Origin: Heloderma charlesbogerti
Lineage: Eukaryota > Chordata > Lepidosauria > Squamata > Helodermatidae
DNA length: 64,000 nucleotides
Direction: 5' to 3'
NCBI GenBank assembly: GCA_026122225.1
Contig: JANEZZ010002240.1
Coordinates: forward strand, 1,302,001-1,366,000
Both the position numbers and the translations under genes were made by a program. The notes under the pieces were generated by a model, which was given only the letters and a program-made list of their open reading frames with translations, was not told the DNA's origin and searched no databases. Numbering within the stretch: position 1 is the stretch's first letter; the number at the start of each line of letters is the position of its first letter. Shown one piece after another: positions 1-64,000 of the stretch.

Positions 1-45
1 AGCGGTACCTATTTATCTACTTGCAATTTCTTGCTTTCGATCATC
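1..45 (-). repeat. Sauria-type SINE fragment, cut by window start
   Basis: The first ~40 bases resemble, in reverse complement, the middle of the Sauria SINE (the stretch around AAGTAGATAAATAGGTACCG). Identity fades after about position 40, so only a piece is visible and the rest lies upstream of the window. Family recognition from memory. Confidence 0.55.
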
Positions 46-449
46 ACCCATCACAAGTGAAAGGGAAGGTCACTGTAAACAAATACATCTTCAAGAGGCA
101 TTGAAAGCTCACCACAGTTTCTGCCCCTTGAACAACTCATGGAAGGGTGTTCCAGAGGATGGGTGCTACTTCCACGAAATCCTGCTTACATGCTATTGCC
201 TGGTGACAATCTATTATACAAGCAATAGGGCCTCTTTGGAAGATCTCAGGGGTCAACTGGGTGTATATAGGGAGAGGCAGTCGGCTAGGTATCCTAGTCC
301 TGAGTTGTTTAGGGCTTTGTATGTCAACAACAAACCCTTGAACATGGCTTGGTAGCTAACTTGAAGACAGCTGTCTCTCACTCCCTCTGCCATAGCCATA
401 CTGACTTAGACTATCAAGTTCAACATTGTCTGCAGTGACTGGCAGTGGA

Positions 450-569
450 CAGTGGAGGCTGGTGGCTGCGATTTCAGTGGGCCAGGGAATCCATTCTGGG
501 TTTTAGTCAGAACCAGCCAGAACTCTGAAGGAGCTATGCAAGGTGCTGAACCCTGTCCCCCAAATAGGT
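450..569. mobile_element. Single arm of a palindromic MITE (CAGTGGAGGCTGGTGG family)
   Basis: This starts CAGTGGAGGCTGGTGGC and continues with ATCCATTCTGGGTTTTAGTC and AACCAGCCAGAACTCT. The same words form the left arm of two near-complete palindromes at 9,452-9,671 and 42,985-43,205. Here only one arm remains. Confidence 0.65.
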
Positions 570-1880
570 TCAGAATTAGCAGAATTGCCTCCATTGGCAG
601 TGTCTTTCTAGGGCTAAGAACAGGTCACTTTCCTCCTTGGAGATGCCCTTCCTGGAGATGCCAGGCACTGAACCTGAAACCTTCTACATACAACAAGGCA
701 TGTATTTCAACACTAACTCACATTTCCTCTCAACCTTAACTCTCACCATAATGATAATGCCTCCCCCACCCCCCAGTATTTGAGCCCTGTTTTCCAATGC
801 AGCACATCATGTGGATTCCATTAATAGGCATTATCTCCTGCTTTCCTCAGGAGTGTAAATGAGGTTATTTCCCTCTCTGGCACACTCATTTCTCCTAAAC
901 TGGCCAATTGTGCTACAGAATGGCAAAATTAGCTTTGAGACAGGAGCAGACAGGAATGAGACAGATGAACTATCACCCCACCTTCACCACCCCAAGCCAG
1001 AAACAGTAAGAGGACAAGGTCTTTGTCTCCCACAAAATCCCATCCTGAGAAGGCAAAATATCTGACAAGGAAAGGCCATTTGCGCTCTGCTGCTGCCATA
1101 TCAGCATTCTAGGTTGAGCCGCAGAGACTTTAAAGATGTTATTGACAATCCGTTATTCCCTTAATATGCTATTTCACTGTAATGGTCAAAATCATTACAC
1201 GGTAATACTCCCAGAGTAAATGTGTAAAATGCAATACCTTCCCCCCACCCACCCTCCCCAAACTACCAGTGTGTTATTGCCAATCTTGCCTAATACGGTA
1301 TCTCCTAAATTCTCTGCGGAGGACATAATTGCTCATTCATTCACTTAGAATAAGTCAGTCTTTTTATACACAAAAGCCTTTTGCGCAGATAAAGATTGCA
1401 GTTACAGAGAGTGCTTTCAAGTACCTGTAAATGGCAACAATAACAACAAAACCATGTTTTGCTCCAGCCTGGGAGAACCTCTTCTTGAGGCTCAAGAATG
1501 ATAACAGCCCAGAGTCAGACATTAACACATTTGCACCATTGTGGGGCATCATTAATACAACATTGAGAGGGAGCCAGGATGGCTTAAGCATCATTCAACT
1601 GCCTGTGGTACTAGAGCATGATCTGAATTGTTGATACCGAACAAGGTCATTTTTTTCCCCTTTCTTTTTTTTAGAAAGGAAAGCATTACAAAGATGAAGA
1701 AACAGTGCTTTCCTAAAGCTTTAAAAGCCCCGTTCTTGCTTGAAGAAGGGCGGGGCTCTTAAAACAGAGGCTTGCAGTCCAGCAAGAGTTCCGCCATGCT
1801 CGAGAGACCACGCAACATCACATGGTCCTCTCGGGAGTCCAGGAAGTGTTTCCGGGCTAAAAGTCTCTGTGTAAAGAGCC
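570..1880. other. Unassigned, no gene seen
   Basis: AT-rich, apparently unique DNA with C-rich patches. Open frames are short and on both strands, with no recognisable domain. At 1,724-1,761 there is a short imperfect inverted repeat (AAGCCCCGTTCTTGC against its complement around AAGAAGGGCGGGGCT). I see no transposon ends. Confidence 0.5.
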
Positions 1881-2404
1881 TAGGGATGTCGCAGATGCCC
1901 AACTGGGTCTTCAAGTCCATGCCCCCCCCAATCTGCAACCCCCAGACTGTGCCCATCAAGCCCCTGCCCTCGTTCACGCCCACTCAGGCCCTCCCAGACT
2001 CACCGCAACCCATCTGAGCAGCACCCGCCATCTTCCTCTACTGCTGCTGCATGGAACAACTGCGCCCCTCTCTGCCAAGCACTGGCAGAGAGGGAAGCAG
2101 TCGCTCTCAGTGGCAACCACAGGATGAGACCTGAGAGGGAAGCACCATTGAAGCTTCCCTCTCAGTTCCCATCCTGCTGCTGCCAAGCAACCCTGCCTCC
2201 CTCTGCCTGTGCCCAGCAGAGAGGGATGCAGTTGCTCTCTGTGAGCTGACTGGGAAGCAGCTCACTGGGGAAGCGGGTGACCACTCACAGGAGTTCCTGT
2301 GAACCACCAGCCGGCTCGCGTCCCAGCATGAGCAGGTGCGGGCAGTGGGCGGGGATCTGGCGAGCAGGTCATAGGGCAGACTCAGGTGAGTACACCCATC
2401 CCCA
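1881..2404. mobile_element. hAT non-autonomous element, type 2 arms (copy T)
   Basis: Left tip TAGGGATGTCGCAGATGCC, right tip ending CATCCCCA. Flanking 8-mers AAAGAGCC (1,873-1,880) and AAAGAGCT (2,405-2,412) match at 7 of 8, the target-site duplication length of hAT transposons. The left arm resembles the arms of copies at 34,033 and 37,318 (ACTGGGTCT, GTGCCCATCAAGCCCCTGCC). The interior differs: GC-rich, with CTCTCTGCC/GGCAGAGAGG inverted words instead of an AT-rich core. Both arms carry a donor-like GGTGAGT (right, 2,384) or its complement ACTCACC (left, 1,999). Confidence 0.8.
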
Positions 2405-3630
2405 AAAGAGCTTCACCATGGTGCAACAGCAAGCAGGACATGTTCAGAGCTAAAAAGCTGAGAGCAGATCCCTTGGCCACCTCCTACATTTGCAAGGTAA
2501 ACAGAACATCTGTCCCTCCTCCCCAATGAGACATTTTGTCAAAATCCTCCCCCTCCCCAGCCTCTATTGATGGAGTCTTAATTTCAGTGGCAACCCCCAC
2601 AAACTGCCAAAAAATAAAGCCACAAATATTTTGGCACAGCATTACAATTTTCCTAACCACAATATATTGCGCCCGGTTAAAATGCAAAATATTTTGGGCT
2701 AACTTGGTCCTGAGTGGTTAATGAAGACCCATCTGCTTTACAAAAGACCTGCCCCTGGTGAAGACCAAAACAGCTAGAACTAGTTTCTTGATGTGAACAA
2801 ACACAGCTGCTTGCATGTTTGGACTCTCCTTGGGGGCATAGCTATGGAGATTCTCATGATGAGCATCTGCATCAAAATTCACCACTATACTACTGGGCAG
2901 AGGAAGGAGCAATGAGAGAAAAGTAACTAAGTAGACTGCAATTTGACTAATAATAGTTTCATATTGGAAGTAGGGATAGACATATCAGTCTAAGTTTGTC
3001 TTGTCTCAGTCTCACATATCTTCAAAGCAAGGTGCATTCTGTTTCCATATTAACTTCTTTTTCTAAGAAAACATGAAATTCTATTGTGTGTGTTTTTAAC
3101 TATTGAACTACTTACAGTCTTCCAAGGTGGTCCAAAGGCTGCCTTTTAATCAAAGTTTCTTCTTTTTTAACTAAGTAATAGCCACTTCAAATGGTGAGAA
3201 AGTGTGGTTGCTGCCAAATTCATTGAAACTGAGGTTGCAATGACTCTTGGGAGTGACAGGTCCTGTCCCTTCCAGGGAACTGATACAAGAAAATGTGTCT
3301 GCTCTCAGGTACCCATGGGACAGCCATCTTCTTTCCCAAACAATCTCATTGTACTACTCACACTTTGACATTATACAAGAAAAGAAGATGGCTGCTGTAT
3401 TTCGAACACTGATTTCCCAGCATGCCAGATTGTGTAGAGTGCCTCCATGGATACAGGAGGCTCTCCTCTTCAGAAAGTCACCTTACATGAGTACAGGGTA
3501 ATGAAAGTGACAACAGAGAGGTGGGGCTCTCCCCCTCATTTGTTTAGTATACTCAGATGTAGAACACCTGAATAGGGCTCCAGTCTAATGTACAAGCCAC
3601 AGTATGCAATAGGCTGGATGTACATTGGAA
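2405..3630. other. Unassigned, no gene seen
   Basis: No repeat ends, conserved frame or RNA gene recognised. Frames at 2,536-2,721 and 3,247-3,501 are short and without similarity I know. Confidence 0.45.
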
Positions 3631-3800
3631 CTAGGGATGCTGGAGAAATTTGAGATGGAGTAAAATGAGCTCGGATTTCTAAGCATCCAACCTGCGGAAT
3701 CCACTGCAGAATGACCGCCTCAGGCCACACAGAGTCCATGGACTGCCATACCATGCTGGACATACCCACCACATTAGGGGTGCTGAAAGATTTCATTCAG
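3631..3800. mobile_element. Truncated hAT MITE, type 3
   Basis: Starts with the tip CTAGGGATGCTGGAGAAATT and follows the first ~100 bp of the complete copy at 19,217 (shared words GAGCTCGGATTTCTAAGCAT, ACCTGCGGAATCCACTG, CAGAGTCCATGGACT). The right half is missing. Confidence 0.7.
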
Positions 3801-3930
3801 TCCACATTTTTAAGTAATCCTCCACCTTGGTTCACGCTTTCTGGACTAATATATAAATTGGAAACAGTTATACTGTGGCAGTGGCTTTCGCACATGACTC
3901 ATTTTTGTGATACAGTTCTTGGCTAAACGC

Positions 3931-4835
3931 TAGGGATGTACAAAAATTCCGCCATGGATCTTGGGGAGGCCGAATGCCAGCACATTCGGCCCCCTGAAAT
4001 CGGTGGTGGAACGGCCTGCCACCCCCCCCCCGCCACCCCCCTGGGACGAGACTTACCTTGGGCGGATCTTCCTGGCGGCGGCGGCTCCCATGGCGGCTCC
4101 AGCGGTGGTTCGGTGGCAGCGGCAGCCGGTCATCTGACCAGCTGCCGCCACCACCATTTCCTGTTTTTTTTAAAAAAAAAAAACGTGATAGGCTACGTAA
4201 AGATTTACGTAGCCTATCATGGCTGACTTTTTAAAACAAAAAACAAAAATGCGCGTACGCAAATGGCGGTGGCCATGGCCGCCGCCATTTGCGTTCCTTA
4301 TTTTGGCACATCTTAGTCTACGTAAACATTTACGTAGACTAAGACGGCGAAAATAAGGGGAACGCAAATAGCGTAGCATCTACGCTATTTGCATTCCCCT
4401 TATTTTCACCGTCTTAGTCTACATAAATGTTTACGTAGACTAAGACGTGCCAAAATAAGGAAGGCAAATGGCGGCGGACACGGTCAACGCCATTTGCATA
4501 CGTGCGGTTTTTTGTGGGTTTTTTAGTCAGTCATGATAGGCTACGTAAACATTTATGTAGCCTATCACGGCTGACTGCAGGGACGCAAATGGCAGCGGCT
4601 ATGGCCGCCGCCATTTGCATCCCTGCTAGCCAGCGGCCGGATGTCTGGCTGCTGGCGGAGCTGGACGGCGGCTCCACAAAATCCCTGCGGAGCACAGCCA
4701 GCCAGCCAGAATTCCAGGGGGGAGGTATGGAGTGCCTCCCCCCCCCCAGCGAGGATTCCAGAGGGAGGGACGGAGCGCCTCTCCCCCAACCATAAACATA
4801 ATCGGCGAAAGGTAAGTACCTGTCGTACATCCCTA
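3931..4835. mobile_element. hAT hairpin-array element, type 1 (copy A), complete
   Basis: 905 bp. Tips TAGGGATGTAC and GTACATCCCTA. Perfect 8-bp direct repeat CTAAACGC at 3,923-3,930 and 4,836-4,843, so hAT. Outer arms hold GGCCGAATGCCAGCACATTC and GC-rich DNA. The interior is a chain of short palindromes in nearly mirrored order: P1 (half TGATAGGCTACGTAAA) at 4,185-4,221, P2 (half ACGCAAATGGCGG) at 4,255-4,293, P3 (half TAGTCTACGTAAA) at 4,314-4,341, a central AT palindrome at 4,361-4,398, P3 at 4,415-4,442, P2 at 4,465-4,498, P1 at 4,531-4,571, then an extra P2 at 4,583-4,622. AAGGTAAGT lies in each arm facing outward (4,809-4,817; complement near 4,052). No transposase frame. Confidence 0.9.
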
Positions 4836-4843
4836 CTAAACGC

Positions 4844-4926
4844 GCACACACACACACGTGTGTGTGTGTGTGCACATTGGTGTGTGTGTGTGTATGTGTG
4901 TACACACACACATACACACACACACA
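4844..4926. repeat. (CA)n/(TG)n compound microsatellite
   Basis: Alternating CA and TG runs directly abutting the right target duplication of copy A. The overlapping His/Thr- and Cys/Val-rich frames on both strands are artefacts of this repeat. Confidence 0.95.
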
Positions 4927-5487
4927 AATGCACAATTTAGGAGAAAGCATACGAAGATATGCATTTTAGGGTGAAATGCACATGATGTGTATTTTGTGAA
5001 AAAATGTGTGTTTAAATTAAGGGAAACTTCCACATCTGTTGGGTTTTTTAATTAAAAAATGCAGATTGATGTGGAAATGGAATGTAACACAGATGTGAAT
5101 GAATACTTTCAAAGTTGATGTGAAGTGGAAATAGACCTTACTGTGTCTCCCTATGCCACATGGACCAGGGTCATCACATTGAGACACACTTTTCACAGTT
5201 TCCACATTCCCAGCATAAACATTAGTAAGCTATGGATTTGTACAGTTTTGCAGCATGACAACATTGATGAAAAGCTAATGTATTCTTCTCAAAAAAGCAT
5301 AATTGCTTTATATCATGGGTGGAGAAGGATAATTTACTGAATGTCATTTCATTAATTAGCAACAAGTATGAAAGCCTGGAATGCATTAACATCTATGATC
5401 TTCAGTATGACTGACTATTCAACAGTATTAATGCATTAAAATAGCTTAAATATTGAAAAGACTTTCTGAAGAAACCAGAATGACCTG
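4927..5487. other. Unassigned AT-rich DNA
   Basis: Contains words like GGGTGAAATGCACATGATG and a short AATTAAAAAATGC context that resemble the AT-rich interiors of type 3 hAT MITEs, but no tips are visible. No gene seen. Confidence 0.4.
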
Positions 5488-5967
5488 TGGGTGCAATCCT
5501 ATTGATTGTGCTCCTGCTGGATGGAAGCCTCTGATCTCAGAGCCTTCAAACAATCCTGTTCCCTGCCAGGCTGCTGCTCACAGGATGGGAGGAGTGAGAG
5601 AGATGATTTTGCCTCCTTCCTCCCACCCCTCCAGATACAAAAATCCATGTTCTTATCAGCAGTGGGCAGGGGTAGGTGAAGGAGAGGCCATATGATTCTG
5701 AAGATCCTGGTATCTCCTCCCCCCCCTCCCTTTCCTGGCCACTGGAACACCCCTTTTTGAATCTTTATGAGGTTGTCCAAGGTCACTGATGCCACCTCAG
5801 AAAGCAGCCACCATGGTTCTTTCCAATATATAGGTCTCCCCCTTCTGAATCCAATATAGGTCTCCCCCTTCTGAAATCATAGCAATGCTTATGGCCTAGG
5901 GACGGGGAGAATATGAAATATCCTATGGTCTCTGGGATGCTCTCCAGAGACATAGGATTGCACCCTT
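5488..5967. mobile_element. MITE with GGGTGCAATCCTAT inverted tips (copy X1)
   Basis: Left tip TGGGTGCAATCCTAT, right tip ATAGGATTGCACCC: a 13-14 bp terminal inverted repeat shared with elements at 18,863 and 23,189. The GC-rich interior is partly repeated at 5,990-6,240 (shared CCTGCCAGGCTGCTGCTCAC-like block), suggesting a second degraded relative next to it. A clean 8-bp duplication is not evident. At 5,829-5,874 a ~25-bp unit with TATAGGTCTCCCCCTTCTGA is duplicated in tandem. Confidence 0.6.
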
Positions 5968-5989
5968 AGAGACCAGTCACATCTGTCTG

Positions 5990-6240
5990 AGGGTGGAAGA
6001 ATGGACACCTCCGATCTCGAAGGCTTCCCAGTATCCAGGGCCCTGCTGGGCTGCTGCTGGCAGGGCAGGAGGAGCAATGGAGGTAAATTTCACCTCTCCA
6101 TCCTCTTTTACAGCTAGATGGGCCTTGGAGTTATGCTGCTGGGAACAGGGGCAGGGAGACCGTTGGATCCAGTGGATCCACAGCCCCTCCCTTTCCCACC
6201 CACTGGCACACCCCATCCCTCGCTCAAGGTCATGACACTG
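5990..6240. repeat. Degraded relative of the X1 interior
   Basis: Blocks such as CTGCTGGGCTGCTGCTGGCA and CCTTTCCCACCCACTGGCAC parallel the interior of X1 (CCTGCCAGGCTGCTGC; CCTTTCCTGGCCACTGGAAC) in the same order. No terminal tips found. Confidence 0.45.
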
Positions 6241-8832
6241 ACCTTGGGTAAGTTAGCCACTGTGGAGACTTCCATGGCAGCTGGAAGAGACTTGCAGTCG
6301 GAGCTCTGACATCAGATTGCCCTGCTAATGCTTAAGAAGACATGATGTGACCTTATACCTAAGCAAGCCTGTTCTTAAAAAGCACCCATGGCCCTCTCAT
6401 TGCTTTCAATATTTCTTCATTCATCCCACAAATTTGGAAGGTCTATCACAATAATCTACAACGGCATCTAACAAAAGGTTTGTGGCTCACAGGGGAGCCT
6501 TTACTCCCAGGTCTTTGTTTTCTGTCTTATCTTTCTTCTTACTCTCCTGTGGATCTTAATTTGGTTGCTATGGAAGCAACTTTCAACATCCAATTAGTGG
6601 ATATAAATCCCACTGAAGTATGCTTAGCATTAGCTTAGGCTACCACTGGGTATTTCTACAAGCATCAACTGAGGCGGGGGGGAGGGCAGTTAACAAGAGA
6701 GTCAGATAAGTATTGTCGTTCATTTCTGATGTTTACAACCAAGAGACAATCATAGCTCAAGGTAGCCCCCAAGTCCCTTCCTGGTGCTTGTAATATTCAA
6801 ATGAACACATCTTCTTGCCACCAACACAACAGGAATAGATAAAAATCCATTCCTCTGGCTCTGAAACACGGCTTGCAGTTTCAATCTCTTATGAGACATG
6901 GGGACATTAAAAAAACAAAACAAACAAATTATCCTACAATGACACTTGGGGATTCTGAAAAGAAATCAAGGAATACCAGAAGAAAATCTTGAAGGACTTT
7001 TAAATCATCAGACCTCTAAAAGGGGCAGGGGGAGCCTACTTTGACCAGTCATCTATGTTAGGGGGCTGTCCAAATGAAGTTCAAGTCAGTGTGCTTTCAA
7101 AACTGTAGAATTCTGTTCAAATGGAGAAGGATAAGCTGTATTTTACCACTGTAATTCTTTTTAGACTCCCCTTCCCCCTTCATCTTCTGCCCCTTCCGGT
7201 GGCCGGATCTCCCTCAAATTGATACTTTTGGCATCTCTCCCCTTCCCCCCCTCCTCCTCTGCCCCCTCCACGTGATCTTTCCAAAGTTGATACATGTTGG
7301 AGCCCTGTCTGGACTGCTAAGAGATGGACAGAGATGCTTCGTAGGTGATCTGCTTCAGTTCAGAGCACCTCGGTGCTGTTCTGATCTGCTTCATAGCAAG
7401 ATGAGGCACCTCCAAATCTGCCCCCTTTGCCTTGCTATTCAGGCTTCAAACAGAAGCGGTGCACAGCCCTAATATAAACACAACCTTCAGTATAGTCTTT
7501 CCAGTTGCCAGTGGATTACAGCAGGAGACATTTTATTAGAAGAATCTCTGCAGATGTTTTTATAAGTGAGTATGGATGAACAGGACTTGCTTGCAGTGTG
7601 GAATGTTTTGCAGGTTTTGTAATGCTTAATTGTATGTGCAGGACTTGTTGCAATGTGCCTCCTTGTTTATTTATATATTTTACTTATGTGTTCTCCTACC
7701 TCATTTTATTATTCTTGTCATTACAGCACCATGAAGGAGGCCTTATAATAATAAAAGAGGTTGAAATGTATTGGGCTTTTTACTAATAAAACCTTGTCCA
7801 GAATCCTGAGATGATTCTCTCTTCCTTGGTGCTACCACCAAAAAAGCCCTGTCCTATGTTACACACCACACTTCCAATAAACTAAAGTTCCAATAAGCGT
7901 TTGGACACTCAGCACAAAACAGAAAGAATAACTTTGCCAGTCTTCTCCTAAATCTGCTGGAACTTTTCAAATGTGGAAGAGACTACAGCAAACCCTCTGG
8001 CTACTGTCTGAAGTGTTAATATTGTTCTAGAGAGCCATGCTGTTTGTACATGGTCTGAGCTTTTACTTTAACCTCTCCATATCGTCTGTGGCTCTCTCTA
8101 CATTTAACTGACACATTGCTTCTCTGCTTTGGGAACGCACTGTATTCATGTTTCAAACACCTGAAGGTGTTTGTAGGTGCAGAGATAGAGCCTGGGCTGA
8201 CATCAGAGTGTTTCCTTGATCGTGAAAGAGGCTTTTCTTTTTTTTCAACAGGCATTAACATTTCAAAAGGAAAAGCAAAACAACATGATGTGCTTCCATC
8301 TCTAACCTCTGATCAGATTGTGGTCACATCCGTCTGAATTTTGCTACATGTCTTAGTGGCTCTATGTTATTTTGAGGAGAAGCAAACAAATAATGTTTAT
8401 GTCATCTGGGACTATACCTCCAGTATCTCCTGCTGGCATACAGAATAACGCAATTCTTTCTCTCTCTTTTAGCCATCAGAGAATATCATCCCTTTTCATA
8501 TTCAGCTATGCTTGGTGCCTAGAAAACAAGGCAATGGCGCGACCTTTTTTCATTAGCTGGAAAGAACCTAGTAAAACTCTGCCTCAGACAATTTCAGATT
8601 TCCTCACAAGTTTCTAATGCACAGCAGGGGCTAATGAGATAGACATGTAAGTCAGTCTGCAGATGCACACACACATGCCATCACGAAGCTAATCATCATT
8701 TCCCCTCTGCCATGACTATTTTGTTTTAAACAGAGTGACCTAAAGTGATCACTAGATGAAGAATACCTACAGTACAGTACAACACCTTAACTTGTGCAGT
8801 TCTCTGTGTGTGTGTGTGATTTCCTGATCAGT
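6241..8832. other. Unassigned; one possible hAT right tip at 7,471
   Basis: Mostly unique AT-rich DNA. Around 7,435-7,471 the sequence ends GGTGCACAGCCCTA. Its complement, TAGGGCTGTGCACC, resembles the tip of the hAT element at 40,487 (TAGAGCTGTGAGCAC), so a truncated relative may lie upstream of 7,471. Nothing else recognised; frames are short and unconvincing. Confidence 0.4.
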
Positions 8833-9352
8833 CACTTGAGCACCTGGAGTAGTGTGTTCAGTTCTGGGCACCACACTTTAAGAAGGATGCAGACAAGCTG
8901 GAGATGGTTCAGAGGAGGGCAACAAAGATGATCAGGGGACTGGAAACAAAGCCCTATGAGGAGAGACTGAAAGAACTGGGCATCTTTAGCCTTGACAAGA
9001 GAAGACTGAGGGGAGATATGGTAATGCTCTTCAAGTCCTTGAAAGGTTATCACAGAGAGGAAGGCCAGGATCTCTTCTCCATCATCCCAGGGACCAGGAC
9101 ACGGAATAATGGGCTCAAGTGACAGGAAGCCAGATTCCGGCTGAACTTCAGGAAAAACGTCCTGATGGTTAGAGCACTATGACAATGGAACCCATGACCT
9201 AAGGAGGTGGTGGGCTCTCCCACACTGGAGGCATTCAAGACGAGGCTGGACAGCCATCTGTCAGGGATGCTCTGACCTGGATTCCTGCATTGAGCAGGGG
9301 GTTGGACTCGATGGTCATGTAGGTCCCTTCTATTCTACAATTCTATGATTCA
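8833..9352 (+). pseudogene. CR1 LINE 3' end (ORF2 C-terminus plus tail)
   Basis: The plus strand encodes the end of a chicken-repeat-1 type reverse-transcriptase protein: a frame from 8,904 to 9,120 reads through [13 protein letters not shown], the typical CR1 region after the RT domain, and [15 protein letters not shown]. It continues after a stop at 9,119-9,121 as FRLNFRKNVLM and TLEAFKTRLDSHLSGM. The 3' tail ends TTCTACAATTCTATGATTC, matching the short ATTCTATG repeats typical of CR1. Only the last few hundred bases of a 5'-truncated copy remain; it cannot code for a working enzyme. Confidence 0.85.
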
Positions 9353-9451
9353 AAGACACTAGCTCTATGCAGGCATGCAGCCACACAGTATGTAGATCTG
9401 TATGACAAGCAGGTACAACAGAGTCCTCTCCATGCCTGGAGTACCTGTACC

Positions 9452-9671
9452 CAGTGGAGGCTGGTGGCTCTGATTTTGCTGGGGCTGTCAATCCATTCTG
9501 GGTTTCCATCAGAACCAGCCAGAACTCTAAAAGTCCTATCCAAAGTGCTGAACTCTTTCTCCAAAATGGGTTCCACACCTTGGATCACTCCTTTAGACTT
9601 TTGGCTGGTTCTGATTGAAACCCAGAATGGATTTACATCCCCATCAAAATCAGAGCCACCAGCCTCCACAG
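9452..9671. mobile_element. Palindromic MITE (CAGTGGAGGCTGGTGG family), full copy
   Basis: About 220 bp that fold into one long hairpin: the left arm (CAGTGGAGGCTGGTGGCTCT, ATCCATTCTGGGTTTC, AACCAGCCAGAACTCT) is mirrored by the right arm (AGACTTTTGGCTGGTTCTGA, GAAACCCAGAATGGAT, AGAGCCACCAGCCTCCACAG). Non-coding; same family as 450 and 42,985. Confidence 0.85.
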
Positions 9672-11640
9672 GCTGTATCTGTTGGATTTGGCTGCTGCAG
9701 CCTGCAAATGGGTGGGAATTTGTTTCAGTTTGTGAGTTTTGTTAAATTCTTATCAAAAACAAAGTTCTTCATATTCCAAGTGAGGAAGAACTTGAGATTT
9801 TAAAAGTCTGAATGAGGGAGAAAGTGAAGCTGACAGATTTGCCTTCTCTAGGCTATGGCTGCTCGAATCAACAAAATGCATGCTCACTAAAGTCCTCCAA
9901 ATTCCATCTTGAAGCTCATTCCAGCTCAAATCTGTATCAGATTGTGAGCTTTGTTGTTTTTTTCCCCATGAAAATGATCTGCATTTCCACGCATGTATTT
10001 CCAAATATACACATGAATTGTGCGCACCTTTGAAATGCACACATTCTTCTCCCATTGATTAAAGAGTTTTTGTATGAATTTTTCAAAAGAGCACATTTCT
10101 TCACATGCATTTTTCAAATGCACACATGCTCTCAAGTGCTGCTTTGGGGGGGGGGGTCTGCAAATCACATTGCAAGCTTGGAAATGTATGGACGCCAAGC
10201 ACAGATTGCATCTGAGTCTGTGTTTGGTCTAGAAGGTGAAAACTGGGTAAAAATCCTGATAAAAAATGAACTGAAATGAATTTCTCATACATTGCTGCCC
10301 TAGGCAGGGGGAGTGCACACACAGAGGCCCCACTCCCAAACATCTCCACACACCCCAGTATGTACTCTTTGAGCATTTAGTGCAAAGACCTGAAGAGGTT
10401 CTGCAACAAGTGCATCTAGTTCCAATGTCTGCTACCAATGTCTCTTAGCCATGATGGCTACCTGGAAACACAAAAGAAGGATCTATATCCAGCTTGTCCC
10501 CCTAGTTCCCACAGTGGAATGAGGTGCCAAAGGAATACCTGCATAAGAACTCAATGCAGAGTTAGGCTAGCTATATAGGCATAGCAGGGCTACTGAGAAA
10601 CAAGGGGGAGGAATCAGCATTCTCCATGGAGCCCCAACGTTTGGAGAAGGAGTAAAAATATTTGTGGGGGGATGTAAGTGGGGGGGGGATGAGTTCAATG
10701 AGGACTGAACATGTTCAGTAAGCACAGAATGCTGACTGACAGTTGGCAGAGGCAACTGAGAACTGAGGAGAGGGGAGAATAGAATACAGTATCCTCTAAA
10801 AGGGCATGGCTGTAACCCTGGAGCATTCAACACTGAAACCTTTTCTTGCAGGTCCCACTTCCATGGATCTAGCGTGTGCTACACTTTTGCCCTCCCCCAT
10901 CCCCATTTTCATGTGGGGGGAGTTCAACCCACAGCACATTAAAACATCAGTGGATGTGGCTTGAAAACTTGGAATGGGGCTTTCTTCATAACTATAGGTG
11001 CCATTATGATGTCAATAGAATTCTTTCATATCCATCCTAGCATTTACAATATCACAAGCAGCATTAGAATATCAATGGAGTTCCATTGTGTTTGCCGTTT
11101 TATTTTTCTCTCTGCATCCTCCTGGGAAAATAGACAATAAACACAGTGGCACGGCACGGCTGCTGAATTTAATCCTAACAATGCCAAGGAAGCTTTGAGC
11201 TAAAACCAGCTCACCATCTTCAGTTTGTTATATTGTGAATGAACATTATATTCATTCACTATATGAATGGTGTGTAAGGATCCCTGCAAGATGTACAGCA
11301 GACATACAAAGAGAGTTAATGTTGAAGTGGCTCACAATGCCTTGGCTAAGCCTCCTCAAGCAAGACTCTTCACGTATTACTCTCTCAGAATTTCCTATGC
11401 TGAATAATAATGGTCAGTTTTGTTTTTAAGAGAGATGATTGCAAGCAAGATTGCTTTTCCTGGAGCAAAGCATCAGAAGGAGAAGAAAGCCTGAAGCAGT
11501 TTCTTTCAGTGCAGTTGAAATGTTTTAGTATTCTAATGATGGACTCATTCTAAATATACATTAATGGAATTAGAAATATACATGTGTATGCATTGAATTC
11601 AATCCCAACCTCTGCACAGTGTCATAAGTGTCTGCACAGT
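9672..11640. other. Unassigned; no gene seen
   Basis: 9,725-10,300 has repeated AT-rich words (TTGTGAGTTTTGTT, GTGAGCTTTGTTG, TTTTTCAAATGCACACATG) reminiscent of degraded type 3 hAT interiors. No tip pair is visible. A G-run lies at 10,146-10,156. The remainder is unique DNA. Confidence 0.4.
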
Positions 11641-12255
11641 GTCATAAGAACATAAAAGCTGTGCTGGATCATACCAAAGGCCTGTTCCCATAGTGGCCAA
11701 CCAGATGTCTATGGGAAGCCCACAAAGCAGGACATGAGGACAATAGCACCCTCCTGCTCATGTTCTCCAGCTACAGGCATACAGAGGCATACTGCCTCCG
11801 ATGCTGGAGATAATACTTAGCCATCATGACTATTTACCACTGATAGCCTTCTCCTCCATGAATTTGTCTAATAATCCCCTTTTAAAGCCACCCACGTTGG
11901 TTGCCATCACTATATCTTGTGTAGTATAACTCCATAGTGTAACTATGTGTGGTGTGAAGAAGGACTTCCTTTCGTATGCCCTGAATGTCCAACCATTCCA
12001 GTATTATGAGAGACAGAGAAGTTTTTCCTATCCACTTTCTCCACACCATGCATACCTTAATTCGCATCTAGCGTGTCCTGCCTACTCCCCCCGCCCCATT
12101 TTTCCCTCTAAGCTAAAGAGTGCCAAACATTATAACCTTCCTTCACAGGAAAGTTGCTCCAGCCTCTTGAACATTTTGCACTTCTTCCCTGCACCTTTGT
12201 CAGCTCTTCAGTATCCTTTTTGCATGCAGTGACCAGAACAGTACACTGGTGAGCT
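11641..12255 (-). pseudogene. CR1 LINE 3' fragment, minus strand
   Basis: Parallels the CR1 fragment at 27,850-28,455 along its length: ATAAGAACATAAAAGCTGTG at the tail side, then GTGGCCAACCAGATG, CATACTGCCTC, the Asn-Leu-Asp-Asp-like region and the GTGAAGAAGGACTTCCTTTC block. On the minus strand this encodes the CR1 ORF2 C-terminus (KEVLLHTTHSYTMEL region) with several breaks. A 17-bp unit (TCTGCACAGTGTCATAA) is duplicated just before it at 11,613-11,648. Confidence 0.8.
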
Positions 12256-12511
12256 GATCTGTGAACCTCTGGGGTCCTGAACACGCCTCTAAGGAGGCTT
12301 ACCTGTGACCAGAGTTCAGAAATTAGGTTTTATGGAGCTTAAGCAGCAGTCTGGACCAGACTGTGCAGGACCCAGAACAACTCCCAGTGCAAACATCAGA
12401 AGAAAGAGGTGGTATGCCGGGATCGGCTAACTAGGGCCACTCTTTATTTAAACGTTATCAAATGAGAACTAAAGCATGCTTTAGCTGTGCAGGAATGGGC
12501 TAAGGTGGATG

Positions 12512-12884
12512 TAGGGATGTTGGAGGAATCCGTCCAGGGGTTGGATTTTTAAAAAAATGCAAAAATAGAAATTTAAGCAAATTGTGGCTGCACTTTGCAC
12601 AATTTGCACAAACTCTGGCTATAATGTGCATAATTTGCACACATTTCAGCTGTAATTTGTGTAATCTGCACAAATTGCAACTGAAATTTGCAAAAATTAA
12701 GCAAATTGATGCTGAAATTTGCACGAATTGCTATTTATGCATCTCTCCCCCCACCAAGCAAAAATGTTTCCAGATTTTTGGGAAGAAACCCACAGCGCAG
12801 TTGCAAATGCAAGCCGAGTCAGGGATACCATGGAAATCTGCTGAGCCCAAAAAGGGCTGGATTTTCTGGCAACAGACATCCGCG
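12512..12884. mobile_element. hAT MITE, type 3 (copy S)
   Basis: Left tip TAGGGATGTTGGAGGAATCC. The interior holds a short-period run of AATTTGCACAAA-like words, and the right arm ends near CAACAGACATCC. The right tip is degraded, and the flanks (GGTGGATG and GGTGAGAA) match weakly, so the right end is approximate. Confidence 0.55.
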
Positions 12885-13472
12885 GGTGAGAACTGACTGG
12901 CCACTTCCACCTCAAATGCCAGGTTTATGACAGGGTTGGGGGAGCTTCACCCTGGCTTGGGGTTGGACCAGATTTGTGCTGGATCAACTGCTGTCATGGA
13001 AGTGAACTTCCCCACCCTCTCCTTTCCATGGCAACCCCTCCAGCCCCCTGAATTCTACGCAGAGAGTCATGATGCCCTGTGGAACGGGGTGACCTGTAGT
13101 GCGGGGGTAAGCAGAATCCCCCAAAATCAAGCAAAGGGACCATAAGCAGGTGGAGCCCATCTTCTCATGGAAGGTCCCTTCCAACTGGAAATATTGCTGC
13201 ACTATTCATTCCATAGTCATCCATTCCAGAAGTGGTTGAAAGAGAGCTTCCACACATGATGATAACAGCAACCTTTAGAGAAGACAAAGAGAGAAAGGAG
13301 GCAGACTCCAAGGAGCGTACATTCTAAAAATACACAGAGGGTAAGTGCTTTCGCAAAACTCCAGCAAGCACAAACGGAACTTGCTTTTCAGAATTGGAGG
13401 AGCATCCTTGACTCCAAGTGCCTAAGTGAATGGGAGGCAGCTCTTCTGGGGATGCTCAGTGGGTGACAAGAT
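12885..13472. other. Unassigned; no gene seen
   Basis: GC-moderate unique DNA, no repeat tips or conserved frame recognised. Confidence 0.4.
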
Positions 13473-13925
13473 GTCTGCGGTAGCTAAACTGTTAAGGCGT
13501 TCATTTTTCAGCCCTCACTTCTAAGAGTAACGCTTTCCTGAGAACTCCCACTGAAGTCAATTGGAGGATGCATGTAACTAAAAGACCTCTCAAGTGGAGC
13601 TAGTGGTGCCATAAATCCCAAAATTACACATTTCCCAGTCTGGTGGGAGGGTTGTGGGAATGTGTGTATTGCAACCAAAACTCTCCCCACGACCTGAGTT
13701 CGATCCCAGCAGAAGCTGGGCCTCAGGTAGCCGGCTCAGGTCGACTCAGCCTTCCATCCTTCCGAGGTCAGTAAAATGAGTACCCAGCTTGCTGGGGGAA
13801 AGGTAGTCATGACTGGGGAAGGCAATGGCAAACTATCCCGCTACAGTCTGCCATGAAAATGCCAGCGCAAGCGACATCCCTCTAGGGGTCAGCAATGACC
13901 CAGTGCTTGCTTTCCTTTCCTTTTG
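13473..13925 (+). repeat. Sauria-type tRNA-derived SINE, split by a ~185-bp insert
   Basis: A-box-like GCGGTAGCTAAACTGTTAAG at 13,479 and B-box GAGTTCGATCCCAGC at 13,697 are pol III promoter elements of a tRNA-derived SINE. They are followed by the body words GGTAGCCGGCTCAGGTCGAC, GTAAAATGAGTACCCAGCTT and ACTGGGGAAGGCAATGGCAA, and by a BovB-like 3' end with GTCAGCAATGAC. In a tRNA-like head the two boxes lie a few tens of bases apart; here about 215 bp separate them, so foreign DNA (about 13,501-13,688) seems to have been inserted. Confidence 0.75.
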
Positions 13926-14585
13926 ATCAGCATCACCGTATCAACCGAGGCACCATAACTTTCACAGACAGGGCAGGGGAGGCAAGAGAGTTTAGTAATG
14001 AGGAGAATAGTCACAGCAAGCTTATACTTCATAATAACTATTGCTGAGTTGTCAATGTAGGTCTGACTGTCTGTTTTTAAAGGAAAGGCATCATGTGACT
14101 TTGGCATTCCCTCTTTTTCTGATGTTCAGGCTGTGTGTGCCAATGCTTACATTGCCAGAACAACACTATGCACACACAAGAAAGAGAGATGGATCAGCAG
14201 ACTCAGGAGAATCCCAAGGTTTGCAGAACTACCCCCCCAAAAATAAACCTTGGGTGGGAGATCCTTAAAGGGAGGTAAAACCCTCGAAGTAACCTCAGTG
14301 AAGATTGAGCATGCTCAGTGGCCATATAATAAAATGCTGACTCACTGTTTGGTTCTGATAGAAAATGTGTGTGTGTGTGTGTGTGTGTGTGTGAGTTGGG
14401 GATAAAATGGATGGAATTAGAAATACTCCACACTGCAATGTTTGGGATATGCTCATGAGCTGAGAACTGCATCAGATAATTTGGAGAAGAGCAAAATCTG
14501 CAGGATCATTGAATGTCGATCCACACATCAGTTGCAGAGGCACAGATTAGATCTGTTTGTATTGGAATTGACAAGAATCAGACAC
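13926..14585. other. Unassigned, with a (GT)14 microsatellite
   Basis: Unique DNA with a GT run at 14,366-14,393. The words GAAGATTGAGCATGCTCAGT (14,299) and GCTGACTCACTGTTTGG (14,335) have looser partners near 10,704-10,745, suggesting an old shared repeat. No gene seen. Confidence 0.45.
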
Positions 14586-14593
14586 CTGAAGCA

Positions 14594-15008
14594 TAGGGCT
14601 GTATGGAGTTTGGATGTATGGATCCAAGGGATGTCCCTATGAAGGACAAGGGATGGTGTATGGATGTATACACCAAGTTTGGGTGTATGGATCCATGTAT
14701 GGGGATGTATGGAGTTTTGATGTATAGATCCAAGGGGTGTATGGAGTTCCATAGGGATGTATGGAGGTTTGGATGTGTAGGATGTATGGAGTTGTATAGG
14801 GATGTATAGGGATGTATGGAGGATGTATAGGGATGTATAGTTGGATGTATAGGGATGTATGGAGTTTGGATGTATGGATCCAAGGGATGTCCCTATGGAT
14901 GTCCAAGGGATGTCCCTATGAAGCATAGGGATGTATGGAATTTGGATGTATGGATCCATGTATGGATCCAGCATAGGGATGTATGGAGTTTTGGATGTAT
15001 GGAGTTCG
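14594..15008. repeat. Minisatellite made of hAT left-tip units
   Basis: At least ten degenerate units of TAGGGATGTATGG plus AGTTTGGATGTATGGATCCA follow each other, with variants TGTATAGGGATGTATAGGGA and short inversions (GGATGTCCCTAT). Each unit begins with the transposon tip motif. One copy (14,921-14,936) reads ATGAAGCATAGGGATG, carrying 7 bases of the CTGAAGCA target duplication in front of the tip. The reverse-strand Pro/His/Ile/Tyr-rich frames across this array are artefacts. Confidence 0.85.
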
Positions 15009-15351
15009 ATAAATCAATTCCGTCTGGGTTTCATGGATTGTCACACATCTTTCATTCCATTTCCTGCACATTGATGGAATCGGATATTTTTTAGGGATGT
15101 ATGAGGAGTTTGTCCCATGTGCTCAAGTGTGCATTAATGCCAATGTGCTTTAGTGCAAGAGTGCATAAGTGCTAATGTGCATTAGTACAAATGCAAATTT
15201 GTCCAATCCCCAAAGTAAAAAAACAACAATAGTTCACATGTCCACAGAATCCATGCAACTTGGAAAAAGTGATCCACTACAGAACCTGCAGGTTGGATTC
15301 AGAGAAATCTGAACTCATTTGAATCCATTGCAGATTTCTCCAACATCCCCA
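14594..15351. mobile_element. hAT MITE, type 3 (copy P), with expanded left tip
   Basis: Left tip TAGGGCTGTATGG, right tip ending CAACATCCCCA. A perfect 8-bp direct repeat CTGAAGCA flanks it (14,586-14,593 and 15,352-15,359). From about 15,005 rightwards it parallels the complete copy at 30,212 (CCGTCTGGGTTTCATGGATT; TCATTCCATTTCCTGCACAT; right arm CAGATTTCTCCAACATCC). The left ~400 bp are not typical interior but a tandem array of the tip itself, described separately. Confidence 0.8.
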
Positions 15352-15850
15352 CTGAAGCATCCCTACTTATAAGGTCCCAGAACTAATTATCATAAAGGAG
15401 ATGGTACTGTATGTGAAGATGCTTTGAACAGCTTTCAGCCAAGATGATAGGTTGGAATTTGTTTTAGAAGTTCTTTTCCCACTTTCTGTTTTTTTCCCCC
15501 CTTTTACTCTCTCTCTCTTTTTCTTTGCACAGATAACCTGCTCCCTTCATTGCATACCCACTGGGACCATGTGGGATTGCCCTACTTTTTAAGCTCTAGC
15601 AAAATGACTGAAATTGCATGATTTGGGTAACTGCTGACAATGGCCAGAGCCTACGTTTGTGGCAGGATGTGCCATAGAGGTTCCTTTTGTCCTGAGACGA
15701 GAGTAGCATAGGCTGAAAGCAGTGACTGTTCTTTCAAGCATAGCAGCAGGACTGAAAGTGTTGAAAAACCTAAAAGTACAAACACACACACACACACACA
15801 CACACACCAAAAGCAAAACCAAACCGAAGGCTTGTTCCTCGGTTCCACAA
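15352..15850. other. Unassigned, ending in a (CA)n run
   Basis: No gene seen. A CA microsatellite occupies 15,779-15,808 immediately upstream of the first recognisable L2-type coding sequence. Confidence 0.5.
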
Positions 15851-18128
15851 CCCCTCCGCAGGGGTGGAGGACCCATTAAAATGGTCCGCCCCAGGCGTCT
15901 TATGGATCCAAATGGATTCCTGAACGCGCTTGGGGATTCTCTGGGGCATGCCAACGGCCACTCGGTCGAGACCCTGGTGGGTGGCTGGAATGCCGCAATC
16001 ACTGGGGCATTAGATCGGGTGGCTCCGAAACGCCCTCTCCCCCTGAACAGGGCTCGGACTGCACCATGGTTCAATCCGCGGTTAGGAGCTCTGAAACAGG
16101 AGGTGAGACGGCTAGAGCGCCGTGGCGGAAGTCTCGCTCCAAAGACGATCAGACACGGGCTAGAGCTGTATCTTCAGCCTATCACGTGGCGGTGAAGGCA
16201 GCAAAAAAGGAATATTATGCTGCCTCCATCGCGTCTGCAGAGTGCTGCCCCAGGAGGCTGTTCCAAGTGGTCCGGAGCCTGGTCGGTCCTGTGGCTCCGG
16301 AACCACTGGAGCATTCTAAGGCCTCCTGTGAGGCTTTGGCAAGGCACTTTGCAGATAAAATTGATCAGATTAGGTGTGTTACTCTGCACACTGTGGATAC
16401 AGTTAGTGAGCAAGAGGCGGCCTGTGGCAAACCAGTTTTGTGGGATCGGTTCCAGCTTCTTCCTCCTGATGAAGTGGACAAGGTGCTTTCATCTGTAAGG
16501 CCGACCACCTGCTTACTTGATCCTTGCCCATCTTGGCTCATTATGAGCTGCAGAGAGAGACTGGGTGAGGGGATCAAGGCGGTGGTGAACACCTCCCTTG
16601 AGGAGGGAGTGATAAGACCACTCTTAAAGAAGCCCTCCTTGGATCCTCAAGTTCTGAACAACTTTCGCCCAGTCTCAAATCTGCCATTTTGGGGCAAGGT
16701 GATTGAGCGGGTGGTGGCGGTGCAGTTGAAGGCACACTTGGAAGAAACTGATTATCTAGACCCATTTCAGTTGGGCTTCAGGCCTGGGCATGGGACAGAA
16801 ACGGCCTTGGTCGCCTTGGTGGATGATATGAGGAGGGCTCTGGATAGGGGTGAATGCTCCTTCCTTGTTCTCCTCGACCTCTCAGCGGCTTTTGATACCG
16901 TTGACCACGGTATCCTCCTGGACCGCCTGGAGGGGTTGGGCATTGGAGACACTGTATTGCAGTGGTTCCGGTCCTTCCTCTCCGGCAGGTACCAGAGGGT
17001 AGCACTGGGAGAGGAGGTTTCGGACCCGTGGCCACTTACTTGTGGGGTGCCACAGGGTTCCATCCTCTCCCCGATGCTATTTAACATCTATGTGAAGCCA
17101 CTGGGGGCTATCATCAGGAGGTTTGGGGTGCAGTGTCATCAATATGCGGATGACACGCAGCTCTACCTCTCATTCAAATCTTCACCAAGGTTGGCCGTAG
17201 AATCCCTGTCCAAATGTCTGGAGACGGTGAGTGGCTGGATGGGGAGGAATAAGCTGAAGCTCAACCCTGACAAGACTGAGGTACTTTTGGTGGGAGACAA
17301 GAGGAGGCTGGGGGATGTTGACCTGGTGTTGAATGGGGTACGGCTACCCTTGAAAGACCAGGTCCGCAGCCTGGGGGTCATTTTGGACTCCCAGCTGTCC
17401 ATGGAGGATCAGGTGTCAGCTGTGAGCCGGACAGCGCTGTATCAACTCCATCTGATACGGCGGCTGCACCCCTTCCTTCCCGACCATCTGCTCTCATCGG
17501 TAGTACATGCCCTGGTCTCCTCTCGTTTAGACTACTGTAATGCGCTGTACGTGGGGTTACCCTTGAAGATGGTTCGGAAGCTGCAGCTGGTACAGAATGC
17601 GGCGGCTCGCCTGATTAAAGGCAGCCGCCGGTGAGATCACATCACTCCAGTGCTGAAGGAGTTGCACTGGTTACCAGTTGTTTTCTGGGCCAAATTCAAG
17701 GTGTTGGTTTTGACCTTTAAAACCCTATATGGTTCCGGCCCAGCCTATCTTAAGGAGCGCCTCCAGCAACACCAGACAGGCTGCTTAACAAGATCAGCCT
17801 CGGATGGCCTTCTCTCTGTCCCATCAGCCAGGACAGCTAGACTGGTGGGGACGAGGGAGAGGGCCTTCTCTGTGGTGGCCCCCACTCTGTGGAACTCCCT
17901 CCCTAGGGAACTCCGTCATGCCCCCTCTTTAATGAGCTTCCGTCGTGCATTAAAAACGTGGTTGTTCAGGCAGGCATTTGGGGTGGGTTAGGGTATTTTA
18001 AAAAAAAAAATTATGGTAAAATTTTATTGTTTTAAATTGTTTTATGGTGGGTTGTACATCGCCCAGAGTGGCTGGGTGACCAGTCAGATGGGCGATTAAT
18101 AAATATAATAAATAAATAAATAAATAAG
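15850..18128 (+). mobile_element. L2-type non-LTR retrotransposon, 5'-truncated (copy 1)
   Basis: Carries the RT part of ORF2, a 3' UTR with the ATCGCCCAGAGTGGCTGG stem-like region and a terminal run of (AATA)n at 18,098-18,127. The endonuclease domain and 5' UTR are absent. The tail style (GGGCGATTAATAAATA, AAATAAAT repeats) and the C-terminal protein words (HITPVLKELHWLPV, SRLDYCNALYVGLP) fit the L2/CR1/Rex1 branch; I prefer L2 but cannot prove the clade without a tree. Confidence 0.85.
15856..17991 (+). pseudogene. L2-type ORF2 remnant: linker, reverse transcriptase, C-terminal domain
   Basis: The encoded protein would copy element RNA into DNA at the insertion site. The frame opens upstream (PIKMVRPRRLMDPNGF) and shifts near 16,122, where RRLERR should run into WRKSRSKDD. 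From 16,066 a single frame runs to a TGA at 17,632-17,634, then continues in the same frame to 17,991 (HITPVLKELHWLPV to KTWLFRQAFGVG). Counting from the ATG at 16,066, the RT motif LLDLSAAFDTVDH lies around residue 270, GVPQGSILSP around 327, and the catalytic YADD at 360-363; all look intact. Compared with copy 2 about 7 residues are missing in frame between EEGV and IRPLLKKP. Few lesions imply a fairly young copy, but it is dead as a source because the 5' part is gone. Confidence 0.85.
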
Positions 18129-18862
18129 GCAGAATCAAAATTTCTCCACAGGGGAAACTGGTTTACACAATTGCCAATGAAGACAGACTTTTTTGTAGGT
18201 CTAGCTGAAATTTCTCAGAAGAATGTTTGATTTTTCTTCCTGAAAACATTTCAGATATTTTCTTTTTCTCACCCTCCTAAAAAATCAAGACCACTTCACA
18301 GAATTTTCTTTAAATATTCGCCACCACTGGGGGAGGGGGCAATGGCTTCCATTTTCTTCCCACAATGCCCCAGAAAGATGCTAAGTCTGGGACATTGTGG
18401 GGGATACAAAATGGTGGTGAGGCTTCCAACACAGTCGCTGCTGAGGTCCCTTGCAGCAGCAGCAAAAAAAGAAGAAAAAAACAAGCAGAGGGGAGGAAAA
18501 ACAGAGAGAAAAAGAAATTGTGCCAGTGCCAGTGCTAATGGTGACCCACCCCCAAGAAACTACTGGAGAATGTATCCTTCCCTGGGGCAAACTGGTGAAG
18601 TGGTGTCTCCCCTGTCCCCATTCTTCTGCCCACAGATAGAGCATAGGTTTTAAAGAGGCCATTTGCACAGAGCTGTAGGTTAAAGTTAGCACTGCAAGTT
18701 GCCAAGGTTTGTATCCCAACTAAACAAATAATGAAAATTGGTGGCATCTGTGCTCTCTAGTTGTGTGGACAAGTCTGGAGTAATAAGTAACAAGGACCCC
18801 TTGGATCTGCATTGGCCCACTCATAGGGCAACTGACACCTTGGTCCCAGGCTTCTGATATTT
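18129..18862. other. Unassigned; no gene seen
   Basis: Contains an imperfect inverted repeat around 18,341-18,413 (GGCTTCCATTTTCTTCCCAC against GTGGGGGATACAAAATGG) and an A-rich run at 18,466-18,482. No recognised repeat tips. Confidence 0.4.
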
Positions 18863-18998
18863 AGGCCACAATCCTATGCATGTTTAGACAGAAAAAAAGT
18901 TGTACAACTCCCAGCATTCTTCAGCCAACATGGCTGGCTGTGGAATGCTGGGAGTTGTAGGACATTTTTCTGCCTAAACATGCATAGGATTGCACCCT
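18863..18998. mobile_element. Palindromic hAT-like MITE (AGGGTGCAATCCTATGC family), copy V1
   Basis: 136 bp hairpin: left arm CACAATCCTATGCATGTTTA and CAACTCCCAGCATTC, mirrored by GAATGCTGGGAGTTGTA and TAAACATGCATAGGATTGCA. Flanks TGATATTT and TAATATCC agree at 5 of 8 with all differences transitions, compatible with an aged hAT duplication. Related to 25,654 and, by tip, to 5,488 and 23,189. Confidence 0.75.
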
Positions 18999-19216
18999 TA
19001 ATATCCAGGTCCACCCTCCAGACAACTCAGATGTGGTCATCCAGTTGTTGTGTCTTCTCCAGCCACAGCCAGCCATTTTCTGTTGCCTAATATAGGCATG
19101 TAGCATCAGTATTGGCCAAGAAATGACCAAATGAAAGTTGTATGTTTTGCCTTACTGGTCAAATGGTAGTTTGGAAGGGGGAGATTCCAAAAGGTATGGG
19201 AGGGAAGGATTAACAC

Positions 19217-19618
19217 TAGGGATGCTGGAGAAATTTGAGATAAACTAAAACGAGCTTGGATTTCTAAGAATCTGACCTGCGGAATCCACTGTTGAGCGAC
19301 CCCCTCAGGCTATGCAGAGTCTATGGACTTTTGGATTTTATTTTTTATTTTTTTACTTTCCTGAAAATTACGCTTATTCATTTGTAGGAAAATCCATATG
19401 TTTCTGCTGAGCAAACGTTGAATGGAATGGGGGACAAGTACGCTAAACGTTACGTACTAAGGTAAATTATGTAAATTGTTATGAAGCTCCTTATGTAATT
19501 ATTTGTGTATTTTTCCACATGATGAAAAAAAGAATCACATCCGTCTGTGAGCGGACGATGGAACAAAAGGCACCTGAAACACAGACGTCACAGATTTTAC
19601 ACAGTCCATACATCTCTA
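19217..19618. mobile_element. hAT MITE, type 3 (copy M)
   Basis: 402 bp; tips TAGGGATGCTGG and CATCTCTA. Flanking ATTAACAC and GTTCACAC match at 6 of 8. The right half holds AAAGGCACCTGAAACACAGA and ACAGATTTTACACAGTCCAT, the complement of the left half of copies N and O. The interior has TACGCTAAACGTTACGTAC. Non-coding. Confidence 0.75.
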
Positions 19619-20312
19619 GTTCACACACACATACACACATACACACACACTGCAGAACCATGGTCCCAATCTGAAATGCACCTCACATCCTTGTGGTTGC
19701 ACTCACTATTTAAAAAAAGGTGCAAGAGATGCCATCACAGATCTCCTGCTATCTCTTCTAGATTGGCCCTCATATTTGGGATGTAGCCAGGAAGGACAGT
19801 GACTCTCCCACAAGGCAAGAGGAGGGCCAGGGCTGCTTTGGAGGGCTTATCGGGGGAGAAGGGTGAGCTAGGAGTAGGGCCAGCATCAGGGTGGGCAGTG
19901 TTGGGCACCTGCCAAGGTCCACATCCCAGTAGGGGGTCCAGTGCCAACTTATGGAGCTCAGTGGCTCTGCTGATGCTCCTCCTTCCTGTTGCTATCATTT
20001 GCCCTGCCCTCTGAGCACGATGTGAGGAGAGCAAGGAGAAGGAACGGTAACCTGGGTGTACACCAGGGACAACATTTAGTTTGTACCCTGCTTTGGTGCT
20101 TCAGAAAGATGCCCCGGTTTGGTTCAGACCTCTTTGGGCTTGAATTTCAACTTGGGCCCATTTGGGGCTTGAATCAGAACCTCGCTTCAGAAAATCAGAA
20201 GCTTTGTGTCTCCCAATTGGCTATAATGGGGGAATCAACAAATGCTGTAACCTCCTAGCTTTTTTTGAGAGAACTGGATTCAATTTGCAGGCATAGCAGA
20301 TGCTTCTTAAAC
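19619..20312. other. Unassigned, with a short (CA)n
   Basis: CA-rich 19,621-19,650. From about 20,085 words such as GCCCCGGTTTGGTTCAGACC look like a repeat interior that resumes after the MITE at 20,313. No gene seen. Confidence 0.4.
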
Positions 20313-20448
20313 CAGGGATGGACAACTTGTGGTCCTCAATATGCTTTGGCCTACAGATACCATCAGCCCTAGCCAGCACACCCAATGATGAGGGATGATG
20401 GGAGTTGTAGGCTAAAAAATCTGGAGGGCCACAAGTTGCCCACCTCTG
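20313..20448. mobile_element. Palindromic hAT-like MITE (CAGGGATGGACAACTTG family), copy W1
   Basis: 136 bp with left tip CAGGGATGGACAACTTGTGG and right tip CCACAAGTTGCCCACCTCTG, arms mirrored around GATACCATCAGCCCTAGCCA. Flanks TCTTAAAC and TTCTAAAT match at 5 of 8, mismatches all transitions. Common style of squamate MITE; related pieces at 21,955, 28,687, 33,790, 42,364 and 44,857. Confidence 0.8.
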
Positions 20449-21364
20449 TTCTAAATGGATGAAGTCTGACAGATTTCAGACAAATTGCTGTGGGGAGATG
20501 GGTGCAAGGAGCCATTACATTTTTTCCAGTGTAATGGCCTATAACTTTTTATTGTTATTTCTTGGCAGAATTGGATGATAGTTGCCCCTTCTGAGAGGAT
20601 GGACCTTGTCAAATTTCAGACATATAGGTCTGTGTTTTGGGTGTGGGGGTCACAACTTTGTAAAGTTTTCAAAAAGGGATTTACTAATCCCCCTATATGT
20701 TTTCTGGATAATTTATATGAGAATGACATATGTCAAAGAGGTCTGTAGGTAACTAACATGCAAAGTTTCAGAAGGATGGGTGCAGGGGGGTTATGCAGGG
20801 GCAGACTTTAAAATTAGGGGGAAAGCTATTTGCTTCCCCATTATCCCACCCCCATATTTCCTTGGGAATCTTTTCTGAAAATGGCATACATCATAGAGAT
20901 ATAGCTAGATATGAAACCTAATGTCAGAAGTATAGGTGCAGGGGTTAGGGGGATAATGAATGAGAAAAACAGTTCTGGCATTTTGTTTTGTTTTGTTTCT
21001 GCTCAGCCAACAGTGCCCAGGTCATAGAAACTCCTTCCCTGATAGAGCAGATGGATGACATTTTTTGAGGAAATATAAGAATGTGCACTCTCTAGAGCTT
21101 GTACACACTGTTTAGTGCAAGGGGAGACTTTAACACTGCATGCCTTGCTCCAACCTTCTAGGAGGTGGCATGGATTGGGCCCAGAGGAAGTTGAATTGAC
21201 AACATCAACAGTGGCAATCAGGAGAAGGAGGGGGCAGTCAGACAGCCAATACACTTATATGATCATCTTGCCCAGGCGTATATTATGATGTTATGAATGA
21301 TACCTCCAGGTGTTACGAACGATACCTCCCAAAAGCACCAGAAAACATGGACAATGTTTAAAGG
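20449..21364. repeat. Probable old unclassified repeat interior
   Basis: Repeated phrases (CAAATTTCAGACATATAGGT, CAAAGTTTCAGAAGGATGGG, GTCAGAAGTATAGGTGCAGG) recur roughly every 150 bp, like the degenerate internal repetition of some non-autonomous DNA transposons. No ends assigned; no coding frame. Confidence 0.35.
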
Positions 21365-21953
21365 TGTCAGGATCAGGCCTAGACTCCCCACGGAAACTGA
21401 AGAATCGGAATCGGAGGTGCAGTTAGAAGGAGAAGAGATGGGTCAGAGAGTGGGAGAGGAAATTCCCCAAGAGGCTCCTAGAGCCAGAGAAGAATCTTCC
21501 CAAGGGCATGATAATCAGTGTGCTAGGCAACTCACAGAGGGGAGAGGGGAGACTTTGCAGATGCAAGGCCCTGCCATTGCCCAAAGAGGGAAGAACAAAT
21601 GAGGGAACTGAGATGCTCTACCAGATTAGCCACTCACCGAAGACAATGCACGGAGGGCCCTCCCTGAAGGAGGGACTGAGGAGGAAGCCCTTCCAGTTCT
21701 GTGTAGGACACATAAGGTTAGTTTAGCAGCATCTCTCTCATTCTCTCTCTCTCTCTCTCTCTCTTTCCCTTTCCCACCAAAGTCTTCCTCTCATAGAGAA
21801 CTCAGGATTAGTAGCTAATTAGGCCTGGGGCAGTTTGGGGCAAGTTCTGAGTCTGTATTGTCTGAAGGACTAGCTGTTTAGCACAATAAAGGCCTATGAG
21901 TTGGAGACTGGGTCTCTGGTGATTACACCATAGTGACCTGGGAATTCCTGACA
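21365..21953 (+). mobile_element. Solo LTR, plus orientation (LTR copy 1)
   Basis: Begins TGTCAGGATCAGG and ends CCTGACA, with 5-bp flanks AAAGG and AGAGG (4 of 5), as expected for an LTR retrotransposon integrase. A polyadenylation signal AATAAA sits in CACAATAAAGGCC at 21,881-21,893. The first ~240 bp form an acidic open frame (21,359-21,601) related to the frame in the LTRs at 43,372 and 45,588. No internal gag-pol next to it, so a recombination-derived solo LTR. Gypsy-like by its ends, not proven. Confidence 0.75.
21738..21763. repeat. (TC)n microsatellite in LTR copy 1
   Basis: CT run interrupting the LTR. Simple repeat only. Confidence 0.9.
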
Positions 21954-21954
21954 A

Positions 21955-22016
21955 GAGGTTCTTGGAGTTGTAGTCCAAAACATCTCGAGGGTACCAGGTT
22001 GTCTACTCCTGACCTT
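21955..22016. mobile_element. Half of a W-family palindromic MITE
   Basis: GAGTTGTAGTCCAAAACATC, then ACCAGGTTGTCTACTCCTG: matches the right arm of the W family abutting the solo LTR. Confidence 0.6.
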
Positions 22017-22032
22017 GCCCAAAACCTCTCAA

Positions 22033-22080
<48 letters not shown>
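22033..22080. repeat. (TC)n(AC)n microsatellite
   Basis: CT run passing into an AC run. The Ser/Leu then His/Thr frame here is not a gene. Confidence 0.95.
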
Positions 22081-22724
22081 CTCAAAGCCACCCGGAACCA
22101 ACATTGTCTAGAAAGGGAGTGAATGACAGTTAGGAGATGTCATAGGACACCCCAGGAACAACCTTGGCTCCATACAACCCACCTCAACAAGGTTGTGTGA
22201 GTCAGGAATTGCTCCATCTTCTTAATTGACATCTTAAAGCTGCAAGCTGAGAAGCAAGCCAGGGAATGCTTTATAATTACCTCCCCCCCCCCCAAGCTGT
22301 AATAAACTTTCTTGGAGCAAGTGTTTACTATTTTATTGCCATTCTGAAATCACTGCTCCTTTCGAGGTACAAAGTGTCCTCTTGACACCGTAATGAAAGT
22401 GCATTCATACATGTCAACTGCAGCAATTATGAACTTCAGACAAATGCGCAACGAAGAATTATTCAGTCCCTTTTTTCCCCACTGCTGACATTTTTCAAAC
22501 ATGATGTGCATATTAGAAACACCCAAAGGTGTGAGGACTGTTTGCTTTAGCTGCAGATTTTTCAGCTCTCTCAGGTATTTGGGATAATAGAGAGGGAGAA
22601 AGGGAAGGAGGGAGGGAGGGAGAGAGAGAGAGAGAGAGTGAACACAGAGTGAAAGTCACTTTCACTACGTAAAACACGTCTCTTATTTAGATTTATAGCC
22701 TATCCTATCCCTAACGCTCAAGGA
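22081..22724. other. Unassigned, with a GA-rich run
   Basis: Unique DNA; (GGGA/GA)n at 22,602-22,638. No gene recognised. Confidence 0.45.
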
Positions 22725-22885
22725 AAGATTTCATTATCTCATTAATCCTCACAACAAACCTATGAGGTAGGTCAGTATTACTGCCACTTGATAAATGGGG
22801 AACTGAGATTGAGAAATAGCTCCTTGCTCAGGGTCACGTACAAAGTGCCAGGACTCAAAGCCAGATTCAAGTGCAAAACAGCAGC
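22725..22885 (-). repeat. MIR-like CORE-SINE, minus strand
   Basis: Reads, on the plus strand, TTAATCCTCACAACAAACCT, ATGAGGTAGGTCAGTATTAC, AAATGGGGAACTGAGATTGA, then CTCAGGGTCACGTACAAAGT. This is the order of the conserved core and 3' part of MIR in reverse complement. An old tRNA-derived SINE family shared across amniotes. Confidence 0.8.
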
Positions 22886-23188
22886 TTGTAGACAAGATTA
22901 CCTCATATTTTCTGTAAGTCTGAAGCTGCGCAGAATTGATGTACCTTCCCCATCACCAACTACCTCCATAAACATTTTCAGAAAATTTGACCCCCTCCCC
23001 GCCCCCCTGCAACTCTGTTAATCTTATACTAAAAGGGTTAAAAAATGTTGCTAGCAAAAGACTGGAGATGGACACAACCCCGGATTCATATTTAAGACTC
23101 AGACTTATATTCCAGACCCTTGGCCTCTGGGCAATTAGACCTTGAAGTTCTGATTCTATATTAATTGATGTTATCTCACTAAGACTCT
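22886..23188. other. Unassigned; no gene seen
   Basis: Short unique interval, nothing recognised. Confidence 0.4.
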
Positions 23189-23606
23189 AAGGGTGCAATC
23201 CTATGGCCACTAGAAAGGGGCTAGGTGGCCACAGGATTGTTCAGTTTCTGGGAACTGAGCTCGGTTCCCAGAAAACTGCCTCCTCTCCCCCTCCCCCACC
23301 ACCTCGTGGTGGCATGGATCATCCACAGGCTCAGGTGAGTAGCGCAGAGCAGGGCAAAAGGGGGTGTTCCGGGGGACAGGGAGTGTGGAAGTGCCACTAC
23401 AATGCTTCCTATGCGTCGTCTGGCCCCCCCCCACCCTCGCTTCAAAGACCCACAGCTAGACAGCTGAAATCAGCCTTTTAGCCACAAGTCCAGGGTGGCC
23501 AGACCATAGAGGAGAAGATCCCCTCAGCTCTCCACCCACCCTGCATTGGATAGGCTGTTGCCTCCGAGTTCGGAGGTGGCCGCCTCTCCACAAAGGATTG
23601 CTCCCT
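23189..23606. mobile_element. hAT-like MITE with AAGGGTGCAATCCTATG tip (copy X2)
   Basis: Left tip AAGGGTGCAATCCTATGG, right tip AAGGATTGCTCCCT. Flanks AAGACTCT and AAGATTTT match at 6 of 8. The interior is C-rich with several short palindromes (GGGAACTGAGCTCGGTTCCC, TCCGAGTTCGGA). Apparent frames on both strands are by-products of this base composition. Confidence 0.7.
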
Positions 23607-23879
23607 AAGATTTTGCAGGACTCATTTTGAAGACAGGGAAAACAATGCAGCTGTCTTTACAAGCAGCTTCACAGAGCTTGTTCAAGGCCATAGTGTGCTG
23701 GCAGAGTGTCTGAGCAAAATGAACAGAAGAACTGAGCATGCTCCCATGCCTACTAAGAGGAGGGAAAGTACTATTTTGACATTTCATGGCGTACACCCGC
23801 TGACACAAAACCCCTTGGGGGTTGGGCCCCTCTTTCCTTAAGCACTTACACACACACAAAATGAGAGGCTTCAGTCTCA
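23607..23879. other. Unassigned; no gene seen
   Basis: Short unique interval; nothing recognised apart from a brief CA run near 23,850. Confidence 0.4.
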
Positions 23880-24378
23880 CGCCTTTTTAATTAATTGTTT
23901 GCAGGTTCATTACAGATGCAAATCCTCAAAGGCTCTCTGGCTGCAAAGGAATGCCTCCAGGGGATTCAAATGGGATCACCGAAAGTTGCCCACAGTTCGA
24001 AAGGGAGGCTATCTGGCTAGGCTAACTTAGGGAGGGAGGTCCCGCCTGTCACGCGATGCTTCCCTGTGTAGCCTTTCACGCATCGCTCCCGGGTTCGACC
24101 ACCTGAGCTCCTCCCCTGATGTTTCCCTCTTAGCTCTGCACCGCCGCCTCGCATCTCTTAGGTCACAGTCCTCAAGCCCCTCCTCCTCCTGCTCGCTGCT
24201 TCTCACAGAGGGGGGCAAAGAGGAGGCTTCATGCATGGCCATCTGGGAGTTGGTAACCTGAGAAGCATGCCTACCCATATCTGAACTGGCTTGTGAAAAG
24301 TCCTCCCCCAGTTCTGGCTGCTCTTCTTCTGAATCTGAGCTGCTAACTATCTCCCTGCACTCAGAATCAGTCATGACA
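23880..24378 (-). mobile_element. Probable solo LTR, minus orientation (LTR copy 4)
   Basis: The right end ATGACA and the minus-strand acidic frame (SSSDSEEEQPELGEDF, later RDARRRCRAKRETSGEE) align in order with the same parts of LTR copies 2 and 3, so this is a diverged member of that family. A clear TGTCA at the other end and a 5-bp duplication are not seen, so the left boundary is a guess. The minus-strand frame covers 24,027-24,653 and runs past the LTR into the hAT copy B. Confidence 0.55.
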
Positions 24379-24481
24379 CCTGCTGATAAGAGAAGGTCTT
24401 TACTTGATGCTAGTTGGGTGAGGGAAGCTGTTGCCCTGAGCATGAGCAACAACTGGGAGGAGGTGTTCGGGTGGATATGAC

Positions 24482-25040
24482 TAGGGATGTCATTGACTTC
24501 TGCCACGGATCTCGGTGAGGCCGAATGCCAGTGCATTCGGCCCCCTGAAATCCGTGGCAGAACGAAACTCCCCACCTCCCCACCCACAAAAGGCGCACGA
24601 AACAGGACACCTACCTGCTGCCGTTCGTGCTGCTTTGCGAATGGCAGCCGCATCTTCGGCCGCCATTCGCTTCTTAATTGTAACCGTGATAGGCTATGTA
24701 AATACTTAGGTAGCCTATCACGGCTAATGCAGGGACACCATTTGCGTTCCTGCAGAGGCCGTGATAGGCTATGTAACTATTTACATAGCCTATCACGGGG
24801 AAAAAAAGGGAACGCAAATGGCAGCGGCTGTGGTGGCCGCCATTTGCGTTCCCTTTTTTTTTTTTTGCCTTGATAGGCTGCATAAATAATTACGTAGCCT
24901 ATCACAGCAAAATACAGGGACAGAAATGGCGGCTATGGCGGCTGCCATTTGCGTCCCTGTGCAGGCTGCCCAGCGGCGGCTGGATGTCTGGCTGCGGGCG
25001 GCCCCAGCCGGTGGCTCCGCAGAGTCGCCGTGGATATAAC
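24482..25040. mobile_element. hAT hairpin-array element, type 1 (copy B), right tip lost
   Basis: Left tip TAGGGATGTCATTGACTTC followed by GATCTCGGTGAGGCCGAATG and CATTCGGCCCCCTGAAATCC. Hairpins alternate: P1 24,687-24,722, P1 24,761-24,797, P2 24,810-24,853, P1 24,869-24,907, P2 24,919-24,956. The right end runs into GGTGGCTCCGCAGAGTCGCC and then unique DNA without a CATCCCTA tip. Confidence 0.8.
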
Positions 25041-25073
25041 CAAATATGACTGAAGATGACCACAAGTTTAAAG

Positions 25074-25540
25074 TAGGGATGTCAGAGAAATCCGCTGCGG
25101 ATTCAAATGAGGCCGGATTCTTTGGAATCTGGCCTCAGGAATCCATAGCAGATTGGGACCACTTACCTCTGCTCCAGGAGGACTGGAGGCGGAACAGCAC
25201 TCGGCTGCTTCTTGCCAGCTAGAGCCATTCGCCTCCTCCCTGTCCCTGCCGATTGCCATGTCTTAAAAAAAAAAAAGGCAATCGGATGTGCCCATAGACA
25301 TATATGCAAAATACAGCGGTGAATCTTGCATTTAAGCCTATGGACTCATAGACTTAGACGCACGATTCATGACTCTATTTGGGTCTAAGTCTATGGGCAT
25401 ATCCTCCCGATCGCCATGTTTTTATTTTTTAAAAAACATGGCAATCGGCAGGGACAGGGAGGAGGCGAACTGCTCTGGCCGGCAGGAGGGAAGGTGAGCA
25501 GCCCCCCAAGCCAGGTTCCTCCCCCCCCCCTTTCACTCTA
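25074..25540. mobile_element. hAT foldback relative (copy B2), right tip not found
   Basis: Left tip TAGGGATGTCAGAGAAATCC with GAGGCCGGATTCTTTGGAAT, like the left arm of the copy at 36,161. The interior is a foldback: GGCAATCGGATGTGCCCATA and its complement TATGGGCATATCCTCCCGAT, with the centre around GACTTAGACGCACGATTC. It differs from the P1/P2 hairpins, so it is another interior type on similar tips. Confidence 0.65.
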
Positions 25541-25653
25541 GCTTCTACCTTTACTCTTCACATGCCTACAGGAACGTAATAATACTTTAGCTTAGCTTTT
25601 ATATTCAAGTAAGGTGCAGAAGGAAGTAACAGGAGAGTTAACAATTATGTTGT
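25541..25653. other. Unassigned spacer
   Basis: Short interval with C-run remnants, nothing recognised. Confidence 0.4.
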
Positions 25654-25778
25654 TTATGTTTAGACAGAAAAAAAGGCTTATTTCTCCCAGCGTTCCCCAC
25701 CCAACACGGCTGGCTGGGGAATGCTGGAAGATGTAGGCCTTTTTTTCTGTCTAAACATGCACAGGATCGCACCCTTAG
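25654..25778. mobile_element. Palindromic MITE (V family), copy V2
   Basis: GTTTAGACAGAAAAAAAGGC and CTCCCAGCGTTCCCCACCCA mirrored by TGGGGAATGCTGGAAGATGT and TTTTTCTGTCTAAACATGC. The right end continues ACAGGATCGCACCCTTA like V1; the left outer arm is lost. Confidence 0.7.
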
Positions 25779-26245
25779 TTTAGTTTAGTTTTAGTTTAGC
25801 TTTAAACCACAAGTAGTAAACAGGAAAAAGTTGGAAGGAGGAGTCATAACAATGTTAGAAGCTCAAGCTGTTATCTTATTAGCTAAATTCATAATACCAG
25901 TATTGGCAATTGCAATTCTTTTAATTAATCTCCTATTTTTCTTGTGTTCTTCTTTCCCTGTAATCACAGTGAAAGTTTCCAAAGCTCATGTATCCACCAT
26001 GCCACCTCCTTTTTATTTTGTACTTTTTTTCCAAAATAAAGCTTAAATAGATTCAGTTTACAGTTTTGTCTGTTGTGATGTTTGTCTGTTGGGATTAGCT
26101 CAGTCACCCACTGGCATGTTAGAACCTGTTTGGTATAGGTCCTGAAGCTAAACAAGACCAAATTTAAAAACTCCACCTTTGGGATGACTTTTAGCACTCA
26201 TAACAATGTTTGTTTGTTCATTAATATTGCCCTCACTTGCCCTTC
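25779..26245. other. Unassigned; no gene seen
   Basis: TTTAG-rich short repetition at 25,775-25,803, otherwise unique DNA. The hydrophobic frame at 25,831-26,046 has no recognisable family and no supporting context. Confidence 0.4.
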
Positions 26246-26691
26246 AATGACTTCACACTAAACAACTTGGTACCAGGATACCTAGCAGACTGCCTCCCCT
26301 TATATACGGGTGTCATATAACTCAGATGACATTTAAGATCTTCAGGGGAGGTCCTGGTGGTCATTTCAAAAAGAACAGAATGTCACCATGAAGAACCTCA
26401 ATGGAGAGCCTTCTCTGTAGTGGCACTCACCCTGTGGAAAACCCTCCCCCATGCAGTTTGGGAGGCAGAAAACGTAACATCTTTTAAATGCCTCCTGAAA
26501 ACACACCTTTTCACACAGGCTTTCCCTGGGCTGTAACTGCTGCTGGGTTTTACCTTGGTTTTACTTGGTATTTTAACACTTTTAACAGTTCTATATTATG
26601 TTTTCAAGCTGATTTTATGGTTTTGATTGTGAACTGCCCAGAGAGCTTCAGCTATTGGGCAGTATTAAAATGTAATAAATAAATAAATAGA
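26246..26691 (+). pseudogene. L2-type LINE 3' end
   Basis: The plus strand carries degraded C-terminal coding words (CTTGGTACCAGGATACCTAG; GAGCCTTCTCTGTAGTGGCA; CTTTTCACACAGGCTTTCCC) in the same order as the ends of the L2-type ORF2 at 17,650-17,991 and 50,700-50,986. Then come GTGAACTGCCCAGAGAGCTT, GGGCAGTATTAAAATG and an (AATA)n tail. Many frame breaks; an old fragment. Confidence 0.8.
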
Positions 26692-26888
26692 TCATCATGA
26701 AGCCAGATTTGATTGGCTATCTGCCATTGTGACATCATTCTGTTTACTGTGTGTCCCTGATGGGCTGGGACTACTTTCTCCTTATGAAGTGGCTCATTAT
26801 AAAAAGGAGGAAGGAGGAACCAGGACCACAGTTAGGTGATGAAGGAGGAGGTAAGACAGCCCAAATAGAAACACTGCAATGAAAATGC
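26692..26888. other. Unassigned spacer
   Basis: Nothing recognised. Confidence 0.35.
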
Positions 26889-27037
26889 CTTACTGTAAAG
26901 TGCTGGAAGGTATAAAGTGCCTCAGTGTAAAGTGCCTTAGTGTAAAAGTGTCTTAATGTAAAAGGCACTTTAGAGTAAAGTGTAAAAGGCACTTAGTGTA
27001 AAAGGCACTTAGTGTAAAGTGCCTTAGTGTAAGGTGC
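26889..27037. repeat. Minisatellite of AAAGTGCCTTAGTGTAA units
   Basis: About nine degenerate 14-19 bp units, some in complement-like order (AAAGGCACTTAGTGTA), in ~150 bp. Non-coding. Confidence 0.8.
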
Positions 27038-27604
27038 TGGGAGGCATATTTCGGGATGTCACAGAAATCCATTTGGAATGTAGCCCCTGAGAGCTTCTCC
27101 AAATGACATTCAGCCGTTGGACTGAATGAGGTTCTACAACCTCATTTGTCATCTCCCTTTCAAGCTTTTTGACACACTCCATGTACTTTCCCCCCTCTTT
27201 TTTGCATGGGACAATCACAATGGAACTTTTGTAGACCATCTCTGGGTTTAATTCCCCAACAATTTCTGAGGAAAGTAATATGTAACCACAAGGAGACATT
27301 TGGGTGATTTCCTCCCTCTCTGAATGCAGCCTTTTCAATCTGACATCTCTGCTAGGAGTAGGACCAAGGATAAAAATGGCTTCTCGAAGGCCCTGAATTT
27401 CTAAAGGACCATTTATAACCATGAATTATATATGTTTATAGGCTTTCTGGAATTGCTTGCTCAGTGGGAGCAGCTGTGAGAAGAAGGCAAGAAAGGAGGG
27501 AATGGCGAAAGCCCTGCATACAATGAACAAGTTTCTTCAAGTGTCTGTTTCATCTCCATGGCCTTGAAATTTTCCAAAGCTGATACAGCATCATCATTAA
27601 GGCC
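27038..27604. other. Unassigned; no gene proven
   Basis: A minus-strand frame of 132 codons (27,024-27,422) has ordinary amino-acid composition (…KKEGGKYMECVKKLEREM…). I recognise no family. Without a splice context or homologue I leave it uncalled; the right end of the frame is simply the next stop. Confidence 0.4.
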
Positions 27605-28668
27605 TAAGGATGTACAGATTTTGTAAAATCTGTTCCATCTGCATTTTGTGGATTGTCAGGTGCCTTTCATTCTGTCATCCACTAATTGATGGCATTGGAT
27701 TTTTTCCAATTTCCTGAATTGGCATAAATTTGCACTTGTGAAAATGCACAAACCCCCCCCACCATGTGCAATCCCCTCCCCCAAATGTGCATTTTTATGC
27801 TTTAGCCTATGGGGGAAATGCACATTTTTGGCCCATGTTTAATAACTTAAGTGCATAAGAAGAGCCATGCTGGATCAGACCAATGGTCCATCTAGTCCAG
27901 TATTCTGTTCACACAGTGGCCAACCAGCTGCCCACGGGAAACCCACAAGCAGGACACAAGTGCAACAGCACCATTCCACCCATGTTCCCCAGCAACTGGT
28001 GTACATAGGCATACTGCCTCTGGTACTGGAGGTAGCATATAGCCATCAAGACTAGTAGACATTGATAGCCTTTTCCTCCATGAATTTGTCGAACCCCACT
28101 TTTAAAATCATCCAAATTGGTGGCCATCACTACATCCTGTGGTTGTGAATTCCATAGTTTAACTGTGCACTATGTGAAGAAGTATTTCCTTTTATCTGTT
28201 CTGAATGGCCCACCAATCAGCTTCATGGGATGACCCCACTGGGTTCTAGTATTTTGAGAGAGGGAGAAAAACGTCTCCCTCTCCACTTTCTCCACAGCAT
28301 GCATAATTTTGTAGACCTTTATCATGTCTCCCCTTGCCCTCCTTTATTCCAAGCTAAACAATCCCAGCTGTTGTAATCTTCTGCCATAGCAGAGATGCTC
28401 CAGCCCCTTGATCATTTTAGTTGCCCTTTTCTGCACTTTTTCCAGCAGTACAACATCTTTTTTTAGGTGTGGGTTTTAAGGTGTGTGTTTTTTTAAATGT
28501 ATTTTTCTACAACTACATTGGTGTAAAATTCCAGAAAGTTTTTTTTTAAAAAATGGTCTGCAAGTTGCCAGAATCTGTGTGACTCAGGAAAAGCTGCAGA
28601 ATCTGCAGATCACATTCATAGATATCCAAACTCAACTGATTCTGTTGTGAATTTCTCTGACATCCCTA
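27605..28668. mobile_element. hAT MITE, type 3 (copy O), interrupted by a CR1
   Basis: Tips TAAGGATGTACAG and CTGACATCCCTA. Flanking TTAAGGCC and TTAAAGAC match at 6 of 8. The left part parallels copy N (ATCTGTTCCATCTGCATTTT, GATTGTCAGGTGCC, AAATGCACATTTTTGGCC), as does the right part (CTGCAAGTTGCCAGAATCTG, ATAGATATCCAAACTCAACT). The CR1 fragment at 27,850-28,455 sits in the middle. Confidence 0.8.
27850..28455 (-). pseudogene. CR1 LINE 3' fragment, minus strand, inside hAT copy O
   Basis: The minus strand encodes the end of CR1 ORF2: KVQKRATKMIKGLEHL-like start near 28,440, then SLSQNTRTQWGHPMKL and FRTDKRKYFFT, ending NLDDFKSGVRQIHGGKG near 28,090. The CR1 tail (CTGGATCAGACCAATGGTCC) faces 27,870. 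Interrupted by stops; 5'-truncated. Same subfamily as 11,641, 37,936 and 40,196. Confidence 0.85.
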
Positions 28669-28686
28669 TTAAAGACACATGGGCTA

Positions 28687-28826
28687 TAACAGCCTTCCTG
28701 AGGCTGGTGCTTTCCAGATGTTTTGGACCACATCTCCCAGCATTCCTGATCAATGGCCATGCAGGCTGGGGCAGATGGGAGCTACTGTCTAAAACATCTA
28801 GAGGGCATTGGGTTGGAGAAGCCTGG
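28687..28826. mobile_element. W-family palindromic MITE (copy W2)
   Basis: Arms CAGCCTTCCTGAGGCTGGTG, TTCCAGATGTTTTGGACCAC, CTCCCAGCATTCCTGATCAA are mirrored by AGATGGGAGCTACTGTCTAA, AACATCTAGAGGGCATTGGG, TTGGAGAAGCC. Non-coding. Confidence 0.7.
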
Positions 28827-29018
28827 GTTATGATATAAACTGGAAATCCAGTTCATAATAACATAGGAAGCTGCCTTATACCAGGTTGGACTATGTCCCT
28901 GCTCTATCTACTATGATTAGCAGTGACTGTCCAGTGTCTCCACCTGACATCTTTCACATCATTTGCTACCTGATCCTACTAAATGGAAATGACATAGGTT
29001 GAAAAACTGCTGTCTTAT

Positions 29019-29171
29019 GCATGTCCCTCAGACACTGTCCAGTGGACATAGGATTGCTCTTTTAAGGAAAGAAGCATCCAGTAGCTCTGTTGTAAAGCTC
29101 AACTGAGCTATGGTCCCTTCCCTAAGATAACAATCCTATGTCCACTAGACAGTGTCTGAGGGACATGCACA
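29019..29171. repeat. Inverted repeat with ~40-bp arms
   Basis: GCATGTCCCTCAGACACTGT and CCAGTGGACATAGGATTG (29,019-29,057) are complementary to CAATCCTATGTCCACTAGAC and AGTGTCTGAGGGACATGC (29,132-29,170). The spacer is about 75 bp. Probably a palindromic MITE related to the GCAATCCTATG families. Confidence 0.75.
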
Positions 29172-30211
29172 AGTGTCTGAGGGGGCCATAGGATACTGGG
29201 GATTATCCTTTCTCAAACTGTAGACAGAGCTATGACCTCAAAGCTGGAACTCTTCAAACAGATTTCCCTTCCCAGCCATTGCAGAAAGCACCATGGCAGT
29301 TCCTTTCCCAAGGTGTGAGCTTCAAACTTGGGGTGAAGAAACAGGGCTTTTCTAAGTAAGGCTGTTAATGCAGTGTATCTACTTTCGGTTTTGTTGGAGA
29401 ATTGTGATCTGAGCATTACATGAAGAGCATTTCCTTTCCTGCTCTTCCATTAGGTAACCTCTAGGTGGTGCTGTAGTATAGCGGAATAGCCCAAATACAC
29501 ATGTGAAAAAAGCATTTTCTTTTCCTTTCACAAATAATATCACACTTTCTCTATTCTAATAAAAAAAATGCTGAAAATGCTGTTTGGGCACAGAAGTGAA
29601 CTGGAGGGTCACACCATCATCTAAAGAACTTGTAAACAGCTGTGAGTAGGGAATGATGAGTGCACAATAAATGCCTCAGGTAGAAAAGCTCAGAGAGGGA
29701 GGGAGGTGGGCAGGTTGGTGGACAAGGTGGGAATGGGAAAGGAGAGGCTGTGGATCCACCAGAGCCCAAGGCCTCTCAGCCCCAGTCCCTGCCCCCATGG
29801 CTCAAAACATATCTGAATGGGCTCAGCTAGATGGATCTATCTAGCAAAAATAGAGCTAGGGGAGGGCAGAGAGGCTAAATGGTCCTCTGCCGCTCCTCCT
29901 GGCAGAATTCAATTCAATTGGTGGTATTGCACCCTGATTCTCCTATTGTCCATGGGTTCCCTGGCTGGCCTTCAGTGCAGTATTCCGTCAGTCTTAGTCC
30001 AAACATTGCACTGCAGTCCAGAGATTATAATGGTGGCCTACCTTTCAAGGTTGTTGCAATGATTATTGACATCACAGGTTTAAAGTATTTTGAGGAATCC
30101 CTATAATAATGTCCCAGAAGTTTGCAGGCAGGCATGTTCACCACCACCTCCTCTTGAATTGTTTCAGTAGTGTGGGCTGGAGAAAGAACATCACACAGCT
30201 AAGGGGGAGGG
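29172..30211. other. Unassigned, with one paralogous block
   Basis: 29,350-29,480 resembles 60,325-60,450 (GTGTATCTACTTTCGGTTTT; GAAGAGCATTTCCTTTCCTG; GGTAACCTCTAGGTGGTGCT). 29,670-29,695 (GCCTCAGGTAGAAAAGCTCA) is the complement of a word at 60,325-60,345. No gene recognised. Confidence 0.45.
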
Positions 30212-30616
30212 TAGGGATGTAAGGACTGTGTAAAATCTGTTCTGTCTGTGTTTCACAGATTGTCAGGATCCTTTTGTTCCATTGTCTGCTCATCAATGGA
30301 ATTTGATTATTGTTTGTTTCTAGATTTGCACAAATGTGCATGTGAAAAAACTTGCAATTTCCCCCCAAATGTGCATTTTCATGCTTTAGCCTGTGGGGGA
30401 AATGCACATTTTTGGCCAGGGTTGGGTTTTTTGTTTTTGTTTTGCATAATTTTCTACAACAAATTTTGTGCAAATTCAGGAAAGTTAGAAAACCGGTCCA
30501 CAAGTCCATGGAATCTTCCCAATAGGGGAAAAGCCTGTCTGCTGTGGAATCCATGGGTCAGATTTATGAAAATCCAAACTCATTTTGTTCCGTTGCAGTT
30601 TTCTCCGACATCCCTA
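30212..30616. mobile_element. hAT MITE, type 3 (copy N), complete
   Basis: 405 bp; tips TAGGGATGTAAGG and CTCCGACATCCCTA. Flanks GGGGAGGG and GGGCGGGG match at 6 of 8, though low complexity makes that weak. The interior has AAATGTGCATTTTCATGC and AAATGCACATTTTTGGCC. Best uninterrupted reference for copies O, P and M. Confidence 0.75.
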
Positions 30617-30880
30617 GGGCGGGGAGGTAACATCAGGAAACAGACTCTGTTGGGGAACGTCTGACCTTTCCCCTGAAAGAACCCCGCTATGCGCCTAAGG
30701 ACAATAAGGGAAATGGTCTCTCAATCCATGGCCAAGGGCAACTGTGGTATCAGGACCCAACAAGCCAATTCTCTCCTTTTATTCTTTTCCCTAACTGATG
30801 AAAATATTTTTAATCTATTAACATGATTAATTGATTAAACATTGCATCCTAGAAAAGTACCTTGCACAGTATGCAAATCA

Positions 30881-30952
<72 letters not shown>

Positions 30953-31244
30953 ACACTACCACCACCCCATCCCCAGCCCATATTTCAATACACATTCTCA
31001 TTGTGTGGTGAGTGTGCAGATAGACAGGCCTGGCACCACAACTCAGCATTATTGGGCATCTCCTGGGGCCCGCACCTGAGCAAGGAGCCCACTGCTGAAC
31101 CTCTGAGAGCCCTGGCCCTTCACCTCCTCCAAGAGCAAGGAGAAGGAGCAGCAGATTCCATTTTCCCTGCCCTTTTCTTCTGGGCAACGGTGTTGATCAG
31201 GCCAAGAGGCGGTAGTGGCAGGGGAAAGGTCCTTCAACATGTGC
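30617..31244. other. Unassigned, with (TC)n(AC)n at 30,889-30,956
   Basis: The microsatellite makes the long Ser/Leu and His/Thr frames of this area. No gene otherwise. Confidence 0.6.
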
Positions 31245-31565
31245 CCAAGGGTTTTGAGGGTCCTCAGGCAAGACACCCTCAATGGGGCCCCTCCCTCGGT
31301 GAGTCTGTCTGCTCACTTCCATTGTCACCAGCTGCTCTTGCTCCTCATCCTCTTTCTCAGCATTGCTGCCACTTGTTTGCTCAACAGGCAGAGAGACAGT
31401 GACCAAGTGTGCAGAGGCATCTGCTGCTGCTCCTCTTCACTACCACCATAATCTGGGCCAGAGCAGGAAATGAACAGGAACAGCAATTCCAGGGGGTTCT
31501 TGACAGTGGGCCACTGCTGGATTGTGGGCCTCTCTGACACATGACCAAACATGCCTCCCATTGGT
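31245..31565. repeat. Unclassified ~320-bp repeat, copy 1
   Basis: Parallels 59,770-60,090 in order: CAGGCAAGACACCCTCAATG, CTGCTCTTGCTCCTCATCCT, GGGCCAGAGCAGGAAATGAA, CCAGGGGGTTCTTGACAGTG. No transposon ends seen; open frames are on both strands and not conserved between the two copies. Confidence 0.6.
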
Positions 31566-33037
31566 GCCAGCTGCTGCAGCTAGTTATCTGTAGTTGTTTT
31601 TCTTTGCGTTATTCCAGCATTTTGAAGAACGGGTTCTACAGCTCCAGATGTGGGCTCTGCGTGTGATGTGACACAATGATTTTTGCCTTACTCAACTATG
31701 ATTTATTCCACTAGAACATTGACTTAAAACACTTTCGATCTACTGACGCTTGCAAACAGCCTCTCCATGCCTCATTGTCTACCAGTGTTGGCTTCACAGA
31801 CATGCCTAATGATGAATGAAGAAAGGAAGCAGGTGGTCCCACAGTTTCTCTCCAACACTTATACGTTTTACCATAGAAAAGCACTTACCCAATTTTTCTC
31901 TTCGTGATGCACAGAGTCCCCAAAGAAAAGAAAAGAAAAGAAAAGAAAAGAAAAGAAAAGAAAAGAAAAATGCCTGGATGCAAATGACATTTTTTGCTTC
32001 CACTTTTGAGCAAATGTTTGTATTTTTCCATGCACAGACTCCCCCTGCCCCCCGAAAAACCACACTGAAATCCTGCTTATCAGTAGGTCACTCATGACAT
32101 TCACAGAGTCACAATGAGAGCTCCCTTGAGTTGTCTTCCCAGTGACCCCCAGCTGATATCAAGACAACCTGTCTGAAGATGAGATCCAATTCTGGTCCCC
32201 CAGTAGCTCACATCTTAGCCTCTTTTACAAACAGAATATGACAGAGCCAAATTGATATCAACAGCAGTATTGCACACTGCATTTCAAAAGGGTAGGTTTT
32301 CCCACAAGGGGGAAAACAAACACATCAACCACCCACACCAACACCAATGTTGGATTAGGGTTCATACAGCCCAGTCCTGTGCAAGTTTTATCAGAAAGGA
32401 AGCCCCACTGAATTAAATCAGGCTTACAGGTAAGGGCAAATTCGATTGCAGCCTTACTTGTGTTGTTTGATATGACATGGGAAAAGGTTGCATTACATCC
32501 AGGATGCAGAATCAGTTTCAGAATTTTTCAGTCCTAAGTTTGATTCATCCTGAACTGAACTTTGATAACAACAACAAAAATCTTGGCATGAAAATTCAGA
32601 AGACTTTTTGTGTACATTCTCTGATTACACACATTTTTGCAAGCACTTTTGCCTAATGTTTTATTATTTTATTTTCTTATTCTGTAATTGTTGCTTGTAC
32701 TGTATTTTAATATATTGTCTTTTTTAATCAATTGTAATCATGTCAGTAAGCTGCCTTGAGTGCCATTTTATATTGGATTTTATATTGTCAAAAATGGGGG
32801 ATCAACCATTGCTTGCTTATTTCTTGTTCCCTAAAGTCCTCCTAGGAGAAGTTCTAGGTGAAACTTGAAACCAACACATCATCTGATAGAGCTCACTCAG
32901 TTTGAATGTCTGCAAACCATCATCCCCAATTCCATCTTAAGATCCAGACCAGACAAGGCAGACATCAGGACTCCAACATCAAGTCAGTCAGTCAGTCAGT
33001 CTTTCTTTCTCTCTCTCTCTCTCTCTCTCTCCCTCTC

Positions 33038-33068
<31 letters not shown>

Positions 33069-33198
33069 CCTTTTTCTGACATCTTGCCTGATGAAGAGAT
33101 CTGGAGATCTCAAAAGCTTGCACATTTTTGGTGACCTTCAAGTTGGCCTAATAAATGTATTACGCTAACATGAATTTTGGAATTATGGGCATTGTGGA
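31566..33198. other. Unassigned, with two simple repeats
   Basis: (GAAAA)n at 31,922-31,969 and a compound (AGTC)n(TTTC)n(TC)n(AC)n at 32,982-33,066. A region at 32,640-32,800 vaguely resembles an L2-type 3' UTR (TAAGCTGCCTTGAGTGCC) but is too degraded to call. No gene. Confidence 0.5.
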
Positions 33199-33423
33199 GC
33201 AAGCTTATTCTCTCAGTCTCAGAGTGTATCTTGATTGGTGAAACTGATGGTTAAGGGCGTAGGCAAAACTGAACAGCAAGCTTATTCTCTCAGTCTCAGA
33301 GTGTATCTTGATTGGTGAAACTGATGGTTAAGGGCGTAGGCAAAACTGAACAGCAAGCTTATTCTCTCAGTCTCAGAGTGTATCTTGATTGGTGAAACTG
33401 ATGGTTAAGGGCGTAGGCAAAAC
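33199..33423. repeat. 77-bp tandem repeat, three nearly identical units
   Basis: Units start at 33,199, 33,276 and 33,353 with GCAAGCTTATTCTCTCAG, then GTATCTTGATTGGTGAAAC and TTAAGGGCGTAGGCAAAACT. Units 1 and 2 look identical; the third stops after ~70 bp. Confidence 0.95.
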
Positions 33424-34032
33424 AACAGCAACAACATGGTAGAGCTGAGATGCTGGAAGCTGGGAACCAAGAGACAGGACTATGCTGGAGTCAGGAAGCA
33501 TTGTTTGTTAGTTGCTCAGGCAATGCCCCAGCCTAAATATGAAGTATTTATAGCCCTTCCTCTGAGGAGAGACAATGGCTAGTCCTGGTGTGTGGCATCA
33601 TTCTGGTGCCCGGGAACCCTTTACTGTCCAAGGAGACATTCCAACCCATGGATATGGTGGTTCACCACATGAGGCAGCCATGCACAGAAATTCCTGGCTC
33701 AAGCCCCAGCAATTCCTGGCAATCCATGCAGTGTGGAACCAACTTAGGAAACAAAAGATGTGGAGCAGACCACTAGAAAGAGTAGATCAACCTTCCCCAA
33801 TTTGAATGGCCATGCTAGCTGGGGGTGATGGGAGTTGTAGACCAACATAATCCATGGGGGCACCAAGTTGGGTGAGAATGGAGTAGATGAATTCATGGGG
33901 AATAGGTCTATGAATGGAGATAGCTCAGAATGGCATTCTGTGGTTCAAAGCCAGAATATATTTAAAATTCTAGTAGCTGGGAATAAACAGCAGTAGGTGG
34001 CTATCATTAACATCCTGCCCTGCTTATATGAC
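33424..34032. other. Unassigned, with a partial W-family MITE
   Basis: 33,790-33,875 (CAACCTTCCCCAATTTGAAT; GGTGATGGGAGTTGTAGACC; CACCAAGTTGGGTGAG) is a partial W-family palindrome. Rest unique. Confidence 0.5.
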
Positions 34033-34559
34033 TAGGGATGGTATGGATGCCTGACTGGGTCTGGGAGTCCATCAGGCTCCTCGCCTTCCTGTGCCCCCAG
34101 AACACACCCACTGAGCCTCTGGCCTCACTCAACCCACTTTTGTCCTCCTGGACATTCCTCGCACTCACCAGGACCCATCCATGAGCACCCACTATTTTGC
34201 TGAGCTTATTTTTAAGGAAAAAATGGAGGCCATTAAAAATATGCATATTTAAATATGAGCAAATTTGGGCTGGGAAAGCTTGATATATGCAATATTAGAG
34301 GCATAAATGTCCCTTTGCATATATCAAGCTTTCCCAGCCTGAATTTGTGCATATTTAAATACATGCATTTTAATTACCTCCATTTTTCCCATAAAAATAA
34401 GCTTGGCAAAATGGCAGGTGCTCACAGACAGGATCTATGGTGAGTGCGGATGCTTGTCAAGCTTTGGGGGCTCAAGCTGGGTCCGGGACAGCTTGAGCGG
34501 GGGCAACGTTTCAGCGGGCACCCTCCAATACTGGGCGGGGCTGGGTTCATCCATCCCTA
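34033..34559. mobile_element. hAT AT-cored foldback element, type 2 (copy C)
   Basis: 527 bp; tips TAGGGATGGTATGG and CATCCATCCCTA. The right flank CTTATGAC matches the left flank CTTATATGAC if two bases were inserted in the left copy. The core folds back: ATATGCATATTTAAATATGA and GGCTGGGAAAGCTTGATATA mirrored by TATATCAAGCTTTCCCAGCC and GTGCATATTTAAATAC. Donor-like GGTGAGT in the right arm (34,439) and its complement in the left arm (34,164). Confidence 0.8.
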
Positions 34560-34794
34560 CTTATGACATCCCCAGCGGCATCCAGCTGACCACTGCTGGA
34601 AACAGGGTGCTTGGGCTAGATCAGCGGGGGACAGCTTCAGGCTTTCAGGATCTACTTCCATGGTGTTACAGTGGTTCCAGTCCTACCTGCGAGGTCGATT
34701 TCAGAGAGTAACATTAGGTGACTATTCCTCGCTTGGCCCCTTGGCAATTGAGCTATGGGGTTCCGCAGGGTACCATATTCTCCCCAACATTGTT

Positions 34795-34995
34795 TAACAT
34801 CTGTATGAAACCACTGGAAGTGGCCATTAGGAGATTTGGAGCTAAATGCCATCAGTATGGTCTATATGAAGCTATGATATGATATGATATCATATATGAT
34901 CTATATGAAGCTATGATCTATTTGGAGCTAAATGCCATCAACATGATCTATATGAAACCACTGGAAGCGGTCATTAGGGGATTTGGAACCAAGTG
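34795..34995 (+). repeat. Local duplication within L2-type copy 3
   Basis: The block AACATCTGTATGAAACCACT / GAGCTAAATGCCATCAGTAT (34,797-34,858) recurs as ATCTATATGAAACCACTGGA / ACCAAGTGCCATCAGTATGC (34,938-35,004), with ATGATATGATATGATATCAT and a third partial copy (GGAGCTAAATGCCATCAACA) between them. The duplication adds sequence just before the YADD codons. Confidence 0.8.
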
Positions 34996-35156
34996 CCATC
35001 AGTATGCTGATGACATGCAGCTCTATCTCCCTGAATCTGGAGAGGCTGGGCAAGTCTTGGATCAGTGCCTAAACTCAGTAATGGGCTGGATGAGGGCCAA
35101 TAAACTGAAGCTGAATCCTAGCAAGAGGGAAGCTCTGTGGGTGAGTGGTTCCCAAG

Positions 35157-35678
35157 TAGGGGTGTACAAAACCCCACTAACCTGGCTCCTCTGGGAGCCA
35201 GGGGGGGGGAGGCGATCCAGTCCGCAGAGCCGCCGGCCAGGCCAATCCGCAGAGGGGCCCCCATCAGCTGCCAGGCTGCTGCGGCCGCAAATGGCGTCCT
35301 GCGTAGGGGACGCCATTTGCGTCCCTACACTAGGCCATGATAGGCTATGTATATATTTACATAGCCTTTCACGGCTAAAGCAGGGACACAAATGGTGCCC
35401 CCTACGCCATTTGCGTCCCTGCTTTAGCCGTGATAGGCTACATAAATATTTATGTAGCCTGTCACGGCTACAGCAGGGATGCAAATGGCAGCCACTACGA
35501 TGGCCGCCATTTGCAGCCGCAGCAGCCTGGAAGAACTGGAGCCACTGCTGGAGCCACTGCCAGAGCCGCCGCCAGGTAGGTCTATTCTGGGGATTTCGGG
35601 GGGTGGTGGAGGGGGGTAGTCCGTTCCGCCATGGACTCTGGGGGGTGGAGTCCGTGGCGGAATTCTCCAACATCCCTA
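35157..35678. mobile_element. hAT hairpin-array element, type 1 (copy D), inside L2-type copy 3
   Basis: 522 bp; tips TAGGGGTGTACAAAACCCC and CTCCAACATCCCTA. Flanks TTCCCAAG and TTCCTGAG match at 6 of 8, both differences transitions. Host L2 coding words resume directly after it (GAGGGAAGCTCTGTGGGTGA before; GATGGGTGCATTGCCTGTTC after). Hairpins: P2 35,287-35,324, P1 35,337-35,376, P2 35,387-35,424, P1 35,431-35,467, P2 35,477-35,516. Confidence 0.85.
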
Positions 35679-36160
35679 TTCCTGAGTCCAGGAGATGGGT
35701 GCATTGCCTGTTCTGGATGGGGTTGCACTCCCTCTGAAAGATCTGGTCTGTAGTTTGGAGGTACTCCTAGATCCATCATTGTCGCTAGAGGCCCAAGTGG
35801 TCACTACAGCTCAGAGTGTCTTTTACCAGCTTCGGCTGGTTCGCCAGCTATGACCTCTCCTGGACAGGGATAGCTTAGCCACAGTGGTACAGGCATTAGT
35901 AACCTCAAGACTGGATTACTGCAACACGCTTTATGTGGGGCTGCCCTTGTGGCTGGTTCAGAAGCTGGAGCTAGTGCAGAATGCAGCAGCTTCACTGTTG
36001 TCAGGAGCTTCCCCTTTTCAGCATGTAACTCCTCTGCAGAGGGAACTGCACTGGCTGTCTATTCGCTACCGGGCCAGGTTTAAGGTATTAGTACAAAGCC
36101 CTAAACAACTTGGGACCAGGATACCTGAGAGAGCGCCTCCTCCTTTACCAACCTGCCCAG

Positions 36161-36625
36161 TAGGGATGGCAGAGAATTCCACCATGGACGCCAATGAGGC
36201 CGGATTCTTTAGAATCCCCTGGAGTCCTTGGCGGAGCACTCACCTCCACCTCCCCATGGAATCCATCTGGGTCGGATCCATCTCGGCGTCGATCCTGCGG
36301 AGCTAGCCACCTGCTCCACATCACTGGCAAATGTCGATACAGCTGGCAGCCATTGCTATGCCATATCACTGTGCTAAGTAAGTCTCCAGACGCAAATGGC
36401 TTAGTGGGCGCCATTTGTAGCCGTAAATCTGGTAGATTAGCCTAAAAGCAGCCATTTACGGCTGCATTTAGGTTAATCTACCAGCTTTATGGCCACAAAT
36501 GGTGCCCACTACACCATTTGCATCCCTGTTTTTTGATGTGATAGGCTACACAAATATTTGCATAGCCTATCGTGTCAAAAAACAGGGACGCAAATGGTGT
36601 CCACTATGCCATTTGCATCCCTGTT
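36161..36625. mobile_element. hAT hairpin element (copy E), right tip lost
   Basis: Left tip TAGGGATGGCAGAGAATTCC with GAGGCCGGATTCTTTAGAAT as in copy B2. Palindromes at 36,390-36,422 (CGCAAATGGCTTAGTGGGCG), 36,425-36,489 (around AGCCATTTACGGCTGC with TAGATTAGCC arms), P1-like 36,535-36,578, and P2-like 36,588-36,620. Ends in CATTTGCATCCCTG without CATCCCTA; L2-type sequence follows. Confidence 0.75.
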
Positions 36626-36920
36626 CACGCTTGCTCCTGGTGGTTCCACATGGACCTATGGCCCAGTTGGAGTCTACCAGGAAGAGAGCCTTCAGTGTGG
36701 TGGCCCCCTTCCTGTAGAATTCCCTGCCTTTGGAGGTCAGGCAGGAGCAAACATTGTGTTGCTTTGGGCACCTCCTGAAGACGTTATTATTTTGATTATA
36801 TCTGTTCTTTTAAAATGTTTTAATTATTTTAATTTGGGGGTTTTATTCTTTTATCTTGCTGTTCACCACAAGATCTTTGATGTGGAGTGGTATATAAATA
36901 TTGTAAATAAATAAATAAAT

Positions 36921-37317
36921 GATCCACCACCTGGAGCCATGTGCAAAGTCATGGATTAGGTGAGTGGGCGAACACTAAGAATTAAGTAATGGGTGCTCAG
37001 CCTGGAAATCTGTGATCAGTACCAGAACCAACCTCATAAGTCTTTTCACACAAAATCCCACTTCTAGTTTCCCCCCAAACATTATTTTTCATCACCCATG
37101 GGGTGATGTGTGTGTGTGTGTGGGGGGGCTCTTTAGTTGCTGGTAGTGAGTTACCAGTATTGTTAGACAACTGAGTCAGAAAACCCGCAGATCTACTGCA
37201 ATTCTCCCAGCACTCTACCAGTAGATCCTTATCTACTTTCTGCAAATCCCTGGACTAGATGGACCCTTGATTTGACTGAGCAAGGCTATTTTAGTGTTCT
37301 TAACCTGTACCCAAAGG
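36921..37317. other. Unassigned, with a short (GT)n
   Basis: GT/G run at 37,107-37,127. No gene. Confidence 0.45.
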
Positions 37318-37826
37318 TAGGGATGTGTGAACACACCCCAGCTTGGGTTCTCTGTGTGCCCGCTGAAGTGCCACACCCCCTCGCCCCTCCCGCCCGGACC
37401 TGTGCTCAAGCCCCCAAGAGCTTGGCAAGTCACCCACATTCACCCCATGCCCATTCAATGAGCGCCCACCATTTTGTCATCTCTTTTTTTGGCAGAAAAA
37501 AGGGGGTTTAAAATGCACATATTTAAATATGCACAGTTTGGGGCCGGGAAAGCTTAATATACACAATATTAGAGGCATAATGTCTCTAATATTGTGCATA
37601 TTAAGCTTTCCCAGCCCCAAACTGAGCATATTTAAATATGTGCATTTTTAAACCCCCTTTTTCCACACACAAAAAGGAGGCAAAATGGCAGGCGCTCGCT
37701 GGACAGAGTCGCAGTGAATCCTGGAGGGTGCGAGCAAGGGCAGGGGCTCAGTGGGTGCGGTCCAGGGGTTGCGGGGGGGGAGCTTGATGGACTCCCAGAC
37801 CCAGTCAGGTGCCTGCAACATCCCTA
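37318..37826. mobile_element. hAT AT-cored foldback element, type 2 (copy C2)
   Basis: 509 bp; tips TAGGGATGTGTGAAC and CTGCAACATCCCTA. Flanks CCCAAAGG and CCCACAGG match at 7 of 8. The core is a strong foldback (GCACATATTTAAATATGCAC, GGGAAAGCTTAATATACACA, centre TATTAGAGGCATAATGTCTC). The right arm (GGGTCTGGGAGTCCATCAAG in complement) matches the left arm of copy C, so C2 lies in opposite orientation. Confidence 0.85.
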
Positions 37827-37935
37827 CCCACAGGTCATGCGCAGCTTAGCTAGCACACCTTCTCCCCCATGCCTGGTTGACCTCCCTATAGTTCCCTCCT
37901 TTTACTAGCACCAGGTGGTGCAACACAGGCTGAAT

Positions 37936-38110
37936 CATAAGAACATAAGAAGAGCCCTGCTGGATCAGACCAAGGGTCCACGTAGTCCAGTATTCTGTTC
38001 ATACAGTGGCTGACCAGCTGTCAACGGGAGACCCACAAGCAGGACATGAGTGCAACAGCATCCTCCCACCCATGTTCCCCAGCAACTGGTGTACATAGCC
38101 TCTGAGACTG
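37936..38110 (-). pseudogene. CR1 LINE 3' tail, minus strand
   Basis: ATAAGAACATAAGAAGAGCC, GCTGGATCAGACCAAGGGTC, GTGGCTGACCAGCTG and CCAGCAACTGGTGTACATAG match the first 200 bases of the CR1 at 27,850 in the same orientation. Truncated. Confidence 0.8.
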
Positions 38111-38213
38111 GGAGTAACATAACCTCTAGGTTCCAGGTTCAGGACCTGCCACAAGTTTGTGCAAGCCTCAATGTTGATCCAATGGATCACTCTCGAAAAG
38201 GTGTGGGTCCCAC

Positions 38214-38575
38214 TGGATTTGAGGTGCTGGAGAAGACTCTGACGAGTCCCCTGGACTGCAAGGAGGTCAAACCAGTCCATCCTAAAGGAAATCAACCCTG
38301 ACTGCTCACTGGAAGGACAGATCCTGAAGCTGAAGCTCAACTATTCTGGCCACCTAATGCGAAGAGAAAACTCCCTGGAAAAGACCCTGATGCTGGGAAA
38401 GACTGAAGGCAAGAGGAGAAGGGGATGGCAGAGGATGAGATGGCTAGATAGCATCACGGATGCAATGAATATGGACTTGAGCACACTCCGGGAGAGAGCG
38501 CAGGACAGGAAGGCCTGGCGTGCTATGGTCCATGGGGTCATGAAGAGTCGGACACGACTGAACGACTGAACAACA
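38214..38575 (+). pseudogene. BovB (RTE) LINE 3' end
   Basis: Plus-strand frame matching the C-terminus of the BovB ORF2 at 55,720-56,067: LKLKLNYSGHLMRREN, LMLGKTEGKRRRGWQR and MDLSTLRERAQDRKAW, ending in the typical SRTRLND followed by a stop and ACTGAACAACAA. About 360 bp of a 5'-truncated copy; close to the copy at 52.6 kb in sequence. Confidence 0.9.
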
Positions 38576-39469
38576 ATTGGCAACTAAATCAGCAGAGAGC
38601 GGGACAAAAAACCCACCCATTAAAATATTATCAAAGGATATCATCCTGATAAAAGGTGCAGATTTCTTCAACCAATAAGTCAATTCTGAGATGGGAGTAT
38701 TCTAAAATGATGCCTCCCTAGAGGAAACCCTTGGCTCTCTCTTCCTGTTTTTATCCTTTAATCTGGACACAATAAAAGACAGAAAAAAGGATCACCAGTC
38801 AGAGCAAAATGCTGACGTTGGGTGGGAGCTGCTGCTGATGGCAAAAAAAAAAAAAAATGGTTCACTTGCTAAAGTATATTGAGAGGGGATAGGAGGAAAT
38901 GAGAAATGTTTCACCTGTCTGTTTCTTGAATCACTTGGCGTTTCACAAAGCTTTCTTCATGTCTCCTTTATTATGTTGTTCTTTCTAGCTTTTGTTTTCC
39001 CGGATGAGAAGACATTTCTAGGTTTATGTTAGTCATGTCAAAATAATTCAGTTGAAACCAAGAGAGAGTGTATGGCAAGTGGAGAATCTTGATGAATTTA
39101 TTATTGGAGTAATTGATAAAAGTCCTTAAATTTCCCAGTAGAAAATCCAGTGAAAGAGCAGAAGAGAGAGCAATCATTTCGACTTTCACCCTTTTGCTTG
39201 CTTTGGGCATAGCCAACATTTCCACTGAATGGAGAGTGAAATGATAAAGGTCTGTTGTCTAAATTTTTTATAAGGAAAATTAGAGGTCTTATAGAGGTCT
39301 GGCTTGAGTTCCTTATGTCAGTGAAAAAGTGATATAGTCAATAACTAACTTAGTCATAAACACGACTAACTTAAGTTCCATTAATTTCAGTGGGTCTACT
39401 CTAAGTATCACTAAATCTGGATCCAACCCACTGGAGCTGTTAGTGTCAAAATACCAGAAAGAAGCTCCT

Positions 39470-39509
<40 letters not shown>

Positions 39510-39834
39510 TCATCCAGAGGATATTAATCTTAACTCTACTGAAGTCAGTAGAAGTACTCATTATTTTAAAATGGATCAAGGTTGTGCTCAGAAATCCTTA
39601 GAAACTGTTAATTGTCATTGCCCCTACTGTGAAACTTAAATAAAAAAACCAGTTCCTCTCTAGCAAGATAAAATTCAACTGAATGTCTTCATGGAATCCA
39701 CTATGCATATGTGTATATGTGCTTAGGACTCTGTCTCTCTTCACATGATTTAGAACCCTGGAAAATGAAAATCAGGATTCCAGATCACACACAGAGGGAG
39801 CTCTATGTACTTGTACTCCCTGCAGGCTTTATTT
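38576..39834. other. Unassigned, with a (CTTT)n
   Basis: (TTTC)n at 39,469-39,511, an A-run at 38,842-38,856; otherwise unique DNA. Words around 39,372-39,425 (AGTTCCATTAATTTCAGTGG; GTCTACTCTAAGTATCACTA) are typical of diffuse squamate repeats but have no ends here. Confidence 0.45.
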
Positions 39835-40078
39835 GTTTGTTTGTTTGTTTGATTGTTACATTTATATCCTGCCTTTTCCTCTTTCACAATGAATCCCAAG
39901 GTGGCCTATATGGTCCTCCTCCTCTCCATTTTATCCTCACAACTCCCCTGTGGGGTAGGTTAGGCTGAGAGACAGTGACCAGCCAAAAGTGAGTTGCGTG
40001 GCCAAGTGGGGACTAGAACCTGGGTCTCCCAAGTCCCAGTGCATCACTCTAACCACTACACCACAACACATTCAACTG
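39835..40078 (-). repeat. tRNA-derived (MIR-like) SINE, minus strand
   Basis: In reverse complement this has a tRNA-like head (GTGGTGTAGTGGTTAGAGTG, then GGTTCTAGTCCCCACTTGGC), a core (CTCACCTGTCTCTCAGCC-like), the AGGATAAAATGGAGAGGAGG body and a TATAAATGTAACAATCAAAC tail. Same family as 45,093, opposite strand. (GTTT)n tail at 39,832-39,852. Confidence 0.8.
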
Positions 40079-40486
40079 AACATGCCTAGTGTCCGTCCCC
40101 CCCGCCGGGTGGGTTCATTCGCCTTGGGTAGAGAGGTGCCTTTTTCTCCCTTTCTCATAAGACTAGAACTCACGCTCACCCAATGAAGCTGGATCACGGG
40201 AGATTCAGACAGACCAAAGGAAATACTTCTTCATACAGTGCATGAACTATGAAATTCACTGCCACAAGATGTAGTAATGGCCACCACTTCAGACAGCTTT
40301 AAAAGTGGATTAGATAAATTCATGGCAGATAAAGCTGTTATTGGCTGCTACTTATGATAGCTATATGTTGTCTCCAGGATTAGTGGTACCATCCCTCCTA
40401 ATATCAGTTGCTGGGGAGCAACAGAGAGAAATGGCTGTTGTCCCCATGTCCCACTGTATGGTTTCCCATAGGCATCTGGTTGAAAC

Positions 40487-42149
40487 TAGAGCTGTGAGCA
40501 CGTGGCCTCTTGAAATTCGGCTAGGGATGGTGGAGAATTTCTCCACGAATCTCCAGGAGGCCGAATGCCAACGCATTTGGCCCCCCGAAATTGTTGGGGA
40601 AATTCTCCGCCACCCCCCACCACCCCCCTGGATGGGACTTACCTCCTTCGAATGTCCCTCTCGGCAGCGGGTCCTGGTGGCATTTCGGCGGCATTTCGGC
40701 GGGGGCGGGGCGGCGGCCGGTCTTCCAACCGGCTGCCGCCACCGCCATTACAAAGTAAAGTTAAAAAAAAAACACGTGATAGGCTACGTAACGATTTACG
40801 TAGCCTATCACGGCTAGATTTCCAAAGTCAGCCGTGATAGGCTACGTATATCGTTACGTAGCCTATCACAGCTGACTTTTTTTGGGGGGGGGAAAGCGTG
40901 TACGCAAATGGCGGCACCCATGGGCGCCGCTATTTGCGTTCCTTATTTGGGCAGGACTATTGCATTGCCCTTATTTTCGCCGTAGTCTACGTAAATCTTT
41001 ATGTAGACTACCCCTGCCCAAATAAGGAACTCAAATGGCGGCGCCCATGGGCACCGCCATTTGCGTACGTGCTTTTTTTTTTCCCAAAGTCAGCCGTGAT
41101 AGGCTACGTAACGATATACGTAGCCTATCACGGCTGACTTTGAAAATCTAGCCATGATAGGCTACGTAAATCGTTACGTAACCTATCACGTTTTTTTTTT
41201 TAACTTTACTTTTTTTATTTCGCAGCCAGGGAGACAGGGCGCTCCCCCCCAGCCTGAATTTCGGCAGCGAGGGATGGGGCACCTCCCCCCCAGCCTGAAT
41301 TTTGGCCGGGAGGGGCGGGCCGCCTCCTCCCCAACAAGAATTTCGGGGGGAGAATCGGAGCGCCTCCCCCCACCACGAAGCAAGCTGCGGGACCAGGCAA
41401 GGGACTTTCATCCATCCTTAGAAATTCTCCACCTTACTTGTGGGCAGAGACATTTAGGAGACAATTTCACCGGATTTCTCCAAGGGGAGGAGAAATTCTC
41501 TGCAGTTTCTCCCAGCTAGGGCTCCCCACTGGCAGAGCTTGTAGCACAGCTTATTTCTTTTTTTCCTAAGGGGTTTGGGAGTTTTTGTGCTGCCACAGCA
41601 TCAACTGTTTTGACAGGCCTGCCCCCATTTTGCACCCCCTGCAACGCAGGAGGTGGCAATGTTGTGTCAGTCTCCAGGGATGAGGTGGACTTGGTGTCCT
41701 GCCAAAATCTGTCCTCCAATTTCCTGAAAGTTTTCTCCCCAATGAAAGAGGCTTCCATTGTTCTGCCTCATTCAGGATGTTTTATAATGTATTTTTGTGG
41801 TGTTTTTGAGCTTATCTGATCACAGGCTGCCTGCATGTCCTGATCTGAAAAAGCCCCAAGGGAGGAATTACCTCATGGTGCCTTAAACTGGGCTTTTATT
41901 GGAGTGTAGGGAGCTGAGGAGGCTACAGGCTGCCAGCGAGATTATTGTAGAATGAAAAACAGGACACTTTTGCTCACTCCTCAGCCACCTCCTAAGTAAG
42001 GTAAGCCCAAGAAACCCAACTCCACCCCCATGAGAATTTCTCCGAAATTTCTTCACCACTGAATTTCTTTTCGAAAGCAATTTCTTTTGTATCAAATTGA
42101 ATGAGAATGGTCCAAAAAAAATGTGGGAGAAATTTTTTGCACAGCAATA
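40487..42149. mobile_element. hAT element with TAGAGCTGTG tips (copy R) inside CR1
   Basis: Left tip TAGAGCTGTGAGCAC, right tip complement TATTGCTGTGCAAA. Perfect 8-bp duplication GTTGAAAC (40,479-40,486 and 42,150-42,157). About 760 bp once the nested copy F is removed. No transposase frame. Repeated words AGGAGAAATTCTCTGCAG, GAGAATTTCTCC and TCTTGAAATTCGG suggest hairpin-prone subterminal DNA. A different hAT lineage from the TAGGGATG group; a tip like it appears at 7,471. Confidence 0.75.
40522..41420. mobile_element. hAT hairpin-array element, type 1 (copy F), nested in copy R
   Basis: Left tip TAGGGATGGTGGAG, right tip degraded to CATCCATCCTTA. The right flank GAAATTCT matches GAAATTCG two bases left of the left tip, a plausible aged duplication. 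Mirrored hairpins: P1 40,776-40,813, P1 40,833-40,871, P2 40,902-40,939, P3-like 40,968-41,011, P2 41,032-41,068, P1 41,095-41,134, P1 41,152-41,190. ACTTACCT at 40,638 is the complement of an outward AGGTAAGT. Confidence 0.85.
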
Positions 42150-42225
42150 GTTGAAACAGGGTGGTGGACTAGGTAAGCCTTTGGTCTGATCCAGCAGGGC
42201 TCTTCTTACGTTCATATGTTCAGTG

Positions 42226-42363
42226 GTCAGAACTCTCTCTTGCTTGTTATCCACCCATGTGCACCCAGTTAAGCTTTGGAGTACCTCCTTCAGTATGTAG
42301 GGTACCCAAGTGGCTATAACAGGAGAGAAGAAGGTCCAGTTTCCATGAGAACAGTTTAGAAGA
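42226..42363. other. Unassigned spacer
   Basis: Nothing recognised. Confidence 0.35.
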
Positions 42364-42497
42364 GCCTTCCCCAATGTGACACCATTCAAATATTTTGGAC
42401 AATGCTCCCACTATCCTTGACCATTGGCCATTGACTGGAGCTGATGGTACCTCCAGTCCAAAACAACTGGGGAGCACCACATTGGGGAAGGCTGGTT
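42364..42497. mobile_element. W-family palindromic MITE (copy W4)
   Basis: AGCCTTCCCCAATGTGAC and AATATTTTGGACAATGCT mirrored by CCAGTCCAAAACAACTGG and CACATTGGGGAAGGCT. One long hairpin of 134 bp. Confidence 0.75.
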
Positions 42498-42984
42498 TAG
42501 AGCAGTCTTTATATGCACCACATCTTTTAACCACATACACATGCCATGATGTAGAAGCTCAAACCATTTTTGCACCCCCAGCATGCACTCACATAGGAAA
42601 AGATATCCATGCGTGATCAGTCTGAATTTAGACAGTGATCAAGGACCCATTAAAAGGCTTGCCTCAAGGTCCGCTGCACATCCCATCCATATTCAGCTGG
42701 AGAAATCAACCTCAGCTGACCTCCTTTGCCCAGGAAAGAGCAATATATCCATCTTGTTTCCCTTCTAGCTGCATGACTCAGACATTCAGAACAGGAGGAT
42801 TTGTTAACAACTGTCAATCTTTGAGAAAGGGCACCAGGATACATTGATAGGACAAGCCTGATCTTGAGCTGTGCTGAGCTGGTTCCATGAGGGAAGGTTC
42901 TTCAAAAGGTATCGAACATTGAATGGACACAAACTCTTCCATTGAAAGAAAGAAATCCACCTGTGAGGTGCCTAGTATTTCCAT
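42498..42984. other. Unassigned; no gene seen
   Basis: Unique DNA, short frames only. Confidence 0.4.
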
Positions 42985-43205
42985 CAGCGGAGGCTGGTGG
43001 CTGCGATTTCAGTAGGGCTATGAATCCATTCTGGGTTTCAGTCAGAACCAGCCAGAGTTCTAAAGGAGGGATCCAAGGTGCTAAACCTATTTTGGGGGGT
43101 AAGGTTTAGCACTTCAGATAGCTCCTTTGGACTTCCAGCTGGATCTGACTGAAACCCGAAATGGATCCATAGCCCTACCAAAATTGGAGCCATCAGCCTC
43201 CCCTG
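42985..43205. mobile_element. Palindromic MITE (CAGTGGAGGCTGGTGG family), full copy
   Basis: CAGCGGAGGCTGGTGGCTGC, AATCCATTCTGGGTTTCAGT and AACCAGCCAGAGTTCTAA are mirrored by CTTTGGACTTCCAGCTGG, ACTGAAACCCGAAATGGATC and GGAGCCATCAGCCTCCCCTG. Third member of the family. Confidence 0.8.
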
Positions 43206-43254
43206 TTTTCCAGGACCAGTGGTCTTTAGGCAAACCAGGAAGCTTGATACTTAC

Positions 43255-43261
<7 letters not shown>

Positions 43262-43303
<42 letters not shown>
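43262..43303. repeat. (GT)n microsatellite
   Basis: Uninterrupted GT run of about 42 bp. The Cys/Val-rich frames here are artefacts. Confidence 0.95.
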
Positions 43304-43304
<1 letters not shown>

Positions 43305-43371
43305 TGGGTGGGTCAGCATTTGTGATTCAGCTCGGAATAAGGTGGGCAAGCAAGGCGCCAAAGCGATGCAC

Positions 43372-44800
43372 TGTCAAGGGCTCCTTGGAGGCCTCTCTCA
43401 GTCTAATCCAGTAGCCAAGTCCAGACACAAAGGGATTATTTTCAAAGCTTTATTCCTCTTTTACAACTTAACTCAACTCTACCGTTAGCAACTAGATCTG
43501 AGCAGCAGAGTACCTATGCCCTATGTTGGAACAGTTGGTCCCCGTTTGAATAGGGGTGGACGAAAGTCCCTTACCTGTCCTCGAAGATTTCCCGCGGTGG
43601 GGGGAGGCGCTTCGTTGCTCCCCCCGCGAAGTTCAGGCCGGGGGGGGAGGCTTCCCGCCTCGCCCGGACGAAATTCAGGCCGGGGAGGAGGTGCCTCGCC
43701 TCGCCCGGCCGCGAACTAAACAGTTAAAAAAAAAAAAAAAACGCCCCCGTGATAGGCTACGTGACGATTAACGTAGCCCATCATGGCTAGATCTGCAAAG
43801 TCAGCCATGATAGGCTACGTAAATCGCCACGTAGCCTATCAAGGGTGACTTTTTAAAAAAAAGCTCGTACGCAAATGGCGGCCCCCATAGGGAGCCACCA
43901 TTCGCATTCCTTATTTGGTCGCTGTAGTCTACGTAAATCTTTAGCGTTGCCCTTATTTTCGCCGTAGTCTACGTAAACATTTACGTAGACTACAGTGACC
44001 AAATAAGGAACGGGAATGGCGGCTCCTTATGGGGGCCGCCATTATCCGTACGCGCTTTTTTTTTTTTTTTTTTAAGTCACCTGTGATAGGCTAAGTGATG
44101 ATTTACGTAGCCTATCACGGCTGACTTTGCAAATCTAGCCGTGATAGGCTACGTTAATCGTCACGTAGCCTATCACGGGGGCGTTTTTGTTTTTTTTTCT
44201 TTTATTGCAATGGCGGCGGCGGCAGCTGGTCGAAAGATTGGCTGCCGCCCCCGTCCCTGACGAAGACCCGACGAACCGCCAGCCAGACCCGCCGCCGGGA
44301 GGGACATTCGGCAAAGGTAAGTACCATCCCGGGGGGGGTGCAGGGGCGGGGGGGAGAATTTCTCCCTGAAACATGTTCGGGGGGCTGAACACGTTGGCGC
44401 TCGGCCCCCCGAAGTTTCGGGGAGAAATTCTCTGCCATCCCTACGTTTGAAAGGGAATTACTGGCAGACCCCTGAACGTATGGGCTAGGGAGTGTCCCTC
44501 CCCTTTTCCCTTGGATCCTCTGGGCGCAGCCGTTGTTTGCGCACCAACCAGGCACTACGCCTCCTTTCCGCGCCCTCCGTCTGGCACCGCTCTCTGTGTC
44601 GGCGTCGTGCATCCATCAAGTCTGCTTCCCACGCTCTGTCACTCCCAGGACTGCTATCTAAGCTAGGAATGCCAGTGGGAGGAGTCTCCGTCAGCTGTTG
44701 GCCCTGGGAAAAAGGAGTGCACTCCTCTCCCAGGAGCAACTGCTCTTCCTCAGAATCAGAACTACTCTGGGATTCTATGGGCTCAGTGTCCATCCTGACA
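43372..44800 (-). mobile_element. Solo LTR, minus orientation (LTR copy 2), with hAT insertion
   Basis: Ends TGTCAAGGG and CCTGACA with a perfect 5-bp duplication TGCAC (43,367-43,371; 44,801-44,805). About 528 bp without the nested copy G. Parallels LTR copy 3 along its length (GACACAAAGGGATTATTTTC; CAGTTGGTCCCCGTTTGAA; TATGGGCTAGGGAGTGTCCC). The minus-strand open frame 44,485-44,841 starts near the LTR 5' end with an acidic SSSDSEEEQ motif and continues to RRRSAWLVRKQRL. Confidence 0.9.
43551..44443. mobile_element. hAT hairpin-array element, type 1 (copy G), complete
   Basis: 893 bp; tips TAGGGGTGGACG and TGCCATCCCTA with a perfect 8-bp duplication CGTTTGAA (43,543-43,550; 44,444-44,451). 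The uninterrupted LTR copy 3 has GTTTGAA once at the same place, so both boundaries are confirmed by an empty site. Mirrored hairpins: P1 43,749-43,785, P1 43,806-43,842, P2 43,869-43,906, P3 pair around 43,925-43,993, P2 44,015-44,049, P1 44,082-44,120, P1 44,138-44,177. AAAGGTAAGT at 44,309-44,318 faces outward. Confidence 0.95.
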
Positions 44801-44856
44801 TGCACAGGCAAAGGGATGGCCTTGACCACTCTCCGCCACACTTGCCATTTGCCACA

Positions 44857-44943
44857 CCCACCCTGGGTTCATTGGCTATGCTGGTGAGGGCTGATGGGAG
44901 TTGTAGGTCAAAACCTTTGGAGGGCCAGAAGTTGCCCACCCCA
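44857..44943. mobile_element. Partial W-family palindromic MITE
   Basis: CCTGGGTTCATTGGCTATGC, GGCTGATGGGAGTTGTAGGT, GGAGGGCCAGAAGTTGCCCA: the right half of the W1-type element. Left arm lost. Confidence 0.65.
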
Positions 44944-45092
44944 GCAGTAGAGGCAATGGTAGTCACTGACGGGACAAGTAAGACTCCCCCCCCCCTGAGC
45001 CTCAGGTGTGGCATGGCGAAGGGTTGTCACCTATTGTGTACCAGAGTACCAGGGAGGGCAAGAACAATGATGTGCCAGGAGTGCCAATAAAT
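44944..45092. other. Unassigned spacer
   Basis: Nothing recognised. Confidence 0.35.
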
Positions 45093-45345
45093 GAGAGACA
45101 GTGTGGTGTAGTGGCAAGAGTGTTGGAATAAGAGCTGGGAGATCTGGGTTCTAGTCCCCACTCGGCCATGGAAGCTCACTGGGTGACTTTGGGCCAGTCA
45201 CAGACTCTCAGCCCAACCCACCTCACAGGGTTGTTGTTGTGAGGATAAAAGGGAGAGGAGGAGGATAACGTAAGTCGCCTTGGGTTCCTTGCAAGAGGAA
45301 AAAAGGCGGGGTATAAATGCAATAAATAAATAAATAAATTAAATG
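45093..45345 (+). repeat. tRNA-derived (MIR-like) SINE with L2-like tail
   Basis: A-box GTGGTGTAGTGGCAAGAGTG (45,103) and B-box GGTTCTAGTCCCC (45,147) of a pol III promoter. A core follows (CACTGGGTGACTTTGGGCCA, CCCACCTCACAGGGTTGTTG), then AAGTCGCCTTGGGTTCCTTG, GGCGGGGTATAAATGCAATA and an (AATA)n tail similar in style to the L2-type LINEs here, suggesting it borrows their machinery. Well preserved. Confidence 0.85.
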
Positions 45346-45587
45346 GCATAGATTTGGTCACAAGAAAGCAGGCAGCATAAGTAGAGCACTTAGCTCTACA
45401 CGCATCAAAGAGTGCTCCATTCCTAAGGGGAGGAGGGAGCTTTAAGATGAAAAGGGGATTCCTGGGACATGCTATGCTATGTGTGTGGGACCTGGGGCAA
45501 GAAAATAAACTCCTTTGGGGTCTGAGTGGGTCGCTCAAGGGGATGGGACTCAGAAGGGCACCCCTCATCACCTAAAGGTGTGGCTGG
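45346..45587. other. Unassigned; no gene seen
   Basis: A minus-strand frame (45,176-45,571) overlaps the SINE and has no recognised family. Confidence 0.4.
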
Positions 45588-46126
45588 TGTCAGGAGCGCC
45601 CTAGCTGCCTCTTGCAGTCCCCTCCAATAGCCAACTCAGGACACAGACAAAAGGATTCTTTTCAAGGCTTTAATCCTTTTACAACTTGATGACTCTTTCA
45701 GATGCTAATCACCAGCGACTAAGCAAGGAACAGCAGAGTAGCCTATGCTCTGGGTTAGGCAGTTGGTCCCCGTTTGAAGGAGAATCACGGGAAGACTCTG
45801 AACTTATGGGCTAGGGAGAGATCCTCCCTCTTTCCCTTGGGCCTTCGGGACGCGATCGTTGCTTGCACGCCAAATGAGCGCTACACCTCCTTTCTGCACC
45901 CTCCAGCTGTCGTCACTCCCAGCATCGGTGTCGAGCATCCAGCAAGCCCCCCTCCAGCACTCTCTTACTTCCAGGGTCACGATCTCTCCCAGGAATGCTG
46001 GCAGAAGGAATCTCTGCCAGCTGCTGTGCCTGTGAGAGATGAGTGTGCTCCTCTCCCACAGATTGCTGTTCCTCCTCAGAATCAGAACTGCTCTGGGGCT
46101 CTATGGGCTCAGTTTCCACCCTGACA
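45588..46126 (-). mobile_element. Solo LTR, minus orientation (LTR copy 3), uninterrupted
   Basis: 539 bp; ends TGTCAGGAG and CCTGACA; flanks GCTGG and GCTAG (4 of 5). The polyadenylation-like ATTAAA lies in the complement of GGCTTTAATCC (45,666). The minus-strand frame from 46,167 down to 45,913 opens with VETEPIEPQSSSDSEEEQ. Serves as the natural empty-site reference for copy G. Confidence 0.85.
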
Positions 46127-46661
46127 GCTAGTGGCTGAGTCAGATGCAGCGCTGTCCTGGAACTCATAGCTGGATGATGCTCACCCTAACATACCAGATG
46201 AACACGTACCACGCTGCTTACACCGTTGCAGGTCTCCCAAGTCTTGAATCAATAAAGCTGTGGTCTTAGTTTCAACCAAGTGCTTTGTGACCACCTCTTT
46301 CTTTCTGGGGGTGTTTGCACACAGAAAGCAGGCAAGTCTTGAAGCAGGTACATCCAGAGGTTTTGCAAGACCAGGCAGAACCTGACTGGCCTCTGGGATG
46401 GTATCACATGACAGTGTTGTTCTGCTGGCTGCTATGCTGTCATTTGCAGTGGCGGTGCTCAAACCCAGCAAGAAGCAGGCTAGCCACTTCTTCTTTGAGA
46501 AACCCACCATGTGACCTCAGGCCCTTCCAGAAATGCCTCTGCATGCATCCATGAATGCTTAGAAAGTGGGAGCAGAGCCATGCCCACTGGGCCCCATCCC
46601 CGATGTCACTGTCTCAGTTGGGTCCACCTTTCCAACTTCTTCACATTTGGTGAAGAATATT
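46127..46661. other. Unassigned; no gene seen
   Basis: Unique DNA. No repeat ends. Confidence 0.4.
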
Positions 46662-47271
46662 TAGGGGTGTACGAAACCCCACTTACCTGGCTCTGCCAGG
46701 TTCCACAGGTGGGGGGAGGCAATCCGTTCCTCCCCCCTGGAATCCTGCCCGGCCAGCTCTGCTCCATGGCCAGGCCGTGCAGCCGCAGGCTGGGCCAACC
46801 CGCAGCGGGGCCTCCAGCCGCTACTGGGCTGCTGCGGACGCAAATGGTGTCCTGCGTAGGGGACGCCACTTGCGTCCCTACACAAGCCTGTGATAGGCTA
46901 CTTAAATATTTACATAGCCTGTCACGGCTAAAGTGGGAACGCAAATGGCGTAGGGGACGCCATTTGCGTCCCTGCTTTATCCGTAATAGGCTACGTAAAT
47001 ATATACGTAGCCTATCACGGGCCGACGTAGAGACGCAAATGGCGGCCGCTATGACAGCTGCCATTTGCGACCACAGCAGCCTGGCAGTGGCCAGAGCTGC
47101 TCCCACTGGAGCCGCCGCCGGAGCCACAGCCGCAGCCAGGTAGGCTCCATTTCGCGGGGCTTTCGCGGGGTGGTAGGCCAGGGGGCTCCATTCTGCCATG
47201 GATTCCAGGGGGCCGAATTCACTGGAATTCGGCCCCCCTGGGATCCATGGGGGAATTCTCTAACATCCCTA
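46662..47271. mobile_element. hAT hairpin-array element, type 1 (copy H), complete
   Basis: 610 bp; tips TAGGGGTGTACG and TAACATCCCTA; perfect 8-bp duplication AGAATATT (46,654-46,661; 47,272-47,279). Hairpins: P2 46,838-46,876, P1 46,890-46,927, P2 46,939-46,974, P1 46,983-47,021, P2 47,033-47,069. The left arm carries ACTTACCT (complement of AGGTAAGT) at 46,682. Very close to copies D and K in arms. Confidence 0.95.
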
Positions 47272-47419
47272 AGAATATTTGATCTACATACATTGAGCTC
47301 CCCCTTCACACCTTCTGCTGAACATTGGGTGGTTGAGAAGATAGAACTGGCAGGGACAATGATGTTGGAAGCAGGTCCAGTGGGCACAGGTCTGCCCCCG
47401 CCATCCATGCATTCATTAT
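47272..47419. other. Unassigned spacer
   Basis: Nothing recognised beyond the AGAATATT duplication at its start. Confidence 0.4.
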
Positions 47420-47528
47420 TTTTTAATTAATGTTTTATTATAAAATTTCAATAAAAGAAAATCAAAAAGAGGAAAATATTTTTTTTACTACATAAATTTG
47501 AATATATCAATTTCAATGCATGCATGTG

Positions 47529-47564
<36 letters not shown>

Positions 47565-48689
47565 GACAAAAAGACTAACAACACAGGAGCGAGAGAGAGC
47601 ACTAAATGTTTTGGCTTCTGCCCTCATCAGGAGCTGTACTGTTAAAACACACACATGCACATGCACATCTCTCTCTCTTCTCTCTCTCTCTCTCCATATT
47701 CATATGAAAATACAGCTTTCTAAGAATTATACATAAACTTCAAGAAACTAAATATCCATATATGTATCCATTCACAAGTTGTGTCTTTATACCACCCATT
47801 CAAATATTGAAAGTGTTGTTAGGTCCTCAATCCATAGGAGGTGAGTGTTTATCATTCCAGTGTTGTAATATCAGTCTTTTAGCTGACAAAAGGGTGTTAT
47901 ACCTCCAGGACTTAGCTGACTTAGACAAACCCTTATTAAAGAGTGATTGTGGCATCCTATAGACATGGAACAAGAGGTTTTGCTGAATAACATGTAACCT
48001 GAGATCCATAGACGCTTCAGATACTGATGCTAAAGCAGCAATGCATTGATTAGGCAAAATGGGACAGTCCAGTTCCTTTTTCCATTTTTGCTTAAGGCCC
48101 TGTATGTCATATTTATTCACTCATAGCAAGTATTTATAAACATGGATCATGGGTTGATATAATTAATCAGTCTCAATAAGTGCTTCCAATAATAGCAAAG
48201 GAGAGTCTGAAGCTGTAAAAGTGACAGGGCCAGACCTAGATTCTAACAAATATTGCAATTGCAAGTATTGCCATTCAACCGTAGCAGGCAAATCGTATTT
48301 GGTTGGCAAAGCCGAGAATATCAAAAAGTCACAATCAGCACCCACTAATTGATCCAAGGTTAAAAAAAAAATCAACTTATCATCTGTTCAACTCTGCCAC
48401 AAAACATTTTCTTATCAATTTTAAAATCTGAATTTCCCCATAGAGTCAGTTTAGCATGAGGAAATGGATCAAAAATGTAATTGATATGACATTATACGCC
48501 ACAGTCATAACTATGGGAGGAACGCTATCCAGTTTAATATGCCAAGAACCTAATGCCATCCATTTGGAGACAGGATCTAGACAGGAAGATTCCAAAACTG
48601 ATCAATCAAGGTAGAAAATCTAATCTAAGTGGAAAAGATCAAAATTTAGTACAAGTCAACAAATAGGCCCAAGGGTGGGGAGGACCCCC

Positions 48690-49075
48690 CCCCCAATTTA
48701 CAAAATAGAGCATTCAGTTTTTGAAAATATTTGCTAGGTATAGATAGAGGAATCCTATATATAACATAAACTATCTGAGGTATAATATTCATCTTGAATG
48801 TATTTACCTTACCCCACCCCAAAATTTATGAAACAGAGCACTGAGTTTTTTGGGGGGGAAATGCCAGGTATAGGTAGAAGCATCCCATGTATAACATAAA
48901 CAATCTGAGGTATAATATTCATCTTGAATGTATTTACCTTACCCCACCCCAAAATTTATGAAACAGAGCATTGAGTTTTGGGGGAAAAAATGTCAGGTAT
49001 AGATAGAAGAATCCCATGTATAACATAAACAATCCAAGGTATAATATTCATCTTGAGTGTATTTACCTTACCCCA
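48690..49075 (-). repeat. ~130-bp tandem triplication inside the L1-like ORF2
   Basis: GGTATAATATTCATCTTGAA recurs at 48,778, 48,909 and 49,038, each with upstream AACATAAAC and CAGGTATAG words and downstream ACCTTACCCCA. Units are similar but not identical, so the duplications are not very recent. They repeat the codons for the KMNIIPQIVYVIYG block. Confidence 0.85.
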
Positions 49076-49324
49076 CAAACTCAACTATAAAGATGTCATC
49101 TATCCCATGAGATCTCATTAATCAACTTATTCAAATTTAGCTTGATTATTTCAGAGATGTCTCTGGGAATATGTATTCCAAAATAAGTAATAAGATCTGA
49201 GCACCACTGAAATCACCAGTTAGCGAATACGCTATGAGATATACGTAGTATCTCCCATCGGCATCAAGTTCAGACTTTGATCAGTTAATTGAATAGCCAG
49301 ACAAATTACCAAAAGTATTGATCA

Positions 49325-51179
49325 ACTGCTCAGATTCGTCATGAATTGGACACCACCATTAATGCAGTTCCATTGGTAGAGGCGTTCAGAGCACCGTCTG
49401 GTCCAGTTTTATTGGATGAGTTTCAGTTACTGAGGCCTGAGGATGCGGACAAGGTGCTTGGCCAAGTCCGATCGACCACTTGTGTGCTTGACCCTTGCCC
49501 TTCATGGCTTATTAAATCAAACAAGGAGGGGTTGTCCGGCTGGGTCCAGGAGGTTGTAAAGTCCTCCTTGAGAGAGGGAGTGGTGCCTGCTGCTTTAAAA
49601 GAGGCAGTAATTAGACCACTCCTGAAAAAGCCTAACCTGGACCCAGAGGATGTTAACAATTATAGGCCAGTGGCCAACATCCCCTTCCTGGGCAAGGTGC
49701 TTGAGCGGGTGGTTGTAGGACAGCTCCAGGCACTCTTGAATGAAACGGATTATCTAGATCCATTTCAATCGGGCTTCAGGCCTGGTTTTGGAATGGAAAC
49801 TGCCTTGGTTGCCCTGTGGGATGACCTCTGCTGGGAGAGGGACAGGGGAAGTGCGACCCTGTTGATTCTCCTGGACCTCTCAGCGGCTTTCGATACCATC
49901 GACCATGGTATCCTTCTGGATAGGTTGTCTGGGTTGGGAGTTGGAGGCACTGCACTACAGTGGTTCCGCTCCTACTTGGATGGCCGATTCCAGAAGGTGG
50001 TGCTGGGGGATTATTGCTCTGTGCCATGGCAATTGTGCCATGGGGTTCCACAGGGCTCTATTTTATCCCCCATGCTGTTTAACATCTACATGAAACCGCT
50101 GGGGGAGGTTATCCGGAGGTGTGGGCTGAGGTGCCATCAATATGCGGATGACACCCAGCTCTACCTCTCTTTCTCATCAAAACCAGGTGAGGCAGTGGCT
50201 GTTCTGAACCAGTGCCTGGGCACGGTAATGGACTGGATGAGGGCTAATAAACTGAAACTCAATCCAGACAAGACGGAGGTACTGTTAGTGGGTGCTTCGT
50301 CTGCCCAGCTAGGTGATATTCAACCTGTTCTGGAAGGGGTTGCACTCCCCCTAAAGGATCAGGTTCGTAGTTTGGGGGTGGTCTTGGATCCAGAACTGTC
50401 ACTTGAGGCACAGGTCAACTCAGTGGCACGGAGCACTTTTTATCAGCTTAGGCTGGTATACCAACTACGCCCTTATCTGGACAGAGATAGCCTAGCTACA
50501 GTTATCCATGCTCTGATAACTTCTCATCTGGATTACTGCAATGCGTTATACGTGGGGCTGCCTTTGAAAACGGTCCGGAAACTTCAGCTGGTCCAAAACA
50601 GGGCAGCAAGATTGTTAACAGGGACTGGCCTGCGAGCTCATATTACGCCAGTACTTTTCCAGCTGCACTGGCTGCCAGTCCATTTCCGGGCCCGATTCAA
50701 AGTGCTGGTGTTAACATTCAAAGCCCTTAACGGCTTGGGGCCAGGTTACCTGAAGGATCGCCTCCTCCCATATGTGCCTGCCCGGACCTTAAGATCATCA
50801 TCAGCGGCCCTTCTCCGTGAGCCCCTGCCAAAGGAAGTGAGGCGGGTGGCTACTAGGAGGAGGAGGGCTTTTTCTGTTGTGGCACCCCGGCTCTGGAATG
50901 AGCTCCCTAGTGAGGTTCGCCTGGCGCCTACATTGTACTCCTTTCGGCGCCAGGTGAAGACCTTTTTATTTTCCCAGGCATTTTAGCTTTCTAAATTTTT
51001 ATCTTTGCTGTTTTAAATCTGTATTTTAAACTCCTGTACTGCTGCTAGATTTTATTGTGGTTGTATTGTTATATTGTGGTTTTAATGTTCTATATATTTT
51101 AAATTGTTTTATTGTGTGTTGTTTGGTTTTAGTTTTTGTGAACCGCCCAGAGAGCTTCGGCTATTGGGCGGTATAGAAA

Positions 51180-51211
<32 letters not shown>

Positions 51212-51213
51212 AA
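49325..51213 (+). mobile_element. L2-type LINE, 5'-truncated (copy 2), inserted in the L1-like LINE
   Basis: Starts inside ORF2 upstream of the RT domain, holds the whole C-terminus, a ~200-bp 3' UTR with GAACCGCCCAGAGAGCTTCG and GGCTATTGGGCGGTATAGAA, and ends in (AATA)n at 51,180-51,211. The flanking L1-like minus-strand frame is interrupted at exactly these limits. Confidence 0.9.
49346..50986 (+). CDS. L2-type ORF2, uninterrupted RT and C-terminal region (546 codons)
   Basis: A reverse transcriptase that in an active element would prime at nicked target DNA. Visible motifs: LLKKPNLDPEDVNNYRPVAN (residues 92-111), LLDLSAAFDTIDH (175-187, catalytic Asp 177), HGVPQGSILSP (232-242), HQYADDTQLYLSF (264-276, catalytic YADD 266-269), NKLKLNPDKTEVLLVG (301-316), SHLDYCNALYVGLP and the C-terminal LWNELPSEVRLAPTL. 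No frameshift or stop over 1.6 kb. The N-terminal endonuclease, usually in the first ~250 residues of the family, is missing, so the ATG at 49,346 is just the first in frame, not a real start. It resembles copy 1 throughout but keeps the PAALKEA segment that copy 1 lacks. 5' truncation makes it non-mobile. Confidence 0.85.
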   Translation: MDTTINAVPLVEAFRAPSGPVLLDEFQLLRPEDADKVLGQVRSTTCVLDPCPSWLIKSNKEGLSGWVQEVVKSSLREGVVPAALKEAVIRPLLKKPNLDPEDVNNYRPVANIPFLGKVLERVVVGQLQALLNETDYLDPFQSGFRPGFGMETALVALWDDLCWERDRGSATLLILLDLSAAFDTIDHGILLDRLSGLGVGGTALQWFRSYLDGRFQKVVLGDYCSVPWQLCHGVPQGSILSPMLFNIYMKPLGEVIRRCGLRCHQYADDTQLYLSFSSKPGEAVAVLNQCLGTVMDWMRANKLKLNPDKTEVLLVGASSAQLGDIQPVLEGVALPLKDQVRSLGVVLDPELSLEAQVNSVARSTFYQLRLVYQLRPYLDRDSLATVIHALITSHLDYCNALYVGLPLKTVRKLQLVQNRAARLLTGTGLRAHITPVLFQLHWLPVHFRARFKVLVLTFKALNGLGPGYLKDRLLPYVPARTLRSSSAALLREPLPKEVRRVATRRRRAFSVVAPRLWNELPSEVRLAPTLYSFRRQVKTFLFSQAF

Positions 51214-51540
51214 ATCAAAGCTGGAACAGATGACTGGAGTTTCAAGATAAACATTAAAAGATCATCAGCAGAAAGAATAGTTTTAAATTCTACACAATCA
51301 TGCACAAAGCCAGAATACTACTATTCTGTCAAATAGCACATGCCATGGGTTTGAAACACAAATCAAATATCAATGGAGAAAGGAAGTAGACATCCCTGTC
51401 TGGTACCTCTCTGAAGTGAAAAGAAAGCCAAGAAGAGACTATTGGTCATAACTCTAGGTCTTGGGGTTGAATATAAAATTCTGACCCATTTCAAAAATTC
51501 TACAGGAAAGCCAAAATTACTCAGTGTAGTGATAAACCTA

Positions 51541-51542
51541 CG

Positions 51543-51586
<44 letters not shown>

Positions 51587-51589
51587 TGT
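51541..51589. repeat. (TC)n(TG)n microsatellite
   Basis: Simple repeat at the edge of the L1-like sequence. Confidence 0.95.
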
Positions 51590-51642
51590 ATTGGGGAGTA
51601 TTTATAGAAAGTAAGTAATCTGGTTAGATCTCTGGTTCAAGG

Positions 51643-51889
51643 TAGGGATGGATGAGCATTTTGTTTCAGATCATTTTTGATAAGAATTTACCAAACAGTC
51701 ACACAATCTTTCATATTTGAGATAAAAGGAACTGGTGATTTTAAAAATGTGAATGTGAAAGAAAGGGGAACTGACAGATTTGTCCATGACTACGAAAAGT
51801 AGCTTTGAATGGGCAGGTTTCCTCAGGACCACAGCAGTAGTTGGAAGGGTTAAACTTCTCCCCCCCAATCCTGAACTCCCCGTCCCATA
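51643..51889. mobile_element. Possible hAT MITE with left tip only
   Basis: Left tip TAGGGATGGATGAGC; the interior (TTTTAAAAATGTGAATGTGA, GGGGAACTGACAGATTTG) resembles 9,770-9,845. A candidate right tip CGTCCCATA at 51,881-51,889 is poor and the flanks do not match. Confidence 0.45.
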
Positions 51890-51941
51890 GTTAGTGTTTG
51901 TGGGTGTGGGGAGGAACTAGAGGCATCAAATGCATTTACAC

Positions 51942-52453
51942 TAGGGATGGAGGAGAAAAGAAATTCATTCAGTTCACATTTTACTGAGAACTTACCTAAT
52001 TTTGCACTTTCAAACCACTACGCAAAGTGAAACTCAGTCATCCTGCAGAATTCACACTCTTACCTTAATTTTGCAATGGAGTTCTCTGATCTCAAAGTTC
52101 AGGATGAACTGGGCTGAAGACTGGAGAAATTCTCAACATTCAAAACAAGCTGAACTTAAGGCTGGAACAATAAGAAAAGGAGAGAAACTGAAATTTAATT
52201 TTAGTTATGGATTTATTTATTACATTTCTATACCACCCAATACCCAAAGCTCTTTGGGCAGTTGGCAATAATAAAAACTATAAAATACAATCTGACAAAA
52301 TACAATATAAAAGTTTAAAGGTTTAAAGTTATGGTATAAAATAAAAATAAAATCCAAAATAAAACCTAGCAGCAGCGCAAAGATTTAAAATACAGTAACT
52401 GATTTAAAACACAGAAACTGAAAGACTAAAATTGACAGATCCACCCATACCTA
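51942..52453. mobile_element. hAT MITE, type 3 (copy Q), with an L2-type tail inside
   Basis: Tips TAGGGATGGAGGAG and CCATACCTA; flanks ATTTACAC and ATTTATAG match at 6 of 8. At 52,205-52,275 an (AATA)-tailed, minus-oriented L2-type 3' end (TTTATTTATTACATTTCTAT, ACCACCCAATACCCAAAGCT) interrupts it. Sequence continues AT-rich to the right tip. Confidence 0.65.
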
Positions 52454-52644
52454 ATTTATAGATTTAACATCAGATCTACTGTGGCTAGGGGTTATCCCTT
52501 TGCTTCAGGAATCTAAAATGTGAAAATGTGTGCTATGTGGATTGAGTTTATTCTTGTGGACTTTACTGGGTACCAATGCTTCATTTCCGATTCATGGCAA
52601 AGAATTCCTCTCTTCCCCCACTCCCACCCCCTAGTTTAATTATA
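52454..52644. other. Unassigned spacer
   Basis: No feature recognised. Confidence 0.35.
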
Positions 52645-54293
52645 ATGTAGGATCACTGCCTTGTTGTGGCGAAGGGGCTTGCGTAACTCAGTGAAGCCAT
52701 AAGCTATGCTGTGCAGGGCCACCCAAGACGGACAGGTCATGGCAGAGAGTTCTGACAAAATGTGGTCCACTGGAGAAGGAAATGGCAACCCACTCCATAT
52801 TCTTGCCAAGAAAACCCCATGGAACATATCACAAGGCTAAAAGATATGACACTGGAAGATGAGCCCCTCAGGTCGTAAGGTGTCCAATATACTACTGGGG
52901 AAGAGCAGAGGGAATTTCCAAGTACGCCAGAAAGAGTGAAGCGGCTGGGCCAAAGCCAAAAGGACACTCAGCTGTGGATGTGTCTGGTGGTGAAAAGAAA
53001 GTCCGATGCTGTAAAGAACAATATTGTTTAGGAACCTGGAATGTCAGATCAATGAATCAAGGTAAGCTGGAGGTGGTCAAACATGAGATGGCAAGATTGA
53101 ACATCGACATCTTGGGAATCAGCGAACTAAAATGGACAAGCATGGGTGAATTTAATTCAGGTGACCATTATATCTACTACTGTGGGCAAGAATCCCTTAG
53201 AAGAAATGGAGTAGCACTCATAATCAACAAAAGGGTGGGAAAAGCAGTACTGGGGTACAATCTTAAAAATGATAGAATGATCTCAGTACGAATCCAAGGC
53301 AAACCATTCAACATCACAGTAATTCAAGTCTATGCCCCAACCACTGAGGCCGAAGAAGCTGAGGTTGATCGGTTCTATGAAGACCTACAACACCTTCTAG
53401 AACTAACACCAAAAAAGATGTCCTCTTCATCATGGGGATTGGAATGCTAAAGTAGGAAGTCAAGAAATCACTGGGATAACAGACAAGCATGGCCTTGGTG
53501 TACAAAATGAAGCAGGACAAAAGCTAATAGAGTTTTGCCAAGAGAACACGCTGATCATAGCAAACACTCTTTTCCAACAGCACAAGAGGCGACTCTACAC
53601 ATGGACATCACCAGATGGTCAATCTCGAAATCAGATTGATTATGTACTTTGCAGCCAAAGATGGAGAAGCTCTATACAGTCAGTAAAAACAAGACCTGGA
53701 GCTGACTGTGGCTCAGATCATGAGCTTCTTATTGCAAAATTTCAGCTTAAATTGAAGAACGTAGGGAAATCCACTAAACCATTCAGGTATGACCTAAATC
53801 CTATCCCTTATGAATATACAGTGGAGGTGAGGAATAGATTTCAGGGATTAGACCTGATAGACAGAGTGCCTGAGGAACTATGGATGGAGGTCCGTAACAT
53901 TGTTCAGGAGGCAGCAACTAAATCCATCCCAAAGAAAAAGAAATGCAAGAAAGCAAAGTGGCTGTCTGATGAGGCTTCACAAGTAGCTGAGGAAAGAAGG
54001 GAAGCGAAAAGCAAGGGAGAAAGGGGAAGATATATCCAAGTGAATGCAGATTTCCAGAGAATAGCAAGGAGAGACAAGAAGGCCTTCTTAAATGAACAAT
54101 GCAAAGAAATCGAGGAAAACAATAGAATGGGAAAGACTACAGATCTCTTGAAGAAAATCGGAGATCTCAAGGGAACGTTTTGTGCAAAGACGGGCATGAT
54201 AAAGGACAAAGAAGGCAGGGACCTAACAGAAGCAGATAATGCTAAGAAGAGGTGGAAAGAATACACAGAAGAACTATACAGGAAAGATCTTAA

Positions 54294-54338
54294 TCTTTAA
54301 GATCTTAATCTTTAAGATCTTAATCTTAAACAATGGAA
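54294..54338 (+). repeat. GATCTTAATCTTTAA tandem triplication at the CR1 junction
   Basis: Three copies of GATCTTAATCTTTAA (the last shortened to GATCTTAATCTTAAA) lie where the BovB codons GAT CTT AAT should run straight into GTCCCTGAT. The host DNA has been multiplied at the insertion edge. Confidence 0.85.
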
Positions 54339-54511
54339 CCAATTACCTAGGGAGGTGGTGAGCTCTCCCACACTGGAGGCATTCAAGACGAGGCTGGACA
54401 GGCATCTGTCAGGGATGCTCTGACTTGGATTCCTGCATTGAGCAGGGGGTTGGACTTGATGGCCTTGTAGGCCCCTTCCAACCCTACTATTCTATGATTC
54501 TATGATTCTAT
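54327..54511 (+). pseudogene. CR1 LINE 3' tail inside BovB
   Basis: ACAATGGAACCAATTACCTA, GGAGGTGGTGAGCTCTCCCA, GAGGCATTCAAGACGAGGCT, ATTCCTGCATTGAGCAGGGG and the terminal TTCTATGATTCTATGATTCT match the CR1 end at 9,180-9,352 in the same orientation. It inserted after the BovB, so this CR1 lineage was active later. Confidence 0.9.
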
Positions 54512-56076
54512 AATGTCCCTGATAGCCATGATAGTGCGGTCACTGAACTTGAGCCGGACATCCTAGAGAGTGAAGTCAAGTGGGCCTTAGGAAGCATTAC
54601 TAACAACAAAGCTAGTGGAGATGACAGTATTCCAGCTGAGCTATTTAAGATCCTAAAAGATGATGCTGTTAAAGTGCTGCACTCAATATGCCAACAAATT
54701 TGGAACACTCAACAATGGCCACAAGACTGGAAAAGGTCAGTTTACATTCCAATTCCAAAGAAGGGCAATGTCAAAGAGTGTTCAAACTACTGTACAATTG
54801 TGCACTCATTTCACATGCCAGCAAGGTGATGCTCAAAATCCTACAAGCTAGGCTTCAGCAGTATGTGAACCGAGAACTACCGGAAGTACAAGCTGGGTTT
54901 TGAAGAGGCAAAGAAACTTGAGATCAAATCGCCAACATTCGCTGGATCATGGAGAAAGCAAGAGAATTCCAGAAAAACGTCTATTTCTGCTTCATTGACT
55001 ATGCTAAAACCTTTGATTGTGTGGATCACAACAAACTCTGGCAAATTCTGAAAGAGATGGGAGTACCAGACCACCTTACCTGTCTCCCGAGAAACCTGTA
55101 CGAGGGTCAAGAAGCAACAGTAAGAACCGGACATGGAGCAACCAATCAGTTCAAAATTGGGAAAGGAGTATGACAAGGCTGTATATTGTCACCCTGCTTA
55201 TTTAATTTATATGCAGAGTACATCATGAGAAACACCGGGTTGGATGAATCACAGGTTGGAATTAAGATTGCCGGGAGAATTATCAACAACCTCAGATACG
55301 CAGACGATACCACCCTAATGGCAGAAAGCGAAGAGGATCTAAAGAGCCTCTTGTTGAGGGTGAAAGTGGAGAGTGCAAAAGCTGGTTTGAAACTCAGCAT
55401 TAAAAAAACTAAAATCATGGCATCTGGCCCCATCACTTCCTGGCATATAGAAGGGGAAGAAATGGAAGCAGTGACAGATTTTATTTTCTTGGGCTCCAAG
55501 ATCACCACAGATGGTGACTGTAGCCATGAAATTAAAAGACGCTTGCTCCTTGGGAGGAAAGCTATGGCAAACCTAGACAGCATAGGAAGAAGCAGAGACA
55601 TCATCTTGCCGACAAAGGTCCATCTAATCCAAGCTATGGTTTTCCCAGTAGTAATGTATGGCTGTGAGAGCTGGACTATAAGGAAGGCTGAGTGCCGAAG
55701 AATTGATGCTTTCGAATTGTGGTGCTGGAGAAGACTCTTACACATCCCCTGGACTGCAAGGAGGTCAAATCAGTCCATCCTAAAAGAAATCAACCCTGAG
55801 TGCTCATTGGAAGGACAGATACTGAAGCTGAAGCTCAAATATTTTGGCCACTTAATGCGAAGAGAAAAGTCACTGGAAAAGACCTTGATTCTGGGAAAGA
55901 TTGAAGGCAAAAGGAGAAGGGGGCGGCAGAGGATGAGATGGCTAGATAGCATCACCGATGCAATGAATATGGACTTGAGCACACTCCAGGAGAGAGCGGA
56001 GGACAGGAAAGCCTGGCATGCTATGGTCCATAGGGTCACGAAGAGTCGGACACGACTGAACGACTGAACAACAAGG

Positions 56077-57109
56077 ATTCAGAACTGCTTTGTGCAAACC
56101 ACCATTTCTATTTCTATATGCCTCTTCCATAATTAATAACAAATTTTCCAGCCCATCAGCTGACAGGAAACATAACAAACCTGTCAAGTTTCTAGTGATA
56201 ATAATAGTGGTATCCCACAATACCATATAAAATCTGTCCTTCAGCATTCTGAAGTCTAGAATAAGTGTTGCTTCCATGTGTGAAGATGAGATTAAACTAC
56301 AAAGGTGGCAATTAAATTCTTAGATCATATTTGTAAAGGTGTTTCCTGTGTTTAGTGTGGTTTTATCACTGGCCACAATATTGAACAGACTTTTGCCGAT
56401 TAAAAGAGAAGGAACAAACTGAGGAGTTAGAAGGGGAATTAAAAGGCACACCATAGAACATAGTCTAAATTTTGTTTAAGCATCTTGCCCTCGTCTAATT
56501 CATCAAATAAATAAATCAGCAAATGGTTCAAGGAAAAGGTGTGTTTTAAAAAATCAGAACCAATTAAGAAAACTGATTTACATATAAACAAATCAAAGTG
56601 GACCATTTTCCCTTAAACTCTGTGGTCCCCTAAGAAAACTCCAACTTTGGTTAGGGATGCAGTAGGTACCATTTCTTATTTATTTTCAGTGCAGATCACA
56701 TTAATTTCCTCTCCTTTGTCCATTCTTGCAGTAATTAACCAAGGGAGACACTATTTAATGGGAAACAGAACCTCTCCAAAAATTAATCAGGCTAATTAGT
56801 GCTAAACAATTGAATACCATTGCATATTTGTGTCAACGCCTGCCCAGAGGAGTCTAGAGAATTTAAGTTCCCATTTTGCCCAGGGGTCTAGGCAAAGGCA
56901 AGATGAATTCAGATGAACTGTATCATAATGAGGCATAGCCCTTTGAAGCCTGGGTCCCACACTGATGCAAAAAAATTTCAGTAGAGTTTGTTATCATCAG
57001 TGCTGTCATTTCACAATCTACATGATGGCTATTATTGCATACAAGAAAATAGCAACAAGTCCACAAAATTCACCAGTGCTGTTGTGGTGGCAGTGTCAGA
57101 AATATAATG
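56077..57109. other. Unassigned; no gene seen
   Basis: AT-rich unique DNA. A lone TAGGGATGC at 56,652 has no partner tip. No conserved frame. Confidence 0.45.
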
Positions 57110-57991
57110 TAGGGATGCACGAATCCCTTACCTTGCTCTGCTGAGGGGCATCCACAGTGGGGGGGAGGCGCTCCATCCCTCCCCCCGGAATCCTGCCTGG
57201 ACGGCTCCACTCCACAGCCAAGCCGCAGAGCCATCGGATGGCTCTGGATGGCTGCAGCTGGACATCTGGCCGTTGGGCAGCCCTGCAGGGACGCAAATGG
57301 TGGCTGTCGTAGCCGCCGCCATTTGCGTCCCTGTATTGAGCCGTGATAGGCTATGTAAATATTTACATAGCCTATCACAGCAGGGGGAAAAACCCCAGCG
57401 TACGCAAATGGTGGCGGCTACCGCCATTTGCGTACAGTGGGTTTTTTTCCCCCTGCCGTGATCAGCTACGTAAGTATTTATGTAGCCTATCACGGCATGG
57501 GGGAAAAAAAAAATTCCCCCTGCTGTGATAGGCTACGTAAATACTTACGTAGCCGATCACGGCAGGGGGAAAGAAACCCCAGCATACGCAAATGGCGGTA
57601 ACTGCCGCCATTTGCGTATGCTGGGGTTTCCCCCCCCTGCCATGATAGGCTATGTAAATACTTACGTAGCCTATCACGGCCTCCATAGGGATGCAAATGG
57701 CATCCCTGCATTAGCCGTGATAGGCTACGTAAGTATTTACATAGCCTATCACGGCTTGAAGAGGAGGAAGCGAATGGCGGTCGCAGGACGGCCGCCATTC
57801 GCAAAGCAGCGCGGACGGGAGCAGGTAAGTGCTCCGTTTCGTGTACCTTTCATGGGGTGGGGGGGCAGGGGCTTCGTTCCACGACGGATTTCAGGGAGCC
57901 GAATGCCAGTGCATTCTCACCGAGATCTCACCGAGTGATCGGTGATCGGTGATCTCACCGAGATCAGTTGCAGAATTCTCTGATATCCCTA
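57110..57991. mobile_element. hAT hairpin-array element, type 1 (copy I), largest array
   Basis: 882 bp; tips TAGGGATGCACGAATCCC and CTGATATCCCTA. Flanks (ATATAATG, GTAGTGCC) do not match, so one end may come from rearrangement. Hairpins in order: P2 57,291-57,330, P1 57,341-57,378, P2 57,400-57,436, P1 57,455-57,495, P1 57,520-57,562, P2 57,583-57,621, P1 57,640-57,680, P2-like 57,690-57,707, P1 57,713-57,754, P2 57,770-57,803. Near the right end a GTGATCGGTGATC repeat (57,934-57,954) has arisen within GATCTCACCGAG. The left arm carries CTTACCTTG, the right arm AGGTAAGT at 57,823. Confidence 0.85.
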
Positions 57992-59092
57992 GTAGTGCCA
58001 TTTCACAGGGGTGGGTGAGGGTCTACGGAAAATGATGGCCTTCACTGGCAGTCACCAGGAGGGGCTGTAGAGTCAGTCAGGTGACACAAACCCTGGGAAA
58101 TGTAATTTTCCTAGGACACCTGACTTACCACCACTGGAGGGGCAGCTAGGATGGGAAAGAGAAGTCCTGTGGCATAGATCAATACCTGATCCAGAAAAAA
58201 GGGCTCATAATGCTCACCTCATATTAAGGCAAACATTAGGAGTCACTGAGGATCAATTAATGAACCAAGGAATTAAAAACCTGCATGAAATATGGCTCTT
58301 ATCAGCATAGAAGCTCTGAGGTCACAAAGGTGTTGGGCAGATTTGGTTCGGCAACAGAACACTAAGGGGAAGTCAGAAGAATGTGAAATTTGAATTCCAA
58401 GTTTCATAAGATGCATGGTAAATCAGCTAGGGCAAATCAGTTGAGCAGTCCCAGATCCTCTTAAGGAAAACAGCAAGGCCAATTACTCTTACTCTAGATG
58501 AGCTGAAATACTGGAGCCTCTGATTGGGAGCAGCTAGGAATTAATAAATATGTTTTGCATATGTTTCTGCCCTATGATATTGGGGGGGAGCATTTTCCAT
58601 CTAAAAGGCTGCAGAGGAAACACCTCAGGTTATCCCATGGCTACCACCAAATGTGGCAATGTGTGCATTATCCCACATATGAAAACGAATGTAGAAAACC
58701 CACATGAGTTTCCCTACCACTCTGACCGACCAACTCCATCTCTAACTCTCTCCAACAGCCTTCTATCTGACTTTTTTCAAATCTCCTTGCCAATCCTGTT
58801 CCTTATAAAACTTCCAATCATGTTTATTGACCCACCTGACCAATCCAAACAAAGGTAACTTCTCCCCCCAGACTTTTTCAAAGTCAGCTTGACATCTCCC
58901 TTCATAGCAACTGTAACCAAGGCAGACACAACTGTTTTAGGCCCAAAACAGAGCCATAAAACCTGTAACACTTCTGTCCTACTTTGTTTAATTACATGAC
59001 CTCACTTAGAGGTCACTCAAAGAATATAAACCTTTCAAAAAATAATCCGACAAGTGAAAGTACACTATGTCATTACAACAGGATTTGGCTCA

Positions 59093-59138
<46 letters not shown>

Positions 59139-59769
59139 CCTTCCTTCCTTCCTTCCTGAAAGCATTAAACCATGTTGTCTCTGTTATGATACAGATTTAA
59201 CTCCATAACACATTGTAACCAATTGTTAAAGTGTGGAGGAGGGGGAAAAACTTCATTAACATGTTACATTCCAAATATATATGTAATACTTTTTCTTTAT
59301 GAGTCATATCTTCTGGGTTGTAGCATCAACATTTGCTGGTTAAGTTCATAGTCAAAATCATTATCAACATTGTGGTGATATAAGAACATGAGTATGGGGG
59401 TGGGGAGTGAATGTGGGTTACAAATATCCCAGCTGAAACTTACAGCTGAAAGAGTGAAAGACCTCATGATGAAAAAGTCACCTCTGCCCCCATCTGGCAG
59501 CCCTCATGTTTTGTGCTAACACTACCACCATTTTGAAATTGCTAGCAGTATTGGTGTACTGTGCCCAGCATGTTAAAATGAATCCTGAATGAAAAGCGGA
59601 TATTGTGGGATAGCCCTCAAATGATTATAGCAAAGCTAAGGCCCAAAGGGCCATACCTAAGACCTGGATGTGATGACCTCAGATCAGTAAATGATAGTAT
59701 CGAACCTTTCCCCAATCCCAGAAACAGAAGCTGGGACTAAGGGGCAACCCAGTGTTGTCTCCCAGTCTT
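57992..59769. other. Unassigned, with a (CTTT)n(CCTT)n run
   Basis: (TTTC)n then (CCTT)n at 59,094-59,156. The 102-codon frame at 58,550-58,858 has no recognised motif. No gene. Confidence 0.5.
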
Positions 59770-60115
59770 TGAGGTGCCTTGGGCAAGGCACCCTCAATAC
59801 CTCCCCCTCCCTCAGTGAGTCTATCTTCTCACTGCCTTGGTCACCTTGCTCTGCTCCTCATCCTCTGTCTCATCACTGCTACCACCTGCGTGCTTGACAG
59901 GCACAGGGCCAGTGATCCAGCAAGCAGGGCCATCTCCTGCTCCCCTTTCTCACTACCAGCATTGTCTGGGCCAGAGCAAGAGGAAGGTGAATAAGGAGGT
60001 TGCAGTGGTGAAATAAGAAGAGCAAGTCCAGGGTGTTCTTGTCAGAGGGCCCCTGCTGGGGTGAGGGTTCTTGGCATGTGCCCAACCATGTCTACCCTTG
60101 ACAATGCTGCAACCC
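59770..60115. repeat. Unclassified ~330-bp repeat, copy 2
   Basis: Parallels 31,245-31,565 (GGGCAAGGCACCCTCAATAC, TTGCTCTGCTCCTCATCCTC, TGGGCCAGAGCAAGAGGAAG, CCAGGGTGTTCTTGTCAGAG). A second block at 60,325-60,445 parallels 29,350-29,480. Function unknown. Confidence 0.6.
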
Positions 60116-60647
60116 AGTGCACATTTACTTGATAGCAAGTCCCATTAAACATAGTGGGACTCACTTCTGAGTAAACACATCCCACTTGTCTGCACATAGC
60201 CCCGCAAAGCTGTTTGAGAGGAATTGGTTCCCTTTCAGCACACTACAATGAACAACCTCCTTCTGCTAGCTAGAATTCAAGATCTGACTGAGGAATAAAC
60301 CACTGATCATGTCTCTCTCTGAGCTTTTCTACCTGAGGCTGTTAAGATGCTATATCTACTTTCAGTTTCTTCACAGAATTGAGACCAGAGCTCTATGCAA
60401 AGAGCATTTGCTTTCCTGCTTTTCTGCTACATAACCTCTACGTGGTGCTGTTGTTGTTTATTCATTCAGTCGCTTCCGGCTCTTTGTGACTTCATGGACC
60501 AGCCCACACCAGAGCTTCCTGTCGGCCGTTGCCACCCCCAGCTCCCCCAAGTTCGAGCCCGTCACCTCCAGAATATCATCCATCCATCTTGCCCTTGGTC
60601 GGCTCCTCTTCCTTTTGCCTTCCACTTTCCTTAGCATCAGCATCAGC

Positions 60648-61136
60648 TATTTGCGTTCCCCTTATTTTCGCCGTAGTCTACGTAAATGTTTACGTAGACG
60701 TGTACACGTGCCAAGATAAGGAACGCAAATGGCGGCGCCCATGGGCGCTACCATTTGCATACACGCGGTTTTTTTTTCCACTCGGCCGTGATAGGCTACG
60801 TAAACATTTACGTAGCCTATCACGGTATTTTTTAAAAATCTAGCCATGATAGGCTATGTAAATGTTTATGTAGCCTATCACGTTTTTAGTTTGTTTGTTT
60901 TTTACTGGAAATGGTGGCGGTGGCAGCCGGTCAGAAGACCGGCCGCTGCTGCCGCCGCCGCCGCCAAACCGCTGCCGAACCGCCGCTGGAGCCACCGCCG
61001 CCAGGGACATTCGCATAAGGTAAGTCCCGTCCCAGGGGGACGGGGGTGCAGACCGTTTCGCCACCGATTTCGGGGGGCCGAATGCACTGGCATTCGGCCT
61101 CCCCGAAGATTTGTGGCGAAATTCTCTGACATCCCT
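60648..61136. mobile_element. hAT hairpin-array element, type 1 (copy J), left tip lost
   Basis: Right arm complete: AAGGTAAGTCCCGTCCC (61,017), CACCGATTTCGGGGGGCCGA, TTCTCTGACATCCCTG. Hairpins: P3 60,671-60,699, P2 60,722-60,760, P1 60,786-60,824, P1 60,844-60,882. It starts abruptly in the RTE with CTATTTGCGTTCCCC, the point where copy A has its central palindrome, so about half the element is gone, with part of the host RTE. Confidence 0.8.
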
Positions 61137-61546
61137 GTTTCTTATGGTCCAGCTCTCACAGCCATAGGTTACTATGGGAATACCATTGCTTTAACTATGC
61201 AGACCTTTGTTATTAGTATGATGTCTCTGCTCTTCACTATTTTATCAAGATTTGTCATTGCTCTCCTCCTAAGAAGTAAACGTCTTCTGATTTCCAGGTT
61301 GCAGTCAGCGTCTACAGTAATCTTTGAGCCTAGGAAGACAAAGTCTGTCACTGCCTCCACATTTTCTCCCTCTTTTTGCCAGTTATCAATCAAGCTGGTT
61401 GCCATAATCTTGTTTTTTTTTTAGGTTTAACTGCAACCCAGCTTTTGCACTTTCTTCTTTCACCTTCGTCTTTCTTCTTTCACCTCAGCTCCTCCTCCAC
61501 TTTCAGCCATCAAAGTGGTATCATCTGAGATTGTTAATGTTTCTTC

Positions 61547-63500
61547 TAGGGATGTTAGAGAATTCCTCCACTGATCCCAGGGAGGCCAAATTCCAGTGAA
61601 TTCAGCCCCCTGGAATCCGTGGCGGAACGGAGCAACCTGCCCCACCACCCCCATGAAAGCCCCATGAAACGGACCCTACCTGGCTGCAGCTCTGGCAGTG
61701 GCAGCGGCTCTGGTGGCGGCTCCGGTGGTGGATGAAGCGGCGGTGGCAGTGACGGCGGTGGCTCCAGCTGCTGCCAGGCTGCTGCAGCCGCAAATGGTGG
61801 CCATCATAGCGGCCACCATTTGCGTCCCTAGGCCAGCCCATGATAGACTACGTATATATTTACGTAGCCTATCATGACTAAAGCAGGGATGCAAAGAGCA
61901 TCCCCTACACCAGAGCTTTCCAAAGTGTGTGTCGCGACACATTAGTGTGTCGCTGGCAGTGTGTAGGTGTGTCGCGTGAAAATTGTGCGGAAGGGCACCG
62001 TGGAGTTCCCTTACTCATGTTTGCTTCGCTTGGTCCCTCCCCCAGAACTTCCTAAAGCAGCTAATGTTAAAGCAGCTTAGCTGCTAAGGCTTACGTGCTT
62101 TAACTTTAGCTGCTTTAGGATCACGTGGCGCGGGACGCACGTGATTGGCGGTGTTGGAGCGGTACGGCGAGGAGTGTGGTAATGCTGGCTGCACGAGGAG
62201 TGTTGAGAATTCGAAGTTAGCAGAGCAATTAGTCAAGCAATTTGCAATCAGCTAGGGCGAGAGGCTTCCTCATGTCCTTGGTGCAGCTGCAGGGCAGTGG
62301 GGGAGAACAATGGCCCGCTGGACGCCCCCAGAGCAGGGAGGGCTGCGCCGGGCAGGCGAGGAGCTTCGAGCCTGCGCTCCCCAGAAAGGTAAAGGCACAG
62401 GGCGAAGAGAGGGGAAGGGAGGCACTGCCCTGGGAGCAGAGTTCGGCTGACACCGGCATGGAGAAGTGGCAGCGGCCACCAGCCCTGCATGGTTTCGGGC
62501 GTGCCCTTCGCGGACTTCTGAACCGCGCTGCCGCACAGCCAGGCCAAAGTAACACAGAGGTGGAAACACCACCTGGGACTGCACCGAGCAGGCCGTCCGC
62601 CATCTTGGCCAGTCGGAACGGAGCTCAGTTGATTTCTGCCATTTATTTTTATTTTTACTCTGCTGTAATTGTGGATTAACCACCCACTGGCAGTGTACCA
62701 CTGGAGAGTGCTGGAACTGGACTCTGGACATAGGCATTGCAAATATTTACAGCAGTATAGCCTTGTAGTGAGACATATATATTTACACCATTTTTGTTGG
62801 ACTTTTGCTTCTCTACTTCATGTGTTTTTGCAGCTGAGCTCCTACCTGGACCTGGAAATGGTAAGTAGTTATGGGTGTTATTCAACTTTTTAAAATTCTT
62901 GCACATATTAACATACTGTTACTCATAAATGACAACAGTGTATGTTATTATCTTACTGATCATATATTTTTAAAAATATAAATGAAAGGTTTTCATGAGA
63001 TATGTTGTATCCCCATACATTTCATTATTACAATTTATGTATGTGTCCGTATCTCTTATAACGGGTTAGTTTAACCTCTGGTTTGCTAGTAAAACTGAGT
63101 TACCATGTCACAAAATGATGCATGTCTCAAAAGTGTGTCACCAACACAAAAAGTTTGGAAAGCTCTGCCCTACACCATTTGCGTTCCCGCTTTAGCCGTG
63201 ATAGGCTACGTAAATATATACGTAGCCTATCACAGGCCGGCATAGGGACACAAATGGCATCCCCTATGCAGGAAGCCATTTGCGTCCACAGCAGCCCGGG
63301 AGCAGCTGGAGGCCCCGCTGCGGGTTGGCCCGGCCGGTGGCTCCACAGACTGGCCACGGAGTGGAGCCGGCCGGGCAGGATTCCGGGGGAGGAACAAATC
63401 ACCTCCCACCCCATCGAGGATTCTGGGGAGAGGAACGGATCACCTCCCCCCACCTCCGGACCCTAGCAGAGCCAGGTAAGTGGGGTTTCATACACCCCTA
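61547..63500. mobile_element. hAT hairpin-array element, type 1 (copy K), with a second hAT inside
   Basis: Tips TAGGGATGTTAGAG and CATACACCCCTA; perfect 8-bp duplication GTTTCTTC (61,539-61,546; 63,501-63,508) in RTE sequence. About 690 bp without the nested element. Hairpins P2 61,789-61,827 and P1 61,838-61,876 on the left; P1 63,197-63,233 and P2 63,246-63,288 on the right. A central P2 is split by the inner hAT. AGGTAAGT at 63,474 faces outward. Confidence 0.9.
61911..63167. mobile_element. Second hAT family: 1,257-bp element with CAGAGCTTTCCAAA tips
   Basis: Perfect 14-bp terminal inverted repeat CAGAGCTTTCCAAA and perfect 8-bp duplication CCCTACAC (61,903-61,910; 63,168-63,175). Subterminal GTGTGTCGCGACACATTAGT on the left, GTGTGTCACCAACACAAAAA on the right. 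The interior is CpG-rich at 62,140-62,600, and a donor-like ATGGTAAGTAG sits at 62,857, as if the promoter and first exon of an autonomous relative were kept and the transposase lost. The 145-codon plus-strand frame here (62,242-62,679) is overlapped by minus-strand frames of similar length and has no hAT domain, so I do not call it coding. It could belong to one of the tetrapod hAT families known for horizontal transfer, which I cannot verify. Confidence 0.9.
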
Positions 63501-63558
63501 GTTTCTTCCAGCGATTTTAACTCCAACCTTGGATTCATCAAGCCCAGCATGTTGCATT

Positions 63559-64000
63559 TAGGGATGTCAGAGAATTTCGCCACGAATCTTGGGGAGGCCG
63601 AATGCGCTGGCATTCGGCCCCCTGAAATCGGTGGCAGAACGGTCTGCTGCCCCCCCGCCACCCCCGGGCTGGGACGTACCTTGGGCGAATTTTCCTTGCG
63701 GTGGCAGCTTCGGCGGCAGGGCGGCGGCGGCCGGTCTTCCGACCAGCCGCCACCACCGCCATTTCCAGTAAAAAAAACCCAAAAAAGTGATAGGCTACGT
63801 AAAGATTTACGTAGCCTATCACGGCTAGATTTTTAAAAAATACCGTGATAGGCTACGTAAACCTTTACGTAGCCTACCACGGCTGATTTAAAAGAAAAAA
63901 AACCCCGTGCGTACGCAAATGGCGGCGCCCATGGGCGCTGCCATTTGCATTCCTTATTTTGACACGTCTTAGTCTACATAAATATTTACGTAGACTAAGA
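63559..64000. mobile_element. hAT hairpin-array element, type 1 (copy L), cut by window end
   Basis: Left tip TAGGGATGTCAGAG with left flank GTTGCATT (63,551-63,558). Arm with GGAGGCCGAATGCGCTGG and CATTCGGCCCCCTGAAATCG, as in copy A; GTACCTTGGGCG is the complement of a mutated outward AAGGTACGT. Hairpins P1 63,787-63,823, P1 63,843-63,881, P2 63,912-63,950, P3 63,969-64,000. The rest lies outside. Confidence 0.9.

Follow-up and report, generated by a model that had tools for sequence, protein, structure and literature searches.

What kind of unit occupies positions 3931..4835, and how could its interior have come to read as a mirrored row of palindromes? In the window, the whole 64-kb stretch of DNA analyzed here, this unit is one of 11 copies. 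These insertions are short (0.5 to 0.9 kb), non-autonomous, MITE-like hAT transposons with a hairpin-chain core. The core common to all 11 consists of palindromes of three kinds: kind a (P1), made of GTGATAGGCTACGTAAA and its complement; kind b (P2), built around CGCAAATGG...CCATTTGCG; and kind c (P3), TAGTCTACGTAAA. A first-pass annotation had listed 11 starts and three half-motifs. A hairpin core is present at every one of those starts, and the half-motifs do pair into palindromes, of ~24 to 58 bp and longer where neighbors join.

Copies, ends, and target duplications

Copy A (3931..4835, + strand) is complete, with its alpha end at the left, and was recognized by a target duplication (TSD), CTAAACGC, on both sides, by its stems, and by its hairpin order. 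A repeat search placed its inner mirrored core at 4245..4511, with arms at 4245-4376 and 4380-4511 that are 90% complementary. Judged by their alpha and beta ends, copies B (24482..25020), D (36161..36625), E (40522..41420), J (61547..63500), and K (63559..64000) run the same way as A (+ strand), and copies C (35157..35678), F (43551..44443), G (46662..47271), H (57110..57991), and I (60648..61136) run the other way (− strand). Both ends are kept in seven copies (A, C, E, F, G, H, and J), the right end of E being placed by eye. Copy J is split by a nested insertion at 61911-63167; the six two-ended copies without an insertion are 522 to 905 bp long. Four copies are missing an end or extend beyond the window: B and D are without a beta end, and their end coordinates are approximate; I is missing its beta side and has its alpha end at the right, where the alpha-end BLAST match ends at 61136; and K consists of the alpha half alone, the window edge cutting off the rest. 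Copy D contains one stem with 60-nt arms plus further hairpins, and copy H has the longest array.

Short TIRs resembling TAGGGATG/TAGGGGTG lie at both element ends. The alpha end starts with TAGGGATGTCAGAGAATT... and the beta end starts like TAGGGGTGTACGAAACCCCACTTACCT..., and similarity between them is confined to the neighborhood of the TIR. Beyond it, a hairpin around GGCCGAATGCCAGTGCATTCGGCC is particular to the alpha end in most copies, while the beta end continues into different, GC-rich sequence that includes a 41- to 43-bp tandem unit in A, E, and F. Because the two ends are alike near the TIR only, the earlier proposal that the whole element is a larger foldback is refuted; its description as a palindrome made of palindromes applies to the core but not to the element, whose ends differ. 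A classical foldback element was likewise considered and rejected, since the inverted arms do not reach the termini.

Perfect 8-bp duplications flank four of the seven two-ended copies, namely, A, F (CGTTTGAA), G (AGAATATT), and J (outer TSD, GTTTCTTC); across the 224 pairs compared, chance alone would yield 0.085 matches at 7/8 or better. Copy C has a 6/8 duplication, and E and H have none matching at 6/8 or better. The first-pass annotation had assigned perfect duplications to copies that it lettered A, G, H, and K; four were indeed found (at 3931, 43551, 46662, and 61547), and the letters would fit, at a guess, if one extra insertion, such as 25074, had been counted.

MITEs of the hAT superfamily are short and gene-less, with short TIRs and 8-bp target duplications. 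The copies are small, carry TIRs, and have no coding capacity as judged from one core reading frame, which shared words with 645 proteins and had no homologue at an E value of 0.001. No transposase was found with Pfam in ten chosen window frames (of 75 listed), which gave reverse transcriptase and endonuclease domains only. Target sites of hAT subgroups follow the consensus nTnnnnAn (Ac) or nnnTAnnn (Buster); read by eye, none of the four perfect duplications fully fits either consensus.

Order and folding of the hairpins

Strong inverted-repeat stems are concentrated in the copies: 52 occur in their 7,326 bp (the nested insertion of copy J left out) versus 13 in the other 56.7 kb, or 7.1 per kb within copies and 0.23 per kb outside. 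Dinucleotide shuffles of the copies yielded no stem in 19 of 20 runs and one stem in the remaining run, compared with the 52 in the real sequence. In silico single-strand folding, which the first-pass annotation had proposed as a check, placed six cores (mirrored core length, 241 to 522 bp) far beyond their shuffles. The predicted single-strand DNA folds had z scores of −12 to −23 with pairing limited to 75 nt and −16 to −40 with unlimited pairing (25 shuffles per core), and four control stretches (20 shuffles each) ranged from −3.1 to +4.0. The hairpin chain formed under the 75-nt limit retains 59 to 91% of the energy of the unlimited fold. Since both the chain and the long foldback are strong, one strand has two competing predicted folds. 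Together, the target duplications, the stem excess, and the folding bear out the view of the insertions as mobile, hAT-type units with a row of hairpins as their core.

Hairpin number and order vary between copies, as had been claimed. Read from alpha to beta, the order is a b c b' c b a b in copy A, a a b c b a a in copy E, a a b c c(partial) b a a in copy F, and b a b a b in copies C and G; copy H is a long b/a alternation with a-a at its center. The order P1 P1 P2 P3 - P3 P2 P1 P1 reported earlier is exact in neither of its apparent targets, as the copy at 40522 has a single complete P3 and in that at 43551 (copy F) a complete P3 is accompanied by a truncated one. The orders given here follow the sequence itself, as automated calling errs at degenerate units. 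It overlooked a P2 in both F and B as well as the interrupted P2 of J, took the truncated P3 of K for a P1, and partly misread H and D. The hairpin kinds alternate (a b a b ...), and for this reason tandem-repeat scoring picks up C, G, and H as well, with TRF units of 93 to 94 bp in C and G (35310-35488 in C, an ~93-bp tandem of the palindromic unit; 46854-47044 in G) and of 67 and 184 bp in H. Mirrored and tandem orders are hard to separate, because each unit is approximately its own reverse complement.

Other elements combine some of these features. Tam3 of Antirrhinum, an autonomous hAT element, has several hairpin-forming repeats near its ends, whereas hairpins fill the core of the copies described here. 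Foldback elements (FB/TU/Galileo) have long self-complementary arms of repeated units that reach the termini. The copies share with them self-complementary arms made from repeated units but have unlike ends, an 8-bp TSD, and a hAT-like TIR. Palindromes are fragile DNA, and yet many dispersed copies of one nested palindrome persist in this window. The hAT MITEs, including Mar of Drosophila, resemble the copies in being short and gene-less with short TIRs and 8-bp TSDs. In the excerpts of the Mar report considered here, hairpins, palindromes, and secondary structure go unmentioned (PMC3517528), whereas a hairpin row makes up the core of our copies. Among the literature matches listed, none was a hAT MITE with a hairpin-chain core, in line with the earlier annotation. 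Exact hairpin patterns had no match in viral contigs and prokaryote genomes, copy A had no blastn match among phages, and the matches listed for the hairpin letters in paper texts look like chance primer matches.

Symmetry of the core and its possible origin

The two arms of the core appear to have changed together in some copies. Concerted:orthologous:cross columns numbered 6:1:0 for the arms of A and E, 10:0:0 for A and F, and 8:1:0 for E and F, summing to 24:2:0, although three copies make a small sample and the pairwise counts in one subfamily depend on one another. The pattern is retained with CpG-type transitions set aside (5:0:0 for A/E, 9:0:0 for A/F, and 7:0:0 for E/F), with poly-A spacers removed (5:0:0, 8:0:0, and 5:1:0, respectively), and in a longer cut of the E/F arms (7:2:0). 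Without spacers, A, E, and F have 11 distinct concerted columns versus 1 orthologous column. In an arm tree of these three copies, the two arms of each copy pair, with support of 87/91, 70/77, and 97/94, the last alone starred. Concerted change is absent from C, G, and J, with counts of 0:4:6 (C/G), 2:5:3 (C/J), and 0:8:3 (G/J), or 2:17:12 over the three pairs, and the arms within one of these copies are not each other's closest kin. The comparison of C with G leans to a crossed grouping, as if one core had been flipped. Thus, copying between the two core halves seems to have taken place in A, E, and F, and, with concerted arms in these copies and not in C, G, and J, symmetry would have been renewed in one subfamily only. 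If the halves were copied in this way, the element is a natural record of palindrome growth and matching. The lineages with and without matched arm changes also constitute a natural experiment on template-switch renewal versus plain inheritance.

Single hairpins were compared in the same manner. Of 544 non-CpG arm pairs taken from 34 palindromes of type a or c, 452 were unchanged, 70 had a one-sided change, 14 had two-sided matching changes, and 8 had two-sided unlike changes. Mostly one-sided change is as expected of neutral decay after insertion. Five c units account for 11 of the 14 matching changes; c, differing from a by changes matched on both arms, thus has the look of a symmetric a variant. 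In E and in F, neighboring P1 hairpins of one arm have loops that are near reverse complements (AACGATTT versus AAATCGTT type), consistent with duplication by reflection or with inversion of a loop. Seven P2 hairpins of subfamily I, counted with the second P2 of F excluded for an indel, gave 5 concerted columns (all one column), 6 parallel, and 1 cross, with no concert at the hairpin level. The inner arms of P2 matched at 0.60 within a hairpin, 0.62 between hairpins of one copy, and 0.49 between copies, with 6 of the 30 rows mis-registered. A shuffle test, from which 3 of 33 rows lying outside copies were dropped before counting, gave 94 of 157 matches for inner arms, a value reached in 0 of 20,000 shuffles, and 120 of 240 for outer arms, reached in 471 of 20,000. 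This test is no proof, because hairpins of one copy match equally well and because of the mis-registered rows. Arm-by-arm homogenization of single hairpins was therefore dropped as a candidate, as the P2 counts do not show it.

We favor a core built by inverted template switching, with the hAT machinery spreading the result, and would put the chances of this reading at about even. A transposase made elsewhere would recognize the TIRs and end segments and move the whole piece, with the core as a passenger. Inverted DNA copying would grow the core and keep its arms matched, through template switches where replication stalls or while the hairpin-prone core is repaired. Every such event would write a reverse-complement copy of the DNA just read, producing hairpins and mirrored rows and erasing differences between arms. 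Hairpin units may be gained and lost by recombination among the many repeats, giving different numbers per copy; renewal of symmetry would have taken place in the A, E, and F lineages but not in the C, G, and J lineages; and after each insertion the arms would decay mostly one side at a time. Passages of PMC8794818 describe template switching as creating perfect stems, fixing pairing, and inverting loops, and the likeness to the present copies lies in matched changes on both sides of a stem and in loop inversions. Those passages concern stems of RNA genes, whereas here many stems and a larger mirrored core lie inside a transposon. Weighing against inverted copying, founders that were distinct but already symmetric, and then inherited, give the same pattern; the lack of concerted change in C, G, and J, and likewise in single hairpins, also speaks against it, as do the predominance of one-sided arm changes, the weak or missing foldback of four of the seven relatives folded, and the failure to find a transposase in the frames scanned.

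The main rival to inverted template switching, possible in our judgment but doubtful, takes the hairpins as arrays of subterminal transposase-binding sites, with the half-site ACG(T/C)AAA in all three kinds. On the same reading, an internal deletion of a larger parent joined two subterminal arrays, and selection for mobility keeps the sites. Such a joining would account for the mirrored order without copying, and 59 of the 62 ACGYAAA motifs of the window (both strands) fall in the 11 copies; according to PMC4763223, several subterminal repeats lie within hAT ends and modify the activity of the transposase. However, the eight other insertions or candidates with a like TIR contain no ACGYAAA, and a shared transposase would not need the half-site. 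Nor does site selection alone predict the concerted arms of A, E, and F, in which changed columns also lie outside the half-site. A local satellite or assembly artifact is extremely unlikely: C, G, and H do score as tandem repeats, but four copies at separate loci, in both orientations, have perfect TSDs of their own, and the core arms of different copies are 69 to 86% alike. The claim in the first-pass annotation that these are not satellites accordingly stands, in that the units are bounded and four have perfect TSDs, with the reservation that the cores of C, G, and H score as 67- to 184-bp tandems. A plain satellite core was rejected for the same bounded units and four perfect target duplications.

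It is also conceivable, if improbable, that the core functions at the RNA level or serves as a mobile first exon, through two-way transcription and either outward donors joined to host exons or hairpin RNA entering small-RNA pathways. Outward splice-donor-like motifs, scored with a weight matrix, occur at the alpha ends of all 11 copies, 77 to 161 nt from the end (copy A, 4051..4059, − strand, AAGGTAAGT), and at 6 of the 7 beta ends, 16 to 19 nt from the end (copy A, 4809..4817, + strand, AAGGTAAGT, 18 nt from the end), though the two ends are otherwise unlike. Similar outward motifs are found in the relatives at 1881 and 25074. Overall, however, donor-like motifs are hardly denser in the copies (2.56 versus 1.84 per kb), the relatives at 37318 and 14594 are without one at a threshold of 6.5 bits, Rfam gave no match at the gathering score, and the outward motif could instead be a transposase site. 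If the outward donors work, insertions could give neighboring genes new first exons. More speculatively, and with little likelihood, the copies would belong to a group of transposons whose cargo is DNA secondary structure, with nested self-complementarity renewed core-wide while the sequence drifts, sister cores converging, and the donors making the element a mobile two-way exon donor.

Related insertions and neighboring elements

Several other insertions in the window have a like TIR. The one at 1881-2404 is flanked by a near-perfect duplication (AAAGAGCC/AAAGAGCT, 7/8); inside it are two stems, an outward donor, CAGGTGAGT, lies close to the end, and its left end can be aligned to the right end of 37318. 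The insertion at 37318-37826 (duplication, 7/8) forms, with 34033-34559, one second hAT-like family whose members are 70 to 76% alike and lie on both strands; at 37318-37826 this family has CCCAAAGG/CCCACAGG and a long palindromic core holding smaller GCACATATTTAAATATGTGC-like palindromes. A candidate at 14594-15351 has an 8/8 duplication, CTGAAGCA, and TIR-like GGATGTATAGGGATG repeats form a minisatellite in its left part. The position of its left boundary is uncertain, perhaps near 14993, because the alignment to 30212 begins thereabouts. Weaker candidates at 19217, 27605, 30212, and 34033 have 6/8 duplications; seven rows at exactly 6/8 (including 35157, 51942, and 44811) were seen versus 0.86 expected by chance. 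The insertion at 25074 has an alpha end in common with the copies; its right end was not found and was assumed at 25520.

Comparison of the six cores with eight relatives (BLAST, E value of 0.01) gave a sole match of 18 nt, between the core of F and 25074. Of seven relatives folded with unlimited pairing, 25074 (z = −20.4), 37318 (z = −19.6), and 34033 (z = −15.0) form strong foldbacks, 1881 and 14594 are weak, 30212 hardly folds back, and 19217 does not. Since 25074 and 37318/34033 fold strongly, two other kinds of core are palindromic by prediction, which suggests that a tendency to palindromic cores may be independent of any one motif.

The insertion nested in copy J (61911-63167) is itself hAT-like, 1.26 kb long, with the TIR CAGAGCTTTCC and the TSD CCCTACAC at 61903-61910 and 63168-63175. 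Elsewhere in the window, frames with LINE-type reverse transcriptase and endonuclease (Pfam RVT_1 and Exo_endo_phos) lie at 15880-17634, 49322-50986, and 52863-56067. Tandem repeats occur at 33198-33431 (77-bp unit, 3.1 copies, 98% matches) and at 48732-49076 (130-bp unit, 2.7 copies, 91%).
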